Source of the DNA: a virus
Virus record (IMG/VR): IMGVR_UViG_3300025146_000011
Location: 62,001 to 126,000 of that record
Length of the DNA stretch: 64,000 nucleotides
Strand: one strand, 5' to 3'
Each line of letters opens with the position of its first letter. Position 1 is the first letter of the stretch. Below, one piece after another: positions 1 through 64,000 of this stretch. The notes beneath the pieces are model-generated. The model saw only the letters and a program-made list of their open reading frames with translations, ran no database searches and had not been told where the DNA came from. The translations under genes were made by a program, and so were the position numbers.

Positions 1-2410
1 CCACCCGAACCACTACCACTATGGAAGTTAACAGCGCCACCAACAACCTGAGCCACCAACGAAGCTTGCATAGGAGGTCCATAGTTATTGCCTGCATAAT
101 ATTGGAGTTCCATTAGTGCTTTAGGGATCACCGTAGTAAATGACACGTTAATTATTTCACCACTATTAGGTAATGTAATTTTTTTATTACCGTCTCCATC
201 TATAACGCGTTCTCCACTTGGTGTAGTAATGCCTGACACCATCGAAGAGAGATATAATGTTGGAGTTCCCGATGACTTAGATATGGTAACCTGACCACGA
301 AGTATTACGTCATCTTCATTGGCAAAATCCCAGGCAGTATTTGGCCAATACAAAAACTCTACCGCAAATGATGACGGATTAGCAATAGCAGTACATCCAG
401 CATGATATTCAAGAGGTGAAACGGGTCCGTACACGCCACTATCTGGCATTGCGGATATACCAGGACTACCTATGCCTCTCCATGGACCAGGCACAAAAGG
501 CACACAAAACGACGTATCATTTTTGTTACCATAGAAACCTCCACCATATGGAAGTGGATTACCACAACAGTCACTACCTGTAGCTGATAATACGAAGTCA
601 CTTTGCAAACTCGCATAACCTATTATTTTTCTACGATTAAACCTAGATATGACTAGTCGTTGAGCAGGTGTGTCTACAAACGCACCATTTCTAGTACGTA
701 CAATACCAACTAATCTCTTATTAATGCCCCCATTCAAATCTGAGATTCCGCCTGAAGACCCTGATGGTATTCCCCTCACAGCTACTAGCCGTGCTTCTCC
801 TCCTATATTACTGGCGAATACAGTAACCCAACTATTATTAGTTATATCATTAAGTCCTGCATCAGACGCAAGCAACCCAATGCTTGAAATAGGATAATTT
901 GTATTATCAATGGTTAGAGTATTACCACCATACCCAATTAGAAGCAGATTGGTGCTGTTAAGTTCCAACCTACATTGATTAAGAGATCCACCGCCTCCGC
1001 CTCCACCGCCTGTGGAGTTAATAGTAATACTACCTGGAGCATTAACTATAGATATATCACTACCTGCTATTAAGTTGGCTGCGGTAAAAGCTCCACCACC
1101 TGCAGAACCTATAAGTAATTGTCCATCAGTTAAAGCAGGAGCAACTACGATTGCTGAAGTATTAGAGATTATAGCTCTATTGACAACTAATGCAGCACCA
1201 CTATTAGTGCCGCCTTTAGATATTGGAAGAACACCTGTTGTTCCTGCTCCGTCAATTACAAGAATATTATATTGTGGTGGATTGCCTGCTCCCATACTTA
1301 CTAGTGGTAAATTAGCCGTACCACCAGGCATCTGCCCTAAGGTAAGGGCTCCCAAACTTACATCGGCTAATGTAAGTGCTTTAAAATATGGATCTCCTGT
1401 TCCGCCACCTGATACTAATATTATATTATTACCTGATGTTGGATTATCAGTTAATCTTGATAAAGACAATATACCTGTAGTATTAGCTAAATCTAAATCT
1501 CCAAACATAGGACCTGGACCACCCTGAGAACGGAGCACCTTCCCTGCTGTTGCAGGATCTATTAAGTTAACAGCAAATAACCCTGTTGTATGTAATGTAA
1601 GATCTAATTTACCCCAAGTTGGCTGTGCGCCTACGCCTCCAGACAATAATACATTATTGGTGGCTACATCAGCAAGTTTAGCTAACGTAGTTGCAGTGTT
1701 AGCTACAAGTAAATCTCCTATTGTATAGGAAGCAAAACCCGTACCGCCTTCATTAGCAGGTAATATGCTTGATAAGTCAAAACTACCAGGAGGAACAGCT
1801 GCTGCTGTTAATGTAATATTTTGAGCAACTTGGGTAAGAGTTATTCCGCCACCTGATAAGAAAAGAATATCTCCATACGTAGGTGAACCACCAGGTATAG
1901 TTATGGAATGAATACCTTTATGAGTATGATCTGACTTTGCTATGTTTGGTGATGTACCAGGTAAAGAACCAGTGGCTATCTCTGTAGGCATACTACTTGA
2001 TAACTTAGTGTCTATAGTAATATCACTGCCACTTTGAGTAGCTACTACCGCATTGGTCGATGATAGTACGATATCTCCATGTAATTCAGGTTGTCCTGTT
2101 AGGGAAAAACTATGTAATCCTTGATGAGTATGGTCACTTAATACATAAGCGATTCCACTACCTATATTATTAGCTAAAGCAATATTCTGAGATGTACCTG
2201 GCGCCAATAGAGATCTTAATACGGAAGCTCCAATATTATCGTATAATTCTATATTGCCAGAGTTCTTCTGCAATAAAATAACTGAACTATCAGATGGTGT
2301 AGCCATAAATTTAATACCAGGTAAGCTACCACCCAATATAATAGGTTGATTGAAGGTTTTAATACCTGTTATTGTATCGTTCGTATTTAATGTTATATGT
2401 CGGTTAGGCA
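1..2410 (-). CDS. Tail fibre paralogue 1 (3' end cut by window edge)
   Basis: About 803 codons are open from an ATG at 2410 to the left edge with no stop, so the protein is longer than its two neighbours (766 and 776 aa). It begins MPNRHITLNTNDTITGIKTF and shares with them an N-terminal attachment region, two HxH motifs of the form DHTHxGxHS (around 1911-1935 and 2112-2140), a repeated Gly-rich shaft (GGTGF, YTIGDLLVA, LLSGGVGA) and a neck domain (KRLVGIVRTR ... FNRRK). The distal part beyond the neck is unrelated by eye to the others, as expected for a receptor-binding tip. HxH motifs in phage fibres are known to bind metal in trimers; that role here is inferred. It is the last of three tandem fibre genes, 30 bases after the previous stop. 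Confidence 0.85.
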
Positions 2411-2440
2411 TATGTATCCCTTTTATCCATTTTAGCGGCC

Positions 2441-4741
2441 TTAGCCGTAGTATTCTACTTCAAAAATATAAACCGATCCTGTTCCTATTCCAACGGTAGT
2501 ACCAAGTGTTTGAATCACTCCAACCGCTGTCTTTAGGGTTGTAGGATCAGTAAATCCAGCAGCTACACCTAAAGAAGATTTTTGATTCAATGAAGCTGTT
2601 AGGTTTAAATTGCGTAATCCACTAACGGATGTATTGGTAGTCCTAACCGTATTACTCAATAAAGCACTTGGAAGAGATATGGCTTGTACAAAACCACCTG
2701 TTGAATTTGCAAAACCAAGTTCTATACCCATAATAGCTGTCCCAACACCATAGATACCTGTGTGTAGTTTATACACAACAGGTTCAGACATGCGATTCCC
2801 GTTACTTAGATCACTTAAATAATAACCCCAACTTAAAAATCTAGGCAATGCAGTAAGTAAAACATCTTCCTTTAATCTAAACCACTTCGTCCCACCAAAA
2901 GGTGATGTAGTTGAAACATTACCTAAATCGCCTAAGACAACACGCGCTATCTTCTTACGTCGATTGAAATAAGAGAGCACATATCCTCTTGGTTCACCCT
3001 GGTCAACATCAACCCATGTAGTTGTGCTGGTTGTTCTAGCCATACCAACTAATCTACGCGTATTATCTCCTGTCTTATTAACTACACCACCTACTGTTGA
3101 GGCTCCTGTTGTGGAAGCCTCTAGAGCGACTGCACTACCTGTCCAGTATGCATATATAAAATAAGTAGTTTCAGGTAATAGTCCAGATGGAGTTAATACA
3201 TTGGGTAATCCTCTATAAGGTATATATCTAGGTATACCACCTATGTCTAAAAACGATCCCTTTCCTTCGTCAGGTTTTAATGCTATATTGGGTGCGTCGT
3301 AAACCAAGTAACATGATGTATTGCTGTTATCTGGATCTCCAGATCCTCCGCTTCTTGCTATCGTTATACTATTGGCTGCATTTGTAATGGCAATACCTGT
3401 GCCAGCTGTTAGTACCCTACCTTGAGGTAAACTACCTGTAGCACCAATTAATGTAGCTCCATTACCATCAGACCAACCTGCTTGGCCAATTACAGCACCA
3501 CTAGAGTATGCCCATCTACCATTAATATATCCAGTTAGATTATTAATGAATGTTCCACCTTTAGCGATGGTTAATAAACCACCCAAACCTGTATTAATAC
3601 CTACTGGACCCCATATAGGATCTGCACCTACACCTTGACCTATTAAACACTGACCAGCTATAGAGCCATCAGGTATCTGAGCTAGTGAAATTGTTCCTGT
3701 AAGGGATGTAATGTCTAAAGTACCCCAGTGAGGATCAGCACCTGGACCACCAGCCAATAATACCTTATCAGCAACAGGGTCATCTTGTAAGTTTGCTAAA
3801 GCAAGTGTACCTGCTGTATTAGCCAAATCTAACATACCCCAACCTACGATTCCTCCTGTTAATGTAAGCAATGCTTGACCAACAATGCCAGGTGTAATAG
3901 CTCCAAGAGGTAGTGTTCCTATAGTATGATTGGAAAGATTTGCTTTGCCATAAGAAGGTATTGCTCCTATACCACCAGAAAGTAAGAGGTTGCCTTGAGC
4001 AGCATCAGCCAACCTACCTAGCACATTAGAGGCTGTAGCAACTATTAAATCACCTACGGTGTAATTGCCTAATCCTGTACCGCCATTGGCAACAGGTAGT
4101 ATACCTAGAGCAAGTAAGCTTCCAGGTACTCCAGTAGAATCTATAGTAATAGTATTGCCTACTTGCGTGAGGACAATATCCGTACCTTCTGATAAAGTTG
4201 CATCGCCAACCAATTCTGGTTGACCTATTACTTCAATCGAGCGCACACCTTGATGTATATGATCTTCTCTACTAACATAAGTACTAGAACCAGCAGAACT
4301 ACCTGTAGTGACAGGTAGGGCAGAACCTACTCCGTATCCTAGGGATACTAGTATATTTTGTGCTGCTTGTGTAAGTATAGATGCACCAGCTACTTTAATG
4401 GTAATATCACCAAACATAGGAGTGCCAAGCATTAAAGAGTGTATACCTTGGTGTTTATGATCTGCTAGAGAGTATGTATTGTTAGATCCAGTGGTATTGG
4501 ATAATCCTATATCACTTGCATCTACCGTAGACAGTAATTTAATTAGAACAGAACTACTTAATTCATCGTATAGTTCTATGTCACCACTAATCTTACGTAG
4601 CGTTAGCATAGTAGGATCAAGTAATGTATCTAGGAATGTAATAGAAGGAGTACTACCACTGACTATAGGAGCAGTAGAAAAGGTTTTAACACCAGAGATC
4701 TGGTCATTGCTATCTGTAGTTATATGTAAGTGATCTGTCAT
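2441..4741 (-). CDS. Tail fibre paralogue 2
   Basis: A 766-aa protein predicted to form a trimeric receptor-binding fibre. Residues 1-40 match both neighbours (NDQISGVKTF, SGDIELYDE). Two HxH motifs (DHKHQGIHS and DHIHQGVRS) precede a long shaft of imperfect repeats with LLSGGIGA, ALTLTGG and PHWG-type units. A conserved neck follows (RRLVGMARTT ... YFNRRKKIARVVLGDL). The C-terminal 130 residues are a distinct beta-rich tip. The start has a GGAGA Shine-Dalgarno sequence. Family identity rests on the shared repeat architecture, not on one recognised receptor-binding family, and the receptor is unknown. Confidence 0.82.
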   Translation of the reverse strand: MTDHLHITTDSNDQISGVKTFSTAPIVSGSTPSITFLDTLLDPTMLTLRKISGDIELYDELSSSVLIKLLSTVDASDIGLSNTTGSNNTYSLADHKHQGIHSLMLGTPMFGDITIKVAGASILTQAAQNILVSLGYGVGSALPVTTGSSAGSSTYVSREDHIHQGVRSIEVIGQPELVGDATLSEGTDIVLTQVGNTITIDSTGVPGSLLALGILPVANGGTGLGNYTVGDLIVATASNVLGRLADAAQGNLLLSGGIGAIPSYGKANLSNHTIGTLPLGAITPGIVGQALLTLTGGIVGWGMLDLANTAGTLALANLQDDPVADKVLLAGGPGADPHWGTLDITSLTGTISLAQIPDGSIAGQCLIGQGVGADPIWGPVGINTGLGGLLTIAKGGTFINNLTGYINGRWAYSSGAVIGQAGWSDGNGATLIGATGSLPQGRVLTAGTGIAITNAANSITIARSGGSGDPDNSNTSCYLVYDAPNIALKPDEGKGSFLDIGGIPRYIPYRGLPNVLTPSGLLPETTYFIYAYWTGSAVALEASTTGASTVGGVVNKTGDNTRRLVGMARTTSTTTWVDVDQGEPRGYVLSYFNRRKKIARVVLGDLGNVSTTSPFGGTKWFRLKEDVLLTALPRFLSWGYYLSDLSNGNRMSEPVVYKLHTGIYGVGTAIMGIELGFANSTGGFVQAISLPSALLSNTVRTTNTSVSGLRNLNLTASLNQKSSLGVAAGFTDPTTLKTAVGVIQTLGTTVGIGTGSVYIFEVEYYG

Positions 4742-4750
4742 TTGAATCTC

Positions 4751-4776
4751 CGATTCATAAAATCGAGCAAAGCTCC
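4751..4776 (-). other. Two small hairpins in the fibre 2 leader
   Basis: The 78-base gap between fibre genes 3 and 2 contains two short inverted repeats just before the fibre 2 start: a 5-bp stem with a 5-base loop (cgatt / aatcg, 4751-4765) and an overlapping 4-bp stem, gagc / gctc (about 4765-4775). On the minus strand the second is followed by a gattttat run. Both are weak. They could be an attenuator or an mRNA processing site that tunes fibre ratios. No promoter consensus is seen here. Confidence 0.3.
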
Positions 4777-4819
4777 TTTTATATTCCTTTAACTAACCCC
4801 TTATCAGGTTAATTATTAA

Positions 4820-7150
4820 TTAACCCATATAGGTTGCGGTAAGCGACACCGACATGCCTTGGCTAACTAATTTTGGTATGCCTCCAGAAGCATTGAAAAA
4901 AGTAAACCATGCAGGAGAATAAGAGTATGGCAATGGATGAATAGGGAAGTAATCATAGCGACTATAACTACTTGTCATGTTCACAACTCTAATTTCTGAA
5001 GTTATAGGAACTGTTTCTGCGATCTTTCCAGCACCATATATACCAAGTCCTGCAAATACAGTATCACTCACAGTGCCAGCTCCTATACCAAAGTACGTTT
5101 CAAAATAAGTGGATAGTCCAGTATTGTTATAATAAGTTATTTCTCCAGTAAGATGTACGTCTGGCTCTCCTAAAAAATTGTCTAGAGAGTTCAAAGCTGT
5201 ATATAGAGAATGAGCACATAATATTTTTACTGGTGTAAAAGTTGTTGTGGGCCAATAACCTGTGCCAGAAATACCAGGATCTCCTCCTACTTGTAGATAT
5301 GATCGGGCAAATCTTAATCTTTGATTAAACAATGACCACAAATATCTTTTACTTTCTGTATCAATCCATCCACTACCATCATCATTAGTACGTGCAATGC
5401 CGACAAATCTTCGTGTGTTATCGCCTAACTTGATTAATACAAAACCACTAGTAAGAAATTCTCGATATGCATCTATTTGGCCGCCAGAGGCAATTGCTTG
5501 TTTCTCTAACTGTATATTGCTGCCATCCCAATAAGCAAATATAGAATATGTGGTTGCAATAGAAGTACCTAATGAACTAAGTGTTGGTCCATCTCCACTA
5601 AACGCCCTATTTACAGGAGATCCAGCTTCGTATATGGTTAAGAAATTGCCATTGTAGGGTCTTAATCTTAAGTTAAGACCATCTAACACAAGCCTACACT
5701 CATGTAGGTCTCTTGCGCTGGCACCTCCACTTGTAGAGGATATGGTAATAGAACCTGGTCCATTAACAATAGAGATACCTGTTCCTGCTATAATATTGGC
5801 TTCTTTAGGTACTCCGCCTGTAGCATTTATAAGTATGCGTCCATCGGTATTAACAGAACCTGGACCTTGCACAATACTATTGCCATTAAAAATCATAATA
5901 CGATGATTAGTTGGATCTATTGTTGTATTATTTGTTCCACCCCTATCAAGAGGTAATGGTCCTCCAGAAGTAGCATTTGCCTGACTTAAATTAAGAGGTG
6001 CATAAGCTGGATCGGGAGGAGAACCAGCGCCTCCAGCTAGTAGCGGCACGTTGGTACTAGCGGCGCCTGGTATTTGACTAAGAGTTAAGTCTCCTGTTAT
6101 TACCCCACTAGGTAAACTTCCATAGTGAGGATCAGCACTTGGTCCACCTGATAGGAGAGGTTTATTAGCTACTATATCGTCCGCAAGTTTAGCTAAGGGC
6201 AATATACCTGTTGTATTAGCTAGATCAAGTAGAGCGTAAGCAACTCCACTACCCGTAGTTTGAAGAGCTCTTCCTGCAGGAGAACCATCTGCTATGCGAG
6301 TAGTGATAAGTGTTCCTGTAAAATGCTGTGATAGACTAGCCTTACCCCAGAAGGGTATCTGACCAACTCCACCTGACAAGAGAACATTACCAACAACTAC
6401 ATCACCTAACTTAGTCAAACTAATTGTACTATTAGCTACAAGCAAGTCACCTATTGTATAACCATTCAATCCCGTACCTCCTGAAGTAACAGGTAGGGGA
6501 TTTGGTAAGTTAAAGAATGTAGGTAGTGGTCCGCCAGCCCCTGACTGTGATACCGTAATACCTTGGTTAGCTAAGGTAATTGTCATATTGGTACCAGCTT
6601 GGAGAATTATATCTCCAAATAACTGAGTAGAAGCAAGTTTGGCTAGACTGTGTAATCCCTTATGTTGATGTCCTGCGCGAGATAACCTGTTAGAGGTACC
6701 TTGACTTCCTATGTCCCCTACATCTAAAGCACCAATATTAGATAGATCAGCATCTAGTCCTATAGTATTACCTGTTTGAGTAAACAGTAATCCTGTGCCA
6801 AAACTAAGAGCTACATCTCCGTATAAGTCACTAAACCCATCTGCTTTTACGGAGCGCACACCTTGATGTGTATGATTAGCTAATGCAAGTTTAGTGCTCG
6901 TACCTTGATCTGATGTGTTTGCAACTGACTGAGGTGTTTCTGTACCTAAGAGAGATCGTAAAACTACATTAGTAAGATTATCAACTATCTCTATGTCTCC
7001 ACTTAGTTTACGTACTCTAAATACAGTAGTGTCTAGGGTAGTATCATCCATGATAAGTGCAGGTGTAATACCAGCTAATACAATAGGCACTAAGAAGGTC
7101 TTAAGACCTGTGAGGATATCATTGTTATTAACTGTTACGTGACGTGACAT
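4820..7150 (-). CDS. Tail fibre paralogue 3 (first of the tandem set)
   Basis: A 776-aa fibre protein. The N-terminus (MSRHVTVNNNDILTGLKTF) is the same attachment module seen in the two following genes. Two HxH motifs (NHTHQGVRS and GHQHKGLHS, about 6645-6880) are followed by the GGTGLNGYTIGDLLVA shaft unit, several LLSGGxGxxPxxG repeats and the neck domain (RRFVGIARTND ... LFNQRLRFARSYL). The last 170 residues form a tip not visibly similar to the other fibres. Order, orientation and spacing show a tandem triplication followed by divergence of the tips. Confidence 0.82.
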   Translation of the reverse strand: MSRHVTVNNNDILTGLKTFLVPIVLAGITPALIMDDTTLDTTVFRVRKLSGDIEIVDNLTNVVLRSLLGTETPQSVANTSDQGTSTKLALANHTHQGVRSVKADGFSDLYGDVALSFGTGLLFTQTGNTIGLDADLSNIGALDVGDIGSQGTSNRLSRAGHQHKGLHSLAKLASTQLFGDIILQAGTNMTITLANQGITVSQSGAGGPLPTFFNLPNPLPVTSGGTGLNGYTIGDLLVANSTISLTKLGDVVVGNVLLSGGVGQIPFWGKASLSQHFTGTLITTRIADGSPAGRALQTTGSGVAYALLDLANTTGILPLAKLADDIVANKPLLSGGPSADPHYGSLPSGVITGDLTLSQIPGAASTNVPLLAGGAGSPPDPAYAPLNLSQANATSGGPLPLDRGGTNNTTIDPTNHRIMIFNGNSIVQGPGSVNTDGRILINATGGVPKEANIIAGTGISIVNGPGSITISSTSGGASARDLHECRLVLDGLNLRLRPYNGNFLTIYEAGSPVNRAFSGDGPTLSSLGTSIATTYSIFAYWDGSNIQLEKQAIASGGQIDAYREFLTSGFVLIKLGDNTRRFVGIARTNDDGSGWIDTESKRYLWSLFNQRLRFARSYLQVGGDPGISGTGYWPTTTFTPVKILCAHSLYTALNSLDNFLGEPDVHLTGEITYYNNTGLSTYFETYFGIGAGTVSDTVFAGLGIYGAGKIAETVPITSEIRVVNMTSSYSRYDYFPIHPLPYSYSPAWFTFFNASGGIPKLVSQGMSVSLTATYMG

Positions 7151-7165
7151 CTAGAGAATTATATC

Positions 7166-7372
7166 CTATCCTGATGTATTTAACTGACCATCATTAGTAA
7201 TAGTTATTGTAAAAGTAATATTAAGAGGGCTAATTAATGGGAAAGAGATAATGGTATCTGTTAATCCAGTGGTGCTTGCTGTATCTAGTGTACCATCGTC
7301 ATCAGCACTAACTAACCACTGAGTACCATTAGGACTTTGCATATGTATTTTGCCATTAACAACTATACCCAT
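7166..7372 (-). CDS. Small structural protein with SPNGTxW module
   Basis: A 68-aa protein upstream of the fibres. It carries the motif MQSPNGTQWLVSADDDGTL, which recurs in three other tail proteins of this window (near 30070, 43120 and 46940). The rest is a short beta-rich tail, ITFTITITNDGQLNTSG, with another NDGxL. A GGGTGAT Shine-Dalgarno lies upstream of the ATG. Size and position suggest an adaptor or fibre-attachment protein; no specific family is claimed. Confidence 0.6.
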   Translation of the reverse strand: MGIVVNGKIHMQSPNGTQWLVSADDDGTLDTASTTGLTDTIISFPLISPLNITFTITITNDGQLNTSG

Positions 7373-7415
7373 AAGTATATCACCCTGTGATTTTTAATAG
7401 CAAAGATAAGATATA

Positions 7416-8189
7416 TTATTGTGTACCAAGAAGGAGTGTTCCTTCATAATCTCCAATAGCCTCACCAATATTAGTTACCCGTAAAGATGCTGTAGTACCA
7501 GAACTTAAAAGTTCTGGGTCAGGTAAGATAACCTCTATACTTGGTGCAACTATATTGATGCGTCCAAAGTATTTACGTGATCCATTTACCTCTATGAATA
7601 CATCTCCGTCTACCGTACCACGAGCTATAAATCCTCGTAGAAACGTACTACCTGCTGATAAGTAACTTGTTATGGTAGCTGTGATGGCAATACCTACACC
7701 CGTAGCTGTACCATACTGATTAGCAGCCATAATAAAGGTACTTCCTCCACCACCTGAACCACCACTAACTTGTTGGGCGGTAGCTCCTTCTAACCACTCT
7801 ATGGTGGCATAGGCTGTTGTATCTGAGCTATCATCTAAGTTAGTAACCTTCACGGCAAAGTGATTGCTGCCATTACCAGCTATGACGTGGGCAGCATTAA
7901 ATTGTATGGGTTCAACTGATTCAGCAGGTGTTAATATGATTGTAGATATATCTGTGGGTATAAAGCCTTCTATGCGCTGGATGGTTATTTTAACAAAGCC
8001 TGGTGATGATAAGGTTACACTTAGTAATCTACCAAACTTACCTGACGTAACAGGAGAAGCATCTAGGGTAATAGTTGTACTGGCAAATACATCTCCACTC
8101 ACAAGAGATGATTTAGGTAATCCATTATTACCACTACTACCTGATGAAGTTCCTCCGCCACCCCTACCTGACGATGATGCTCTACTCAT
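7416..8189 (-). CDS. Two-domain beta-rich virion accessory protein
   Basis: A 257-aa protein with a Ser/Gly-rich N-terminal leader (residues 1-25), a beta-sandwich-like domain (about 30-135), a Gly-rich linker (VSGGSGGGGS, about 142-151) and a second beta-rich domain ending in TLLLGTQ. The second half resembles the repeat-like domains of minor virion decoration proteins. It lies 1 base after the stop of the 8191-8532 gene and leads into the fibre block, so it probably belongs to the tail or capsid surface. Function is inferred from context only. Confidence 0.55.
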   Translation of the reverse strand: MSRASSSGRGGGGTSSGSSGNNGLPKSSLVSGDVFASTTITLDASPVTSGKFGRLLSVTLSSPGFVKITIQRIEGFIPTDISTIILTPAESVEPIQFNAAHVIAGNGSNHFAVKVTNLDDSSDTTAYATIEWLEGATAQQVSGGSGGGGSTFIMAANQYGTATGVGIAITATITSYLSAGSTFLRGFIARGTVDGDVFIEVNGSRKYFGRINIVAPSIEVILPDPELLSSGTTASLRVTNIGEAIGDYEGTLLLGTQ

Positions 8190-8190
8190 C

Positions 8191-8532
8191 TTATATACCT
8201 AATCCTAACCATGATATCGTTGCAGCTTCAGATGATAATAAGTAGACCCTAGAAGGATCTTTAACATCTAATCCTAGCACCTCAGAAGGCTCTAGAACAT
8301 ATCCATTAGAGGTAGTTAGTAATTCGGTGCCAATATAGATAAAGGATATGTTAGAACCCATAGATTTGATTAATAATGAACGTACTAATATCTTATCTGA
8401 GGAGAGTTGAGTAATAACATCTGGAGCTAGCGTTAGTTGATTGTGTGACTTAATACTAAGAGACACATTACTAACAGCGGCTTGGGAGGTTTTCTTGATA
8501 TGTTCTACTAACTCGTCTTCGCGCTTAGCCAT
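8191..8532 (-). CDS. Minor structural protein, beta-rich
   Basis: A 113-aa protein with a charged N-terminal helix (AKREDELVEHIKKT), then beta-rich sequence ending in VLEPSEVLGLDVKDPSRVYLLSS and ISWLGLGI. That ending is a style common in small phage virion proteins of the putative head-fibre or decoration class. It is the first gene after a strong hairpin at 8543-8565 and appears to start the distal structural block. No clear Shine-Dalgarno sequence precedes the ATG, so the hairpin may affect its translation. Confidence 0.55.
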   Translation of the reverse strand: MAKREDELVEHIKKTSQAAVSNVSLSIKSHNQLTLAPDVITQLSSDKILVRSLLIKSMGSNISFIYIGTELLTTSNGYVLEPSEVLGLDVKDPSRVYLLSSEAATISWLGLGI

Positions 8533-8542
8533 ACATATAATA

Positions 8543-8565
8543 ATAGCCTCGGAAACCGAGGCTAT
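8543..8565 (-). terminator. Perfect 10-bp hairpin between replication and structural blocks
   Basis: atagcctcgg (8543-8552) and ccgaggctat (8556-8565) pair perfectly around an aaa loop. On the minus strand the stem is followed by tattattatatg, an AT-rich but not uniform U tract. It lies after the last replication-block gene (ends 8589) and 11 bases before the start codon of the next gene. It could be an intrinsic terminator or a leader hairpin. Confidence 0.55.
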
Positions 8566-8588
8566 AAAATATTAGGAGGGCTTAGTTG

Positions 8589-8870
8589 TTAACTATTTAT
8601 TTCCTGTACTTCCCATACTATACCCGTACCCTTACAGCTCCTACAATTAACTGGATCTGTTGTAATTATAGCTTTAATATCCTGATAAAAGTTATAGGGC
8701 ATATGACCCCTACCTGCACATACAGGGCACTTATGGGGTATCTTACTTGGTGTAGTCTTAGGTGTTTCAATAGGTGGTAATGTAAAGTATTTAAAGTAAG
8801 TATATTTATAGTTATTGTGTGGGTTTATTGCTGCTATGTTATCCTCTGAGAAAGGATCTCTCCATGTCAT
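8589..8870 (-). CDS. Small protein with two CxxCxGxG zinc motifs
   Basis: I choose the ATG at 8870 because GGGGTGA lies 4 bases upstream and the previous gene stops at 8875; a start at 8930 would add 20 residues overlapping that gene. The 93-aa protein holds CPVCAGRGHM and CRSCKGTG, the paired DnaJ-type zinc-binding motif, separated by about 20 residues. Such isolated domains bind unfolded protein or nucleic acid. It is the last gene of the replication block, just before a terminator-like hairpin. The exact role is unknown. Confidence 0.7.
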   Translation of the reverse strand: MTWRDPFSEDNIAAINPHNNYKYTYFKYFTLPPIETPKTTPSKIPHKCPVCAGRGHMPYNFYQDIKAIITTDPVNCRSCKGTGIVWEVQEINS

Positions 8871-8874
8871 TGTA

Positions 8875-9201
8875 TCACCCCTTATCAATACTACATATGT
8901 ATGTATTGTCTTTTCTATACAATATATCATATAGACGCCACTTTATGTGACAGTGCCAGGAATCTACTCCAAAATCAATCATTATCTCTACTTGAGATAA
9001 ATCCCTGGTATATTCCTTAATAGTATATTTCTCAATCTTAATAGAACTATAGCTAGGCACAGAAATGTTTTGATTGCGTATTACTAAATGCTGTATGGTA
9101 TCTATGGACATATTACCATATGGTTCTTTGGTATAAATAATAATATGATCAACTATAATAATTCCCGTGTGGGATTCATCACATATCCATAGTGACCCCA
9201 T
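8875..9201 (-). CDS. Hypothetical protein, 108 aa
   Basis: No family recognised. The sequence is beta-rich with alternating hydrophobic residues (HTGIIIVDHIIIYTKEP, VEIMIDFGVDSWHCHIKWRLYDI) and a conserved-looking WHCHIKW segment. It sits 4 bases upstream of the zinc-motif protein and 4 bases downstream of the 9206-9634 gene, so it is cotranscribed with the replication block. The extreme spacing and full-length open frame support a real gene. Confidence 0.5.
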   Translation of the reverse strand: MGSLWICDESHTGIIIVDHIIIYTKEPYGNMSIDTIQHLVIRNQNISVPSYSSIKIEKYTIKEYTRDLSQVEIMIDFGVDSWHCHIKWRLYDILYRKDNTYICSIDKG

Positions 9202-9205
9202 CTAT

Positions 9206-9634
9206 TCAACTAAGACCTTGGCACATCTTCGCAACGAAAACAGCAATATCAAAACCATATGCTTCTTCTAGAGATATTCTACAACCTTCTTTTATAAATT
9301 CGATTTTGTCTAGTATTATATTATATGCGTCACCCGTTGGTGGTTGACGCATTATTAATACTTTCAAAGAAGATGGTGGTGTTTTAATAACTGGTAAGGG
9401 CTTATTAAACACTATCGATCCACAACACCCCTCTTTTTTAACAACCTGCGCTGGAATATCTCCCATTACGAAGAATGGTGTGGGTTCTTCGTCCTTTCTT
9501 ATACATATTTTATCTATTGTTGCAAGTATGTTGTCGTTTGCACCATCCAACAACCATATCTCTACAATTCCTTGATATTCTCCTTGATATTCTGTTGCAT
9601 TACTCATTGATGATAAAAAGATTTCAACACCCAT
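9206..9634 (-). CDS. Hypothetical protein, 142 aa
   Basis: No family recognised. A strong Shine-Dalgarno (AAGGAAGG) lies before the ATG. The protein looks like a compact beta-barrel with IVEIWLLDGANDN and a C-terminal FDIAVFVAKMCQGLS that may form a helix. It lies in the replication and repair block between the MmcB-like nuclease gene and small unknown genes. A role in early takeover is possible but unsupported. Confidence 0.5.
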   Translation of the reverse strand: MGVEIFLSSMSNATEYQGEYQGIVEIWLLDGANDNILATIDKICIRKDEEPTPFFVMGDIPAQVVKKEGCCGSIVFNKPLPVIKTPPSSLKVLIMRQPPTGDAYNIILDKIEFIKEGCRISLEEAYGFDIAVFVAKMCQGLS

Positions 9635-9659
9635 TGTGTTTCCTTCCTTTCGTTTTTTG

Positions 9660-10148
9660 TTAAAGCAATCCTAGCGCACTTAGTAACAAAGCCGTGTTTG
9701 TTTTAGCTATCTCATCTCCAAGGCGTGTGCCTTGACAACCCTTAGGTATGAGTATGTGTGGTTTCTTAACTAATGTTATTTCACGCATATTCTTAACTTC
9801 TAGTAGTCCCCATCCAAGGGGTAGATCTTCTACGGGTATTACGCCTATGGGAGCTATAAATAATTGTTTCTTAGCTATAGGCATTGCTGTTAATTTAGTT
9901 TGCTTGGCTTGTTCTTTGGCATGAGTAAAGTCACTCTTAACAGCCTTGGCTTCTATCATTATGCCATAGGGCTGCCCACCACTACGCTTCTCATATTTAG
10001 TCATACCCCATCCAGCAACATCATGGATGTAATTACTTATAGCTACTTCTATAGCCATAGATCTAAAACCACTCATCCAAAGCCACTGTATGCCTAGACG
10101 CTTAAGTATATAATGTTCTAGTGATTCATTTTTGCGACGTACTTTCAT
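9660..10148 (-). CDS. MmcB-like PD-(D/E)XK nuclease
   Basis: A 162-aa single-domain protein. E34, D43 and the E66-A-K68 strand (GIMIEAKAVKSDF) give a PD-(D/E)XK active site, and the pattern IEAK..KSDF, then QLFIAPIGVIP..LP.GWGLLEV, follows the MmcB DNA-repair nuclease family. A metal-dependent DNA endonuclease activity is expected. It is one of three PD-(D/E)XK-fold genes in this operon. The function in the phage (repair, recombination or end processing) is inferred from operon context. Confidence 0.7.
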   Translation of the reverse strand: MKVRRKNESLEHYILKRLGIQWLWMSGFRSMAIEVAISNYIHDVAGWGMTKYEKRSGGQPYGIMIEAKAVKSDFTHAKEQAKQTKLTAMPIAKKQLFIAPIGVIPVEDLPLGWGLLEVKNMREITLVKKPHILIPKGCQGTRLGDEIAKTNTALLLSALGLL

Positions 10149-10152
10149 TCTA

Positions 10153-11007
10153 TTAGACCTTCTTCTTGGCTTTTTTACTTAGAAAAGCCAAGCTCTTTTC
10201 TTCAGGGGTGTTAATAGATTTAATTACTTCGTCTCCAACCCTCCATCTGCCTTCTACGTTAGCACGACACAAGTCTTTAAGACCACAATAGTAACACTCC
10301 TTACTACTGCCAGGTGAGGTTGTATAAGGATTAAGACCTTGTGGTATAGGAGGTACTGTTTTATTAGCTACGTTCTCATTAAATGATTTAGCTTTATCAA
10401 TAAGGGCTAATGCGGTATTTCTATCATATATAAGAGGTGTATAGAGTCTATCTTGACTATCTTTGTTCTCACATACAAAGATACCTACGGTTAATCCTGT
10501 TAGATGTAAGTAAACCATTAATTGATCTTTATAGTCTTGAGAGATGCCATTTTTCTTGGCATCTTCAAACGACCTACTGTTCATGCTCTTTGCTTCTACC
10601 AAGAACATGAGACCACCATATCCTGGTATGTTGGCTAAACATAATTGATCTGTGTGTCCACCACTATTAACCTCAGGATTTTTAAGACCAAGTTCGTCTT
10701 TAACAACATAACCAGCTTCTTCCATTTCTTCGAGAAGTCTACTGTGGTAGTAATGACCATTGTCAAATTTGCGTAGTGTGTTTGAAGTGAAGGGTTCCTT
10801 ACCTTCTGATGGGACTAAAGCTTGGAGTACTTGTTTGCGTAAGCACTTACCAACTGCTGATGGATGGAATACCATATAGTCACGAGTATTTGAGGCGTGA
10901 CGGGCTTGCATCACATGATCTAGATCTTGCTCAAGTTGGGATGCTAATTGAAGGGCTAGTTTACTGTGTTCCTCACGTTCTTCTGGTGACAGCCTGCGTT
11001 CTAACAC
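10153..11007 (-). CDS. Cas4/RecB-like PD-(D/E)XK exonuclease with Fe-S cysteines
   Basis: A 284-aa protein starting at GTG (11007) after a GGGGG Shine-Dalgarno. GGHTD (D120) and VEAK (E138, K140) form the nuclease core, followed by a QLMVY helix. C55 plus C238, C241 and C247 match the four-cysteine iron-sulfur arrangement of Cas4 and AddB nucleases. Cas4-like phage proteins are 5'-3' single-strand DNA exonucleases that support recombination. No CRISPR genes are nearby, so a replication or repair role is more likely than spacer acquisition. Confidence 0.8.
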   Translation of the reverse strand: MLERRLSPEEREEHSKLALQLASQLEQDLDHVMQARHASNTRDYMVFHPSAVGKCLRKQVLQALVPSEGKEPFTSNTLRKFDNGHYYHSRLLEEMEEAGYVVKDELGLKNPEVNSGGHTDQLCLANIPGYGGLMFLVEAKSMNSRSFEDAKKNGISQDYKDQLMVYLHLTGLTVGIFVCENKDSQDRLYTPLIYDRNTALALIDKAKSFNENVANKTVPPIPQGLNPYTTSPGSSKECYYCGLKDLCRANVEGRWRVGDEVIKSINTPEEKSLAFLSKKAKKKV

Positions 11008-11032
11008 TATTAGGTACCCCCTATTAGTTTAG

Positions 11033-12013
11033 TTACTCGCTTAAGGGCTTATTGCCACGTTTGTTTAGGAAACAAGCATATTCCCTAAAGTGTATATGGC
11101 TAATATCTTCTCCTTGATCTACGAGTATTTTTAGATCTGCTAGTTTTTGAAGTATAGATTTCTTGCGACGCTTCATTGTTGTCATACTAATACCAGCCAT
11201 TCTAGCTGCTTTAGGTATTGTGAGCTCATCATAATAAAAGAGCTTAAGGTAATAACGCTCTATTGGCCAGAGCTTGGAGAATAAATCTCCGCATGTAATA
11301 CCTTGTACCCAATTTATTCCAAGTTCACTATTCCCAAAATCTAGATATTCAACTGGTCCTAGTGTTGACAATCTTTCTTTTCCAAGATGTTCTACTGTGT
11401 CAATACTAGCATTCTGCAGGTCTATATTACCATAACGTGCATCTAATTGCAAGTTTTCCCCTTCATCGTCTATGGAAATTAAGTTTTCTGCTGACATAGA
11501 CACAAGAGGATCACGCATGTTCTCTTTGACCTTACGAGCAAAGTTACATATAAAAGACTTAATAAAATATCTTAACCAATATATGTTTTCATCTGTGCCC
11601 TTATAATAGTTCATTGCTTTAACTATAACTTCCGCCATATCTTGACGGATGTCTTCTACAGATATTATTTTATAGCAACAGAATATGTGGTAGGCTGCAT
11701 TATAAGCAGCCTCCTTAACATGAGTGCTAAGTTTTTTAGAACGTAAGCCGTAGACTACTTCTTTATCGCCTATGAATAGGCTAACAAAATGTCTTTGAGT
11801 AGGTGATGATAACAGAAGAGTATTCATTTTAATAATACGTATGAATTGCTCTAAGAAATCGTGAAACTTATCCATCATATCTATAGTTGCTAGCTGATCG
11901 CCTTGCTTATGACGTTTAACTATTGACCAAAGTAAAACTTCTTCTTCTGTGGGAGGTGGATTCTTATATTCCTTAGGTGGTTTGATCGTAGTTGTGATGT
12001 TTTTCTTTTTCAT
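11033..12013 (-). CDS. Phage RNA polymerase sigma factor (sigma-70/ECF type)
   Basis: A 326-aa protein with AGGAG before the ATG. Residues about 125-190 resemble region 2 (ISVEDIRQDMAEVIVKAM, then FIKSFICNFARKVKENM), and the C-terminus resembles region 4 with a helix-turn-helix (WPIERYYLKLFYYDELTIPKAARMAGISMTTMKRRKK, given here as the segment around 11130-11290). It should direct host RNA polymerase to phage promoters. It lies downstream of host-type promoters while the structural genes show none I can see, consistent with control of late genes. Confidence 0.75.
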   Translation of the reverse strand: MKKKNITTTIKPPKEYKNPPPTEEEVLLWSIVKRHKQGDQLATIDMMDKFHDFLEQFIRIIKMNTLLLSSPTQRHFVSLFIGDKEVVYGLRSKKLSTHVKEAAYNAAYHIFCCYKIISVEDIRQDMAEVIVKAMNYYKGTDENIYWLRYFIKSFICNFARKVKENMRDPLVSMSAENLISIDDEGENLQLDARYGNIDLQNASIDTVEHLGKERLSTLGPVEYLDFGNSELGINWVQGITCGDLFSKLWPIERYYLKLFYYDELTIPKAARMAGISMTTMKRRKKSILQKLADLKILVDQGEDISHIHFREYACFLNKRGNKPLSE

Positions 12014-12024
12014 AATGCTCCTAT

Positions 12025-12648
12025 TTATAATTTCTCGAAGTGTTCAGGTACCAACATGAACGTGTAAAATAGAGCCAGAGCATCAGATTGGGCCTCTGTG
12101 AGGCCTTCAACACCACTTAATCCTTCTATAGCTATTTGCATATCTAACTTAGATGCATCTCCACTTTCTGCAACTACTTTCTTGGCTCTTCGATTATTGA
12201 TAGCGATGATGGGCAATCTGTGAGCAGCAGCTGTCAGCATGATAGCACCACGCATTTGAGATAGATATCTAAAGGTAGCCACCAATCCTCTATAGAATAT
12301 ATCTTCGATAATAATAAGATCTATGCGATGATGCTCTATAAGATTAGTTAGTTGATGATTAAGCTCAAGAAGCCTAGCTGAAGTAGGATGTATATCCTTA
12401 AGGTGAAAATCAGCAGCTGTTATGATAGAAGGGCTGTGCCCTTCCTTAAGAGAACATCGTATAACAACGATACCTGTTGTATTAGACGGGTCTATTGCAA
12501 GAATAGATATGACTTTCTTACGAGGGACGAGAGACGTTAAAGCCTCATTATCTACCGTCAATATTGACGGAGGAGTAAGTGGTTGCTTATTTGTCTCAGT
12601 TGGTTTCTGAAGATTGATTGGTCTCTGAAAGTATTTCTTTTGGTTCAC
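12025..12648 (-). CDS. RuvC-like Holliday junction resolvase
   Basis: A 207-aa protein with the RNase H fold of RuvC: D53 in ILAIDPSNTTG, E115 in LIIIEDIFY and D189 in EAQSDALALF form the acidic catalytic set. It would cut branched DNA during recombination or before packaging. The GTG at 12648 overlaps the previous gene by 53 bases and has no good Shine-Dalgarno; an in-frame TTG near 12573 would remove the disordered leader but keep the domain, so the start is uncertain. It sits just before the sigma factor gene. Confidence 0.8.
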   Translation of the reverse strand: MNQKKYFQRPINLQKPTETNKQPLTPPSILTVDNEALTSLVPRKKVISILAIDPSNTTGIVVIRCSLKEGHSPSIITAADFHLKDIHPTSARLLELNHQLTNLIEHHRIDLIIIEDIFYRGLVATFRYLSQMRGAIMLTAAAHRLPIIAINNRRAKKVVAESGDASKLDMQIAIEGLSGVEGLTEAQSDALALFYTFMLVPEHFEKL

Positions 12649-12853
12649 TTGATTTGCTTTGCTCGCTGTCTGGTTCGTATGTTGGTTTATTGTATTTGAA
12701 TTTGATGGTAACTATTTCTTCATCTTCTTCTACAAACCTAACACCGTAATGCATTTGAGACACGCCAGGGATACCTTTGTGTTTAATAAAGGTTGCACCT
12801 TCGTCTTCATAAAGTCTAATTAATTTCTTTTCGTGTTCTTTTGGATCTATCAT
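12596..12853 (-). CDS. Small acidic protein, 85 aa
   Basis: No family recognised. The N-terminal 60 residues are a compact alpha-beta stretch (HEKKLIRLYEDEG, VRFVEEDEEIVTIKF) and the C-terminal tail is Ser/Glu-rich and probably disordered. It is the first gene after a promoter at 12869-12897 and its AGGAGA Shine-Dalgarno lies 9 bases before the ATG. Its 3' end overlaps the RuvC-like gene. Confidence 0.55.
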   Translation of the reverse strand: MIDPKEHEKKLIRLYEDEGATFIKHKGIPGVSQMHYGVRFVEEDEEIVTIKFKYNKPTYEPDSEQSKSSEPKEILSETNQSSETN

Positions 12854-12868
12854 GGTTTTATCTCCTAT

Positions 12869-12897
12869 ATCGTACCATATTGAAAATGTAATGTCAA
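12869..12897 (-). promoter_or_regulatory. Sigma-70 promoter before 12853 gene
   Basis: On the minus strand TTGACA (12897-12892) and TACGAT (12874-12869) are separated by 17 bases, with an extended TGG before the -10. The expected start of transcription, around 12862, is only about 9 bases from the ATG and falls within or at the Shine-Dalgarno. Confidence 0.7.
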
Positions 12898-12902
12898 TTG
12901 AT

Positions 12903-13835
12903 TTACTTACTCAAATTATGGGGTATCAATACATCTTTGGAGTTTGTAATTAGTTGAGCTACTTCTTCCACTTCTATATCCTCTGTTTCCGTTTGTTCCT
13001 TTGGTTCTTCCCATGGCAATCCCTCCCTGTTAGTAAATAGCGGCTTACGAGAGCCGTATATGAGCCAGGAATCACATTCTTTAGTAAAAGGACAAGTAGA
13101 GCACCTACCTCCTTTAATTGGATATACTACACGGAGTTGCATAGCGTGACCGACACTATCCACAAGCCTCTTAAGGTATTGCTTTCTCCATACTTGTATA
13201 ACTACCCTAGATGTAATGTTTCTACCCTTACGATCTGTCCATAAGACAGTAACCTCATTAATTGGTTTCCCATATATGTATTCTATAGCCATACACCATG
13301 ACGTATATAACATATGGTGTTCCTCAGATATAGATGTACCCATAGCAGATGCTCTAATATCCAATATAGATATACTATCGTATTGTGGGCAATATCGAAC
13401 AACAGGTAGTTGACCAACTATGTAGTGTCTTCCGCATGGTATTCGAAAACTTTCATTAACAGACATGGGTTTGTGTATTGGCCTACTCTTTCTCCAGTTA
13501 ACAAACCTATGAAGTGCATCATATCCACCTTTAAGTAATTTCTCTGCACCTGTCATAAGTAGACTACCATGACTACTAACTTTATAGTCATGTTCTAATG
13601 GATTAATTTTTGTGCGCCACATAAGTGCTAGACGATTACGAAGAACTGATTCTAATGTAATATGACCTAGTAGTTCTTCTGTGTAGGTATACTCTATAAG
13701 TTCTTTGAGATCTATGTGTATCTTATCTTGTAGATGAGGTTCTTCTTCTAAAACTAGTTTATTCTCTAAGAAAAGAAATTGGTGCTGTAATGGACAACCT
13801 ATAAAGGTCTGAAGTTGTTTAACTGTTATATCCAC
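12903..13835 (-). CDS. Cas4/AddB-like Fe-S protein with degenerate nuclease site
   Basis: A 310-aa protein starting at GTG (13835). C14 in GCPLQHQF plus C245, C248 and C254 (CSTCPFTKEC) reproduce the iron-sulfur cysteines of RecB/Cas4-family nucleases. The expected GxxD and DxK nuclease residues are replaced: GQLP (141-144) and LDIR (158-161, Lys to Arg). The nuclease may therefore be inactive and serve as a DNA-binding or structural partner of the intact paralogue at 10153-11007. The C-terminal tail is acidic and low in complexity. Confidence 0.65.
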   Translation of the reverse strand: MDITVKQLQTFIGCPLQHQFLFLENKLVLEEEPHLQDKIHIDLKELIEYTYTEELLGHITLESVLRNRLALMWRTKINPLEHDYKVSSHGSLLMTGAEKLLKGGYDALHRFVNWRKSRPIHKPMSVNESFRIPCGRHYIVGQLPVVRYCPQYDSISILDIRASAMGTSISEEHHMLYTSWCMAIEYIYGKPINEVTVLWTDRKGRNITSRVVIQVWRKQYLKRLVDSVGHAMQLRVVYPIKGGRCSTCPFTKECDSWLIYGSRKPLFTNREGLPWEEPKEQTETEDIEVEEVAQLITNSKDVLIPHNLSK

Positions 13836-13868
13836 TAGAGCACCGTATATGAAAGGAGTTGCTAATAA

Positions 13869-14213
13869 CTAAGGTTGTAATCCGTGTTTAGTATACGGAT
13901 CTGAACCTGCTTCAAAGAGACGTTCTTTTTCTGCATCAGGTAATCTTTCGAAAATAGCTATATCAGCATTAATAGTATCTTTAACTACAGCATTCTTCTT
14001 TTCTGCACTACGAACAGAGCATTGCACATGAGCACGCTTAGAGAGTTCTAATTGTTGAATAGCTGGGTCATCAGACAAGGGTACGCCACTGAATTCATCA
14101 CTAAGGCCTAGTATGGGCTTTCCACAAAACTGACAATAGATAGGACGTTGTGAGAATGCAGGAGCTATTTGATTGAGCATATTTGCCATATTCTGCATTG
14201 GATCATTAGCCAT
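13869..14213 (-). CDS. Small zinc-ribbon-like protein, 114 aa
   Basis: YCQFCGKPI and a later HVQCSV supply four possible zinc ligands (C, C, H, C) around residues 26-60. The N-terminus is Met/Asn-rich and the C-terminus is helical and charged. AAGGAGG precedes the ATG closely. It lies between the 80-aa protein and the degenerate Cas4-like gene. Zinc-ribbon phage proteins often bind DNA or RNA polymerase; which applies here is unknown. Confidence 0.6.
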   Translation of the reverse strand: MANDPMQNMANMLNQIAPAFSQRPIYCQFCGKPILGLSDEFSGVPLSDDPAIQQLELSKRAHVQCSVRSAEKKNAVVKDTINADIAIFERLPDAEKERLFEAGSDPYTKHGLQP

Positions 14214-14215
14214 AA

Positions 14216-14458
14216 CTAACCTCCTTTCTTAATTGTCGTGAGTGCATACAACATCATTAGAGCACCCATAAAAAAATTATAATGTTTCATGTCAAGAGTA
14301 CGCTTTGCGAATGCCATAGCTGCTGATAAGGCAGTGGTTGCACCAGGAAACAGTTCTTCTGCTGCCTTATCGATTCCCCTTCTCTCTTCTGAGAGAGGTT
14401 GTGTAGTAGCTACATCGAACAAAGCTTGTATTATTTTATTATCTAATGGAGATTGCAT
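14216..14458 (-). CDS. Hypothetical helical protein, 80 aa
   Basis: No family recognised. It is mostly helical, with a hydrophobic C-terminal helix (FFMGALMMLYALTTI) that might be membrane-associated or packed in a bundle. It has its own consensus promoter ending 36 bases upstream and a GAGGTA Shine-Dalgarno, so it is probably well expressed early. Confidence 0.55.
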   Translation of the reverse strand: MQSPLDNKIIQALFDVATTQPLSEERRGIDKAAEELFPGATTALSAAMAFAKRTLDMKHYNFFMGALMMLYALTTIKKGG

Positions 14459-14493
14459 AAGTAATACCTCGTATAATAATATCGTCTATGTAT

Positions 14494-14522
14494 ATATTAC
14501 ACTAAACCATTGATGGCGTCAA
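14494..14522 (-). promoter_or_regulatory. Sigma-70 promoter before 14458 gene
   Basis: TTGACG (14522-14517) and TAATAT (14499-14494) on the minus strand are 17 bases apart. The promoter overlaps the 3' end of the helicase gene and predicts a leader of about 29 bases that includes the GAGGTA Shine-Dalgarno. Confidence 0.7.
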
Positions 14523-15546
14523 GATAGTATCGACTCCGAGTCTCATCTGCTTCGTGGAGTACTGACATCTCGGGTACTAATTCATAGAAGAGATGAGCCT
14601 TAAAGTCACTGAGTTTGTTTTTGAGAACGTTAACTTCTAATACAGGAAACTTCTGATAGGAAGGTTTATCTGATCTCGTATAATACACCTTGGGGTCTGG
14701 TAGATTTAATTGAACTTCCGAATAACATAACATAGCAACATCGCTGTCATATTTAATAGCTGAACTATCCCTAATATCATCTAGTGTAGGGCGGGCATTT
14801 AGTTTCTGCTTATCTGACTTTCTAAGTTCTGCTGTTACTAATACTGGTACTTTATATTTCTTCATTATCTCATCTTTAAGTTGTGATGATATATATTTAG
14901 TAGCAGCAACTGATTCGTTTAGTTTATATGATGTAGTTGTTAGATCATGTAGGGCATCTACGCATACTACTATATTCTTATGACCATAACGTGCCTGTAC
15001 GTCATTGTATATCCTAGCAACATCTTTAGTTACTAGCTCTATACTATTACCTCCTAGATGTACTGAAGATACTATAGAGAATGATTTGGGTACTGTCTCC
15101 CTGAATTCTTTGATTGCTTGATCTCTACGCAATACTAATTCTGGATGGGTCTTCTGCCACTTCTTAGGTTTAACCACCACTGATATAGGTATTCTAGCCA
15201 TCATCGCCAGTAATCTAGCTGCGATAACTGTTTCATCATCATCTATGGCATAGTATATTACATGTATGGGATCGTTATTACGTGCTAATTGCCATGCAAT
15301 TGCCATCATAATTGCTGATTTCCCTATATTGGTTTCTCCTGCGATAATATAGAATCCCTTAGATATTCCTTCGAAAGCATTCATAAGACGTGGAAACTCT
15401 ACCTTATATCCCCCTTCCTCACGTTGACTCCACGATTCTTCTTCTAATAAATTAATAGTAGACTTAGTTCTCTGTTCATAAAAAGGCGCTTGAGTTAATT
15501 GTTCATCAACTGCTTCCTTTACTTTAACAATATTTGGATTATCCAT
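14497..15546 (-). CDS. DnaB-like replicative helicase, short form
   Basis: A 349-aa RecA-fold ATPase: Walker A GETNIGKS at residues 70-77, Walker B VVCVDAL (D197), and DIRDSSAIKYDSDVAML at 257-273, the DnaB motif that precedes motif H4. It lacks the large N-terminal primase-binding domain of bacterial DnaB (about 450 aa), having only some 50 residues before the ATPase core. It follows the primase gene by 2 bases, so the two probably work as a primase-helicase pair at the phage fork. Confidence 0.85.
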   Translation of the reverse strand: MDNPNIVKVKEAVDEQLTQAPFYEQRTKSTINLLEEESWSQREEGGYKVEFPRLMNAFEGISKGFYIIAGETNIGKSAIMMAIAWQLARNNDPIHVIYYAIDDDETVIAARLLAMMARIPISVVVKPKKWQKTHPELVLRRDQAIKEFRETVPKSFSIVSSVHLGGNSIELVTKDVARIYNDVQARYGHKNIVVCVDALHDLTTTSYKLNESVAATKYISSQLKDEIMKKYKVPVLVTAELRKSDKQKLNARPTLDDIRDSSAIKYDSDVAMLCYSEVQLNLPDPKVYYTRSDKPSYQKFPVLEVNVLKNKLSDFKAHLFYELVPEMSVLHEADETRSRYYLDAINGLV

Positions 15547-15548
15547 AT

Positions 15549-16670
15549 TTAGTTATTAATCTCCTTGTTGTGTATCTGATATTTATTTTTAAACGCACAA
15601 TGTTCTGGAACACATATACCTGATAGTTCTTTGAATTTGGGACATCCATATGTTTTACCACGAGCTGAGAATTGATATCTAACTGTGTTTTCTATCTCAC
15701 GTAATTCTCTATCATCTATAATTGGTGGATCGCATTTAAGCTGCGCCCAATCTATTATAATGGCAACGGTAGTATCAATATCCATCCCTGTCTGTCTAAA
15801 GTGAGAGGCAAGAGCGGCTGCACTCTCATTTCGTTTACCTTGGCGTACCCCTTCCATAAGCATCTTTTGTACACACGGTATATCTTCTGTATTTACATTA
15901 ATACTTGTATTGTGTTCGCGTAAACGTTTAAGTTTTTGTTCTTCTATCCTTGCTGTTTCTTTAATAAGTAGTTGTATCATAATACGTGTTCTTGTATGGA
16001 TACTTACGTTCTCATAACAATGACGTGTAATGGGTTTCTGTGCCATCTGGCAAATTTCATTATACGTGAGTAGTTGTGTATCTGTCAAGGTTAGGGGTAT
16101 TTTAAATAAGTTTGTTTTACCGTGTCTTGTTAGGGGTACTCTAAATAATCTACGTGCATCATATACACGTAGATCTAAGGTGGTTACTCCTGTCATTTCT
16201 ATAACTAGCTCTGCCAGTCTTCTGTATATAATATGTAAATGTTTGTGTGGTATTATATCTAATACCTCTGGTTCTATAATACCATGCACTCCCTTACTGC
16301 CACTAAAGAACCATTGTATTGCATGACTAGGTAAATACCATTCTGATTCAAAATATTTAACTATCTTAGTTAGTTCGAATACAACTAACTTCCAATTAGC
16401 TTCTGGTGTACTTGCGTCTTGACTATCAAGATCAAATACCATAGGACCATATTTAATGGCTTCTTCTTGTTTAATAGATTCATTTATATAATCTTCTGGT
16501 ATACCTTCGTATCTTAGGTAGGTAGTAAATGTATCTGTAACTGACCACCTATCTTTAAGTTGGGCTAATTCTGTATTAGCTGGCCAATAAGTAAAGCGAT
16601 TTCGTGCAAGAGCTTCGTTTGTGCTCGTACGAAATCGCCATCCGTATTCTATTACGTTTGGTTGTGTCAT
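15549..16670 (-). CDS. Archaeo-eukaryotic-type primase (AEP/PrimPol)
   Basis: A 373-aa protein. FDLDS (D80, D82) is AEP motif I, FSGSKGVHG (H129) is motif II, and LDLRVYDARRLFRVPLTRHG (166-185) gives the third acidic residue and basic segment. A C-terminal helical part (about 250-345) resembles a PriCT-type domain, followed by a cysteine cluster (CPKFKELSGICVPEHC) near 350 that could bind zinc or an Fe-S cluster. It would make primers for the adjacent DnaB-like helicase. AEP primases are found in several phage and plasmid replication modules. Confidence 0.82.
   Translation of the reverse strand: MTQPNVIEYGWRFRTSTNEALARNRFTYWPANTELAQLKDRWSVTDTFTTYLRYEGIPEDYINESIKQEEAIKYGPMVFDLDSQDASTPEANWKLVVFELTKIVKYFESEWYLPSHAIQWFFSGSKGVHGIIEPEVLDIIPHKHLHIIYRRLAELVIEMTGVTTLDLRVYDARRLFRVPLTRHGKTNLFKIPLTLTDTQLLTYNEICQMAQKPITRHCYENVSIHTRTRIMIQLLIKETARIEEQKLKRLREHNTSINVNTEDIPCVQKMLMEGVRQGKRNESAAALASHFRQTGMDIDTTVAIIIDWAQLKCDPPIIDDRELREIENTVRYQFSARGKTYGCPKFKELSGICVPEHCAFKNKYQIHNKEINN
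16059..16088 (-). promoter_or_regulatory. Possible internal promoter in primase gene
   Basis: TTGACA (16088-16083) and a perfect TATAAT (16064-16059) are 18 bases apart on the minus strand inside the primase reading frame. It could add transcripts of the helicase, 500 bases downstream. Being within coding sequence, it may be chance. Confidence 0.35.
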
Positions 16671-16694
16671 AGGTAGTGCCAGCTCCTAATTAGT

Positions 16695-17228
16695 TTATAC
16701 ACTTTCTATATTACTTAATACTTCTAATAAGTAATCGTTAAACTCCTTAATATTAGTAGAGTTAATATCTCTTATAGACTCTAATGTCCCTGCTGAGAAA
16801 TTATGTACGTGTTCATTTAGTTCTTCATTCTTCTTAATACCAAGCCTTGTTTTTAAGTTCTTAAATCGCTGACGCTCTGTGATGGGTTCAGGCTCAGGTT
16901 GAACCTCAATATTTTCCAGAGATACCGCATCATCAACTAAAACTGCTCCACAATATCTCATTGTCTCTAGAAGGGCGTAACGCTGTACGTCTTCTATGGT
17001 AAATGTAGAAGGAGCTGAGGACCATATCGTTCTAATTACCATATCTTTATCATCATTAGCAGGTATTTCTAGATGACAAGCTATCATCCATGTAGCTGTT
17101 TCCCCAATATTTAAAAGAGTAGGTTCTTCAAATTCAATTAAACTAGTAGGGGATACTTTTATGAGTATCCCTACTAGTTCATCTACTGAACTATTTTTAG
17201 ATATTTGTATTCCTTGAAGTATATTCAT
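16695..17228 (-). CDS. Hypothetical protein at head of replication operon, 177 aa
   Basis: No family recognised. It has an N-terminal helical part, a middle segment with TATWMIACHLEIPANDD, then an acidic Pro/Glu linker and a helical C-terminus (LKTRLGIKKNEELNEHV). It is the first gene after the best promoter in the window. No Shine-Dalgarno lies before the ATG, and the predicted transcript begins essentially at the ATG, so translation may be leaderless. It could be an accessory factor for the primase encoded next. Confidence 0.6.
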   Translation of the reverse strand: MNILQGIQISKNSSVDELVGILIKVSPTSLIEFEEPTLLNIGETATWMIACHLEIPANDDKDMVIRTIWSSAPSTFTIEDVQRYALLETMRYCGAVLVDDAVSLENIEVQPEPEPITERQRFKNLKTRLGIKKNEELNEHVHNFSAGTLESIRDINSTNIKEFNDYLLEVLSNIESV

Positions 17229-17234
17229 GTCTAT

Positions 17235-17263
17235 ATTATATTCATTTAGTCTATATATGTCAA
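17235..17263 (-). promoter_or_regulatory. Perfect consensus promoter of the replication operon
   Basis: TTGACA (17263-17258) and TATAAT (17240-17235) are separated by exactly 17 bases on the minus strand. The -35 overlaps the stop of the preceding gene. The ATG of the next gene is 6 bases after the -10, where the transcript is expected to start. Confidence 0.85.
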
Positions 17264-17264
17264 C

Positions 17265-18149
17265 CTAAAACCGAACGCCTATGTATGCCATCGGCTCAAT
17301 ACCCGTGCCACTAAAGGGCACAGCAACACCTACGCCCACAAAATAATCTCTGTTCTTGTTTAGGTCTTTCGAGACACCTAAACCTACTGCGAGATCGTCT
17401 CCTCCTCGGCGTTTAATTAACATAGCATCATAATTAATTTTACCTACAAAAGGTATGCGACCTTCACCTACCGTATAGCTCATACCTTGTCCGTAGGTGG
17501 AATAAATAGCACTCCACCTACTGTGCTTAGTAGGTAGTTCTATTATCTCTGCCTTGGGCTTAACTATCGTCTCTATCTTAGTATTATTAACCTGTTCTCT
17601 AACTGCATCAGCTACGCTCTGTTTAAGTTCTCCTTTAGACATATCAGTAATTGGTTTTTTATCATCTTCTTTTGGTGTAATTTTAATAGGTTCTGCTTTA
17701 GCCACTGAGGATGCGTCTGTTGTAATCTTAACGCCTAATTTCTTCTTCTGATTGATTAGATTCTGGAGTAAACTAGATGCTTCTCCTAGTGGTATGTTTA
17801 GGGCTTTAGATAGTGCTTCTGTAGCTCCACGCTCTATTGCTGGTAAATTACCTAATGTAATATTGGGTGATGTAACTAGTGGATTATTGCCAGCTAATGC
17901 GGGTATTAGTATGTTAACTGGCGGTAATGGGTTATTAGATAGCGGTACTTTATCTGTGGGTCTATTGGCCATGGCTTGAAGTTGTAATGCAAGTAATTGG
18001 TTTTGTTGTTGTATAGGTTTTAGTATAAATAAATATCCCATTATAATAATACCTATGAGAATCAATATAACCCCTGTCATAGCTACTGATAGAGAAATAT
18101 ATCCTTCTGGTGGAGCCTTACTTCTTAAGCTGCGTTTTATAGTTCTCAC
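17265..18149 (-). CDS. Membrane-anchored protein with beta-rich C-terminus
   Basis: A 294-aa protein starting at GTG after AGGAGG, overlapping the previous stop by GTGA. One strong membrane helix lies at about residues 20-45 (VILILIGIIIMGYLFIL). The middle is Lys/Pro-rich and probably extended. The last 85 residues are beta-strand-like and end in IEPMAYIGVRF, reminiscent of outer-membrane barrel or phage lysis-accessory endings. Topology would place the C-terminus outside the cytoplasm. It could be a spanin-like or wall-spanning factor; I cannot assign it. Confidence 0.5.
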   Translation of the reverse strand: MRTIKRSLRSKAPPEGYISLSVAMTGVILILIGIIIMGYLFILKPIQQQNQLLALQLQAMANRPTDKVPLSNNPLPPVNILIPALAGNNPLVTSPNITLGNLPAIERGATEALSKALNIPLGEASSLLQNLINQKKKLGVKITTDASSVAKAEPIKITPKEDDKKPITDMSKGELKQSVADAVREQVNNTKIETIVKPKAEIIELPTKHSRWSAIYSTYGQGMSYTVGEGRIPFVGKINYDAMLIKRRGGDDLAVGLGVSKDLNKNRDYFVGVGVAVPFSGTGIEPMAYIGVRF

Positions 18150-18976
18150 AATATCGAACCTCCTGGTCCTTGAAATAAATGTCCTTGTTTAGTTTTTTGA
18201 TCTCGCACTTGGTGTTGTATTCGTTTCTTGTTGGTTTTTATTGGATTTTGTTCTGTTGGTGCAGGTAGTGATCGCATTTTAATGACTTCCTTTTGTTTTT
18301 CGTGTGCTATAGCACGATCGTGTATGAGTTGTTTCCGCTTGATCTCATACATCTTAAAATCTTCAACTGTCTCATATGTTGAAATGTCTTCTGCTGAGGG
18401 GCCACTGTATCCCAATCTGGATTCCTGTAGTTGTTCCTTTAAAGACGCTACTTTATCTAATTCTTCCTGATATTTCTTACGTGCTAGTCTTGTAGAAATC
18501 CAATATTGTCGATCCTGCGCTTCAGAACGAGTATATTTAATAATTGCACTAAGTTCGCTCTCACTTAGTGTTAAATATTCTGGTTTAATTCCAACAAGCG
18601 GATCTTTTGATACTACTAATTTGGACAAATCAGCTGGAGAAGTACTTAATGTGCCTTCTTGTAGCATCTCAGAAATAATACTTTTTCCATGTTCGATACT
18701 TGTCTCACCAGTGCCTGCTGCCTGAGATTGTGCTAGATTTTCTAAGAAACTTTGATTATATTCTGCGCCTATCCCCTTTCTCCCCAACCACTGCCGTAAA
18801 CCCCCTATGCCACGAGCATATCTAGCCTTATCTATAGAAGTAACTCCCAGTTTTTTCATGGCTGATGATGCTAAGGTTTCAATTGTAGCAAAAATTGCAG
18901 CTGGTCTAGTGGCTGCTTGGGCTTCTGCTTTACGTACTAGCTGTTGAAGGGCGTACTTGACTGGTGGTAATAACAT
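18146..18976 (-). CDS. Hypothetical protein, coiled-coil C-terminal half
   Basis: A 276-aa protein with no recognised family. The N-terminal half is Ala-rich and helical (QQLVRKAEAQAATRPAAIFAT). Residues about 160-250 are strongly charged and coiled-coil-like (KKYQEELDKVASLKEQLQESR), and the C-terminus is basic. It lies between the holin-like gene and the membrane protein gene and overlaps the latter. It could be a cytoplasmic partner of the membrane module. Confidence 0.45.
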   Translation of the reverse strand: MLLPPVKYALQQLVRKAEAQAATRPAAIFATIETLASSAMKKLGVTSIDKARYARGIGGLRQWLGRKGIGAEYNQSFLENLAQSQAAGTGETSIEHGKSIISEMLQEGTLSTSPADLSKLVVSKDPLVGIKPEYLTLSESELSAIIKYTRSEAQDRQYWISTRLARKKYQEELDKVASLKEQLQESRLGYSGPSAEDISTYETVEDFKMYEIKRKQLIHDRAIAHEKQKEVIKMRSLPAPTEQNPIKTNKKRIQHQVRDQKTKQGHLFQGPGGSIL

Positions 18977-18982
18977 ATATGT

Positions 18983-19399
18983 CTAAACTATATCTTCTTT
19001 AGTAAATTTATTTTTGTTTTCTTCTACTGCTTCCTCAACTGCAGTACTCACTACAGGATTTGTATCCTGTAGTTTACCTTCAAATTTCTCAATAAGACCA
19101 ACTAATAAGGTAAGATTAGCGGACTCTGCTATGGATTTAGCTTCTTCTAGAACTGTTATGGCAACTACTAAACTAGCTGCTAATATACCCACTTCCATGT
19201 AAGCGCCTAAACATAGAAATAATATAACTATAAGTATGCGTTGAACAAGTCTATCTAAGAAGTGAGATAGCTTACCCATTTCAAACTTACCGCTCTTACG
19301 CTGTTCTATAACGGTAACCAATAAATCAATCACACGAGTTAATATAAGCACTGTAAACATCCAACTATTTACTGTAATAATCTGCAGTATAGCAAACAT
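18983..19399 (-). CDS. Holin-4-like membrane protein
   Basis: A 138-aa protein with two or three membrane helices (residues about 1-30 and 48-85) and the pattern DLLVTVIEQRKSGKFEMGKL ... VLEEAKSIAESANL. This follows the phage holin family 4 (TcdE type) layout, with a conserved Glu-rich EExxSIxEN-like segment and an acidic charged tail. It would form membrane holes at lysis. It is 7 kb from the amidase, unlike a usual lysis cassette. Confidence is moderate because the match is by pattern only. Confidence 0.55.
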   Translation of the reverse strand: MFAILQIITVNSWMFTVLILTRVIDLLVTVIEQRKSGKFEMGKLSHFLDRLVQRILIVILFLCLGAYMEVGILAASLVVAITVLEEAKSIAESANLTLLVGLIEKFEGKLQDTNPVVSTAVEEAVEENKNKFTKEDIV

Positions 19400-19400
19400 G

Positions 19401-20297
19401 CTAATTACTTCCTTTTATTAAGTATTCAAACCCATTGTACTTCATCCATTCTTTAACATCATCTATTGGTATAGCTAATCCAGGTGATGCCCCATATTTA
19501 GCAACCATTAGCGCATCTATGATGCCTACTACTTCTCCCTTAGAGTTAACAAGCATACACCCACTGTTGCCTGGCGATATAGATAGATCTACTTGTAAGA
19601 AGTCGCTAAGTCCTATAATAGAATGCGTCTTAGCAACGTATCCTTCAGAATAAGAATGCTGTAATCCCAATGGAGATCCTATTGCCCTTACTATATCCCC
19701 AATCATTAATTTATTGCTACTGCCAAGCTTAACTGTTGGGATGTTAGTAGCATTGCTGTGTAGTAATGCTACGTCCATATACTTTGCTTTCCCTAATACT
19801 TTAAAAGGAGCATCGTACATTTGGTAGTCCTTATATAGCATATTGTTTGTTACCTTAATATCCCTACTTAATATCCTTGCATTAATTCCTGATTGATTAA
19901 TGGCTTCTTGTACCATATTCACTACGTTCTCCCAATCAACTACATGAAATGCTGTTAAGTAGACTGTACTTGAATTATCTGATTTAATTGCAAATGAAGA
20001 TCCTGTCCAGCGTAAGGTGATATTTACTGTCTTAGGAGATAGCTTTCGTGTGTTTACCTCTTTTATATCTAACTCTAATGTTGTAAGTTTTCGATTATAT
20101 AGACGCATATGTTTTTGTAATTTAGATTTTGAGGGCATACGATTGACCATAACTGGTACAACTATCTCATAGGTTATTTTTTGGGTGGCACTATCTAGTT
20201 GTTCATTGGTAGGTAATGTTTTAGGTAATTTAACATCATAAGATAGTATAAGTAAAAATGTTAGTAGTAGAAATACTAATATAGGTTTATTCTTCAT
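19401..20297 (-). CDS. Membrane-anchored trypsin-like serine protease
   Basis: A 298-aa protein. Residues 5-20 form a membrane anchor or uncleaved signal. LTAFHVVD (H118), YMDVALLH (D175) and SPGNSGC (S245) give the His-Asp-Ser triad and oxyanion loop of S1/DegP-like proteases, with VVGIIDA after the serine as usual. No PDZ domain is present; the protein ends soon after the protease fold. It is predicted to act outside the cytoplasmic membrane. Proteases of this type are uncommon in phages; the substrate is unknown. Confidence 0.78.
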   Translation of the reverse strand: MKNKPILVFLLLTFLLILSYDVKLPKTLPTNEQLDSATQKITYEIVVPVMVNRMPSKSKLQKHMRLYNRKLTTLELDIKEVNTRKLSPKTVNITLRWTGSSFAIKSDNSSTVYLTAFHVVDWENVVNMVQEAINQSGINARILSRDIKVTNNMLYKDYQMYDAPFKVLGKAKYMDVALLHSNATNIPTVKLGSSNKLMIGDIVRAIGSPLGLQHSYSEGYVAKTHSIIGLSDFLQVDLSISPGNSGCMLVNSKGEVVGIIDALMVAKYGASPGLAIPIDDVKEWMKYNGFEYLIKGSN

Positions 20298-20299
20298 AA

Positions 20300-20992
20300 C
20301 TATTTCCTCTCGATAATTAGGGATGCATAATTGTTTAGATGTTTACGTATAGCTTTTTCGTGAGCTATCATCTCCTTATATTTTATCCTGCACATATTGT
20401 CCTGTCTGAAGCAATACCTCGCTGTTGTTTCTGGTATATAGCAAAAATCATAGCGTTGGGCTAATCTACCCCACAGTTCCCAATCTTCATGATATTGGAG
20501 ATCTGAATCAAACTGGAATTGAGGGAATATATCTGTTCTATGGGCTATGGATATTACTGGTATATAATTGTTTATGAGAAATAGTTTTCTATCAAAAGGT
20601 CTTCCTGTTAAATTAAATATCCTGTTGGCTTCTTCTTGTATCCACTCACACTGCGTATAAGCTAAAGTACAATCTTTATGATCTTGAAAATGCTGTGTAA
20701 ATACATCTATGTGATTAGGCAAGTAAACATCATCGTCATCTAAGTATGCAACATGTGAAGTAGTAATTAATTTTAATCCTTCATTGCGAGCTCCAGCTAA
20801 TGTAGTCTTGTCTATGTTAATCCATTGTATTCTATTGTCTTGTCTTAGTTTACGAAGTAGTTTGTGGGGTCGCTGACCCCCGTTGTTAATTATTACCACC
20901 TTAAAATCCTGATTAGTTTGATTGACTATACTACATAAGGCTCGCTCAAGTAGTTGTTCTCTATTGTATGTAACCATTAAGATAGTTATCAT
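20300..20992 (-). CDS. GT2 family glycosyltransferase
   Basis: A 230-aa GT-A enzyme: VTYNREQLLERALCSIVNQT at the N-terminus, AGARNEGL for nucleotide-sugar binding, and YLDDDDVY as the DxD metal motif (around residue 90). EDWELWGRL is the usual acceptor or catalytic Glu-Asp region. It is the last gene of the glycosylation island and overlaps the preceding GT4 gene by ATGA. The sugar and acceptor cannot be read from sequence. Confidence 0.85.
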   Translation of the reverse strand: MITILMVTYNREQLLERALCSIVNQTNQDFKVVIINNGGQRPHKLLRKLRQDNRIQWINIDKTTLAGARNEGLKLITTSHVAYLDDDDVYLPNHIDVFTQHFQDHKDCTLAYTQCEWIQEEANRIFNLTGRPFDRKLFLINNYIPVISIAHRTDIFPQFQFDSDLQYHEDWELWGRLAQRYDFCYIPETTARYCFRQDNMCRIKYKEMIAHEKAIRKHLNNYASLIIERK

Positions 20993-21879
20993 ATGCTCAT
21001 GGCTCTCTCATATAAATCGGCTACGATATCCCATGTCATCATAGTTGCACCTATCTGATTCTTTAATGCGTGCTCTTTACGACTTAATTCTCCATGAGAA
21101 AGAAAGTCTTTAGCTAATTGATGCGGATCGTTTGATGTATAGATATACATTGGGTGCATCTCTAAGTAGTCTCTACGTAATTCGTGGTGATATAGTCCCA
21201 CTATGGGACGTGCTGCTAAAGCTGCATCTAGGATAGTCAGATATCCTCCTACGATTACTATAGAGTTAGATTGAATATATGGTGTTGGATCTGTAAAACC
21301 ATGATATACCATATTAATGCCTTGTATCATTTTACCATAGTAGGGTCCATCTCCGCAAATATCTACATGAAGCGCTTGCACCACTTCTATAAATTCTAGC
21401 ACCTTAGGGAATGCATTATCATCACTCAATCTTCCTACATAGGTATATGTACCACTATATGGTTTATATAATCCAGGCTTACCCTCTACAGCCCCATAGG
21501 TCACCAATCCCCATGGTGTTTTATAGTGTTGAGGTATGAAGGAACCTATATTAATAATTCCACTACATTTCTCTGCAAGTTGCTGACGCCCTACTACTGT
21601 ATCTCTATTTAAAGGATATGTACCCTCCCAACCATGGTAAACCATGGTCTTATGTATGTGAGGTGGGGTTTCTAAATATGAATAAAAGTCATGGAAAACT
21701 ACATGGGTATATTGCTTCCAGTTAATATACTGAGATTTATTATGATAGTGCCAGTCTACTTTGTGTCCACGGGTCTTTAACTTATCTGTAATCTTAGTGA
21801 TATGATGTTGTACTCCGCCTATGGGCACCGTATCATACGGTAGATTATAGTGATGTGATATAAAAGCTATATTGGCCAT
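20989..21879 (-). CDS. GT4-like (GT-B) glycosyltransferase
   Basis: A 296-aa protein. GGVQHHITKITDKLKTRGHKV at the start is the acceptor-side Rossmann fold of GT4 enzymes. TYVGRLSDDNAFPKVLEF opens the second Rossmann domain, and VIVGGYLTILDAALAARPIVG is in the place of the nucleotide-binding EX7E region, with the first Glu not obvious. It is shorter than typical GT4 enzymes (about 370 aa). It lies 2 bases after the pyruvyl transferase gene. Confidence 0.72.
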   Translation of the reverse strand: MANIAFISHHYNLPYDTVPIGGVQHHITKITDKLKTRGHKVDWHYHNKSQYINWKQYTHVVFHDFYSYLETPPHIHKTMVYHGWEGTYPLNRDTVVGRQQLAEKCSGIINIGSFIPQHYKTPWGLVTYGAVEGKPGLYKPYSGTYTYVGRLSDDNAFPKVLEFIEVVQALHVDICGDGPYYGKMIQGINMVYHGFTDPTPYIQSNSIVIVGGYLTILDAALAARPIVGLYHHELRRDYLEMHPMYIYTSNDPHQLAKDFLSHGELSRKEHALKNQIGATMMTWDIVADLYERAMSI

Positions 21880-21880
21880 A

Positions 21881-22948
21881 TTATATCTTGCCTTGAAGAG
21901 CTTGTCTAAGTGAGACGGAATGCAATTTACTATCTTCCCTTACTCTATCATATCCCTTACATGCATGTGATGAAGGAATTGACATAACTCTCTCTATTTT
22001 TTCTGATAGGAATTCTTGATCTAAAGGCATTCGTGTATGATCGCTTGATGTTCCGTCTCCAAACGGTATACTATAGAAATCTATTAGGGCCATCTCAGCC
22101 AGCTCATCCATCTTTGTGTGGTAGGCTATGGGTACGCATGGTCTACCAACAAGTATGGCTGATATCATAGCATGTAATCGCATAGGTACTATGCAGGTAT
22201 GTTCTTCGAATATATTAAACATCCTTTGATAATCATGTTCTTTAACCGTTAACCAATTAACTCTATGTGCGTATACAGAATTAAACTGTATGGCTTGTAT
22301 GCATTTCTGATCGCGTGAGTCATGAAAAGACATAACACTGACTTTTGTTTTCTTCTTAGCAAAATAGTCAACTGTTGCGGCTAATGTATGTATAAAATCT
22401 TCATGCCTAGTATTGTCATATCCAAAGAAGTCGGCCATAATAAACAGTATACCCTCTGGTTGGATGGTAGTATGAAGATTCATTTGTCTTTGAAGGACTA
22501 TGTCAGGAGCTATAATTATATCTCTGGTTACTCCTATTTGTCTAAGGCGTCTATATGACATCTGATCTCGCACCGTTACTAAGGTAGCATTTTGTATAAC
22601 ATCATAGATAATATCAGCACTGAGAGCTGTAGTTATTGGATTAACACCTATACCATAAAAGATAGCGGGCTTACCCTGATCTTCCATATATCTAAATGTT
22701 TCAAAAAAATTCTTAAGGATATTGCGCTGCGCGTCACCCACTACGCCACCAAAAATAACTGAGCCGTCTAATTCGTCTCGTGAGGTAACTCGTTTAAGAC
22801 CATATCTATTTACGATAGCATCACTGCAAGGAGAACATGCTGCAAATTCACACATAGGATTTATCTCTTTAAAATCTGCAATAACCTGATCGAGTAATAG
22901 ATTGTCTCCTAGATTACCATTTCCGCTATATGAAATAATACCGATCAT
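21881..22948 (-). CDS. Polysaccharide pyruvyl transferase (CsaB/WcaK-like)
   Basis: A 355-aa protein of the polysaccharide pyruvyl transferase family: GNGNLGDNLLLDQV at the N-terminus, FYGIGVNPI, VTVRDQMSYRRLRQIGV, APDIVL, and a C-terminal RLHAMISAILVGRPCVPIAY followed by K. Members add a ketal pyruvate from phosphoenolpyruvate to sugars; in Gram-positives CsaB does so on secondary wall polymers that bind S-layer proteins. Its place within glycosyltransferases suggests it finishes a glycan. Some family members lack this activity, so chemistry is inferred. Confidence 0.82.
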   Translation of the reverse strand: MIGIISYSGNGNLGDNLLLDQVIADFKEINPMCEFAACSPCSDAIVNRYGLKRVTSRDELDGSVIFGGVVGDAQRNILKNFFETFRYMEDQGKPAIFYGIGVNPITTALSADIIYDVIQNATLVTVRDQMSYRRLRQIGVTRDIIIAPDIVLQRQMNLHTTIQPEGILFIMADFFGYDNTRHEDFIHTLAATVDYFAKKKTKVSVMSFHDSRDQKCIQAIQFNSVYAHRVNWLTVKEHDYQRMFNIFEEHTCIVPMRLHAMISAILVGRPCVPIAYHTKMDELAEMALIDFYSIPFGDGTSSDHTRMPLDQEFLSEKIERVMSIPSSHACKGYDRVREDSKLHSVSLRQALQGKI

Positions 22949-22960
22949 ATTTACCCTCCT

Positions 22961-23902
22961 TTATTTCCTTATGTTATATAAAATGCCTTCTATATCACTT
23001 AGAATAATCTGTATGCGTTTATCATATGTGTGGTAATTAATTGTTCTTCTATATCCAGCGTTAGCTATTGACTGTGCTTCATCTGGATGCTGCATATAGT
23101 AATTTAAACGATCTATAAGGTCAGCTGCTGTTTGAAAAGTAGCTATCTCCCTACCTAGATCAAAGAACCTAGAGAGTTCTTGACAGAACTGTGTTAGTAC
23201 AAAACCACCTGCAGCTGTGAGTTCAAATAATCTACACTTCATAGCCGCAATACCATGTGGTTGATCAGTAAAAGATAAATTAATCTTAGTACGATTAATA
23301 ACCTGGTTTACATCTATCGGATCTAATCTATGTTTATCTGTCCATGTAGGAGACTTGGTTCCGTAACCACCCATTATTTGAAAATTGTATTTAGATAGGT
23401 GGTTACTTAATTTAGCTGAACGCAACATACTTTCTCGTTGCGTATATGGTGTACCAATAAATGATATATCAATTGTTTTGGGTGTATTGGGTAGTGGCTT
23501 ATAGACTTCAGGATCTACTCCAAACATAAGGTATTTAGATTGAATATTCATTTGATTATATGTAAAGGTAGAGGCTAGGTGCGTTGTATATACTAGGTGA
23601 TAATTGGAAGCTATCTGTTGAGAACGTTGTTGCTGGATAAAGTAAGGATCATCTATTTGCCAATTAATACGTACTATATTTGTATAAGCTTTTAGTATTT
23701 TGTTGTCTAAAAATTGACCATTGGGTACAACTATAAAGTCTGGCTTATATGTGTTGATTGTTTCTATTAAGTGTTGTTGTAATCTATGATCTTTGGCTGT
23801 TAAAAGAAAAGGTATAGCTCCTACCTGTTTGCTAAACGCTTTCCATATACTATGGAATAGGTTGCCTTCTAAAAGAGATTCGACTACTACAATACCACGC
23901 AA
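22961..23902 (-). CDS. CgeB-family glycosyltransferase
   Basis: A 313-aa protein. NWQIDDPYFIQQ, the YLMFGVDPEVYKP hinge and the C-terminal KCRLFELTAAGGFVLTQF ... HTYDKRIQIIL are typical of CgeB-like GT-B enzymes, which act in spore-coat maturation and in phage or wall glycosylation. The best start is TTG at 23902 with a weak Shine-Dalgarno (GGTAGG-like); no good ATG is near. It sits between a small unknown gene and the pyruvyl transferase gene. Confidence 0.75.
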   Translation of the reverse strand: MRGIVVVESLLEGNLFHSIWKAFSKQVGAIPFLLTAKDHRLQQHLIETINTYKPDFIVVPNGQFLDNKILKAYTNIVRINWQIDDPYFIQQQRSQQIASNYHLVYTTHLASTFTYNQMNIQSKYLMFGVDPEVYKPLPNTPKTIDISFIGTPYTQRESMLRSAKLSNHLSKYNFQIMGGYGTKSPTWTDKHRLDPIDVNQVINRTKINLSFTDQPHGIAAMKCRLFELTAAGGFVLTQFCQELSRFFDLGREIATFQTAADLIDRLNYYMQHPDEAQSIANAGYRRTINYHTYDKRIQIILSDIEGILYNIRK

Positions 23903-23924
23903 GATAAGTACCTACCAAGAGGGT

Positions 23925-24164
23925 TTAGTCTTTCCAACACCAGCGAGAGGAATGTTTTGGATTGCCGTTCTCATCAGTTAATAGCTTGAGGATGACATCT
24001 AACTTAGCTTCTATACGCTTCACTTGTTCTTCTGTTGCAAGTATTTGTACGTCATTATAATAGCTATCTGTCAATTTAATATTACTCATTACTATAGGTT
24101 TAGGTAACTCTTCGGAGCAATCTCCAATATGTGTGTAATTAGTATTGTCTTGCTTATCTATCAT
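23925..24164 (-). CDS. Small protein in glycosylation island, 79 aa
   Basis: No family recognised. The middle (ATEEQVKRIEAKLDVILKLL) is a short coiled coil typical of small oligomerising proteins, and the C-terminus ends in a Trp/Cys-rich SSRWCWKD. It lies in frame with tight spacing between glycosyltransferase genes, so it may be an accessory or scaffold protein for them. Confidence 0.45.
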   Translation of the reverse strand: MIDKQDNTNYTHIGDCSEELPKPIVMSNIKLTDSYYNDVQILATEEQVKRIEAKLDVILKLLTDENGNPKHSSRWCWKD

Positions 24165-24179
24165 ATTAGTAGTCTCCTC

Positions 24180-24992
24180 TTAACTCATATATGGTTTAGA
24201 TTCGTTAGGTAGCTTGGGATATGAGGGAGCGTACCCTCCGTTCTCTGCTAAGAACTTACTCCAGTACTTCACGAATGGTCCCTTACCCTGTACTAGAGCA
24301 CCATTAAAATGTTCTCTGTCCGTATGATCCATGTAGTGAATTATAACACTTTCTGGGCAATATCTAACATCATACCCTAGCATATTAACCATTAATCCAT
24401 AATGTGTATCCTGAAAATAGCTTGGAGGATTATCATACTCTTCACATATCCCGCCTATCTTATCAAATAAATCTCTTCGGTATATTCCAAATCCAGCGTA
24501 AGCATAGTTACCTGCTTGCTTCCAAGCAGGATTACTTAGATTGGATTGACATAAAGGTACTCTTGTGTCACCATTAGCGACTAGGTTCGCACCATGGCTC
24601 ATAATAGAATACCTGTCACCACGCAGTACTAGGTGAGCTAGGTGTCCTATCTTGTCATCTTCCTGCATTGCTTTAATACCATTACTTATCCAGCCTGGCG
24701 TAGCCATACAATCATTATTCATAAGAGCAAGGTGCTTACCTCGCGATAATCCTATTGCGCGATTATTACTTGTAGCATAGCAGTGTAGTTTGTCTTCAAA
24801 GATAAGCGTAGCGTTGTTGGAATAATGTTGTAATAAAAACTGTCGGCTACTATCCGTAGAACAAGCATCTACTATGATAAGTTCGTAGTCTACATCATTG
24901 GTATGTTGCAATATGCTATCTATACACTTCTTAAGTAATTGTACCCTATTGTGATTCATTACTATTATGCTTACTTGCGGGCTATATTGCAT
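24180..24992 (-). CDS. GT2 family glycosyltransferase (rhamnosyltransferase-like)
   Basis: A 270-aa GT-A enzyme. VSIIVMNHNRVQLLKKCIDS and IIVDACSTDSSRQF form the nucleotide-binding start, LALMNNDCMATPGWI holds the metal-binding NND in place of DxD, and AGFGIYRRDLFDKIGGICEEY with FQDTHYGLMVNMLGYDVRYCP is the acceptor side seen in rhamnosyltransferases. It overlaps the upstream GT4 gene by 22 bases. The sugar specificity is inferred only from family resemblance. Confidence 0.85.
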   Translation of the reverse strand: MQYSPQVSIIVMNHNRVQLLKKCIDSILQHTNDVDYELIIVDACSTDSSRQFLLQHYSNNATLIFEDKLHCYATSNNRAIGLSRGKHLALMNNDCMATPGWISNGIKAMQEDDKIGHLAHLVLRGDRYSIMSHGANLVANGDTRVPLCQSNLSNPAWKQAGNYAYAGFGIYRRDLFDKIGGICEEYDNPPSYFQDTHYGLMVNMLGYDVRYCPESVIIHYMDHTDREHFNGALVQGKGPFVKYWSKFLAENGGYAPSYPKLPNESKPYMS

Positions 24993-25846
24993 AAACCGTA
25001 TACCTCGTCAACTATTTTTATTATATCTTTCCATAAAAAATCTTGAACATGTTCAAAACCAGCATATCCATAGTACTTAGGTTTACTAAGACACTTATCT
25101 ATTTGAGTTATAGCATCTTTAATATTATCGTAAAGCATACCATCTATACCTTCACGTATTAGCTCTGCTGGCGCCCCACTCATACGTCTAGCTACAACTG
25201 GTTTATGCATAGCCCATGCCTCTAATATACTAATGCTAAATGTTTCAAGCTCAGAGGTAAGTAGATAAACACTACATCTACGAAGTAAATCTTGAGCTAA
25301 TGGAAAGGGTATGTTTTCACCCACGCAAGCTACATTACCATGTTTGGCTTGCTTTTCACAAACCTGTGGTAGGGTAGCCACAAACTTAAGATTTGGCACT
25401 TCGTTGGCTATATGTATTAGCTCCTCTGGACGCTTAATTGGGTCTAGTCTACCCAACCAAAGTACAAAAGGTTCATACACTGGTTGTATGTTGTAATTAA
25501 TGTCAGTGCCATTTGGTATAACAAAATCTATACGGAAGCCCTTCTGTTGAAGGGCTGACGCAAAACAATTAGATACTGTAAGATTAATAGGTGAATTTCG
25601 CAGGTTTTGTTCTACTATTTGGTTCTCACGTACAAAGTAATAGGGTGTGTCTTTAGTTATAATATTTAACCCATGACACGTATAAATATCTCTACGTAGT
25701 GATGACCACCCAGCGTGTACGTGTACTATGTCTGCGCCAGCAGGCGCATCCACTACTGTGTGTTTAGTATATCTTCTAATTGCATCTAGGTGGCGCAATA
25801 CACCACCACTAGCTATGGTTCTAGGAGGTAACAGACAAAGTTTCAT
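24971..25846 (-). CDS. GT4 family glycosyltransferase
   Basis: A 291-aa GT-B enzyme. ASGGVLRHLDAIRRY, DIVHVHAGWSSL and VIPNGTD define the first domain, while FVLWLGRLDPIKRPEELIHI and ETFSISILEAWAM (the EX7E nucleotide-sugar motif) define the second. All family hallmarks are present although the protein is shorter than usual. Translation is coupled with both neighbours by overlaps. Confidence 0.88.
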   Translation of the reverse strand: MKLCLLPPRTIASGGVLRHLDAIRRYTKHTVVDAPAGADIVHVHAGWSSLRRDIYTCHGLNIITKDTPYYFVRENQIVEQNLRNSPINLTVSNCFASALQQKGFRIDFVIPNGTDINYNIQPVYEPFVLWLGRLDPIKRPEELIHIANEVPNLKFVATLPQVCEKQAKHGNVACVGENIPFPLAQDLLRRCSVYLLTSELETFSISILEAWAMHKPVVARRMSGAPAELIREGIDGMLYDNIKDAITQIDKCLSKPKYYGYAGFEHVQDFLWKDIIKIVDEVYGLCNIARK

Positions 25847-26939
25847 ATATATGTTTCTCCAATAATGGTATTAATATGTCTGCTGCATTACTCATGGTAT
25901 GTTTATTTAGTATATCCTGCCGAGCATTACTTACGTATGCTCGTGCTTCTTCTACGTTATTTATCATATACTCTATGCCCTTGACCCACTCTATATGCTT
26001 ATTTTTTTTAACTAGCCATCCTGTTTTTTGGTGTTGTATGTTATCAGCGTACGATCCAATAGGTGAAGCTATCGTAGACATACCTGCCATAGTATGCTCG
26101 ATCCACTTAATAGGACTTTTACTTAGATTAATTAGATCGTCTGTAACAGGTATGATTCCTATATCTATTTGCTCGTCTGCTTGGAGCTGATAGTATTCTG
26201 GCACAAGTGCGCTACCTTTTACATAAAATACTCTGTCGCTGGGTGGGTTCTTCATTAGTCTTCTATAATCTGCACCTATAAATGTGAAGGTGGTATTTGG
26301 ATATTGATGAAGTATTTGTTCTACAGCAGGTAGAGCTATCTTAAGATCTTCTTCGTGGTTATATCCACCCGACCAACCCAATTTAATAATGTCTCTTGGT
26401 GTCTTAGTGGGTATGTGTGGGAGATTATCTACATCTATAAAATTGGGCACCACATATACCATACCATCATCTCGATGCTTAGCCATCTCACTGGCTAGAT
26501 ATGGCGTACTGGCCGTAGCAAACGTAGACTTATTAATTAACTGATGGATATTGTCTAGAACATTATATTCTATGTAAGGGCGTTTAAAGTGTGCTTGCAT
26601 CGCAGGTGTTAATTGCACTTTAACTATACCAGGACGATACTCTATATAAGCTTGATTCCAAGAAGGCATATGAAATACATCGTCATCTAAGTCAAAGATG
26701 GTAATCTTACCTAATGTGTTAGCTTGCTTAAATACCTTGAGCATGATGGGTAAATGACTACGATAGGTATGTGTGATATTGTATTGCTGCATATCACTAC
26801 TTATATGTACGCGATTAAGCTTAGCACTGGTCCAATCAGGTTGATATTTGCGTATAATAGAAAAGGGTTGCTGACATCTATAGAAGTCGCAACCACCTTG
26901 GGCACCACTGTAAAATACCATAGAGGGTTTAGTTATCAT
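25821..26939 (-). CDS. GT-B glycosyltransferase, first gene of the island
   Basis: A 372-aa protein with an N-terminal GGCDFYRCQQP segment, TIFDLDDDVFHMP, VVPNFIDVDNLP, then KLGWSGGYNHEEDLKIALPA and SPIKWIEHTMAGMSTIASPIG. This places it in the GT4-like group with the DLDD motif found in enzymes from phages and cell-wall loci. The AAGGAG directly abuts the ATG and the predicted transcript starts 3-4 bases before it, so initiation may be near-leaderless. It leads the seven-enzyme operon. Confidence 0.8.
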   Translation of the reverse strand: MITKPSMVFYSGAQGGCDFYRCQQPFSIIRKYQPDWTSAKLNRVHISSDMQQYNITHTYRSHLPIMLKVFKQANTLGKITIFDLDDDVFHMPSWNQAYIEYRPGIVKVQLTPAMQAHFKRPYIEYNVLDNIHQLINKSTFATASTPYLASEMAKHRDDGMVYVVPNFIDVDNLPHIPTKTPRDIIKLGWSGGYNHEEDLKIALPAVEQILHQYPNTTFTFIGADYRRLMKNPPSDRVFYVKGSALVPEYYQLQADEQIDIGIIPVTDDLINLSKSPIKWIEHTMAGMSTIASPIGSYADNIQHQKTGWLVKKNKHIEWVKGIEYMINNVEEARAYVSNARQDILNKHTMSNAADILIPLLEKHIYETLSVTS

Positions 26940-26948
26940 CTCCTTATT

Positions 26949-26977
26949 AGTATAACAAGAGAGATGTGGTTAGTCAA
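26949..26977 (-). promoter_or_regulatory. Promoter of the glycosylation island
   Basis: TTGACT (26977-26972) and TATACT (26954-26949) are separated by 17 bases on the minus strand, with an extended TGT before the -10. The ATG of the first glycosyltransferase gene follows the -10 by 9 bases. Confidence 0.75.
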
Positions 26978-26979
26978 CC

Positions 26980-27471
26980 CTATTTCCAATAAACCTTAAT
27001 ACCCTTGGTTGTAAGTATTGTTTTAACCTGGGCTGAAGGGAAGAAGGAACCTGGGCAAGCTGTAGCCATTTGAGACTCTGCTATACTTAACTTAAGTACT
27101 TTGTTGGCTATATCTTTAACATCTCTGTGGCGACATATGGTTATGCCTGAGTATCTCTGTGTCCAACCTTCTATGACTTTATATAGTGAGTTAAGTTGAG
27201 CGTCTGTAGGCGTAAGCATATTAACCTTCTTGCCTAAGGAATCGTCATGGAAGTAGCCTAAAAGAGCTACAGACACAGAAATACCATTAAGTCCATAGTT
27301 TGCTGCGTTCTTAACTGATTCTGGCCTACCTAGTTCTACGATACCATTGCGATGTATTATCCAATGATATGGTATGTCGCTAAATCCGTTGTTGAGTTCT
27401 ATGGATTTTAATTGTTCGCGTGTCATCTCAGACGATGCGGTGTGATGGATACATCCATACAATACACTCAT
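26980..27471 (-). CDS. N-acetylmuramoyl-L-alanine amidase endolysin
   Basis: A 163-aa Amidase_2/PGRP-fold enzyme, like T7 lysozyme. H9 (GCIHHTAS), H115 (CRHRDV) and C139 (ACPGSFFP) are the zinc ligands, and Y35 is in the place of the catalytic Tyr. It cleaves the bond between muramic acid and the stem peptide. There is no separate wall-binding domain, so it is a compact endolysin. Its start overlaps the end of the XhlA-like gene (TAATG), which would export or activate it at lysis. Confidence 0.87.
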   Translation of the reverse strand: MSVLYGCIHHTASSEMTREQLKSIELNNGFSDIPYHWIIHRNGIVELGRPESVKNAANYGLNGISVSVALLGYFHDDSLGKKVNMLTPTDAQLNSLYKVIEGWTQRYSGITICRHRDVKDIANKVLKLSIAESQMATACPGSFFPSAQVKTILTTKGIKVYWK

Positions 27472-27806
27472 TAACGCCCCTTCATAAGTAGGTTAATAAG
27501 AAAGTAACCACCTGTTGAAAGGAAGTTTAAGAACAGAGCTATAACAAGGGCCCACATCCTACCATCTAATTTCTCTACTTGTTTCTCACCAGCTTCTATA
27601 CGATGGCTTATGTTGGTATCCAATGTACGTATCTCTGGACGTGATACTAGCTTCTCTGTAATGGTTGCTAGTGCTTCTGCGAGACGATCAACCTTTAGGT
27701 TGATGTCGTGAATCTCAGCATGCATATCCTTTTTGAGATCTCTAACATCTTCTTCTAGGGCTTCAACCTTAGCTGCAAATTCTTCAAAATTGTCTGTAGG
27801 TGCCAT
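27471..27806 (-). CDS. XhlA-like holin-associated membrane protein
   Basis: I choose the ATG at 27806: its first bases overlap the upstream stop as TAATG, with GGAAGG suitably placed; an ATG at 27824 lies within the previous gene. The 111-aa protein is a coiled coil (about 5-75, EEFAAKVEALEEDVRDLKKD) followed by one C-terminal membrane helix (MWALVIALFLNFL) and a Lys-Gly-Arg end. This is the haemolysin XhlA layout found beside holin and endolysin genes in Bacillota phages. It probably helps amidase access to the wall. Confidence 0.7.
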   Translation of the reverse strand: MAPTDNFEEFAAKVEALEEDVRDLKKDMHAEIHDINLKVDRLAEALATITEKLVSRPEIRTLDTNISHRIEAGEKQVEKLDGRMWALVIALFLNFLSTGGYFLINLLMKGR

Positions 27807-28609
27807 TATACTTCTACCTTCCAATCAAATGGTAATGAGGCAATAGATCCTTTGATATAAAAGTAAGCTGGATCTGATGGTGCTGATAGATATACTGTGC
27901 CACCATCTTTAGATGTTAGTGTAATAAATGTAGGTACAGTACCCAGTCCATGGTATACTGATATTTGTACCCCTGGTACAATATGGGTAGTGTCTGAACC
28001 AACTATAGTAGCGAGTAACTTTCTAGGAGTACCCATAACTTCTTCATACCACTGTCCTGTAGCTGATGTCCCCACATCAAGTAACTCAATATAAGCAGAT
28101 GTATTAACATCAAGTAGGTCAGTAGCTATTTCTGTTTGGGTAAGAGTTGCTCCATGTGGATTAAATGAGGCCATTAGGTGGGCATCTAGTCCAAACACAC
28201 TACTTGATGGTATACCAAATAAACCCGTCCCCATACCTATAAATCCCAGTCCTGCTTCTATAAAACCAGCTACGCTTATATTACCGTCTTGAGCAGAAGG
28301 TGATGTGTCTTGTAAGAGAACTAAATCATTTATAAGTGGGTGAACAGATGCATCATTAATATGATCTGGAAGCCTATTCCACATACCCGTATGATTATAT
28401 ACAGGATCTGGTATTAATATAGCTGAACTATCAAAGGTTTGAAGAGGATAGAAGATAATATTCCCCACCATTACTCCACCATTTAGGTTAAGTACTTCAT
28501 CTAAGATATCATCACCAAACCGTTGAATGTTAGATTCAACTATTGTTCTCCAAAAAGAAGGAACCAACCTAGTTATTGGTAGTACATTAAAGCTTCTTAA
28601 TTCTGCCAT
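27806..28609 (-). CDS. Tail appendage protein with beta-rich C-terminus
   Basis: A 267-aa protein. The N-terminal part is unknown; LDAHLMASFNPHGATLTQTE suggests a shaft-like segment with a His. The C-terminal 60 residues (VYHGLGTVPTFITLTSKDG ... FDWKVEV) have the HGLG..P..v layout found at tips of many tail fibres. AAGGAAG precedes the ATG. It is the last structural gene before the lysis pair. Confidence 0.55.
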   Translation of the reverse strand: MAELRSFNVLPITRLVPSFWRTIVESNIQRFGDDILDEVLNLNGGVMVGNIIFYPLQTFDSSAILIPDPVYNHTGMWNRLPDHINDASVHPLINDLVLLQDTSPSAQDGNISVAGFIEAGLGFIGMGTGLFGIPSSSVFGLDAHLMASFNPHGATLTQTEIATDLLDVNTSAYIELLDVGTSATGQWYEEVMGTPRKLLATIVGSDTTHIVPGVQISVYHGLGTVPTFITLTSKDGGTVYLSAPSDPAYFYIKGSIASLPFDWKVEV

Positions 28610-28634
28610 GGTCTTCCTTTACGCCCACGTAGTT

Positions 28635-29789
28635 TTATGCCCACGTAGTATAGTCTATGGTACATGATGGTAATACTGGGTGACTCACACCCTCTAATAT
28701 GGTTTCGATATATATACTATTAACACCTAAGGGTATAGATGACATTAATCCTGTTTGATGAATGTCATTATCTGCACCTACATAGTAGATATTGTATGTA
28801 ATACCCTCTACCTCTTCAGGATAAATAGCTTCTATAGATTTGTAATTATTGGTTGATAAGGTAAAATTAGTTAGTATCTTAGAAGTATCTGAAAACCTAC
28901 TGTTTAACACATTAATATTTCTGGCACCTAAGGAAAACACCTTATGACTTCCTAGAAGTTCGAAGTGCCGCTGACGAAATATAACACGCACTTGGATAGC
29001 TGGCGTGCTATCAAATACAAAACGCTGCCTTGGAGCATTCAGTAGAGGTTCTGATAATAGTTCTGTCTCTATGCCAGTAACACTAATAACCTTGACGCTT
29101 AATATATCTAAAGAGAATTCTGGATATGGATCTACGATAATTGTATTGGTATCTAAGGTATTAATTATTCTCTGAGGAAGAAGGATAGTTACTTCAGCTA
29201 GTTCAGAAACAACATTTGACGTAGGAGAGTATAGTACCTGACGTTCCCAGTATGTACTGTCATTGCCATCTATAGCAAGCTTAGGATCTTCCTGAGGTTG
29301 TATTAAGCCAGCCGTATCACTAATAGATATGATTCCATCTGGGAACACCGTAGTATCAGCTAAGGTATCGTAAAGATATAGTTTGCTAGATGAGCTAAGA
29401 ACATGTGGTATTAACTGTCCATATATGGTATTGTGTTGAGCTTGGTCTTGTGGAATTAGCATATCATATGATGGAAATCCACCATAGGAAGTGATTGTGT
29501 TGTCATAGTATGTTGTAATCTGTGACTTGATACCATCGGGGTTAGTTAGAGAAGTAAAGAAAGTATTAAGATTAATTACTTTGCTTTCTAATTCCACTAT
29601 CTTCTGCTTAAGAGCAGTATTCTCGTTGGTAAGTATGCGATTAACTTTTAATGTCTCATCATTCTGGGCCATAATCTCTCTGAATAACTCAAACATATCG
29701 TCGTGTGCATTCTTAAAAAACGTATTAAATATGTGGCTATTAGACGGTCCACGAAATTTCAGAGTTGTTTGTTTACTTTTAAGTGACAT
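28635..29789 (-). CDS. Baseplate/tail protein with coiled coil and discoidin-like domain
   Basis: A 384-aa protein. Residues about 25-80 are coiled coil (NENTALKQKIVELESKVINL). Residues about 150-300 contain AIDGNDSTYWERQVL followed by LAEVTILLPQRI and VRVIFRQRHFEL, the layout of F5/8 type C (galactose-binding-like) domains. The C-terminus is beta-rich. Similar domains occur in at least three neighbours, so this is part of a family of surface or receptor-contacting tail proteins. The domain call is by pattern. Confidence 0.6.
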   Translation of the reverse strand: MSLKSKQTTLKFRGPSNSHIFNTFFKNAHDDMFELFREIMAQNDETLKVNRILTNENTALKQKIVELESKVINLNTFFTSLTNPDGIKSQITTYYDNTITSYGGFPSYDMLIPQDQAQHNTIYGQLIPHVLSSSSKLYLYDTLADTTVFPDGIISISDTAGLIQPQEDPKLAIDGNDSTYWERQVLYSPTSNVVSELAEVTILLPQRIINTLDTNTIIVDPYPEFSLDILSVKVISVTGIETELLSEPLLNAPRQRFVFDSTPAIQVRVIFRQRHFELLGSHKVFSLGARNINVLNSRFSDTSKILTNFTLSTNNYKSIEAIYPEEVEGITYNIYYVGADNDIHQTGLMSSIPLGVNSIYIETILEGVSHPVLPSCTIDYTTWA

Positions 29790-30110
29790 CTAAGCTCTCG
29801 CCCTTATCATAAGTTTTAACATACTATCTATTCTATCTAATCTACGAAAATTTTCATCGTCTCTAGTAACTACAGTGGGTTGTAACCCTACATTAGCCAG
29901 CTGCTCAAGGTCACATATCGTACCTAACATTTCCTGATTTAGATCAAAGGAACTTATCGCTCCTCTAAAGGAAAGGTTACGATAAAAGTTCTGGGGCCTA
30001 GGCAATACAACCGATGGAAATATCTGAGCAGTAAGCAATGCCCCATCATTATCAATAGTCAGTTCCCATAGGAACCCAGCTGGACTTTCTAAAATGATAG
30101 TTTCAGACAT
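29790..30110 (-). CDS. Small tail protein with SPxGxxW module
   Basis: A 106-aa protein. It begins with LESPAGFLWELTIDNDGALL, the recurring module of this phage, and continues with a helical region (SFDLNQEMLGTICDLEQLANV) and a basic C-terminus. It sits between two discoidin-like tail protein genes with 3 bases or fewer of spacing, suggesting an adaptor between baseplate subunits. Confidence 0.6.
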   Translation of the reverse strand: MSETIILESPAGFLWELTIDNDGALLTAQIFPSVVLPRPQNFYRNLSFRGAISSFDLNQEMLGTICDLEQLANVGLQPTVVTRDDENFRRLDRIDSMLKLMIRARA

Positions 30111-30113
30111 AGA

Positions 30114-32195
30114 TTATATTATTTCCTTTTCGTAACCCATAAGTAGTTGGTAACCATATATTCTTGGGGTTATGTGTGGATTCTTAGGATCTCCTTGTAG
30201 GGTAGCTCTGATGTATATAGTATCGGGTGTCCCGCTGGGACGCTCGGCGTAACGCACCAAGAGGGGTACTGTTGGGTAATGATTAATTACTAGGTTATTT
30301 CCATCGAGAGCAAACCTACCATTATCACTACGTGCTGTTTGGAAGAATAGCTCAGAAAGAGTTACTTTTGTTAATGATTCATCTTCTGCCTGCCATGTAA
30401 TACGCCCATCAGATGTATATGGATCTAAGGTAGATGTCTCTATAAGCTTAGTAGTACCTTGAGGTATATAAAATCCATTAGTAAGTATAGTAATTGTATT
30501 ACGCCCAAGATTGAGCTTTAGAGATATAGACGCTGTACTATTACTATTTTGGGTATTAATAGATATCTTTTTATCGTTGACATATATACTTGTCCTAAAC
30601 ATATCTTTAAATATAGGGAATGAAACTGGGAATACTAAGCGCTGAAGAGCTAATAGATCTGCAAGTACTATATCTTTCTTAACATTTATGATAGCTGTAA
30701 ATTTATGTAGTATGCGTTCCGTGGGGAATAATAATGCATCCTGCTCAACGATCTTCTCGTAGTAAGGAAAGTCTATGGCATTACGATGTTGATATCTAAT
30801 AAGAACATCGCCTTTGGTATTGAGCCTATTCTTTAATCCACCTCGTAGATCTATAAAGTCAGTAAGGGTAGGGGGTTGGTCGGGTATGGATAATCGTTCA
30901 GAGAAAGCATATTGATATGATTCCACCTTCCAATAATCTATACCTCTAGTGACTCCTATGTAGTCTATATTCTTAAAATTAGTAGTTATATCTCCCGTAC
31001 TTAGATCTACAGCAGTAGTAAGGATGCGATTCTTCGCATCAAAGAAACCCCATGAGGTAGGCGTAATATTTTGTGTAAGCTCTGGTTTTAAGAATGCTAC
31101 GTGATTCTTACCTTGGATATCCAATCCCATCCAGTCTTTATTATTAAATGAATATGACCAATGTGTTGTTGTCGCTCCAGGTTTTTCTTCTTGTGCTTGT
31201 AATCTAAACGTACCTAGGGGTATTACCTTATCACCTTCGATAAAGTTGTGTGTTGTGGTTGAAATGTGTGCTTCTGGGAGGTATTTAAGATAGAGTAAAC
31301 TGATGTTTTGAAGACCAAAGTGAAACTTCTTAGAAGAGCCTATGGTGATATCAGGTTTCTTCTTTATCATCTGGATAGTAATAGACGATACAAGTATGGG
31401 TCCTATATCCCATGATATAGTTCTACTAATATCAACTTGCCTCTTAGCTAGGATATTATCCTGATTAACTACTACGCCTATGATTGTTGTGTCGACTGAA
31501 TGGGGACGTAGCTCTATCCTAGTAACTGTTTGAGGAGTGGGTAATTCAACTAGTACCTCTGCTATAAGTACATCCTGATCCGTAGTAACTATACTGTGCC
31601 ATGTGGTATTCTCACTATCATCAAGTAAATTTTCAAGAGGTGACTTGGTCTCTGCCTCAGAACTATTACTATAAGTTACGGTAATATTAGAGCCTCGTAA
31701 GTCTACCTTATTACTAAGAGAGTCATGGTAGTTAAGCTGTATACATCCTTCAGGTAAGTTAACAAAAGCATCTGTATTATTGGTATCTACAAATTCATCA
31801 CTTCGTATTAAGCGCTGTATGACATGAGGAGGTGGCTGTATTATCTTAACCATAGATTCTTTAATACCTAGAAGACGTAATCGTATGCGTTCTCTCCAAG
31901 TAGTTTTAATATCAAAGTCTTTGAGCATGTCATTAACTTGATTCTTTCCCTCTTCATAGAGAGTACTAATATCCTCAACTACCGTAGATAAGAAGTAATT
32001 GAGCGTAATAGGATTACTAACTGACCTGCGTTTTATTTTAAAGAACTTAGTTAATGGACTACCTAAAATAGTATTGCCAATTGACTTAATGAGTCCGCCA
32101 AAGAAAGCTTGTACCGAAGGGAAATGTCCTCCTTGTAAAAGTTTGGTTAATACTTTATTAGATAGTCTTTCTAGTTGTATGCGTCTTATACTCAT
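30114..32195 (-). CDS. Large baseplate protein with discoidin-like domain
   Basis: A 693-aa protein. The N-terminal 110 residues are helical. Residues about 165-300 contain LLDDSENTTWHSIVT and VTRIELRPHS, resembling an F5/8 type C fold. The C-terminus carries PHITPRIYGYQLLMG, an ending also seen in the 32197 and 34825 genes. AGGAGA precedes the ATG. No enzymatic motif is visible; a structural or host-binding role is likely. Confidence 0.6.
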   Translation of the reverse strand: MSIRRIQLERLSNKVLTKLLQGGHFPSVQAFFGGLIKSIGNTILGSPLTKFFKIKRRSVSNPITLNYFLSTVVEDISTLYEEGKNQVNDMLKDFDIKTTWRERIRLRLLGIKESMVKIIQPPPHVIQRLIRSDEFVDTNNTDAFVNLPEGCIQLNYHDSLSNKVDLRGSNITVTYSNSSEAETKSPLENLLDDSENTTWHSIVTTDQDVLIAEVLVELPTPQTVTRIELRPHSVDTTIIGVVVNQDNILAKRQVDISRTISWDIGPILVSSITIQMIKKKPDITIGSSKKFHFGLQNISLLYLKYLPEAHISTTTHNFIEGDKVIPLGTFRLQAQEEKPGATTTHWSYSFNNKDWMGLDIQGKNHVAFLKPELTQNITPTSWGFFDAKNRILTTAVDLSTGDITTNFKNIDYIGVTRGIDYWKVESYQYAFSERLSIPDQPPTLTDFIDLRGGLKNRLNTKGDVLIRYQHRNAIDFPYYEKIVEQDALLFPTERILHKFTAIINVKKDIVLADLLALQRLVFPVSFPIFKDMFRTSIYVNDKKISINTQNSNSTASISLKLNLGRNTITILTNGFYIPQGTTKLIETSTLDPYTSDGRITWQAEDESLTKVTLSELFFQTARSDNGRFALDGNNLVINHYPTVPLLVRYAERPSGTPDTIYIRATLQGDPKNPHITPRIYGYQLLMGYEKEII

Positions 32196-32196
32196 G

Positions 32197-33297
32197 TTAA
32201 AGTTCTGTATCTCCTTCTAGTAGAAGCCTATATCCATTAAGAATAGGTGTTAGGTTCTCTTGGTCGCTAGGTCGCGTAATCACTGCCATAAATTTAATTT
32301 CAAAAGCCTTATTATCTTGGGTCATGATACTGCCTAATTTAGTAGGATCTGCGCCTTCTGGAAGTTCTTGATTGATAATATATTTTCTGGGTACACTAGC
32401 AAATACATGACTCTTAGGTGCTATCCTATACCAACTCTGTCCTCCATCCATACTTATGGAGTACTGTATCCACTCTGTTGTTCTATCAAAAGAGGGAGCT
32501 AATTTCTCGGAAGGTATATTTTCTGATACAACTAATCGAACTGTTCTAATATTAAATGGTGTTATAAAGTTGGATGACACCATTTGAGATTGAGCCGCAT
32601 ATCTTTCAGATAGTATTGATATATCTCTGAGAGCTATAGCATATCTCCAGCCTTCAAATGATTCTAAGAAGGGACCAAGGACTTCTGTGGTGGTTTGTAC
32701 GGTCTTTTTTGTCTTACCAAAAAGCCCCCCTATTGCTCCAAGAACACCACTGATGATTGGTAGGGCTGTGCCCACTGCACCCAAAGCACCTCCCAATCCT
32801 CCTAATCCACCAATTCCAGGTATACCTATTGTCCCTGAACCTAAGATGCCAGATAAGCCTCCTCCACCTAATCCAGGAACAACTCCGCCTATAACGCTAC
32901 CTAGAGCACCACCCGCAGATGGACCTATAAAGGATGATAGTCCTCCAGCTCCCAGTATATTAGAACCCATGCCTCCGCCAAATATACTACCTAGATTACC
33001 TAGGCCACCTATATTGCCAAGCAATTGCTGAGGATTAACTAACTGAGTAAGAGATCCTAGAGGATTAGACGCCATACTACCAAGTCCAGGTAATCCCGTA
33101 AGACCAGAAGCTATGTTGGTTAACGAAGGAGATAGCGATGAAAGAATGGGATTATTTATGGACGCTAGAGCTGGTGTTGCTGCACCTATGCTCTGTCCAT
33201 ATAATATCTCCAGTGAGGGATCTGGGCCTGGAATGCGCCGTTCGGTAACACTCACTGATTGCTTAACTTTTGGCTTACCACCAAAGATGCCGCCCAT
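32197..33297 (-). CDS. Tail protein with long Gly-rich hydrophobic core
   Basis: A 366-aa protein. Residues about 40-205 are Gly/Leu/Ile/Pro-rich low-complexity sequence (GGLGNLGSIFGGGMG, IPGIGGLGGLGGALGA), a likely membrane-active or coiled hydrophobic segment. After KTKKTVQTTTEVLGPFLESFEGWRYA the C-terminal 150 residues are a folded domain ending in LTPILNGYRLLLEG. The Gly-rich style recurs in the 46500 gene. A role in membrane contact during ejection is possible but inferred. Confidence 0.5.
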   Translation of the reverse strand: MGGIFGGKPKVKQSVSVTERRIPGPDPSLEILYGQSIGAATPALASINNPILSSLSPSLTNIASGLTGLPGLGSMASNPLGSLTQLVNPQQLLGNIGGLGNLGSIFGGGMGSNILGAGGLSSFIGPSAGGALGSVIGGVVPGLGGGGLSGILGSGTIGIPGIGGLGGLGGALGAVGTALPIISGVLGAIGGLFGKTKKTVQTTTEVLGPFLESFEGWRYAIALRDISILSERYAAQSQMVSSNFITPFNIRTVRLVVSENIPSEKLAPSFDRTTEWIQYSISMDGGQSWYRIAPKSHVFASVPRKYIINQELPEGADPTKLGSIMTQDNKAFEIKFMAVITRPSDQENLTPILNGYRLLLEGDTEL

Positions 33298-33299
33298 GT

Positions 33300-34814
33300 T
33301 TAAAATAATCCTGTCTTAACTTTAGTTGTAACTGTTGTATCTCTTTGTATCCAATATATGTGTCCTATGCGCGTAGGATAGGACTGTGGTTGCTCTAAAA
33401 GTATTCGTATATATCTCACTGGTCTAGGTTCAAATATAATCGTATCTTGCTCTGTAGTTTCAGGTGTAATATTCTCATTTAGATCTATAAGCGTAGGATT
33501 AAATGAGGACTCTCTCGTTACTGTCCTCCACTCCCATGTAGTTCCAGCAAACTTAGCTGTCTCTGGATCGGGAGCTACCTGTATAGATATAATACGAGGA
33601 GCTCTGCCGTTAATTATCTTAGGTAATATAGATATGCGATTAAGTATACGTTCTTGTTGAAGAACTACTTTAATACCTAGTCTTAATGGCTTTCCTGTCT
33701 GGGGCGCACCAGGAACACATTGATTCTTAGGTGCGTTGGCTAATGGCATAGAAGGTATTATATTTGATGATACATCTGATATGTTGGTATCTTGTATGAG
33801 TCTTCTGTCTTGAATACTCTGTGTGAATATGTTTTCAGGAGCAGACTTATGTATGTCTGGGGGATTAACTTGTTGAGGATCAAATACAATGGAACCAAGA
33901 TGACTATCTGTGAAATCATCCCAATGAATATACTTCGTGCTACCTTCGTCACCTAATGTAAATGAGAATCCGTAGCACATAGCGGGATCTGCCTTAAGAG
34001 ATGGCTTAACATTCACCACCTCATACTCATACCATGTAGTAGGGTCTTTATCAATAATATTTAGTATATTATTGTGAAGATCTTCTTCTCCAACAAAACT
34101 TATGTTGCTTGAGAAAGAACCACTATCCTTACTTACTGTTGTATTAACTTCATGTGTATTACCAGGGAAGCCATTGCTTCTAAATGTTATACTGCCCTTA
34201 GGAGGACCAGCTTCTAACATGGGTTTCACAGAAGGATTAAGTGCAAGATCTACAACTGAGTTATCAACTGCCAATACAACCTCATCTGTGTAGTCACTAA
34301 AACCTTGTTTGGCAAGCATAGCTCCACCATTTTCGATTACACCTGTGGACTCTGCCTTATCTACCCTACTATCATCGTTGAAGTCATCACCAACAAAGAA
34401 CTTAATCATACTACCTGCACTCGATTTAGGTGTAGAATATATAGTTACATCATTTTCTATCTTTGTATGAAGAGCTATGAGGTAATCATTCTCTACATTA
34501 TGTAGTGCAAATAATTCATCTAATGTATGAGTAATAGTAAAATGCTCTTTAAAGAGAAGATTAATATCTAATCGCATTTGTTCTTGTAGGGTATTTATAT
34601 CTTCTGCAATAGGCATACCTACAAAGAAATGATCTTCGATCCTTGGTTGTCCTATGTTTGTGTAGTAACTATCTATAGACTGTATTAATACTTGAAGTAT
34701 GGATAGTTGTGTTTGTAGATCTTTACCAAAAGCTAATTTAAGGGCTTCTATGATATCGTTGCCCTGCTCATTAGCTATAATTGATTGTATTTGATATAGA
34801 GATGGATTAGCCAT
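33300..34814 (-). CDS. Baseplate protein with two beta-sandwich regions
   Basis: A 504-aa protein. Residues 1-130 are helical. Residues about 215-300 contain NNILNIIDKDPTTWYEYEV and about 400-490 contain RILNRISILPKIINGRAPRI and RPVRYIRILLEQPQ, which are opening and closing strands of a discoidin-like fold with a long insertion. The order resembles the neighbouring 34825 and 30114 proteins, so paralogy is likely. Substrate or receptor is unknown. Confidence 0.58.
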   Translation of the reverse strand: MANPSLYQIQSIIANEQGNDIIEALKLAFGKDLQTQLSILQVLIQSIDSYYTNIGQPRIEDHFFVGMPIAEDINTLQEQMRLDINLLFKEHFTITHTLDELFALHNVENDYLIALHTKIENDVTIYSTPKSSAGSMIKFFVGDDFNDDSRVDKAESTGVIENGGAMLAKQGFSDYTDEVVLAVDNSVVDLALNPSVKPMLEAGPPKGSITFRSNGFPGNTHEVNTTVSKDSGSFSSNISFVGEEDLHNNILNIIDKDPTTWYEYEVVNVKPSLKADPAMCYGFSFTLGDEGSTKYIHWDDFTDSHLGSIVFDPQQVNPPDIHKSAPENIFTQSIQDRRLIQDTNISDVSSNIIPSMPLANAPKNQCVPGAPQTGKPLRLGIKVVLQQERILNRISILPKIINGRAPRIISIQVAPDPETAKFAGTTWEWRTVTRESSFNPTLIDLNENITPETTEQDTIIFEPRPVRYIRILLEQPQSYPTRIGHIYWIQRDTTVTTKVKTGLF

Positions 34815-34824
34815 TTGTATTTCC

Positions 34825-37461
34825 TTAAGCTGACACTATGTTTATAGTAATTGGTGTTGTAAATTTAGCCTCCGCTGAGGCTGGAGGCACACCTGTCCAA
34901 TTCTCGTTCTCAGTCCAATCTACGGGATATTTAGATATAATTAACATATTAACAATTGAAGGTAGAGTAGATGTAGTAATCATCAAACCTAAGGACATAG
35001 ACTGTCCTACGTTTAATGTCCTACTCATGCTACCGCTAATATTTGGAACTACTCCACTAACAATTACTGGATCTATACCATCTATAAACTGATTAAGACC
35101 TAAGTCGTCTACTAATATTATAGAACTTACATTAGTTAGCCCTGTAATTTTAAATGTATACGTATCTGGAGCGTTACCCGCATTTATAATACGTAAGAAC
35201 TTAGTTATAGAAGGAGTTGTGGTTTCATATACAAGAGATGTACTAGGTATAACCTGAGCACCTCCCCATATATTTCCAAGAGATCCTTCTTGTTCTTCGC
35301 TTGAGATATTCCCTTCTCTTGCAACAAGCATATATGCAAATACCTTAGGCGTAATAGAAGTGTCGTTTACGTGTCTACGCATCCTAACGCGTATTCGTAG
35401 ATTATCTATTGCTCTATCATAGTTAACTCTTATCTTAGCTGTTGGATCTAGCGAAGCATTAAGTACTAGTCTATTGGCTAGGTGTATATATCCTAGCTCT
35501 CCAACTTCTCTATCATATTCTGGTAGTGTAACATCTGATACTGCTATATAATCTGTTTCGTTATATACAAACGGTATCTCTACATCTGATTTCTTAGTAG
35601 TATCTTGTGTAATCTTTTGTATTGTTGTATCTATGCCATCGATGATTACTGGTAAATTAGCGTTATCTACCATAACTTGTACGGGTACATAATCACCGCT
35701 ATCTACCTTACCATTAGGGTTGTATCCAGAAGATATTAATCCATGATTAACATATGGTTCTCTCTTAAGCTGTAAGATTTGATTACGATCTGTTCCGCCT
35801 GTAATTACCTCAGTTGTATGTTTTATCTTATCTATCTCTGTACCAAATACTAGGTCAGCAAATCTAGATACATCATCTGGTATATATTGAATAACATATT
35901 CTTGGTCTGCTACTATGTTGGCTGATGTAATAGTAGTTCGATCATATGCATCTATATTTATAGTATTACCAGAGGTGTCCCACACTTGCATAACCGTCTT
36001 AATAAATAAGCGAGGCAGTAATTTACCAGGAGCAATACCTGTTTGCTGTTCGTAGATAAATGCCTTATTAATGGGAGCAATTGGATAGAACGGATTACCA
36101 TCATCAAAGGTAATATCGTACTCTATAGTTGCCTTGGGAAAACCATTGTTGTCTAGAGGTATATCTTCCTTAGTAAATAAAGCACCCTGTATTACATTAC
36201 GTATCGTTTCATAGGGTCTAGAGACTATAACGCTATCACTAGCATATACTCTATGCCATACTCTTAGATCGTGTATGCCATATACGTAAACATATTGTAT
36301 ATATGGCACTACTTGACTAGTGGTTGGCTTAATAGCCTCTAAGGCCAAGTCAAATGTGTCTTCTATTGTTTTACCAAGTTGTAATTTAGGCGTACCAACG
36401 ATAGGGTGTTCACCTATTATCTGTCTCCATAGTGTTGTCTGACGCTTTTGATCGTCAGTAATCAAGAAGACATCTTTTCTAAAGTGAGGTTGATGTAGGA
36501 TTATATTGAGATATTGTACTCCATCTACTGATGGAAAATTAAAAGTAGTAGTTTGATTAATATATTCTTGACCTATATAAACATATTTAATTAGTTGTCC
36601 TGCTGCATCTAATGCAGCTATCCCCATAATACGCACAGGATACTCTGTAAATGGAGCTATTTGAATAGTATTAAGTATCTGCATGTTTTTAAACTCTATT
36701 TGTAGTACGGCTACCGCACCACGGTCAATAGTTACATCATTATTATTAAATTGTGGGTAATTATATTTCTCTGTTAGATTAACATACAAGCTTATAGGTT
36801 CTTCAGTTACGGCAACTTCTCCCCAGAAATTATCTGTTGAATTATCTATGGCATTCTTAGGTTCACGTAACGATTGAAATACTTTAGATACATAGCCGTA
36901 CTGATCTATAACCTTGACATTAGCTATGTTGATTTCATCTACTGGAGCATGTATTCTATCAAATTCATTAACTACTTGTAGGGTTACTATTTGTTCATCA
37001 ACATTAACAGTCCCCTTACGATCAGTTGTATTATACCAAATATCACTATCTTCTACTTTGGTATTGTCTGCAAATGTTTCATGAAATGCTAATGAGTATC
37101 CTTCTCTAGCTGCCCATTGTCTGAAATATCCTTCTTCGACTAGGTTCTCTAAGCGAGTAAGATCACGCTCCAGATTAAGGAGCGTATCACTACCTAAACG
37201 CTCAAGAGTAGTAATTTTGCCTCGTAAAAAGTTAGATGACGCAAATAGAGATTTAATATCCACAGCAGTTGTTGACATTAAACCATTCATTGCTTCTGAA
37301 GATAGGCGTGTTATCTCGGTAGAAGATATTTTCGTTATGGTGATCGTGGGATTCTCTGATTGAAGAGGGATTGAAATAGCTGTATCTAACGAGAATGCTA
37401 AATCTATCTCGTTAGCTTGGAATTTAGGTATGATAGTTTTGTATTGATCTAATATGGACAT
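34825..37461 (-). CDS. Large tail/baseplate protein, discoidin-like plus beta domains
   Basis: An 878-aa protein. A helical N-terminus (about 1-140, with EITRLSSEAMNGLMS) leads to a discoidin-like region near 195-345 (AIDNSTDNFWGEVAV, ILNTIQIAPFTEYPVRIMGI, YLNIILHQPHF). Further beta domains follow, then ITPKVFAYMLVAREG at about 705-720. The last 150 residues look like an Ig-like domain (TYTFKITGLTNVSSIILVDD, NVGQSMSLGLMITTS). It is probably a peripheral baseplate or host-contact protein. Confidence 0.58.
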   Translation of the reverse strand: MSILDQYKTIIPKFQANEIDLAFSLDTAISIPLQSENPTITITKISSTEITRLSSEAMNGLMSTTAVDIKSLFASSNFLRGKITTLERLGSDTLLNLERDLTRLENLVEEGYFRQWAAREGYSLAFHETFADNTKVEDSDIWYNTTDRKGTVNVDEQIVTLQVVNEFDRIHAPVDEINIANVKVIDQYGYVSKVFQSLREPKNAIDNSTDNFWGEVAVTEEPISLYVNLTEKYNYPQFNNNDVTIDRGAVAVLQIEFKNMQILNTIQIAPFTEYPVRIMGIAALDAAGQLIKYVYIGQEYINQTTTFNFPSVDGVQYLNIILHQPHFRKDVFLITDDQKRQTTLWRQIIGEHPIVGTPKLQLGKTIEDTFDLALEAIKPTTSQVVPYIQYVYVYGIHDLRVWHRVYASDSVIVSRPYETIRNVIQGALFTKEDIPLDNNGFPKATIEYDITFDDGNPFYPIAPINKAFIYEQQTGIAPGKLLPRLFIKTVMQVWDTSGNTINIDAYDRTTITSANIVADQEYVIQYIPDDVSRFADLVFGTEIDKIKHTTEVITGGTDRNQILQLKREPYVNHGLISSGYNPNGKVDSGDYVPVQVMVDNANLPVIIDGIDTTIQKITQDTTKKSDVEIPFVYNETDYIAVSDVTLPEYDREVGELGYIHLANRLVLNASLDPTAKIRVNYDRAIDNLRIRVRMRRHVNDTSITPKVFAYMLVAREGNISSEEQEGSLGNIWGGAQVIPSTSLVYETTTPSITKFLRIINAGNAPDTYTFKITGLTNVSSIILVDDLGLNQFIDGIDPVIVSGVVPNISGSMSRTLNVGQSMSLGLMITTSTLPSIVNMLIISKYPVDWTENENWTGVPPASAEAKFTTPITINIVSA

Positions 37462-37482
37462 ATCTTTATCTAGTATAGCATA

Positions 37483-39162
37483 TTAAAATGCCGATTTCAA
37501 TTCGGGTTCTAGGAGAGTACCTGACGTTTTAGTTAGTAAGGGATATGTTCCAGCTGCTTTCCACTTATTGGCAATAGACAATATATAGTCTCTTGAGAAA
37601 TTCTGTGTATTAACATCTACAACAAAAGAACCGTGCATAGGAAATGGATCCCCATCAAAGAAGTGTATATCCCAATACATGCGTGCATCTTTAGGCAGCT
37701 GTACTCGTTCATTTATTCCACCACCACGAGACCTAGTATCTATCACAATAGGGTCTTGTATTTGGTATTGCAATCTAACTTGGGCAATCTCAACATCCTT
37801 ATTGTAATCAGCCCATAGTACATTAGTTATATTACCTACTTGGTGCCACATCATCTTACGTGTTGCGTCATAATACAGATGGATAGTGTTGTTAATTAAC
37901 TTCCATGTAGGTTCTTGGATACCACCTGCTTGGGAGGTGGATGGTTGTTCTAATTGTTTTAACCATAAGTCTGTAAATGTATGTTGTGAATTAAGATTAA
38001 CATCTAGGTGTATAAATTGTCCTGACATGTCTATGTACCCACGATAATCTAAATAGTCTTCCAGGTATGAATACGTAACCTTAATATGATCTTCTGGACT
38101 TAGAAATATTCTAGATAATTCTATAACACCATTAGCTCCGTCTATATCTTTAATCTTAATCTCGGGAACGACAACACCATTACGAGTTACTGTAATAGGG
38201 AAGTCTGGATCAATCAATATGTTAAGGTGTGCTACTTGTATTTTATGTTCTGTAATAACAGAAGATTCTTCTTCTATGGATTTCATAATGGGCACGTAAG
38301 CATTAAAGTTTTGTTTGTAATAATCTGTATTCCAAAAGCTACCATCACTTAGTTGTCCCCTACGTATGCGTACATACCATGTATTAAATGGATCTCTGGT
38401 AATAGGAGATAGGGTAAATATCTGAGGGCCATTAATAACCTTAGCTGCGTATGTTTTAGTCGTATCAAATACTTGTACAGCAAATCCATGTCCGACACGT
38501 ATTAATTGTACTGCATTCTCATCAGCATACTTAGCTATAAAGAAAGATGGCCTAACATTAAGTAATTCTTCATATCCAAACTTAGGCTTGTTCTTAATAC
38601 TATCCCATGGATTATAACGCACCTTAAATCTGGTACCTTCACTACCTGTAAAGTTTGTATAAACAACTGGTTGCATTAAATTAGGTGCCTCAGGGATAGA
38701 TACTAATGGTTCTAAGGTGAATTTGTATAAGTATCCAGGTGGTAATGGATCCCCACCCTCCATCACAACAGATGCGGGATGTTGCTTAAAAAAATCTTCT
38801 TCACTATTAACCTGAACTAGTTGTCTGGTTTTATATTTATAATAAAGAGGTAATCCACTTTGATGAAATATATTTGTAACTAGTATGTTTTCTGATTTGA
38901 ATATTACTTCTCCACCTAATGGTGTAGATAATATGCCATCTATCACTTCAAGATTGATGTTTTCATATCCATAGTTATTTTTCTCATCAGCACGTAATAG
39001 ATCAAGTACTTCTACTGAGGATGGAAGAATAGGAGGAATAGATATGTAAGCTAAATTAACTGCATTGATAGGAGAAATATTACCAAACTTAGCACGCACA
39101 CCTAGTGTGCGTGCGCCATAAACATCTAGGCCGTATCTTGCGATATCATAGGAGTTTCCCAT
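37483..39162 (-). CDS. Baseplate/tail structural protein, 559 aa
   Basis: No family recognised. It is beta-rich with a Tyr/Gly N-terminus (YDIARYGLDVYGARTLGVRA), several long strands, and a FNTWYVRIRRGQLSDGSFW segment. ITVTRNGVVVPEIKIKDIDG followed by EDHIKVTYSYLEDYLDYRG resembles the hairpin unit VxxNGxxx found in the 41109 protein. Position between the discoidin-like genes and small fibre genes supports a baseplate role. Confidence 0.55.
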   Translation of the reverse strand: MGNSYDIARYGLDVYGARTLGVRAKFGNISPINAVNLAYISIPPILPSSVEVLDLLRADEKNNYGYENINLEVIDGILSTPLGGEVIFKSENILVTNIFHQSGLPLYYKYKTRQLVQVNSEEDFFKQHPASVVMEGGDPLPPGYLYKFTLEPLVSIPEAPNLMQPVVYTNFTGSEGTRFKVRYNPWDSIKNKPKFGYEELLNVRPSFFIAKYADENAVQLIRVGHGFAVQVFDTTKTYAAKVINGPQIFTLSPITRDPFNTWYVRIRRGQLSDGSFWNTDYYKQNFNAYVPIMKSIEEESSVITEHKIQVAHLNILIDPDFPITVTRNGVVVPEIKIKDIDGANGVIELSRIFLSPEDHIKVTYSYLEDYLDYRGYIDMSGQFIHLDVNLNSQHTFTDLWLKQLEQPSTSQAGGIQEPTWKLINNTIHLYYDATRKMMWHQVGNITNVLWADYNKDVEIAQVRLQYQIQDPIVIDTRSRGGGINERVQLPKDARMYWDIHFFDGDPFPMHGSFVVDVNTQNFSRDYILSIANKWKAAGTYPLLTKTSGTLLEPELKSAF

Positions 39163-39171
39163 ATTTTAATA

Positions 39172-40050
39172 TTAACCTAATGCGAGGTAATAGTAGGTAT
39201 TGCTAAAGTTATTGAGAATCTGAGGGTATTGAAAGGTTGTAAAATCAGAAAGCGTAAACCCATTGGTAGTTAGAGTTAGATCACTGGACGTGCTATGTGT
39301 AGTGCCTTCAATAGCAAACCCTGATGGTGAATCTGTTATAAATACCATATCATGACTTCTAGATCCTGCATTATTAAAAATTGCAACTAATTTAGGTGTA
39401 AATGATAAACTAATAGTTCTAGGGTATACGTTATTTCCTGCATATGAACCAGATGTAAATTTAAGAGCATCAGGCGCAGGTATTAAACCTACAACATCTG
39501 CCATGATTTCAGACAAATGCTTGCCATCTAATTTATCTACGTCAGCACCAGAGTTGTTGGTGGTGTGTCCACTTATTAAACTCATCACAACATTACCACT
39601 CGCAAGTACTACATCACCATTGGCTCGTAATCCATTGCCGCCTGTAGATATTGCTGTAACACCAGGATTTACAGTAGCTGTAGAGTTGATAGTAACTATA
39701 CCAGTACCAGCAGTTGGGTTAATTGTAATATTGGTACCAGCTACGATTTGTGTTACGCCTGTGCCACCTGGCCCAGGACCACCAACTGGGATTCTACTAA
39801 GTAGATCATTGTAAAGTCTACATAATTCTTCTTCTAACTTATCTATTCGCTTCTTTACTGTGCGTGGACTAATTTGTTCTACACATACCGCAGTAGGGTT
39901 CTGATCCATAGGACGAACGCCTAATGTCTTTTGTATCTTAAGAAGAGCATCCTCTAGGTGATTAACATGATCTGCCATCACCTTGTCGATATCATCTTGA
40001 CGCGCTATAAAGCCAGGATCTATATTATCAGGATAATTAGAAGTTGACAT
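39172..40050 (-). CDS. Short tail-fibre-like protein
   Basis: A 292-aa protein. The N-terminus (DIDKVMADHVNHLEDALLKI ... LGVRP) is a short helical attachment or trimerisation segment found in many phage fibre proteins. A coiled region (KKRIDKLEEELCRLYNDLL), a Gly/Pro linker, a repetitive shaft (GTNITINPTAGTGIVTINST) and a beta-rich tip (SLSFTPKLVAIFNNAG, NTYYYLALG) follow. It probably forms a small receptor-binding fibre on the baseplate. Confidence 0.7.
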   Translation of the reverse strand: MSTSNYPDNIDPGFIARQDDIDKVMADHVNHLEDALLKIQKTLGVRPMDQNPTAVCVEQISPRTVKKRIDKLEEELCRLYNDLLSRIPVGGPGPGGTGVTQIVAGTNITINPTAGTGIVTINSTATVNPGVTAISTGGNGLRANGDVVLASGNVVMSLISGHTTNNSGADVDKLDGKHLSEIMADVVGLIPAPDALKFTSGSYAGNNVYPRTISLSFTPKLVAIFNNAGSRSHDMVFITDSPSGFAIEGTTHSTSSDLTLTTNGFTLSDFTTFQYPQILNNFSNTYYYLALG

Positions 40051-40051
40051 A

Positions 40052-40282
40052 TTAAGCTCCTATACGATATGTTCCATTAGAAATAATTAATGTTTTATCT
40101 CTGTAAGCATTCATAACCCTAAACATATCACTATCTGTAACAGGTATGATATTGTTGTCTGGTATATTAAATTGTTCTATATATAGTTCTACTTCTATAC
40201 GAGTCATAGGATCTGGCATGCGCCTAGGTGATAGTCCCCATACTGTATTACCACTACATATAATATAAATTGGAATACTCAT
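40052..40282 (-). CDS. Small protein in tail operon, 76 aa
   Basis: No family recognised. A short alpha-beta protein (PIYIICSGNTVWGLSPRRMP, IEVELYIEQFNIP, TLIISNGTYRIGA). It could be a fibre chaperone or connector, since small proteins at this position often assist fibre folding; nothing in the sequence proves that. Confidence 0.5.
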   Translation of the reverse strand: MSIPIYIICSGNTVWGLSPRRMPDPMTRIEVELYIEQFNIPDNNIIPVTDSDMFRVMNAYRDKTLIISNGTYRIGA

Positions 40283-40293
40283 GTAATATCTCC

Positions 40294-40830
40294 TTAACCA
40301 AATGCTACTACTACCGCATCAACACCATCATTTGCACAAGTACCAGCTTGTTCATACTTTACCGTAACATCACTACCAGACCAACTTATAGTTTGTACCG
40401 ACCTTGTAGCACAAGGATCGGCACCACGTAAGGCTATATAAGCATGTGTAATTGTAAAACCAAAACTATATGTTACCTGCAATTCATGTACTCCCCCAAC
40501 TAATGGAGCACCATTCATAGGTGGTGATTGCACATCCATGTGGGATACTTGTTTGATGAGCTCTGCTTTAAGTTCAGCCCATGTTTTACAAACATCAGAT
40601 TCATCTTTTAGTTTGTTGGAGCACTCAGCTAAATCAGCATTAAAAGCATACTTTGCTACAACCCTATCATTGCGCCTCTCACCTGTATCGTTCATATCAA
40701 TAGGTGCTAAAGCATTGGCACGTGTATCATCTACAGCACCGCGTATATCATTCATATGACGACCACGTATGATGGTCTCATCATTAACGACTGGATTGGG
40801 TGATGGGTGATTCCATGGAGGTAACGGCAT
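40294..40830 (-). CDS. Tail-fibre-like protein, 178 aa
   Basis: The N-terminus (NPVVNDETIIRGRHMNDIRGAV, short form around residues 12-33) is a small attachment segment like that in fibre proteins. A helical middle is followed by a beta-rich C-terminal domain (HELQVTYSFGFTITHAYIAL, VTVKYEQAG) with four Cys residues in the second half that could pair or bind metal. It has a good Shine-Dalgarno (AAGGAGA) and is the first gene after the HTH gene gap. Confidence 0.6.
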   Translation of the reverse strand: MPLPPWNHPSPNPVVNDETIIRGRHMNDIRGAVDDTRANALAPIDMNDTGERRNDRVVAKYAFNADLAECSNKLKDESDVCKTWAELKAELIKQVSHMDVQSPPMNGAPLVGGVHELQVTYSFGFTITHAYIALRGADPCATRSVQTISWSGSDVTVKYEQAGTCANDGVDAVVVAFG

Positions 40831-40860
40831 AACTATGTCTCCTTAATTCTATGTATAATA

Positions 40861-40872
40861 ATAGCTAGCTAT
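40861..40872. promoter_or_regulatory. 12-bp perfect palindrome in the longest late-operon gap
   Basis: atagctagctat is a perfect palindrome in the 79-base gap between the HTH gene (ends 40910) and the fibre gene starting at 40830. It could be the operator of the adjacent HTH protein. No convincing promoter with correct spacing lies beside it. Confidence 0.4.
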
Positions 40873-40909
40873 AGTCCGAATTACTTAGCTTGGATTATAG
40901 AACTCACTC

Positions 40910-41116
40910 TCAAGACTTAAATATGCATTCATCTATTTCTCTACGTGCTGTTGATTTATCTCTACGAGTAATATTATATCTTCTAAGTAAACGCAGTATA
41001 GTAGACTTATCAACTAAATATTTCAATGCTAACTTTGTTGATGCCATGCCAGAATTATATTCTATTATTATTGATTTAATTTGTTCTGCTGTTAGCTTAC
41101 ATGAGTGTTTATTCAT
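40910..41116 (-). CDS. Lone helix-turn-helix protein, 68 aa
   Basis: The sequence KLTAEQIKSIIIEYNSGMAS ... LVDKSTILRLLRRYNI matches the helix-turn-helix of resolvases and homing-endonuclease DNA-binding tails (usual form: G-x-s-x-x-x-L-A-x-x-y-x-V-x-x-s-T-I). Nothing else is attached. Its start overlaps the end of the 41109-45230 gene by 8 bases. It may regulate the tail operon, or be the remnant of a lost mobile endonuclease; either way it is the only predicted DNA-binding protein among the structural genes. Confidence 0.65.
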   Translation of the reverse strand: MNKHSCKLTAEQIKSIIIEYNSGMASTKLALKYLVDKSTILRLLRRYNITRRDKSTARREIDECIFKS

Positions 41117-44100
41117 ATTTCAGGTACCGACCTCCTGCTGTATCTATAGCGCTGTCTGGGGCGTATACAGGCAATGACAGAAATGTCATAGAGGGTTCAT
41201 ATATCTCTATAGCTAAACCACAATTAAAGGTATAACCTACGGTGAAGTCTGGGTTATATGTTGTTACATTAACTTCTATTGGCATAATACCATAGGTGTT
41301 CTCGTATATATCCATATACCAATAAGCCCTACCATATTCATCTGTGGCCGTATCATTAACTTCATCTATTGTAATAAGTTGTCTATCTGGATCAATAGGA
41401 TTACCAACCTCTGGACTATCCACGGCAGGTACATATTGCCTAACAAACACCCAATCACTAATGTTCAATTTATAATTAAACTTAATAGATGATGTGTTTG
41501 CTTCAATATAATCCTTATTTAATCTTTGAAGCTGTCCGTTAACATATACCATAAGCAACCCCTTACCAGGAACAAATGGAGTTACATTAACTATTTGTTG
41601 ATTTGCCGCATAGATATAAGTACTGTCATATATCGTATCAGAAACTATATGTGTTTCTATTGTATCATCTTCATTAAGTTCGTAATTAAACATAACAGTT
41701 GTGTTATCAACTTCTACATAGTCGGCATTTAAACGCTGCAGTTGTCCGTTAACATACACCATTAATTTCCATGTATCTAATTCAAATGTATTAGATAGGA
41801 ATATTTCTGTCTGTCCACCCACTACTGTGTGTTTCTCACGCTTAACATCATCAAGGCGTATTCTTGTATAGATCCAATCTCCTGCATTTAATAGATTAGT
41901 AAATTCTATAGTGTTAATATCTAATTCAGTATAATCTCTATTAATGATTTGTAGTTGGCCATTAACCCATACAAATAATGTATCAGTACCCAATTCATAT
42001 GGGTGAAAGAGTTTAAGTTTCTTATTGGTTGGATCACTAAGTAAATTATCTGATACTACTTTAATTGGGCTGGGTGATGTAACTGGGGTAGGTAGTCCAA
42101 CTATAGTTTCTAATACTCTACTTCTCGTGCGTCTAAAGTTAACTACCGCATTAGGTATTGGTGTCCCATTAACATCAAGTAGTTCTACTGTAACTATCGC
42201 AACTTGCCTTACGTTTGTTCTAAATGAATTAGGACTAACCCTACAGGTTAATTTAGTTGGTATAGCATCTTCGTCTGTAAGATAAACAAATCCATTAGTG
42301 TGTGGATTAAACAGAGGGTTTAGTGCTAGATTAGTATTGTGTAATCCATCCGATGTTTCATGAGTAACTTCAATCCTTGAATAGGACTGACTTAAATTAA
42401 CTAAGCCTGATTCATAATTTACAATATAACTATCCCTTAATCGATAGTTAGCCGTAAAACAAGCTGATGTCGGTATACATTCATAGCTATCTAAGGTAAT
42501 TATATTATCTATTGCCGATGTATTTACACCATCCAGTGTAAGAGCTTCTATATCGGTGAACGATAAATACAATTGATTATCTCTGCCATTGCCACATATC
42601 TCTTCTGTAAACCATAGTGTTGGATTATAGTTCTCATCACAAAAATTAACTTGACGTAGAGGTGTTTTAATGGTATTGCCGCTTGTGTCTATATCTACTA
42701 ATGATACCAATACTGGAAAGTTATCCTGTAAGTCCTTGGTAGAGATAGTAAAACTATCTATGTTTTCAAACGTGAGGGTATTGGGTTCTGCAAACATATA
42801 AGACTTCTGATCATTGATGTAGTACCACCCACGATTAAGCATTACCCACCATTTAGCTAGGTAGTCTGTGTAATCTACGTGATAAGCAATATCTTTAACT
42901 ATGTCTGTGGGGAATTCGTCTAGATGTCTTTTTTTGAGTAGTTGATCGACACTAACTAATAAATCATCAAAGTCACCTACACCACTATGAAAATCCCTCT
43001 TACGACCTATATCTAAATACTTAAAGATATTAATAGGACCTACTGGTGGAGACGGAGGTATTACAACACTTGTATCAGCGAGTTCTAAACCTAGTGCGCC
43101 GTCATTATCCACTACCACTTCCCAAAAAGAACCATCGGGACTAATAAGAAAGTCGCCTATGGATTCTGGCAATACAACTATATCCTCAACGGTTGCTGTA
43201 AACAACAATGGTATAAGTAGATTATCTATTGGAAAGCTGGATAAATCAGGATCTATTGCATTTGGAGTAAAACCTATTGTTTGTACTCGCTCTTTAAGTG
43301 AACCCCAGTAGCTCTTATCCCATATAACCTGTCCCCATATTAATGGGGAAGCCTGTGTTAGTTCATGAGCAAAGCCCCTAAGCTCACGAGTAGTAGTCCC
43401 ATCTGCATTTAATAGTGTTGACTTATAGTAATCTTGATCTGAGAAATCATGTACTGTTATATCTTCACAACTAATATAGCGTATTTCTCTATCTCGTAGT
43501 TGTAGGTTATCTGTAAGGGTAATACTGGTTGGGCATGTTGGTGTAATAGAACATTCATTAGCTGAAGTAGAGGTTGTAGTAACTTCTATTGGATCCCATA
43601 GATGTACTGTTACGGCTACATTAGTAGCGTCTACTCGTCCCAGATTAAGAAGGCTTATGGTTGTTTTTGCTATATGATCTAGACGTAATTCATTTGGATT
43701 AAACGCGAGTTTATGTTCGAGATCTAATTGAGGATACGTAGTATTTACATAAATATCTGCACGAGTAGATATTATAGGCTTAGTTAATAAAGCAATATTA
43801 CAATGCCGCTCATCTAAATCTACCATTAATCTATCATTGGCAGATATATATGTGCAAGATATTATTTGATCTTCATCTAAATCGTTATTTAATTCAAATG
43901 TGTTATATCCTAATTCAACAGTATTTACCTCAATACCATCTACAAAGACACGAAGTGTTCCCTGTATGTAATTGTTATTAGTTCTAAATATGTTTTGTGT
44001 TGGTAGTATTCTAATAGGCACATCAACTGGCGTAATATAAGCTATGTTTATCATCTTATTCATAGAGATAGGTATATAGCTAGTATGAAGTGGTGTTTCT

Positions 44101-45230
44101 CCGCTATACTCTATATTAAAATTTAACTCCACTGGAGTGTGTGAGGCTGGCACTAATGGGACTATCCACGTTATGGAGTTGTCTGGATTTAATACTCCAC
44201 CTGAAGATATATCTTGAACAGTAAGATATTTAAACACTTCTATTGGTGTAAAGTTAATATAGATTGGATGCTCATATGGATGATTTATAGTAATTGAGTC
44301 TTGAGTGTTAGGCCACTCCGTATGATGTATTAGGAATAGAGAGTTAGCTAATGCATGCCTTAAGCCAGCTTCCGTAGCATTACGATTAAATAAATAAGCA
44401 TCGCTTAATCGCTTTTGATATTGTTCGTTAGTCTCTCCACTAACACGAGGTTCGCTTAATAGTAATCCTATTTCATCATATTCGTTGAAGATATGATGTC
44501 TTACTGGCTTATATGATATAGAATTTATCTTAATATCAGTGTATGACTTACGAAATACTAGTTGTAAACTACTGGCTCCAAATACCTCTTGCTTGAACGC
44601 GATATCGTATGTGGTGTAATGAACTTTAAATTCCTGGTCTAACGGAATAGAGCCGTCCGTAATAACTATTCTACCACGATACTTGCCGCCAGTTAATATA
44701 TTACTAATTGTGTATTGCGACGAGGAGAGATATATGTCGTTAAATGATACCCACTCTACTAGAAGATTATCTGTTAGTATATCTATGCCTATTTGTCTGT
44801 CAAGAATTAAAGTAGCTGTGCCAGGAGATGTAAAAGTTTGTATGCTTGCTTTACCGTAGATAAAATCGTGGAACCGATCTACTACATCTATATCAATTGT
44901 ATCTGTATTACCAGTTAATGTAGTAATACTGAGTGTGGCTGCAATAATTACACTATATATAATGTCTAAAGATGTATTTGTGTAATTGGGAAATCTAATA
45001 TATGGATTACGTACGATCTCCTTAATATCTTGTCTTAACTCTTCTTGAGTGAGAGCTATAGCATTTACAAGTTTAATTGCATTGGACGTAATTGTTGAAG
45101 GAATAATTATATCAGTAAAGGGAAAGTTCTTACGCGCTGCCGTAAATGCAGGTAAGGCGCCAATAAGTGCCTGGAGTTCCTTAGATACAGGATATTCTGT
45201 AGATGATAATGTGCGAATGTTATGAGGCAT
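41109..45230 (-). CDS. Giant baseplate protein, 1373 aa, with Ig-like and VNGQLQ repeat domains
   Basis: It follows the baseplate J-like gene by 8 bases. The N-terminal 350 residues have helical and beta parts (ETNEQYQKRLSDAYLFNRNA) reminiscent of wedge proteins. Near 43090-43155 is the module LISPDGSFWEVVVDNDGAL. Around residues 990-1070 lies the first half of an Ig-like (Big_1) domain (VAIVTVELLDVNGTPIPNAV). Three tandem repeats containing VNGQLQ then intervene, after which ATDEYGRAYWYMDI and IPEVNVTTYNPDF-like strands resume the Ig domain. It is likely a large wedge or peripheral adhesin. Confidence 0.62.
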   Translation of the reverse strand: MPHNIRTLSSTEYPVSKELQALIGALPAFTAARKNFPFTDIIIPSTITSNAIKLVNAIALTQEELRQDIKEIVRNPYIRFPNYTNTSLDIIYSVIIAATLSITTLTGNTDTIDIDVVDRFHDFIYGKASIQTFTSPGTATLILDRQIGIDILTDNLLVEWVSFNDIYLSSSQYTISNILTGGKYRGRIVITDGSIPLDQEFKVHYTTYDIAFKQEVFGASSLQLVFRKSYTDIKINSISYKPVRHHIFNEYDEIGLLLSEPRVSGETNEQYQKRLSDAYLFNRNATEAGLRHALANSLFLIHHTEWPNTQDSITINHPYEHPIYINFTPIEVFKYLTVQDISSGGVLNPDNSITWIVPLVPASHTPVELNFNIEYSGETPLHTSYIPISMNKMINIAYITPVDVPIRILPTQNIFRTNNNYIQGTLRVFVDGIEVNTVELGYNTFELNNDLDEDQIISCTYISANDRLMVDLDERHCNIALLTKPIISTRADIYVNTTYPQLDLEHKLAFNPNELRLDHIAKTTISLLNLGRVDATNVAVTVHLWDPIEVTTTSTSANECSITPTCPTSITLTDNLQLRDREIRYISCEDITVHDFSDQDYYKSTLLNADGTTTRELRGFAHELTQASPLIWGQVIWDKSYWGSLKERVQTIGFTPNAIDPDLSSFPIDNLLIPLLFTATVEDIVVLPESIGDFLISPDGSFWEVVVDNDGALGLELADTSVVIPPSPPVGPINIFKYLDIGRKRDFHSGVGDFDDLLVSVDQLLKKRHLDEFPTDIVKDIAYHVDYTDYLAKWWVMLNRGWYYINDQKSYMFAEPNTLTFENIDSFTISTKDLQDNFPVLVSLVDIDTSGNTIKTPLRQVNFCDENYNPTLWFTEEICGNGRDNQLYLSFTDIEALTLDGVNTSAIDNIITLDSYECIPTSACFTANYRLRDSYIVNYESGLVNLSQSYSRIEVTHETSDGLHNTNLALNPLFNPHTNGFVYLTDEDAIPTKLTCRVSPNSFRTNVRQVAIVTVELLDVNGTPIPNAVVNFRRTRSRVLETIVGLPTPVTSPSPIKVVSDNLLSDPTNKKLKLFHPYELGTDTLFVWVNGQLQIINRDYTELDINTIEFTNLLNAGDWIYTRIRLDDVKREKHTVVGGQTEIFLSNTFELDTWKLMVYVNGQLQRLNADYVEVDNTTVMFNYELNEDDTIETHIVSDTIYDSTYIYAANQQIVNVTPFVPGKGLLMVYVNGQLQRLNKDYIEANTSSIKFNYKLNISDWVFVRQYVPAVDSPEVGNPIDPDRQLITIDEVNDTATDEYGRAYWYMDIYENTYGIMPIEVNVTTYNPDFTVGYTFNCGLAIEIYEPSMTFLSLPVYAPDSAIDTAGGRYLKYE
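41440..42010 (-). repeat. Three tandem VNGQLQ protein repeats
   Basis: Within the 1373-aa protein three units of about 55-75 residues share LxVYVNGQLQxLNxDYxExD...IxFxYxLNxxDxx. A more diverged fourth copy lies earlier (RVFVDGIEVNTVELGYNTF, near 43930). The repeats are beta-hairpin domains found in many tail proteins and may act as spacers or binding knobs. Confidence 0.75.
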
Positions 45231-45238
45231 ACGTTCCC

Positions 45239-46051
45239 TTAAGTTACGTTAATAGTCCCAGGTATTAAAAGTTCATCCTCATTAGGGATGTAATCTCTAA
45301 ATAAAACCAGGTCTTCGTTAATACGCATCTCTGTTATATTAATATCTAGAATATCAGAAGAAGTATTGAGTGAAATACTAATAAGCTGATCAAAAATAAT
45401 TGTATCGCCAAGAGATAGTGTATCTATGTAATTAATAATATTTAATTTAACAGCTTCTCTTAATGCTGGTCTACTTGCAAGATTAGTGTCTTTTCTAAAC
45501 AATACTTGTAGGTTAATGTCTACTGCCATCTCTATGGGCTTAGTAGCTATGCCATATACACCAAGAGCCTTATGTTCATCTATAACCTGTTGAGTATTGG
45601 CTAGTTCCATATCAGATAATGGACCTGTTTCTGGCAGCACAAATACCTGAAAGCTTCCAATACCAAATGTGAAATCTCTTACGATAGCATCTCTGATATT
45701 ATCCAAAACAAGTATTTGTAATCTTATGGCTGTAGCATTAGTATCAGCGAGTTCAAGTACTTGGTTGGTAATTCTAAATCTGAAGTTATCATCACGCTCG
45801 TTAGGCATACGCTTGATAGCAAATAAGTCACCTAGACCATCTAAGAATACACCCTCAGCTCTAGATATTAGACTTTGTGCTAAGCCTATATCAAAATCTG
45901 TATATAGTTGTCCAAGAGTAGTATTAATACTGCGAAGTATCTCTCTAACAAATGTACCTCGTGTATTTATTTTCTGTAGATCAGTGTTTGCGATTATGCG
46001 AGCTATTGCATTAGCATCTAATTCTTCTACGCTTCTTCTGATTATAGCCAT
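45239..46051 (-). CDS. Baseplate J-like wedge protein (gp47/gp6 family)
   Basis: A 270-aa protein with FLDGLGDLFAIKRMPNERDD, then EAVKLNIINYIDTLSLGDTI and ISISLNTSSDILDINIT. This order (N-terminal helix, G-fLDxLG, C-terminal RxALxxAIxxYIxxLxxGD) is the baseplate J family signature. It forms the baseplate wedge ring of contractile tails. Its ATG overlaps the preceding stop by one base (TAATG). Confidence 0.82.
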   Translation of the reverse strand: MAIIRRSVEELDANAIARIIANTDLQKINTRGTFVREILRSINTTLGQLYTDFDIGLAQSLISRAEGVFLDGLGDLFAIKRMPNERDDNFRFRITNQVLELADTNATAIRLQILVLDNIRDAIVRDFTFGIGSFQVFVLPETGPLSDMELANTQQVIDEHKALGVYGIATKPIEMAVDINLQVLFRKDTNLASRPALREAVKLNIINYIDTLSLGDTIIFDQLISISLNTSSDILDINITEMRINEDLVLFRDYIPNEDELLIPGTINVT

Positions 46052-46476
46052 TAGACTACGTCCTCTCCCACTGGCTTAAAGCTTATACCTGTATTAAGAT
46101 CAACAACAGCTACTACTGTTACTGTATTTTCAAATAGATCTGATACACTAGTTAGTAAATAAAATGCTAATGTATTGGGTGTTAGAGGTACTGGTTCGAT
46201 ACGTAAATCAGATGGATTAACTAGATTATCAAATGACATTGCTTGGGTAAGGAGTTCTACTCCTTCCATACCCGTCTCAGCACTATTGTGTTTGCCCATA
46301 AGACTTTCTAAATTAGAACCTAGCGTAGGATAAAATTTATAATCACCCTTATTAGCTAAAGCACGAAGGGTCATGTTTTGTTTGAGAGCTGCTTCAGGAG
46401 GGGCAAGAACAAAGTCACCATCCTGAACAACAAAGTCAAAGTCATCTGTTAGAAGTAGGTCTTGGACATTTATCAT
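46051..46476 (-). CDS. gp25/W-like baseplate wedge protein
   Basis: A 141-aa protein. LKQNMTLRALANKGDYKFYPTLG resembles the conserved GP25 or DUF2634/XkdS segment, where a loop with KxxYPxxGS follows the helix. The DGD and beta-rich C-terminus (AFYLLTSVSDLFENTVTVVA) fit this short wedge protein. Position directly before the J-like gene matches the standard order of contractile phage baseplates. Confidence 0.75.
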   Translation of the reverse strand: MINVQDLLLTDDFDFVVQDGDFVLAPPEAALKQNMTLRALANKGDYKFYPTLGSNLESLMGKHNSAETGMEGVELLTQAMSFDNLVNPSDLRIEPVPLTPNTLAFYLLTSVSDLFENTVTVVAVVDLNTGISFKPVGEDVV

Positions 46477-46499
46477 CGGAGTTCTCCATAAATAATAGC

Positions 46500-47336
46500 T
46501 TATTTACCGAATATTTTCAACGGATTAAAGGGTATACTTGGAAGGGGAATTCCTCCACCACCTATACCAGGGATGCCTATCTTACCTAAACTACCTAATG
46601 ATTGTTGTAGAGTATTAGTAATATTAGATAGGGGGTTAGCCTTCATTAGACCACCAAAGCTACCCAGGATGTTAGTGGGTAAGACATTACTCAATGATTT
46701 CATTAAGCTACTAGAGAAGAGATTAGTTGTCCCTCCTCCTATAAAAGGAACAATACTGTTTACATTAAATCCAGGGAAAGGTAACTTAATACCAAGTATT
46801 TTTTCAAATGCTCCTGAGCCATTAAACATGGACTGCATATTTTGTACAAACTGAGGAGCTGCGTCCAAGAACTTAAATGGTCCACCACTAGGACTCTCTG
46901 TTGCGATAGCTGGATTAACATATTTAAAGTTCCACAGGAAACCCTTGGGATCTGTAATTAAATGGAACTTATGATGCAGATGTATACCTAAATCTGCCAT
47001 CTCTAGTAGAGATGTGGGTCGTTTGCTGTCAACCTTAATACCAGTAACTGGATCCACATATATATCAGCAATAGACTTTTTGTTTGCATGCTGATGGAGT
47101 CTAAAGACGGAGCCACTGTCTTCATCAAGTACACCAACATCATCTCTGTTAAATTGTTCAATCTCAGATGGATCAGTACTATTGACGTACCATAGCTTTT
47201 CAAGAGCAAGTTTCTTTTCGTAATCTAATCCTTCAGATTTAGATATCTGATCTAAAACATTAGTAATGCGAGCTTTGTCTTGAGCTAACTGTTGTTGTTC
47301 TTCCTGTAGGCTTTGAGTAGCTTTAGAATCCGCCAT
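46500..47336 (-). CDS. Baseplate-associated protein with Gly-rich C-terminus
   Basis: A 278-aa protein. The N-terminal half is helical with a HQHANKK segment and LGIHLHHKFHLITDPKGFLW, a variant of the SPxGxxW module with several His residues that may bind metal. The C-terminal 120 residues are Gly/Pro/Ile-rich (GKIGIPGIGGGGIPLPSIP) and hydrophobic, like residues 40-205 of the 32197 protein. Its start overlaps the spike gene. Placement suggests a hub or spike accessory. Confidence 0.55.
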   Translation of the reverse strand: MADSKATQSLQEEQQQLAQDKARITNVLDQISKSEGLDYEKKLALEKLWYVNSTDPSEIEQFNRDDVGVLDEDSGSVFRLHQHANKKSIADIYVDPVTGIKVDSKRPTSLLEMADLGIHLHHKFHLITDPKGFLWNFKYVNPAIATESPSGGPFKFLDAAPQFVQNMQSMFNGSGAFEKILGIKLPFPGFNVNSIVPFIGGGTTNLFSSSLMKSLSNVLPTNILGSFGGLMKANPLSNITNTLQQSLGSLGKIGIPGIGGGGIPLPSIPFNPLKIFGK

Positions 47337-47712
47337 TTAGATTACTGCCTCCAGCTATGTCTATAAGTGGTTCAGTAACTGCGCCATGAGCTTTCTGCTG
47401 GGCGTTTACTGGATTCTCTGGTAACATCTTATGTGGTAGGTTAATAGATGTAATTCTAGCTGCTGTCGCATTACCACCCTCAAATGTAATTGTAACAGGT
47501 GTACCTATAGTTGGCAACTTATGCATCATACCGCGGTCAAAGACCGTATATGGTAATGGTGATTCATGTTCTATGGCAGAACCTGGAATTCTGTATTTAA
47601 CCATAAAGTAGCCGTTGGTATACTTTGATGTTATATAACCAACAGTAGTAGGTGGTTTATTAGTAATCTGTTCTGATATTAATGAGTTTAGGGCTTGCTG
47701 TATTTTATTCAT
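47323..47712 (-). CDS. Spike/OB-fold baseplate protein (gpV/gp5-like)
   Basis: A 129-aa protein with VGYITSKYTNGYFMVKYRIPG, then LPTIGTPVTITFEGGNATAA and ITSINLP. This beta-barrel pattern resembles the OB-fold of the central spike or hub proteins gpV and gp5. The C-terminus is Gly/Ser-rich and may be flexible. It follows the hub gene and precedes the wedge genes, the usual order. No clear Shine-Dalgarno precedes the ATG. Confidence 0.6.
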   Translation of the reverse strand: MNKIQQALNSLISEQITNKPPTTVGYITSKYTNGYFMVKYRIPGSAIEHESPLPYTVFDRGMMHKLPTIGTPVTITFEGGNATAARITSINLPHKMLPENPVNAQQKAHGAVTEPLIDIAGGSNLNGGF

Positions 47713-47729
47713 AAATTAATATTAAACAA

Positions 47730-50700
47730 CTAACATATTCCAAAAGTACTACACGGATCTACGGTATCTCCACTAAGTCCACTTAATACTTTGTTTGGTC
47801 CTAATGCGGCTTCAAAATGAAGATGTGGTTGACCAGGTGCTCCTGATACCCCTGAGCGAGCTACTACTTGTCCTTTGATAATACGTACTTTTTCACCGCG
47901 TCTAATGCGAGCCATAGTGGTTGGATCAAATTCGTAGTTCTGTAAGTGAGCATATCCAGCAGCAGTGCCATCATCATGATTAATAGCTAACCAGTTTCCA
48001 TATCCCCTACCACTAGAACCTATCTGAGTACCTAGGGCTTCTACATATCCATCTGAAATTGCACGTATAGCTGAGCCCTCAGGAACACCTATGTCTATGC
48101 CTTGATGAATATGATCTCCTCGGTTAACACCGAAGGAGCTAGTGGTGGGTCCATTGCCTGGACGCACATACTGACCAGACTTAACGGGTACGGGTTTAGA
48201 CGTATCAGCGGGTTGTTTAGATGTAGATGGAGGCAATGATTTAGTACCTCCTCGCGCACCCTGAGGAGCCAACTCCTCATTATTGGTATTGGGTTGTTTA
48301 CCCTTATACTCATCCTCAGCTTGCTTACCAGCTTCTCTTATTTGTTTTATTTGTTGAGTAAAGTCATCACTAGATGCATTAGGTATATCATCTCCACCAA
48401 GGGTAACTACGGTACCCTGTCTATGACCTGCTATACCTGCAGTATATTCTCTACCTCTAAAGTTAAGAGGTGCTATAATAAGTGAATATTTACTAGATTG
48501 CCAGTATTCTATTGATAAGAATATACGATCAACTACTAGCCATACTAGTATATCTAGTACTAGAGATACTGCGAATTGTACAGCTGCCACAGGAGCACCA
48601 ACACCCGTAGCTGCTTCACCTACTGCCGTAGCCTTAAGAACCACACTGCCTGCTTTAATTAGCTGTATAATGTTTTTGCCCGCACTAGTTGTTGTCTTAC
48701 CAGCTTTGATCATCTTACCAAGTGTATTTAGACGCTTGGCTCTAGCAATAATGTGTATCATGCCTTTGATTTTATTTAGGGCATCGCCGCCAGATTTAGA
48801 AAATTTATTAATAAGATCTTTGCCTTTAGATAAGGTAGATGTAGTAGGATTTTCAAAACCGTCAACAATGGCTGTTGCTTGAGCTGAGTTAGCAGTTTGG
48901 AATAGTTGTTTTGTTTTATTTAATGTATTGCCTGCCTTCAATAAGGTATTTTTGAGTTTAGCAGCACTATGTGCTAACCATGTAGTAACCGCATTTCTTA
49001 CAACAACAGTAGCACCTATGGCTGCTATGCCCACTAAATAGTTAGCCCATAACCTATCACCTTTTACAGCACAGGCTATATCAGGCGTAATATCTGTAAC
49101 AAATCCCGTATCAAATCCAAAGTGGTGAGTAACTGCTTTTATATCAGCAACACCATTCATCTCTACATATGAATCGGCTAAGTAGAATTTATCACATGGG
49201 AACGCCCACGGTGTACCCATAACTAATAGGCTTCCTTGATACATCTCTCTTGCAGAATCACGAAGTAATGATCTAGTTATCTTGATAGCTTGTCTATGTG
49301 CAGAACTGAGTGGCCAACCATTAATGGTATTGTTAATTAAATCTTTAATTCCACCCCATATACCAGCTGTAAGAAAGTTTAAAAACAAATTAGGTATACC
49401 AAATCCAGCATGATCCCAAGGGTCACTAAACTTAGTAGCTAAGAATCTAGTATCAACTACTTGGTTCTTGCGATATTGAGGGAAGATGGCGCTATCTATT
49501 ACTTGAGGTTCTATTTTAGGTTCACTGTCAGATACATACCATACAGCGTGCATATCTGTATAAACAAGATCATTATTAACTTGTATGTCATTAGCTATAA
49601 TATTACCCGAGGTAAATATATGAGCTTGAGAAAAGGTTTTGATTTTATATGCTACAGGTAGCCCAAAACGAGGGTCATTGATGTAAGCAGGATTAGGGTC
49701 GGTATTAGATACAGTTGTGCTTCCTGGAGCAGTTTGAGCATTCTGAGCTAGTGTTTGGTTAAGCTCTCTACCGCGAGCTATAAGTGATTGCTCCATTAAT
49801 ACTTTTTCTAGTTGTGCACGGACTTCATCTGTATTGGGATGATCAATATTACCGTTAAATATGGGTTTATATTTTTGATTTGTTAATTGTTGTAATTCTA
49901 CTTCCTTTAGGATAATATCATTAGCAAGTAATGTCATTGCAACATCTGAAATAAGTATGTTTTGAGTGGATTGAATCATACGTAGTGAATTGAGGATGGT
50001 CCGAGTTAAATCTTTAATTCTTTGAATATCTTTAACACCTACTTGACTAGTAGATGTTTGGGTTACATTTATATTGTGTTCTTTATTATTTTGTATGTCC
50101 TTAGAGCTAACTCTATGATATGCATACCTAAAGTCATAGTATCCTTCTCCAAAGAAAAGGGTTGATCTATATTCAAATGGACGTACTTGTAAGTAAAAGT
50201 TGGGGCTTGTTTGCATACACAGGGTCATAACATCCCATGGGTTCTTATTGAATATAAACATATTAAGTTTATGGCCACCTGAACGAAGGAAGTCCTCCTG
50301 TGTAGGTGTATCTTCCTTCTTAGCTAATCTGGCTACATCAGCTGGTGAATATATATTCTCGCCTATTTCACCATAAAAGGCTTTAGGATCTGTGGATGCT
50401 AAGTAGAAACCCCTTAGGGGTTCTATTAAATCCATAGTTGTCCTTCCGAAAAAAGTTAAATTATCAAAGTTAATAGCTACACTTGCTAATATTAGTTGAT
50501 CTGGTAATGGTATTCCTTTAGCATTTATTCTTTCTAGTGTTTCTTGCATGGATTGCACTAAAAATCGTTTATTGCTATTTACTTGAGCTTTCATGGCATT
50601 CATTATTGGTTCTGGATATACGGGCCTACCGAAATGTACAACTTTCCAGCCCTTCCCTATTAGGGACATTGATTGACCAGCTGTTGATTTGCTGAGTGCG

Positions 50701-53700
50701 TCTTTTAAGTGTACCCAGAAATCTCCCATAAGAGTTTCAGCCATGTCACTTTCATCTTCAGCACTAGCTGCTCCATAGGGCATCATCATATTAACCATGA
50801 GATCTCTATGTTCATATAGCTGTATGTCTTTAATTTTGGCATTAGGCTTAGCAACGGGGAATATATTCATTAATTCTCTACCATCACCTTCGGCTATAAC
50901 CTCTACTACTTCTCCTACCTCTGTAGCTACTACCGTTCCATTAAACACAACGGGCAACCGCAATCCATTGGAACCATATCCCAATCTAAAATGTATGCGT
51001 ATACCTGGGCGTATTGCTGTTTGCTCCCACTGGCGCGTGCGCTGTTCATTTATGTATTCTATTATCTCTCTATTAGGAATAAGATAAGCTAGATATGAAG
51101 CGCCCAACCATGCAAAGTAATCACCTATCATAGCAGGGAATCCACCTAATGCATTATTGTTTGCTCCAGCATTAGTGGTTTGAAGAACATGTCTACCGTA
51201 ATCAGCACCTAGATCTTGCCATCCACCCTGTACCATACTGTGGTATGCATTAGCAAATGTGAATGTAGCTATATGCACTGGTTCTCGACGATCCATACGG
51301 ACCGTAGCATCCATAAGAGAATTTAGGCTAGCAAAGATAGGTATGCATTTAAACCACCATATCATTGGTCCTTCATCGAGTAACTGAAGAACATATGTAG
51401 GGAATGCTAATACCAATCTTCCTGTTTGATCATAGGTTAATAAATCATGGTAAGCAGCTCTATCTGACTTACCAGGTTTATATCTAGGAACAGGGGCTGT
51501 TGCAGCTATAACATCATTTACTGTATTGGATTCTGTATCTGTCTCTGCTAATATCTGTCTAACAGATCTGTTGGGTATTTCTATTTTCATCTGAGCGGAA
51601 TTATTATCTCCATGTGTACCACTCTTTGTTTGCACACCACCAGTTAACTGAGCATTGGCCTTAAATTTACCTGATGCACCAAGAATATTATTAATATATG
51701 CTTGAACTGTAGGTTTTTTAAATGCTGCTCCTGATAGTACGTTACCTAGACCATCGTTATATGCAGCAAGAGCTTGCTGATAGTCTCCCTTAGTTGCTTT
51801 AAGTTGTAATCCTAAATACTTAGCCGATAGGCGTATATTGATTTCTGGATCGTAAAGCTTATTAAGTAATCGCTGGTTGTTGATTTTCCCCGTATTACTA
51901 AATGTATTAATTATATTGGGATCACAAGCAGCCTTCTCCTCAGCTCCAAGAAAACCACCTAGAGCTCTAGATGCATCACATGCAGCGGCAGGTCCTAGCT
52001 GACCCATACCCACATATCCAGTTGGGCTCTTAGCATGAGCCTGAAAATTACTCTCTGTTCTAAATAATTCTGTTAGTACAACTGGATCTATATTATTTTC
52101 TTTAGCAGCAGAAACAATAGTATCTTTTATTTTTGACATTTGTAATTCATCTTGCACCGAATTGTTAGCATAAGTATCTATAGCTCTTGATGGTATAGAT
52201 ATATTATTGGTTTTAGATTCTATAGCTACTAGTGTAATAGGAGTTGGTTTAGTTGATGCTGGTAAACCTAAAGATGTTTCTATTTTACCTGTTATACTTT
52301 GAGGTACTGGTTGTGGCCCTAAAGCTGCTGAATTAAATCTTTCTATTTCATCTAGTTTAGCTTTAAGATCATCTGCCCTAGCATTAAATATATGCTGCTC
52401 AAATTTATCTATACGCTCTCGCTCTTCTTTAGTGGTTGCATTTGCTTTTGCTTCTTCTAGTATCTTACGAGCTTCAGCATCTGTCTCTTGAACTAGCCTA
52501 GCATTCTCACTAACTCCTATTGATGTTGTATCTATAATGGAGTTAACCATTTCATTCATAGGTAAACCATCATGATGCGGATGAGTAATTATACTCCCGT
52601 ATTTCTGCCTACCTATAGCTTTTGCTGTCATCCTATCGTTTGTACCATCAGGATTAACCGAGAAGTTAGAAGCATAGGTCATTTCTAAACCATCGATCTC
52701 AGCATCATTGAGAGCATCTAATATGTGTGCTTGAAGTAATCCTACCCATGTAGTTTTATCCTGAGATAGTGGCCATGCCATATAGAAATCAGGATCAACA
52801 TACAAACCATTATTTTCTTTAATATGTCTAACTAAGATAGCTCGTTGTTCTGTAAACTCAGGAACTAGTTTGATGATATCAAGTAATCCCTGACTAAATT
52901 CTTTAAAAGTAGGTAATTGAAGATCTGGATAGAGTTGCAAGGTTTGCATACTCTCTAAAGCCATCTCTATTAATTCTTTATCTATACTACGACCAGCACT
53001 TTCAACATTGGTATTGTTTTCTAAGTACTTCTTAAATTCATCTGATGCAAAGAAGTCGCTTTGAAATACGTGTTTAACATCTTTAAATGCTCTTTCGGCG
53101 CGATTGAAAGAAGCGAAACTCATAGTAATCTGACGCCAGCCAGGGAAACCCTGTACGTCATCCATAAGGATGACTTGTGGTACTACATATCTGATACCTA
53201 ATAACTTTAAGATAGGATGATCTATGGTCATAAAACCATCGTTTATTTCAAAGCGATATTCTCTAGCATATTTCTGAGCATTCTTAAATAAGTTTACTAA
53301 GTCTGTTATGAGATTATTGTCATTATTAGCAATTAAGGTAACAACTATTCTATCTTCTTGTGAACCCATAAATTGGTGAGGGGCAATCTCTTGATCGTGC
53401 ATACGCATAAGAGTAATCTGATTTTCCATTGTTACGCTCATCTGCGTGATAATAATAGGTTCTTGTGTATTTAAGGTTAAGAGATGATCTGAGATACCAT
53501 TTTCTATCCATTGAGTTCTTAATTTCTTTAGTGCATCTTCTAGATCTGCGACTTGTTCTCTAGCACGGGATAGTTCTTGTACACGAAGTAATGCACCTAT
53601 GCGCTTACGTTGCTCTAATGCCTCTTCTGCAACTAGACTAAAGGATATCTCACTATTCCACTGTGACTTAAGCAATTCTGCTCCACTAGCTATATCGTCC

Positions 53701-54842
53701 CAATAAGAAGTTAATTTGGCATTATTGGGATTTGTACCTAGTGGTGTATGTTTAAATGCATTGCTTTCTGGATCTATGGTATGTTTAATTAGATTAGCTG
53801 TAATAGATTTGTGATAGTTTGTCCAGTGCCATCTAAATACAGGCCATATAAATGCATCTGTAAAAAAATGTACGTGAGGCATATATACTTTATAGTTAAA
53901 AGCAAGCATAGATAAACGCACCTTTAATGCTTGAGGTAATCCAGGTACGGTGCCTATTTGCATACTCATTAATGTAATGGCATCTATTTCATAATCTATG
54001 GTTAGCTTACTATTGAGCACTGGTAAGAAGGGTGTCTGTCTGAATTGAGCTACTAATGAAGCTAAACAATTAGGATCTCCGAATACTACTTCTTCACCAC
54101 TATCTCTTTTAATCTTTTTAACATTACTTGCATTACCAAATATCTCATTAAGGTTAGAAAAAGTTAATTCTATCTCTATGCGAATATCAGATCTACCAGC
54201 AAAGTGTTGTTGTGCACCAGGCGTACGAATCGTACTAAGAGCCGTTGTTTGAAATACTTTATTGACAGATATATTCTCTGGTGGTATATGAAATATACTA
54301 TCTCCTAATCTAAAATAAGTAGGATCACCCAGTAGGTCCTCTCTATCAGGAAAATCAAATGCCTCAGGAAAGTCATTGTTTTCAAAGAGAGCTTCGTAAT
54401 TTCCACTAAAACCACCTATATTTAATCCTAATGTTTCCTTACCTTCTTGGCGAAACTCTCGATTGGCTTCTGCAACTATTAATTTACCACCAAGTCTCTC
54501 TGCATTAGTTATTGCACTTTGAACAGTAGAAATACCATTATCAGGCATGGCTACTAACTTACTCACAAAGCCCACAGCACCCATAGCTTCTTGTCTAAAG
54601 AGGGGTAATATAACTGGGGAGAAGAATTGATCGCGAGTAAGAGATAAGTTGCTTTCGCCATCAACTATATCAGATACATATTGTCGTGCTTTGCGAACCA
54701 GTTCTTGATTGGGATTTTGTTTTCTAAGTTCTGGAAGGATAGTAATAAGAGCATTACCACTATCAATTATCTTAAGAAGATCCTTACGATCTTGACTGGT
54801 AAGTAATTTAGATGCTTCGTTAGGATTAGTATCTCTAGACAT
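47730..54842 (-). CDS. Giant hub/tail lysin: transglycosylase and M23 peptidase domains
   Basis: A 2370-aa protein. The first 850 residues have hub-like beta and helical parts (IEIELTFSNLNEIFGN, ITMSFASFNRAERAF). Residues about 900-1055 form a soluble lytic transglycosylase domain (LTELFRTESNF with the catalytic Glu, GYVGMGQLGPAAA, AAYNDGLGNVL). Hydrophobic segments lie near 1930-1960 and 2067-2110. Residues about 2230-2366 are an M23 peptidase with HQGIDIG (HxxxD), and HLHFE for the second metal-binding pair. It would dig through peptidoglycan at infection. Confidence 0.85.
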   Translation of the reverse strand: MSRDTNPNEASKLLTSQDRKDLLKIIDSGNALITILPELRKQNPNQELVRKARQYVSDIVDGESNLSLTRDQFFSPVILPLFRQEAMGAVGFVSKLVAMPDNGISTVQSAITNAERLGGKLIVAEANREFRQEGKETLGLNIGGFSGNYEALFENNDFPEAFDFPDREDLLGDPTYFRLGDSIFHIPPENISVNKVFQTTALSTIRTPGAQQHFAGRSDIRIEIELTFSNLNEIFGNASNVKKIKRDSGEEVVFGDPNCLASLVAQFRQTPFLPVLNSKLTIDYEIDAITLMSMQIGTVPGLPQALKVRLSMLAFNYKVYMPHVHFFTDAFIWPVFRWHWTNYHKSITANLIKHTIDPESNAFKHTPLGTNPNNAKLTSYWDDIASGAELLKSQWNSEISFSLVAEEALEQRKRIGALLRVQELSRAREQVADLEDALKKLRTQWIENGISDHLLTLNTQEPIIITQMSVTMENQITLMRMHDQEIAPHQFMGSQEDRIVVTLIANNDNNLITDLVNLFKNAQKYAREYRFEINDGFMTIDHPILKLLGIRYVVPQVILMDDVQGFPGWRQITMSFASFNRAERAFKDVKHVFQSDFFASDEFKKYLENNTNVESAGRSIDKELIEMALESMQTLQLYPDLQLPTFKEFSQGLLDIIKLVPEFTEQRAILVRHIKENNGLYVDPDFYMAWPLSQDKTTWVGLLQAHILDALNDAEIDGLEMTYASNFSVNPDGTNDRMTAKAIGRQKYGSIITHPHHDGLPMNEMVNSIIDTTSIGVSENARLVQETDAEARKILEEAKANATTKEERERIDKFEQHIFNARADDLKAKLDEIERFNSAALGPQPVPQSITGKIETSLGLPASTKPTPITLVAIESKTNNISIPSRAIDTYANNSVQDELQMSKIKDTIVSAAKENNIDPVVLTELFRTESNFQAHAKSPTGYVGMGQLGPAAACDASRALGGFLGAEEKAACDPNIINTFSNTGKINNQRLLNKLYDPEINIRLSAKYLGLQLKATKGDYQQALAAYNDGLGNVLSGAAFKKPTVQAYINNILGASGKFKANAQLTGGVQTKSGTHGDNNSAQMKIEIPNRSVRQILAETDTESNTVNDVIAATAPVPRYKPGKSDRAAYHDLLTYDQTGRLVLAFPTYVLQLLDEGPMIWWFKCIPIFASLNSLMDATVRMDRREPVHIATFTFANAYHSMVQGGWQDLGADYGRHVLQTTNAGANNNALGGFPAMIGDYFAWLGASYLAYLIPNREIIEYINEQRTRQWEQTAIRPGIRIHFRLGYGSNGLRLPVVFNGTVVATEVGEVVEVIAEGDGRELMNIFPVAKPNAKIKDIQLYEHRDLMVNMMMPYGAASAEDESDMAETLMGDFWVHLKDALSKSTAGQSMSLIGKGWKVVHFGRPVYPEPIMNAMKAQVNSNKRFLVQSMQETLERINAKGIPLPDQLILASVAINFDNLTFFGRTTMDLIEPLRGFYLASTDPKAFYGEIGENIYSPADVARLAKKEDTPTQEDFLRSGGHKLNMFIFNKNPWDVMTLCMQTSPNFYLQVRPFEYRSTLFFGEGYYDFRYAYHRVSSKDIQNNKEHNINVTQTSTSQVGVKDIQRIKDLTRTILNSLRMIQSTQNILISDVAMTLLANDIILKEVELQQLTNQKYKPIFNGNIDHPNTDEVRAQLEKVLMEQSLIARGRELNQTLAQNAQTAPGSTTVSNTDPNPAYINDPRFGLPVAYKIKTFSQAHIFTSGNIIANDIQVNNDLVYTDMHAVWYVSDSEPKIEPQVIDSAIFPQYRKNQVVDTRFLATKFSDPWDHAGFGIPNLFLNFLTAGIWGGIKDLINNTINGWPLSSAHRQAIKITRSLLRDSAREMYQGSLLVMGTPWAFPCDKFYLADSYVEMNGVADIKAVTHHFGFDTGFVTDITPDIACAVKGDRLWANYLVGIAAIGATVVVRNAVTTWLAHSAAKLKNTLLKAGNTLNKTKQLFQTANSAQATAIVDGFENPTTSTLSKGKDLINKFSKSGGDALNKIKGMIHIIARAKRLNTLGKMIKAGKTTTSAGKNIIQLIKAGSVVLKATAVGEAATGVGAPVAAVQFAVSLVLDILVWLVVDRIFLSIEYWQSSKYSLIIAPLNFRGREYTAGIAGHRQGTVVTLGGDDIPNASSDDFTQQIKQIREAGKQAEDEYKGKQPNTNNEELAPQGARGGTKSLPPSTSKQPADTSKPVPVKSGQYVRPGNGPTTSSFGVNRGDHIHQGIDIGVPEGSAIRAISDGYVEALGTQIGSSGRGYGNWLAINHDDGTAAGYAHLQNYEFDPTTMARIRRGEKVRIIKGQVVARSGVSGAPGQPHLHFEAALGPNKVLSGLSGDTVDPCSTFGIC

Positions 54843-54844
54843 AT

Positions 54845-57800
54845 TTACCTTTTATGAAGTAGATGTAGTAATTCATCTTCAACTGTTTCTTTGATTTTCT
54901 TGCGGTGATCTTGTGATGTGATATGAATATTGGTTGGCATTTGAACTTGAGATAGTGATTGACCAACCAATTGATGTAGTTGATCGGGGTCTATATCTCC
55001 TCTGTCGCGGGCCCTAATGCGCACTTTATACGCATTACCTCCCTTACCTGGTACTGTCTCATCCATAATACGTGTTGTGCCACCTACTGATGGACTAGCT
55101 GGAGGTGTGTAAGAACCATCGGGCATAGGTGTCATGTCTGGACCAGGTGCTATCATATCTGGTTTGAGTTCACGTTGACCTAGTTGTAGTGAAGAAGAAA
55201 GTAATCCCGCACCTACGACAGCTGTAGCTAAACCACCTAATCCCCATCGCGCGGAACGAGGTAAGCGCATAAAAGCATTCTCTATCATATCAATAGCTTT
55301 TCCTGGCTTAGGACGAATTGTTTCAGCAGCCTCAGCTACTCCAGAGGCTGCATGAGCCCCTACACTACCAGCAACTTCTTCTGTGATATCAGCTGCAGCA
55401 GTGAAGCTACCCATAAGATCTTGTAGCTTAGCTCCAGAACGTATCTGGCGTAATCTTTCTGACATAGGTAGATGAGCGTATTGTTCTGTTAGATTACCTA
55501 TTAGAGAACTTGTTTGTTGATAGTGGCTTTCTATTACACCTTGTTCTGCGCCATGCTGAATACCTCTATCTAATCTACGTCTCCATAAATCTGCTTCACT
55601 AATAATAGTTTTTGCTTTAACTTCTTCTATAGCTGATTCAGGAGCTATACCTTCTACAAATGCCTGGGCTTGAGCAGAACGCAGTTTCTCATTTAGCTCT
55701 TCTGCTGTACCTACCATTTTAAACTTAGCTCCGTGGGTTTCCATAGACTGTAGGATTAACTCATGCATACCTCCAGTTTCCCCAAGGGGTTTTACTTTAG
55801 CATAGTATCCTACTCCACGACTAAGAGCATATAGCTTCTCTTGATTCTGGCGCATAAGTTCTGCAGACTTCTCAGGTATGGCTGCCCATGGACCTGCTTC
55901 AAGTGAAGCACCTGCCGATAAGATCTTTCTACGACCTGGCTCACTCGTAAGAACGTCCATAATATTCTGGGCTCTAGACGGTGAAGGTATTGCAGTAGCT
56001 TGAGGACCTGTTGGTATTGCTGTTATTGGTGTTGTTGTTATTGGTGTTGTTGGTATTATTGGTGCTGTTGATGGTGCTGTTGGTAATGCTGTTCGTAGTG
56101 CTGTTGATAATGCTGTTGGTAATGCTGTTGATGGTGCTGTTCGTCGTGCTGATGGTGCTACTGTTGGTGTTGGTATTATTGGTGTTGTGGATTTTATTGT
56201 AGATTTTAGATGTGTTGTTGTAATAAACTTTTCTCTAGCTCTTTGCTGTATACTAGTCATCTGCTTCGCAGCTATATTGTATTGCTCTATACCCACCTGT
56301 TCAAATGCTGCAGACTGAGCACTCATTATATCATGTAGTACGGCTACGTCTCTGGCTGCATACTGGTATCGTTGTTTTGATAGCCTACCACCCCACTTAG
56401 ATTTTTGTGCTTCTTTAGGCAAGGAAATGTTTAAATATTTAGACGCAAGATATCCTAGGTTAGATTTACCATACTTAGTTTGACTAAGAACCTGCTCTGC
56501 CACCATAGGATCGTATATCTGCCCACCGATTTTATATCCTTCGCCTAATAAAGCTTTGATATCAAATGGAGCATTTTGTATTATTTTAGGTCTAGAACTA
56601 GCGAGGAACTCAGTTAAAATAGATCTACCCTTTTTAGGTAGTTTAAGGAGATCTACAATACCAACAGGTCCGCCCTCAGCTGAAAGCTGAAGCAATCTAA
56701 CTCTCTCTATTGCTTCAGAAAATGCTGTTGTTTCTGTATCTAATGCAATATGACCAGATGATGGTAGACTCTTAAGGAATTCTTGTAACCCCTTAGCTGT
56801 AGTAATACGCTTGTATTGAACTGACTTAGGCTGTAATACTTGTTGAGGCATTGGCCCAACAAAAGGTTTAGCATAGGATTCAAGAGGGTTTGTAGGTTGA
56901 CTGGGTAAATTTACAATGTCTTTGGGTGATTTACCACTAGCTAATATTCTCTCATGCCCTACAAATTGCTTAGCTATATCTTCACGCTGTTCAAAAAGAG
57001 CTTGCATTTTAGGTGTGCCATATAGCTCACCAGCTTCGCGATGTTGTTGTATTAGTTGCTCTATGTTGGCTAACTCTTTAGATGCTTGCGATGCTTTAGC
57101 ACCAAACTCAGATACTGTTTCTATTTCTGACATACCAGATCTTATATAATCCTGCCATGCTGCCATTTGTTGAGCAAAATCTAATGTAGTAGATTTTGCT
57201 AGCTTGAGATATGCTTTAGATCTATATCCTGGTGCTTGCGTAGCAGCACGAGTTGCAATTTTCTGTATTACTTTACGAAATTCATCAAACTCCGCAACCT
57301 CAGCAGTATGACCCTTAACTAGTTTTAATATGTCTTCAGAGTGTCTAAATTTCTGATAGGAATATATTGCTTGTGGGTGTGTCTGACGCATGTAGGACTC
57401 GAATGCTGTTCCAAATACATCAGCTTCTGATAGTTGTGTGGGTAGGGCTGTTTCTGCAAGAGGAGATATGGACTTAGGACTAAACTGAAAAACTGTTCCC
57501 ATACCAGATTGTATTTCCCTTTCTCGTTGAGAAAGGGGTCGTAAGACATCCATTGCCTCCATCTTTTCACGAGACATCACATTAGCAGAAGCCAATTCTT
57601 GTGTTAAATCTCTTTTTGCACCAGCTTCTATTATATTACTTGTTTGAGCCAATAAGTTACGATCTACCTTAGGAGAAGATGTAAACTGAGCTAACCACGA
57701 ACCCATCATCTTAAGAGGACGCTCGTGTATCTCCCAGGCCATACGCGCCTTACTAGAACCAGTCACTACTGTACGGTACCCCTTAAGAGTTTCCTGTACT

Positions 57801-58573
57801 TCTTCTCCAAAAGAGGGTAAGATTTTCTCAAAGATATGTTGTTCCATAGTATATATATCTTTGATAGTATTAGGTAAGGATATATTAGCACCAAAAGAAG
57901 CCTTAAGTAATTGCTTAGTTTTTATGACTACATCTTTGGTAGATGTCTTTTCTATTTGTTGATATGCTTGCAAGAATTCCTGAACAGATAATTCTCGGTG
58001 AAAAAGATTTGCCTGAAGTTGTTTAATTTGATCTAGTGTATATCCTCCACTAGGCATTGCACCTGTTACGTCTTGCCATAGCTTCCATTTTTCAGTTCTA
58101 GTCATGTTTTCTAGCTGTGTTTGCCAAGAACCAGAAGGAGGTATAATAGTTGGTAGTGATGTCTTTACAGGAAGACCAGTTAATCCTTCGTGATAAGCAG
58201 AAGCGGTAAATCTAATAGTTGGTAATTGTGGACCACCTGTACCACCTATATGACCCAAACTAATCATTTTACTGATCTTAGATCTAATGCTTACATTATG
58301 TGGTGTATGGAGATACTGTCCAAAATAGGATGGTGTGCTTAATGAGGTAGATAGTGCTCGTTGGATTTCTTTGTGTGTTGTGTAGGTCTGATTAGTAAGA
58401 GGAGCAATAAGAATATTCTCTCCTGTAAATGGATCTAGTATAAGATTACTAGATCTAGTGGTTTGGTTGTGAAGATGCTCGCTCCACGCAGGATTACTAA
58501 CTGACCTAGCTATGTGAAGAGATTCTCTTGCGCTCTCTTCTCCGTGATTAATTGGAAAGGGTCCAAATGCCAT
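54845..58573 (-). CDS. Giant tail protein with embedded DEDDy 3'-5' exonuclease
   Basis: A 1242-aa protein between the hub gene and the 1525-aa tape-measure-region gene. Residues about 595-755 form a complete RNase D/Pol I-type exonuclease: LDTET (Exo I), QNAPFDIKAL (Exo II) and YAARDVAVLHDI (Exo III, Tyr and Asp), so all DEDDy residues are present. N-terminal 590 residues are helical tail-like sequence. An Ala/Pro/Thr/Ile linker (about 785-861) is followed by more helical sequence and a hydrophobic segment (RWGLGGLATAVVGAGLL, around 1105-1125). AGGAG precedes the ATG. The location within the tail cluster implies a virion protein; that is inference. Confidence 0.82.
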   Translation of the reverse strand: MAFGPFPINHGEESARESLHIARSVSNPAWSEHLHNQTTRSSNLILDPFTGENILIAPLTNQTYTTHKEIQRALSTSLSTPSYFGQYLHTPHNVSIRSKISKMISLGHIGGTGGPQLPTIRFTASAYHEGLTGLPVKTSLPTIIPPSGSWQTQLENMTRTEKWKLWQDVTGAMPSGGYTLDQIKQLQANLFHRELSVQEFLQAYQQIEKTSTKDVVIKTKQLLKASFGANISLPNTIKDIYTMEQHIFEKILPSFGEEVQETLKGYRTVVTGSSKARMAWEIHERPLKMMGSWLAQFTSSPKVDRNLLAQTSNIIEAGAKRDLTQELASANVMSREKMEAMDVLRPLSQREREIQSGMGTVFQFSPKSISPLAETALPTQLSEADVFGTAFESYMRQTHPQAIYSYQKFRHSEDILKLVKGHTAEVAEFDEFRKVIQKIATRAATQAPGYRSKAYLKLAKSTTLDFAQQMAAWQDYIRSGMSEIETVSEFGAKASQASKELANIEQLIQQHREAGELYGTPKMQALFEQREDIAKQFVGHERILASGKSPKDIVNLPSQPTNPLESYAKPFVGPMPQQVLQPKSVQYKRITTAKGLQEFLKSLPSSGHIALDTETTAFSEAIERVRLLQLSAEGGPVGIVDLLKLPKKGRSILTEFLASSRPKIIQNAPFDIKALLGEGYKIGGQIYDPMVAEQVLSQTKYGKSNLGYLASKYLNISLPKEAQKSKWGGRLSKQRYQYAARDVAVLHDIMSAQSAAFEQVGIEQYNIAAKQMTSIQQRAREKFITTTHLKSTIKSTTPIIPTPTVAPSARRTAPSTALPTALSTALRTALPTAPSTAPIIPTTPITTTPITAIPTGPQATAIPSPSRAQNIMDVLTSEPGRRKILSAGASLEAGPWAAIPEKSAELMRQNQEKLYALSRGVGYYAKVKPLGETGGMHELILQSMETHGAKFKMVGTAEELNEKLRSAQAQAFVEGIAPESAIEEVKAKTIISEADLWRRRLDRGIQHGAEQGVIESHYQQTSSLIGNLTEQYAHLPMSERLRQIRSGAKLQDLMGSFTAAADITEEVAGSVGAHAASGVAEAAETIRPKPGKAIDMIENAFMRLPRSARWGLGGLATAVVGAGLLSSSLQLGQRELKPDMIAPGPDMTPMPDGSYTPPASPSVGGTTRIMDETVPGKGGNAYKVRIRARDRGDIDPDQLHQLVGQSLSQVQMPTNIHITSQDHRKKIKETVEDELLHLLHKR
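55990..56210 (-). repeat. Low-complexity DNA repeat coding a TA/IP-rich linker
   Basis: Units such as gctgttgatggtgctgtt and ttggtgttgttgttatt (plus strand) repeat with small changes over 220 bases. They encode an Ala/Pro/Thr then Ile/Pro/Thr-rich linker right after the exonuclease domain. The tract is likely to vary in length by slippage. Confidence 0.75.
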
Positions 58574-58589
58574 TTTATTTAACTAACTC

Positions 58590-61500
58590 CTACCTAAGTA
58601 ACATATGTCCATCTTTGCGGATGAACTCACGTATTTGATCTTCTCGTTCGTGCTTAACTCTCATATCTATTTGTATATCTGGATTTTCACTGGGTGTATC
58701 TTCTACGGTAATAAATAGATTTTCTAAACCCTGCCCTCCAAGTATGTGATGTAAGTAATCTTTTAAATGTCCGCCGTCTCTAGGAACAAAGGGTTGTATA
58801 TCAAGTACGCCTTGTCGCTCTGCTGCTTCTACACGAGGACCATAATATCCCATCTCTGCCATATCTAATCCTTCATTCTTCATAACCTTTATCTTATAGT
58901 CTTCTAGATTAGCATCAGGACTCCAACCATGCCAGTCTGGGGGAGGTAGAAAATGATTTTTGAAGTACTCTTCTAAATCTGGGCGATCCTCTATGGGCAT
59001 CCTCCACTTAGCCTCAAGTACTCGTCGCATATTGTGAGGTACTAAGTTGAGTATTTCTGACCGTTCCTTGGGAGGAGCTTTCATGAATTCAACCATGAAC
59101 TCTCGTTCACGAGAAGGAATAGCTCTAAATATATCCAGCATTGCGCCATGAGGATCTACACCATATAGAGTTGTCTTAGCTAGATCTCTATACTGTATCG
59201 CTCTAGCTATCTCTTCTGTTAGAGGTATAACTTGTGTTTCTTTACTAAGATCGCCTAAGCGTTTAGTGTATTTACGTGATATGTGTTCTCTCAAGTGCTT
59301 ATCTTTACTGGCTATACGCTTGCGGATTTTCCGCAACTGTTTAATATGATGTTTATCTTCTTTAGTTTTTTCTGACTTAGCTGTTAGTTGTTGAAGTTCT
59401 CGTTCTGTTTTAAGAAGCTCTAATAGATGAGAACCATGGAGTCCACGCCTAAGAAAATGTCGTTTATGAGAGGTTAGTCTACGTTGCTCATTCTTACGAG
59501 CTTCACCCTGTCCTTCTAATAAGTTAAGTAATCTATCTACATCTATTCCTGTGGTATCTTTAATATTACTTATGGCAGCTCCATATAATCTCTGATATTT
59601 CATATATCTAAGTATATCAAAGTATTCTTCCGTATCTCTTCTATGTTGTAGTTTACCAGGTATGGCGTGAGTAGCCTTAAGATATAAGCTATACGATAAC
59701 CCAGCTATACCTCCGATAGCACCTAATACACCCTTAGACCTACCCATGCGTACATACCACCGCTCTAATGTAGAGAGCGTTCTTTGCTCCAAGTACTTGG
59801 CAGCAACGGGACCTGTACGTCCTAAGAATAAACCCAAAGTAGCTCCGCCTATTAATCCATGTATAGGACTTTCTGCTGCCCAGCCTTGTATTGCTTGACC
59901 TATAATACCTAATGGATTTGTCCAGTTATAGAAGTTAGCACCATATACCATTCGTCTTCTATAGTATTCTAGCGCTGAATCTGTCTGTAGAAATTTTTGC
60001 TTAATTGTACCCACAATTGGTATGGGTATGGTCATATGCGAAAACCACTCAAGTGATTTACCTAGACCTATTTCCATTCCACTAAATCTGGCTTGTATGC
60101 CTGTTGGTGAGTAGTCGGTTACCTTCTCCTTAGCTACTCCTGCATCCAATAGGGCTTGCTGTAATTTTCTACCTTGCTCGTCAAATACAACAGCATGCAT
60201 AGTTTGTAGTGTATCGTCTGCTACTTGAATAAGCGGATCTTTATTAAGTATTACTTTTATCTTACCGCCTATTGGAGCAAACTGTTGAGTAATCTCTAAC
60301 GCCTGTAATCCTTCCTTGTCCTTACCTATAGCCGCACGTATTCCCGCTAATCTAATGGGATTAGCTAATTCTTCTGTAAGTATTGTTTGTGAATCTATAA
60401 TCGATTTAACAGTTAATGTATGTTCTTCAACATCACCAGCATACCTAAATCTATATGGTGCAAAATTATAACGCTTCTTACGTTTTGCAACTTCTTTACG
60501 TATAGCAGCTATCCTAGTTCTTGCATTCTCTATGTTTATTCTATCTTGTCCTTGTAATCCTGTTGGTTCTAATACATGCGTAGCATAATCTAAATATGAC
60601 TTAAATGTTTTAGAATATGGAGCAACATCAGCTAATATCTCTAACCTATCCATAAGAGGATATTGTTCCATTGATATATCTTGAGGCAATCCATGGATAG
60701 AAGCATATCCTGGTCCAGGTAACCTAGCCTCACCCCTTGGCAGGGCTGAATAAGGATCCGCTCGATGGAAGTTGATAAAGTAATCTGGCTCAATACTACC
60801 AGTTCCAGGTAGCCAGCTTGGTTGTGTATTTAGTAGTGGATTAATTTCCTTGGCACGTTCTTCATATCCTCGCCTACTAAGTGCTCGTCTAAATATTTCA
60901 GAAAGCTCTCCCATTACAGGTAAATCAGGAGAGAAACCACCTATGTTTAGATCTCGATAAAGATAACGCTCTAATGAAGTGTATTCTGGTTGAGCCAATC
61001 TATATTGCTCTAATGTCTTATTGCCAACTAAGGTCTTACCTATGTATCCACGAAGACCAAATATATCCGCTATAGACTCCTGTTCTCTAGCAAACTGTAC
61101 ACCTATCCCTGCGGGATGAATTAGTTGATCTATAATATCTGGTGTTAATTGATTAATATCTGTGACTTCAGATAGGGGTCTTAGGTTCTCAAGTACTCCC
61201 TCATCTAATACCCTACCTGAACGTGTGCCTTCATTAGCTTGCGCTAGAGCATCTAAAACACGTTCTCTGGATACATATCTAGGAGTAGTTCCTTGTTGTT
61301 CGGGTATGGGTGCCACTGCTCTTGCACCAGCTTGACGTATATTTAGATTGATGTCAGCTAATTGATCTGTGACGTGTCCGCTTGTTGTAGGTATGGGTTT
61401 TGTTGGACCTGCTCCCGTAGGTGTTGGTTGTAATTGTGTAACTTGTACCTGACCACCAGGGGTTACATACCCATATAAGTCCTCATCCCTAACCTTACGA

Positions 61501-63167
61501 GTAGTTTCGTTTTGTTCCGCAAGGGTATTAAAATACTCCTTAAGTTCATTAACATGCATAGGACGTACGGGTTTAATAAGTTGTCCTATGGTAGCATTAA
61601 CTATTGGTCCATAGAAAGCTGTTGATTCTACTAATGGAGCAGTAAGAGGTGTGGGTCTAGATTCATAAAACTTCTTTTCCCAGTGATAAGGATCTAGATA
61701 ATGAGGTAGTGGTATTCCTAAATTTTCTAATGTTGGTAGACTGGCATATTTATAATATTCACTAGGAGGGAAGAAAGCCTCTCTTGGATGTTCATGAGCT
61801 CTACGTACCCATGGAGATTGATATGATTCTATTCTCCCACCTCTGAAGAGCTCAGGCGACATAGCTGCCCACCATCTACCCTTACGTACAGGTTCCCTAC
61901 CTTTCTCGTAATACTCTTCTAGTTCATCCCTGCTTAAGCCTACGGGTTGATCTACAAATGGATGTGCTACAAGAGATGTTAATTCTGGAGCAATAGAATG
62001 TAAGCGTTTAACAAAGGGGGTTATTCCTGTAATGTCCTTGAGCCATGCTAATCCTAAATTAGCATGCTTATATCCTTCTGCTAATACATCATATGGAGAC
62101 GTACCAAATACATCTCTAGATTTAGTGTTTAAATAGTTTAGATAAAATGCTCCTAGAGCTAGAGGAGCAACGCGGCCAAATACTACATTAAGTACAAAGT
62201 CAGCAGGCGAAGACATTGCTCCTTCGCCTAAAGCTAGGTACTTACCAAACGGAAGGGCTTGGCGTACTTGTTCATTTAGCTTTATGGCCGTACGCATAAA
62301 GCCTAAGGATATATCACTAACTTCCCCTGGGTATGCTCTAGCTTTCCATAGCTCTTTACCTAATCCTCTTACATCTTCCCAGATGGACTGTTGACCAGTG
62401 AAGCGTTCACGTATAGTTGACCATTGATTAATCTTAGAACGTTCAAAATAATCCGTCCCATGTATTAGATTCTTCCAGAATCCATGTTGTTTAACTTGTT
62501 GTTGGAAAGTAAAATCAGATAATTCAGGTACAGCCTGACTAAATAGAACACTAAATTCTTTAGAATAGGTGCCAGTAAATTGTTCCTCAGTAGATGTTGC
62601 ACCTACGAAACCACCACGAGTTAGTTTAAAGCCCTTACCAAGAACCTCTTTGCTACGAGTACCATATATAGCACCCCTAATATAGATAAGTTCTTCGTCT
62701 ACATTTTTACTTAAGAAGCGGAGAGAAGGATGTCTTACTGCCTTACTAAGATTAACTACAAAGGGAGTTTGTGCTTCCTGTACTGCATGACGCAAGCCAA
62801 CCATACCAGATAGGATATGTCCTGGCCATGTTTCCTCTAGAACAGTTGTAGCTTTTTGAATAAATGGATGTTTGAGTGCTTGATATCTTAGAGATTCAAG
62901 AAGACTCAGTGGACGCTCAGATGCTTCTTGTATACCGCGTCTGATAGCCTCGGTAGCAGCCCTAGTTGAAGGACCATATCGTAGTTTGCCACCTTGCTCC
63001 AAGATCTCAGTAGTAAATTGCTTAGTTACTGCAGCTGATCTTCCCCGCAACAATAAAGCAGCTCCTCCTGCTAGGAGGAGCCCACCCATACTCCATTTAA
63101 GAAGAGCGCTTCTGCGCTCTTCTGCATCTGGGTCTCGATAGACCCCATATTCTTTAAACATGGTCAT
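58590..63167 (-). CDS. Tape-measure-region protein, 1525 aa, with SNase-like domain
   Basis: It starts by ATGA overlap with a tail assembly chaperone gene, the usual place of the tape measure. A membrane helix lies near residues 25-42 and others near 322-342, 1100-1122 and 1146-1165, consistent with a protein ejected into the membrane. Residues about 900-1020 resemble a staphylococcal nuclease fold (TLTVKSIIDSQTIL, IRLAGIRA, LQQALLDAGVAKE), but the acidic and Arg catalytic positions are missing. Residues about 1230-1305 are a basic coiled coil. Most of the length is helical. Confidence 0.68.
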   Translation of the reverse strand: MTMFKEYGVYRDPDAEERRSALLKWSMGGLLLAGGAALLLRGRSAAVTKQFTTEILEQGGKLRYGPSTRAATEAIRRGIQEASERPLSLLESLRYQALKHPFIQKATTVLEETWPGHILSGMVGLRHAVQEAQTPFVVNLSKAVRHPSLRFLSKNVDEELIYIRGAIYGTRSKEVLGKGFKLTRGGFVGATSTEEQFTGTYSKEFSVLFSQAVPELSDFTFQQQVKQHGFWKNLIHGTDYFERSKINQWSTIRERFTGQQSIWEDVRGLGKELWKARAYPGEVSDISLGFMRTAIKLNEQVRQALPFGKYLALGEGAMSSPADFVLNVVFGRVAPLALGAFYLNYLNTKSRDVFGTSPYDVLAEGYKHANLGLAWLKDITGITPFVKRLHSIAPELTSLVAHPFVDQPVGLSRDELEEYYEKGREPVRKGRWWAAMSPELFRGGRIESYQSPWVRRAHEHPREAFFPPSEYYKYASLPTLENLGIPLPHYLDPYHWEKKFYESRPTPLTAPLVESTAFYGPIVNATIGQLIKPVRPMHVNELKEYFNTLAEQNETTRKVRDEDLYGYVTPGGQVQVTQLQPTPTGAGPTKPIPTTSGHVTDQLADINLNIRQAGARAVAPIPEQQGTTPRYVSRERVLDALAQANEGTRSGRVLDEGVLENLRPLSEVTDINQLTPDIIDQLIHPAGIGVQFAREQESIADIFGLRGYIGKTLVGNKTLEQYRLAQPEYTSLERYLYRDLNIGGFSPDLPVMGELSEIFRRALSRRGYEERAKEINPLLNTQPSWLPGTGSIEPDYFINFHRADPYSALPRGEARLPGPGYASIHGLPQDISMEQYPLMDRLEILADVAPYSKTFKSYLDYATHVLEPTGLQGQDRINIENARTRIAAIRKEVAKRKKRYNFAPYRFRYAGDVEEHTLTVKSIIDSQTILTEELANPIRLAGIRAAIGKDKEGLQALEITQQFAPIGGKIKVILNKDPLIQVADDTLQTMHAVVFDEQGRKLQQALLDAGVAKEKVTDYSPTGIQARFSGMEIGLGKSLEWFSHMTIPIPIVGTIKQKFLQTDSALEYYRRRMVYGANFYNWTNPLGIIGQAIQGWAAESPIHGLIGGATLGLFLGRTGPVAAKYLEQRTLSTLERWYVRMGRSKGVLGAIGGIAGLSYSLYLKATHAIPGKLQHRRDTEEYFDILRYMKYQRLYGAAISNIKDTTGIDVDRLLNLLEGQGEARKNEQRRLTSHKRHFLRRGLHGSHLLELLKTERELQQLTAKSEKTKEDKHHIKQLRKIRKRIASKDKHLREHISRKYTKRLGDLSKETQVIPLTEEIARAIQYRDLAKTTLYGVDPHGAMLDIFRAIPSREREFMVEFMKAPPKERSEILNLVPHNMRRVLEAKWRMPIEDRPDLEEYFKNHFLPPPDWHGWSPDANLEDYKIKVMKNEGLDMAEMGYYGPRVEAAERQGVLDIQPFVPRDGGHLKDYLHHILGGQGLENLFITVEDTPSENPDIQIDMRVKHEREDQIREFIRKDGHMLLR

Positions 63168-63769
63168 GGCCCTATGTTGTTAGCTCCAAACATCTTTTGG
63201 ATGATTGCTTCGCGTTCCTGATCTCTACTGCGAGGTGATGGATTATTGACTTCAGATCTGATTCGTCTACGATATATATCTTCAGCTGTTGGAGGGGGTT
63301 TGAGTTGTACTGGATTGAGCACTAGGTTCTCATGCATCCACTCTGCACGGCTATAATGATATAATAGCTCTTGCATAGACATCTTTTTTATTTCCCACAA
63401 TGGCATTACAAAGTATCTAGCAACTATAGCTTCTATCTTATCTTGAAATGAACCGTTAGCTTCTAGCTCATCTCTATAGGCACAAAGCAAACTAGTTGCT
63501 TTAGGTCCCCATCCTGATGCTGTAAGTATTGCTTCTGATAACCCTGAAGCAACTCCCATAGGAAGCTCTAGTAAATCTATATCTTTTGGGTATAAAATAC
63601 ATAACTTACATAGTAACTCTTCTCGTTCACACTCATTAGTAAATCCCATAAGAGCTTGTTGCTCAAATAGCTTAAGAGATCTAAAAATAAAATTCCATTG
63701 TAGAATTTTAACTTGGTAGATCCCTCTATATTCAAGTTTCCAATTAAGGATCTGTTCGGGAGTAATCAT
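63164..63769 (-). CDS. Tail assembly chaperone 2
   Basis: A 201-aa protein preceding the tape-measure-region gene. IYQVKILQWNFIFRSLKLFE, ELLCKLCILYP and GVASGLSEAILTASGWG follow the pattern of phage tail assembly chaperones, which coat the tape measure during tail growth. The same LxYP ... aGI ... SGF pattern is in the partial gene upstream, so the two are paralogues. A stop codon immediately precedes its ATG in frame, so there is no frameshift fusion to the upstream gene. C-terminal 50 residues are basic and disordered. Confidence 0.68.
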   Translation of the reverse strand: MITPEQILNWKLEYRGIYQVKILQWNFIFRSLKLFEQQALMGFTNECEREELLCKLCILYPKDIDLLELPMGVASGLSEAILTASGWGPKATSLLCAYRDELEANGSFQDKIEAIVARYFVMPLWEIKKMSMQELLYHYSRAEWMHENLVLNPVQLKPPPTAEDIYRRRIRSEVNNPSPRSRDQEREAIIQKMFGANNIGP

Positions 63770-63791
63770 TACATATTATTTTAATTAAGTA

Positions 63792-64000
63792 TTAAAGTGG
63801 GATTGGGGGTGGCGCATTAAAACCTGAGACCTCTAGTAATTGTTTAACTATCGTACCAGGTATACCTGCTTTTTTACCAATTAGATCTGTTTGAGTAATA
63901 GCTGGCCATAAAATCACTTTTGAAGTCAATATCTCTTCAAATAATAATTCATCTGTCCCAGAATTCTCACTAAACAATCTCTTATATTCAGCTCGGTTAA
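63792..64000 (-). CDS. Tail assembly chaperone 1 (5' end cut by window edge)
   Basis: The frame is open to the right edge (NRAEYKRLFSENSGTDELLF is visible at the edge), so this is the 3' end of a longer gene, about 69 codons. VILWPAITQTDLIGKKAGIP and QLLEVSGFN match the ILYP ... GVASG ... SGWG pattern of the next gene. It is separated from that gene by 22 bases. Upstream parts are not in the window, so length and start are unknown. Confidence 0.65.
   Translation of the reverse strand, partial: NRAEYKRLFSENSGTDELLFEEILTSKVILWPAITQTDLIGKKAGIPGTIVKQLLEVSGFNAPPPIPL

Follow-up and report, generated by a model that had tools for sequence, protein, structure and literature searches.

A DEDDy 3′-5′ exonuclease domain in a giant tail-locus protein of a phage, and its possible role in genome entry

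What might a complete exonuclease be doing in the middle of a giant protein encoded among phage tail genes? The question arises from a window of 64,000 nucleotides of viral DNA (IMG/VR record IMGVR_UViG_3300025146_000011, positions 62,001 to 126,000), in which an open reading frame of 1242 residues, beginning with ATG and uninterrupted by stops, lies between genes for proteins of 1525 and 2370 residues. The position of this gene, immediately 5′ to the hub homologue and 3′ to the homologue of the 1525-residue protein, is here called the slot. The features concerned are as follows.

54845..58573, minus strand: 1242-residue slot gene carrying the exonuclease (open reading frame, identical copies elsewhere, position and C-terminal module common to relatives)
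56324..56812, minus strand: DEDDy 3′-5′ exonuclease domain, PF01612, residues 588-750 (Pfam E 9.2e-22 and predicted fold)
56732..56740, minus strand: Exo motif I, LDTET, residues 611-615, with D612 and E614 (alignment and script check)
56561..56575, minus strand: Exo motif II, NAPFD, with N667 and D671 (alignment and script check)
56348..56362, minus strand: Exo motif III, YAARD, with Y738 and D742 (alignment and script check)
55934..56221, minus strand: low-complexity Thr/Pro/Ala linker, about residues 785-880 (read from the translation, limits by eye)
54890..55237, minus strand: C-terminal module, residues 1113-1228, comprising a hydrophobic segment, a Pro-rich stretch and a terminal block (HMM, hhalign and phmmer)
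58590..63167, minus strand: 1525-residue upstream neighbour, homologue of ME3_35, KLEB27-3 structural proteins and MTATph1 CDS0026
47730..54842, minus strand: 2370-residue hub/endolysin-type neighbour with SLT and M23 domains
63164..63769, minus strand: 201-residue gene at the tail-chaperone position, named by position only (compare ME3_33/34); weak match to a PHROG of unknown function

The exonuclease domain of the 1242-residue protein

By motif and profile, the protein carries a complete DEDDy 3′-5′ exonuclease domain, far beyond chance. A sequence-only reading had placed such an enzyme within 56300-56770 of one 1242-residue gene, and the three motifs are indeed found there, NAPFDIKAL spanning residues 667-675 and YAARDVAVL residues 738-746. 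PF01612 scores 78.1 bits against a curated cut-off of 23.6, and PHROG 17 (DNA polymerase) is also matched (E 5.6e-12). An HMM built from 35 other viral DEDDy domains, from which the window row had been excluded before scoring, gives 91.7 bits for the window protein and 11.7 for the runner-up among 40 proteins searched; all 36 aligned domains have the same catalytic residues.

The AF2 model of the domain (pLDDT 85.9) has the RNase H-like DEDD fold and matches Pol I and RNase D exonucleases, in line with the same reading. Foldseek gives 2e-13, the fold also matches Rrp6 and NrnC, and VIA superposes the model on Aquifex Pol I with a Z score of 23.1 (rmsd 3.6, 171 aligned). In motifs, predicted fold and catalytic residues the domain resembles the DEDDy exonucleases of Pol I, RNase D and NrnC. 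Those belong to a polymerase or to an enzyme that processes RNA or oligonucleotides, whereas that of the window lies mid-chain in a tail-locus protein whose remaining ~1080 residues contain no enzyme domain by Pfam. The nearest sequences found in annotated phages come from family A DNA polymerases, in their exonuclease domains, and it is the likeness to Pol I exonucleases that would favour DNA rather than RNA as the substrate.

Slot proteins of related phages and plasmids

In relatives of phage 0305phi8-36 the slot is marked by a conserved gene on either side and by a C-terminal module that is likewise conserved, and the slot region of the window is syntenic with those of MTATph1, KLEB27-3 and ME3. 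The position beside a hub gene in a tail locus, as first read from the sequence, holds, with the 2370-residue SLT/M23 gene on one side and the 1525-residue structural-type gene on the other. The HMM of the C-terminal module scores the window protein at 24.4 bits, the next of 255 frames at 5.9 and the best of 2000 shuffles at 10.3; hhalign of the window against the family gives E 1.5e-5 (probability 79.5%), and phmmer connects the window to one relative, L044, at i-E 1.2e-10 in a set of about 40 proteins. By position and module, the gene belongs to a tail-locus slot family of 0305phi8-36-like phages and plasmid-like relatives. Neither family nor module figured in the sequence-only reading. Relatives with names include two phages, KLEB27-3 and MTATph1, as well as plasmid records from Bacillus and Paenibacillus species. 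The slot proteins range from 939 to at least 3287 residues; that of Bacillus phage KLEB27-3, gp034, is annotated as "structural protein" (the depositor's label), and the slot gene of Moorella phage MTATph1, CDS0027, is broken up by an IS21-like element. A small beta-rich domain following the exonuclease (window about residues 905-970, by eye) was rejected as a common feature, with 9.3 bits for L066, in a pre-cut piece, and -1.5 for the window.

The comparison set comprised 39 slot proteins, from 36 of 45 hub loci and three phage records, with the window phage (L011) counted and 19 further loci left out. Dropped from the 45 were L047, L049, L050, L051, L057 and L063, which repeat the coordinates and lengths of kept loci; L074, which ends before the slot gene; and L077 and L078, which match in the peptidase gene only. 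L076 is ME3 (L015) again and is cut at its locus edge; L045, L062, L067 and L071 are cut in this way too. L055, L056 and L060 are near copies of one another. The 28-row alignment omits 11 of the 39 (the window, MTATph1, ME3 twice, L065, L072, L073, L075, L036, L055 and L060); the DEDDh profile A5 additionally omits rows with cut ends or lacking the region, and the beta′ profile A6 omits L058 and L066.

At a threshold of 16 bits, per-protein HMMs find a DEDDh exonuclease in 30 of the 39 slot proteins, the beta′ part of an RNA polymerase in 30, and both in 28, of which 27 additionally contain the beta part; the scores of L036, L055 and L060 are too high, because close relatives were excluded only where named. 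Eight proteins are without DEDDh by HMM: the window (DEDDy), L058, L065, L072, L073, L075, L076 and L015; L062, truncated at the 5′ end, reaches 11 bits. DEDDh motifs and an RYP...DxDGD motif are present in the 28 aligned relatives, and the DEDDh catalytic residues are invariant in the 22 domains chosen for A5. Against the PDB, the slot exonuclease profile retrieves 3′-5′ exonucleases (best E 1.4e-6), and the slot polymerase profile the phiKZ RNA polymerase PHIKZ055 (E 1.8e-4). The polymerase core of one member was modelled with pLDDT 86 and pTM 0.82; all 50 Foldseek matches listed are RNA polymerases, mostly beta′/Rpb1 chains (best E 4e-6), and VIA aligns the model with Rpb2/beta chains (Z 16.2, rmsd 3.5, 339 aligned). 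On its predicted structure, this member is a single-chain two-barrel RNA polymerase.

KLEB27-3 gp034 and MTATph1 CDS0027 occupy the same slot as the window gene between homologous flanks, but their exonuclease is of the DEDDh type. That of KLEB27-3 is joined to a polymerase core and served as positive control for the profile searches; that of MTATph1 is supported by hhalign (probability 97.9%, E 4e-13), with no polymerase detected. The same combination is seen in L066, where the DEDDh exonuclease was missed by the A5 genome search and found by Pfam (PF00929, E 5.1e-8) and the per-protein HMM. A DEDDy assignment of L066 was rejected: PF01612 gives 0.00067, yet PF00929 is better over an overlapping stretch. 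As relatives carry DEDDh and the window phage DEDDy, one slot holds two DEDD subfamilies. The earlier statement that no standard tail protein is known with this domain needs to be widened accordingly, as slot proteins of relatives have a 3′-5′ exonuclease of the DEDDh subtype (30 of 39).

Among the 39 slot proteins and the best-listed DEDDy loci (44 of the best 80 examined), no second DEDDy slot protein was found outside copies of this phage in other records, and the viral DEDDy HMM found none in KLEB27-3 or MTATph1, so the DEDDy form in the slot rests on one lineage. Two other candidates were rejected: the 1394-residue DEDDy frame of L112 is, by eye, a family A polymerase with an intein, and a DIET...TDFEEL pattern noticed by eye in L072 had no hhalign support as an exonuclease. 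Nor did a staphylococcal-nuclease-like pattern in the 1525-residue neighbour stand, with no Pfam family to E 0.1 and no match of profile A1 to the PDB to E 0.1.

Profile A5 has no DEDDh match in the window protein, and the RNA polymerase profiles have none in the protein or the record. The same profiles miss both P23-45 and ME3: A6 finds nothing in P23-45 despite its published tail-fused polymerase, which places that phage beyond the reach of the profiles, and A11 misses ME3, two proteins of which match the polymerase model in BFVD. The absence of a polymerase from the window phage is therefore a limited negative. The DEDDh profile, too, has no match in the P23-45 record, where the beta′ profile is equally blind. 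The only stretch of the window protein touched by a polymerase profile is a DIDPD sequence in the C-terminal module (E 0.23), regarded as fortuitous.

The hub tree has no root, its branches are long, and support is weak at some nodes (0.342 at one, 0.438 at another). In it the window groups with L065 and L072, in which neither enzyme was detected, so DEDDy may have entered an exonuclease-less slot instead of replacing DEDDh. L066 and MTATph1 together are placed apart from the window, and slots without a detected polymerase therefore probably arose more than once.

Published comparison systems

In the Thermus phage P23-45, tape measure protein and virion RNA polymerase were shown to be joined in gp96, the polymerase being proposed to work while the DNA enters (PMC10770324). 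It is a giant tail protein of a long-tailed phage with a nucleic-acid enzyme, as the slot proteins would be, and relatives of P23-45 without the fused polymerase are on record (PMC10770324). The enzyme of gp96 is a polymerase, the type being marked by a DxDxD active site, whereas that of the window protein is a DEDDy exonuclease, with no polymerase detected by profiles that also miss P23-45; the word exonuclease is absent from the main text of PMC10770324. The N4-related and crAss-like phages named in the Discussion of that paper likewise have large virion proteins, RNA polymerases thought to be active at entry; that Discussion mentions no exonuclease fusion for them, and in the window phage no RNA polymerase was detected.

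Phage 0305phi8-36 shares the slot, its orf146 lying between chaperone-like/structural genes and the hub gp147 (PMC2147016). This gene is a tape measure gene by assignment, mainly from tail length, and orfs 143 and 144 were termed the sole non-structure genes near the tape measure genes (PMC2147016). The passages of PMC2147016 drawn on here mention no enzyme domain in orf146, and the published alignment of gp146 with its presumed homologues covers the last 60 residues only; orf146 is likened to the window gene by position and published description. The RNA polymerase described in 0305phi8-36 is a separate gene, orf99 (PMC2147016), and in PMC7824862 the passages naming its YonO-like RNA polymerase leave the slot gene unmentioned. 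No papers naming KLEB27-3 or MTATph1 were found in the literature searched. A search on exonucleases with tape measure, tail or virion polymerase (few subscription journals; titles and abstract starts) returned, among the matches listed, only the P23-45 paper as close.

Proposed role and alternatives

The favoured reading, with a probability of roughly 0.55, is that the slot protein is tail-borne cargo that enters the host with the DNA and acts on 3′ ends. The protein would sit in the tail beside the hub, held by its C-terminal module, and enter the host together with the DNA's leading end, where the exonuclease would trim 3′ ends, most likely those of the entering phage genome. Such trimming could, for instance, leave single-stranded termini able to anneal, to protect the ends or to let replication begin. 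The polymerase of the relatives would start early transcription during entry, as proposed for P23-45. The recurrence of an exonuclease without a visible polymerase, from two DEDD subfamilies, suggests that 3′-end removal itself is what the slot needs, and the different trimming enzyme that distant relatives carry at the same gene position suggests that such enzymes enter the host with the genome. More tentatively, the slot could encode an entry machine in which a 3′-5′ exonuclease and a single-chain RNA polymerase cooperate within one polypeptide at the incoming genome, effectively as an RNA polymerase equipped with its own exonuclease; the window would then hold a stripped version without polymerase, its exonuclease drawn from another DEDD subfamily and 3′-end removal being the indispensable part.

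Less probable again is that the delivered exonuclease works on RNA, in transcript trimming, the decay of host RNA or short oligonucleotides, or the editing of RNA made by the fused polymerase. The fold matches RNase D, Rrp6 and NrnC too, and exonuclease and beta′ part share one chain in 28 of the 39 slot proteins; against this, the closest annotated phage sequences belong to family A DNA polymerases, and in MTATph1, L066 and the window the exonuclease occurs, within profile limits, without a detected polymerase. An unlikely reading, somewhat behind that of RNA, makes the protein chiefly a tape measure or tail scaffold, with the exonuclease a bystander or binding domain of little catalytic consequence for entry. 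The slot gene of 0305phi8-36 was assigned as tape measure from tail length (PMC2147016), so the slot protein might be mainly structural, and the wide span of slot protein lengths is in keeping with this; the fully intact catalytic residues in the window, their invariance in the 22 DEDDh domains and the presence of a second DEDD subfamily in the same slot speak against it.

It is improbable that the protein is absent from the virion and serves replication or repair once the DNA is in the cell, as might a proofreading partner of the phage's DnaE-type DNA polymerase. The phage does encode a Pol III alpha with PHP, NTPase and finger domains, and the 161,400-base record, possibly a fragment, has its single PF01612 match in the slot protein and no match to PF00929 or the slot-type DEDDh; however, the gene is embedded among tail genes, has the C-terminal module of a family in which one member is annotated as structural, and encodes about 1080 further residues without a Pfam enzyme domain. 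A chimeric assembly or a chance motif match can practically be set aside, as other IMG/VR records, which may have reads in common with this one, contain the gene at 100% identity (two complete, a third with residues 1-247), making a chimera unlikely, while the GC content of the domain (0.384) is close to that of the two preceding stretches (0.388 and 0.394, with higher values of 0.424-0.446 in the C-terminal part) and the Pfam E value is 9e-22.

The cargo reading is testable, because named relatives exist in KLEB27-3, MTATph1 and the Bacillus and Paenibacillus plasmid records. The slot gene whose tape measure role was deduced chiefly from tail length merits a second look, and a companion 3′-5′ exonuclease drawn from DEDDh and DEDDy alike would indicate that genome entry includes a step at 3′ ends that has gone unrecognised.

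The exonuclease domain of the 1242-aa slot protein

The slot, the gene position between a structural-type neighbour and the hub/endolysin gene, holds a giant open reading frame in which Pfam finds one confident domain:

54845-58573, minus strand: open reading frame of 1242 aa
aa 588-750 of its product: DNA_pol_A_exo1 domain (PF01612; Pfam, E 9.2e-22)

The same stretch matches a DNA polymerase family in PHROGs (5.6e-12), and no other PF01612 match occurs in the 161,400-base record (the window covers its bases 62001-126000). The exonuclease motifs lie at aa 611-615, 667-675 and 738-746, and D612, E614, N667, D671, Y738 and D742 are all found, each invariant across 36 aligned viral DEDDy domains including that of the window; the domain match and these six catalytic-site residues bear out the sequence-only reading of a complete DEDDy exonuclease in this gene. 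Full-length identical copies of the gene occur in two other IMG/VR records, with aa 1-247 identical in a third.

An AlphaFold2 model of aa 575-775, made with the 36 aligned sequences, reached a pLDDT of 85.9 and a pTM of 0.82. The comparison with RNase D and Pol I suggested earlier gave alignments to both: among the top solved structures in Foldseek are the exonuclease of the Plasmodium apicoplast DNA polymerase (E 2e-13), Pol I of Aquifex (1e-11) and RNase D of E. coli (4e-11), and VIA-align placed the model on Aquifex Pol I with Z 23.1 (rmsd 3.6, 171 aligned), followed by RNase D (Z 21.6), the apicoplast polymerase (21.1), WRN (21.0) and Klenow (19.8).

Annotated phages gave matches in 31 records at about 29-34% identity; in those inspected, from a Pseudanabaena phage and two crAss-like phages, the match is the exonuclease domain at the N-terminus of a family A DNA polymerase. 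From a scan of viral contigs the best 80 DEDDy loci were kept, and the frame holding the domain was inspected in 44; apart from L082, the window's own phage, and L112, these frames span 198-952 aa and, judged by size, layout and motif-like patterns, appear mostly to be phage family A polymerases. The 1394-aa frame of L112 resembles, by eye, a polymerase with an intein. The GC content of the DEDDy domain (0.384) is close to that of the preceding stretches (0.388 and 0.394) and below that of the C-terminal part (0.424-0.446), so composition does not clearly point to a recent acquisition.

The slot and its neighbourhood

Placement of the gene between tail-region and hub genes, also claimed from sequence alone, agrees with the similar order in Moorella phage MTATph1, Bacillus phage KLEB27-3 and Acinetobacter phage ME3: a structural-type gene, then the giant gene, then the hub/endolysin gene. 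The 1525-aa neighbour (58590-63167) matches all three phages, and the ME3 record describes the genes on either side of the slot as homologous to proteins of 0305phi8-36. The MTATph1 order is interrupted by an IS21-like element and small genes; transposase and IstB-like genes (IS21-like by eye; L013:27854-30096) lie within the slot gene, and the C-terminal module, the conserved end of the slot family, is on a separate CDS0031. The window's hub-type protein (47730-54842) has lytic transglycosylase (SLT) and M23 peptidase domains. A stretch of the 1525-aa neighbour that by eye resembles a staphylococcal-nuclease fold lacking the catalytic residues found no support in Pfam or in a PDB profile search.

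Plasmid records also match this neighbour: ten of them, 188-240 kb long, from Bacillus, Paenibacillus, Cytobacillus and Cetobacterium (the last over only 11% of the protein). A relative of a polymerase-bearing slot protein occurs in two, which suggests that such records are phage-plasmids. Plasmid records with either relative include NZ_CP065512, NZ_CP048288 and NZ_CP021670.

Enzymes in the slot family

A hub profile scan returned 45 loci, 36 of which, with three phage records, yielded 39 slot proteins. In an alignment of 28 of these (11 were left out beforehand; L058 and L066 align poorly), DEDDh residues recur, e.g. D296 and H369 in 26/28 and D374 in 28/28. The same alignment shows the RYP...DxDGD active site of RNA polymerase beta': 27 rows have its R and P, all 28 the first and second D, and 27 the last D. 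Profile A5 of the exonuclease, built from 22 sequences (D16, E18, D199, H272 and D277 invariant), matches solved 3'-5' exonucleases at a best E of 1.4e-6. For beta', profile A6, built from 26 sequences, matches the phiKZ RNA polymerase PHIKZ055 (E 1.8e-4); its lower-ranked hits, all of them weak, are a major capsid protein (7e-4), BamD and numerous RNA polymerase subunits.

Stronger evidence for the polymerase is the predicted structure of aa 1060-2040 of the L035 slot protein (981 residues; pLDDT 86.0, pTM 0.82), for which every one of the 50 Foldseek rows listed is an RNA polymerase, in most cases a beta'/Rpb1 chain (best E 4e-6); the alignments cover about 250 residues, and TM scores over the whole model are low (0.12-0.18). 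Model residues 1-492 fit Rpb2/beta chains in VIA (Z 16.2, rmsd 3.5, 339 aligned), and the DxDGD motif lies at 769-773; with the profile and the Foldseek chains, this points to a single chain with a beta-like first half and a beta'-like later part. Against predicted viral structures, the model comes closest to a 'minor tail protein' (E 1e-21, TM 0.59), with an unnamed entry next and then two proteins of ME3. The latter, both uncharacterised, are BFVD A0A172Q021 and A0A172Q0S6, and ME3 may encode two such RNA polymerases.

When each slot protein was tested with HMMs from which it had been left out (threshold 16 bits), the exonuclease was found in 30/39, the beta' part in 30/39 and both in 28/39; 27 of these 28 have the beta part as well. 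Related proteins in the slot thus usually carry a 3'-5' exonuclease of DEDDh type, whereas a slot protein with DEDDy was seen in the window's own phage alone, among the 44 frames inspected of the best 80 DEDDy loci. L073 has a beta' match only, as does L062, which is truncated at its 5' end and scores below threshold for the exonuclease. Neither enzyme reached 16 bits in L058 (beta' 11 bits), L065, L072, L075, or L076 and L015 (both ME3). A DEDD-like motif series, seen by eye and without statistical support, lies in L072 (2736-7556, about aa 740-925), which adjoins the window in the hub tree.

The mutually homologous slot proteins of MTATph1 and L066 have the exonuclease without a detected polymerase: the polymerase profile, at 599 bits in KLEB27-3, has no match in the MTATph1 record (complete as deposited) or the L066 fragment. 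The A5 genome search finds the MTATph1 exonuclease and misses that of L066, which Pfam picks up at 5.1e-8. The slot profiles and HMMs detect neither DEDDh nor a polymerase in the window protein, and no slot-type polymerase was found elsewhere in its phage's record; polymerase absences are provisional, since the same profiles also miss the published P23-45 polymerase and ME3. The C-terminal module HMM picks out the window gene alone among 255 frames of at least 90 aa in the record (24.4 bits, against 5.9 for the runner-up and at most 10.3 in 2000 shuffles), in agreement with hhalign (E 1.5e-5, probability 79.5%).

Evolution and proposed role

DEDDh and DEDDy exonucleases belong to one superfamily. 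In the window protein, identified by its position and C-terminus, a DEDDy domain with its catalytic residues intact occupies the place of the family's usual DEDDh; its 91.7 bits to DEDDy, while the DEDDh profile of the slot does not match it, argue for replacement over drift. The hub tree, unrooted and built from 35 proteins, joins MTATph1 to L066 (support 1.000) next to a group that bears the polymerase (0.967) and places the window's phage with L065 and L072 (0.887), so slots in which no polymerase was detected probably have more than one origin. As no enzyme was detected in L065 and L072, DEDDy may instead have entered a slot that had no exonuclease.

Tail-protein-fused enzymes proposed to act at entry are already known: for P23-45, transcription by a tape-measure-fused RNA polymerase concomitant with genome translocation has been hypothesised (PMC10770324), and the word 'exonuclease' is absent from the main text of that paper. 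The literature searched describes no 3'-5' exonuclease within such a tail protein, no fusion of one to a two-barrel RNA polymerase there, and no slot shared by two exonuclease subfamilies. By analogy with P23-45, the window protein would be delivered into the host with the phage DNA, where the putative exonuclease would trim the termini of the entering genome. Its kinship with DNA polymerase exonucleases favours DNA 3' ends as substrate, though it may act on RNA or host nucleic acid instead. The exonuclease recurs without a detected polymerase, and its role is therefore probably not limited to editing polymerase products. Searches of the phage's record outside the tail protein found neither of the Pfam families PF01612 and PF00929 nor a DEDDh match of the slot type. 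The phage's DNA polymerase III alpha is of the DnaE type and has PHP, NTPase and finger domains (L005:18276 onwards; L006:182-2416), and the window contains:

11033-12013: 326-aa protein weakly matching sigma-70 region 4 (1.9e-4, just below the curated cut-off)

Together these suggest that host RNA polymerase may serve the early genes. Proteins with glycosyltransferase-like starts, by eye, are encoded in a gene run at 20300-26939.

The slot could encode an entry machine uniting exonuclease and single-chain RNA polymerase in one polypeptide, a tentative reading given a probability of 0.3, lowered from 0.35 because the hub tree allows DEDDy to have been gained, not swapped. Under the entry-machine reading, the window's phage would have a stripped version that lacks the polymerase and has DEDDy swapped in, and removal of 3' ends would be the indispensable function.
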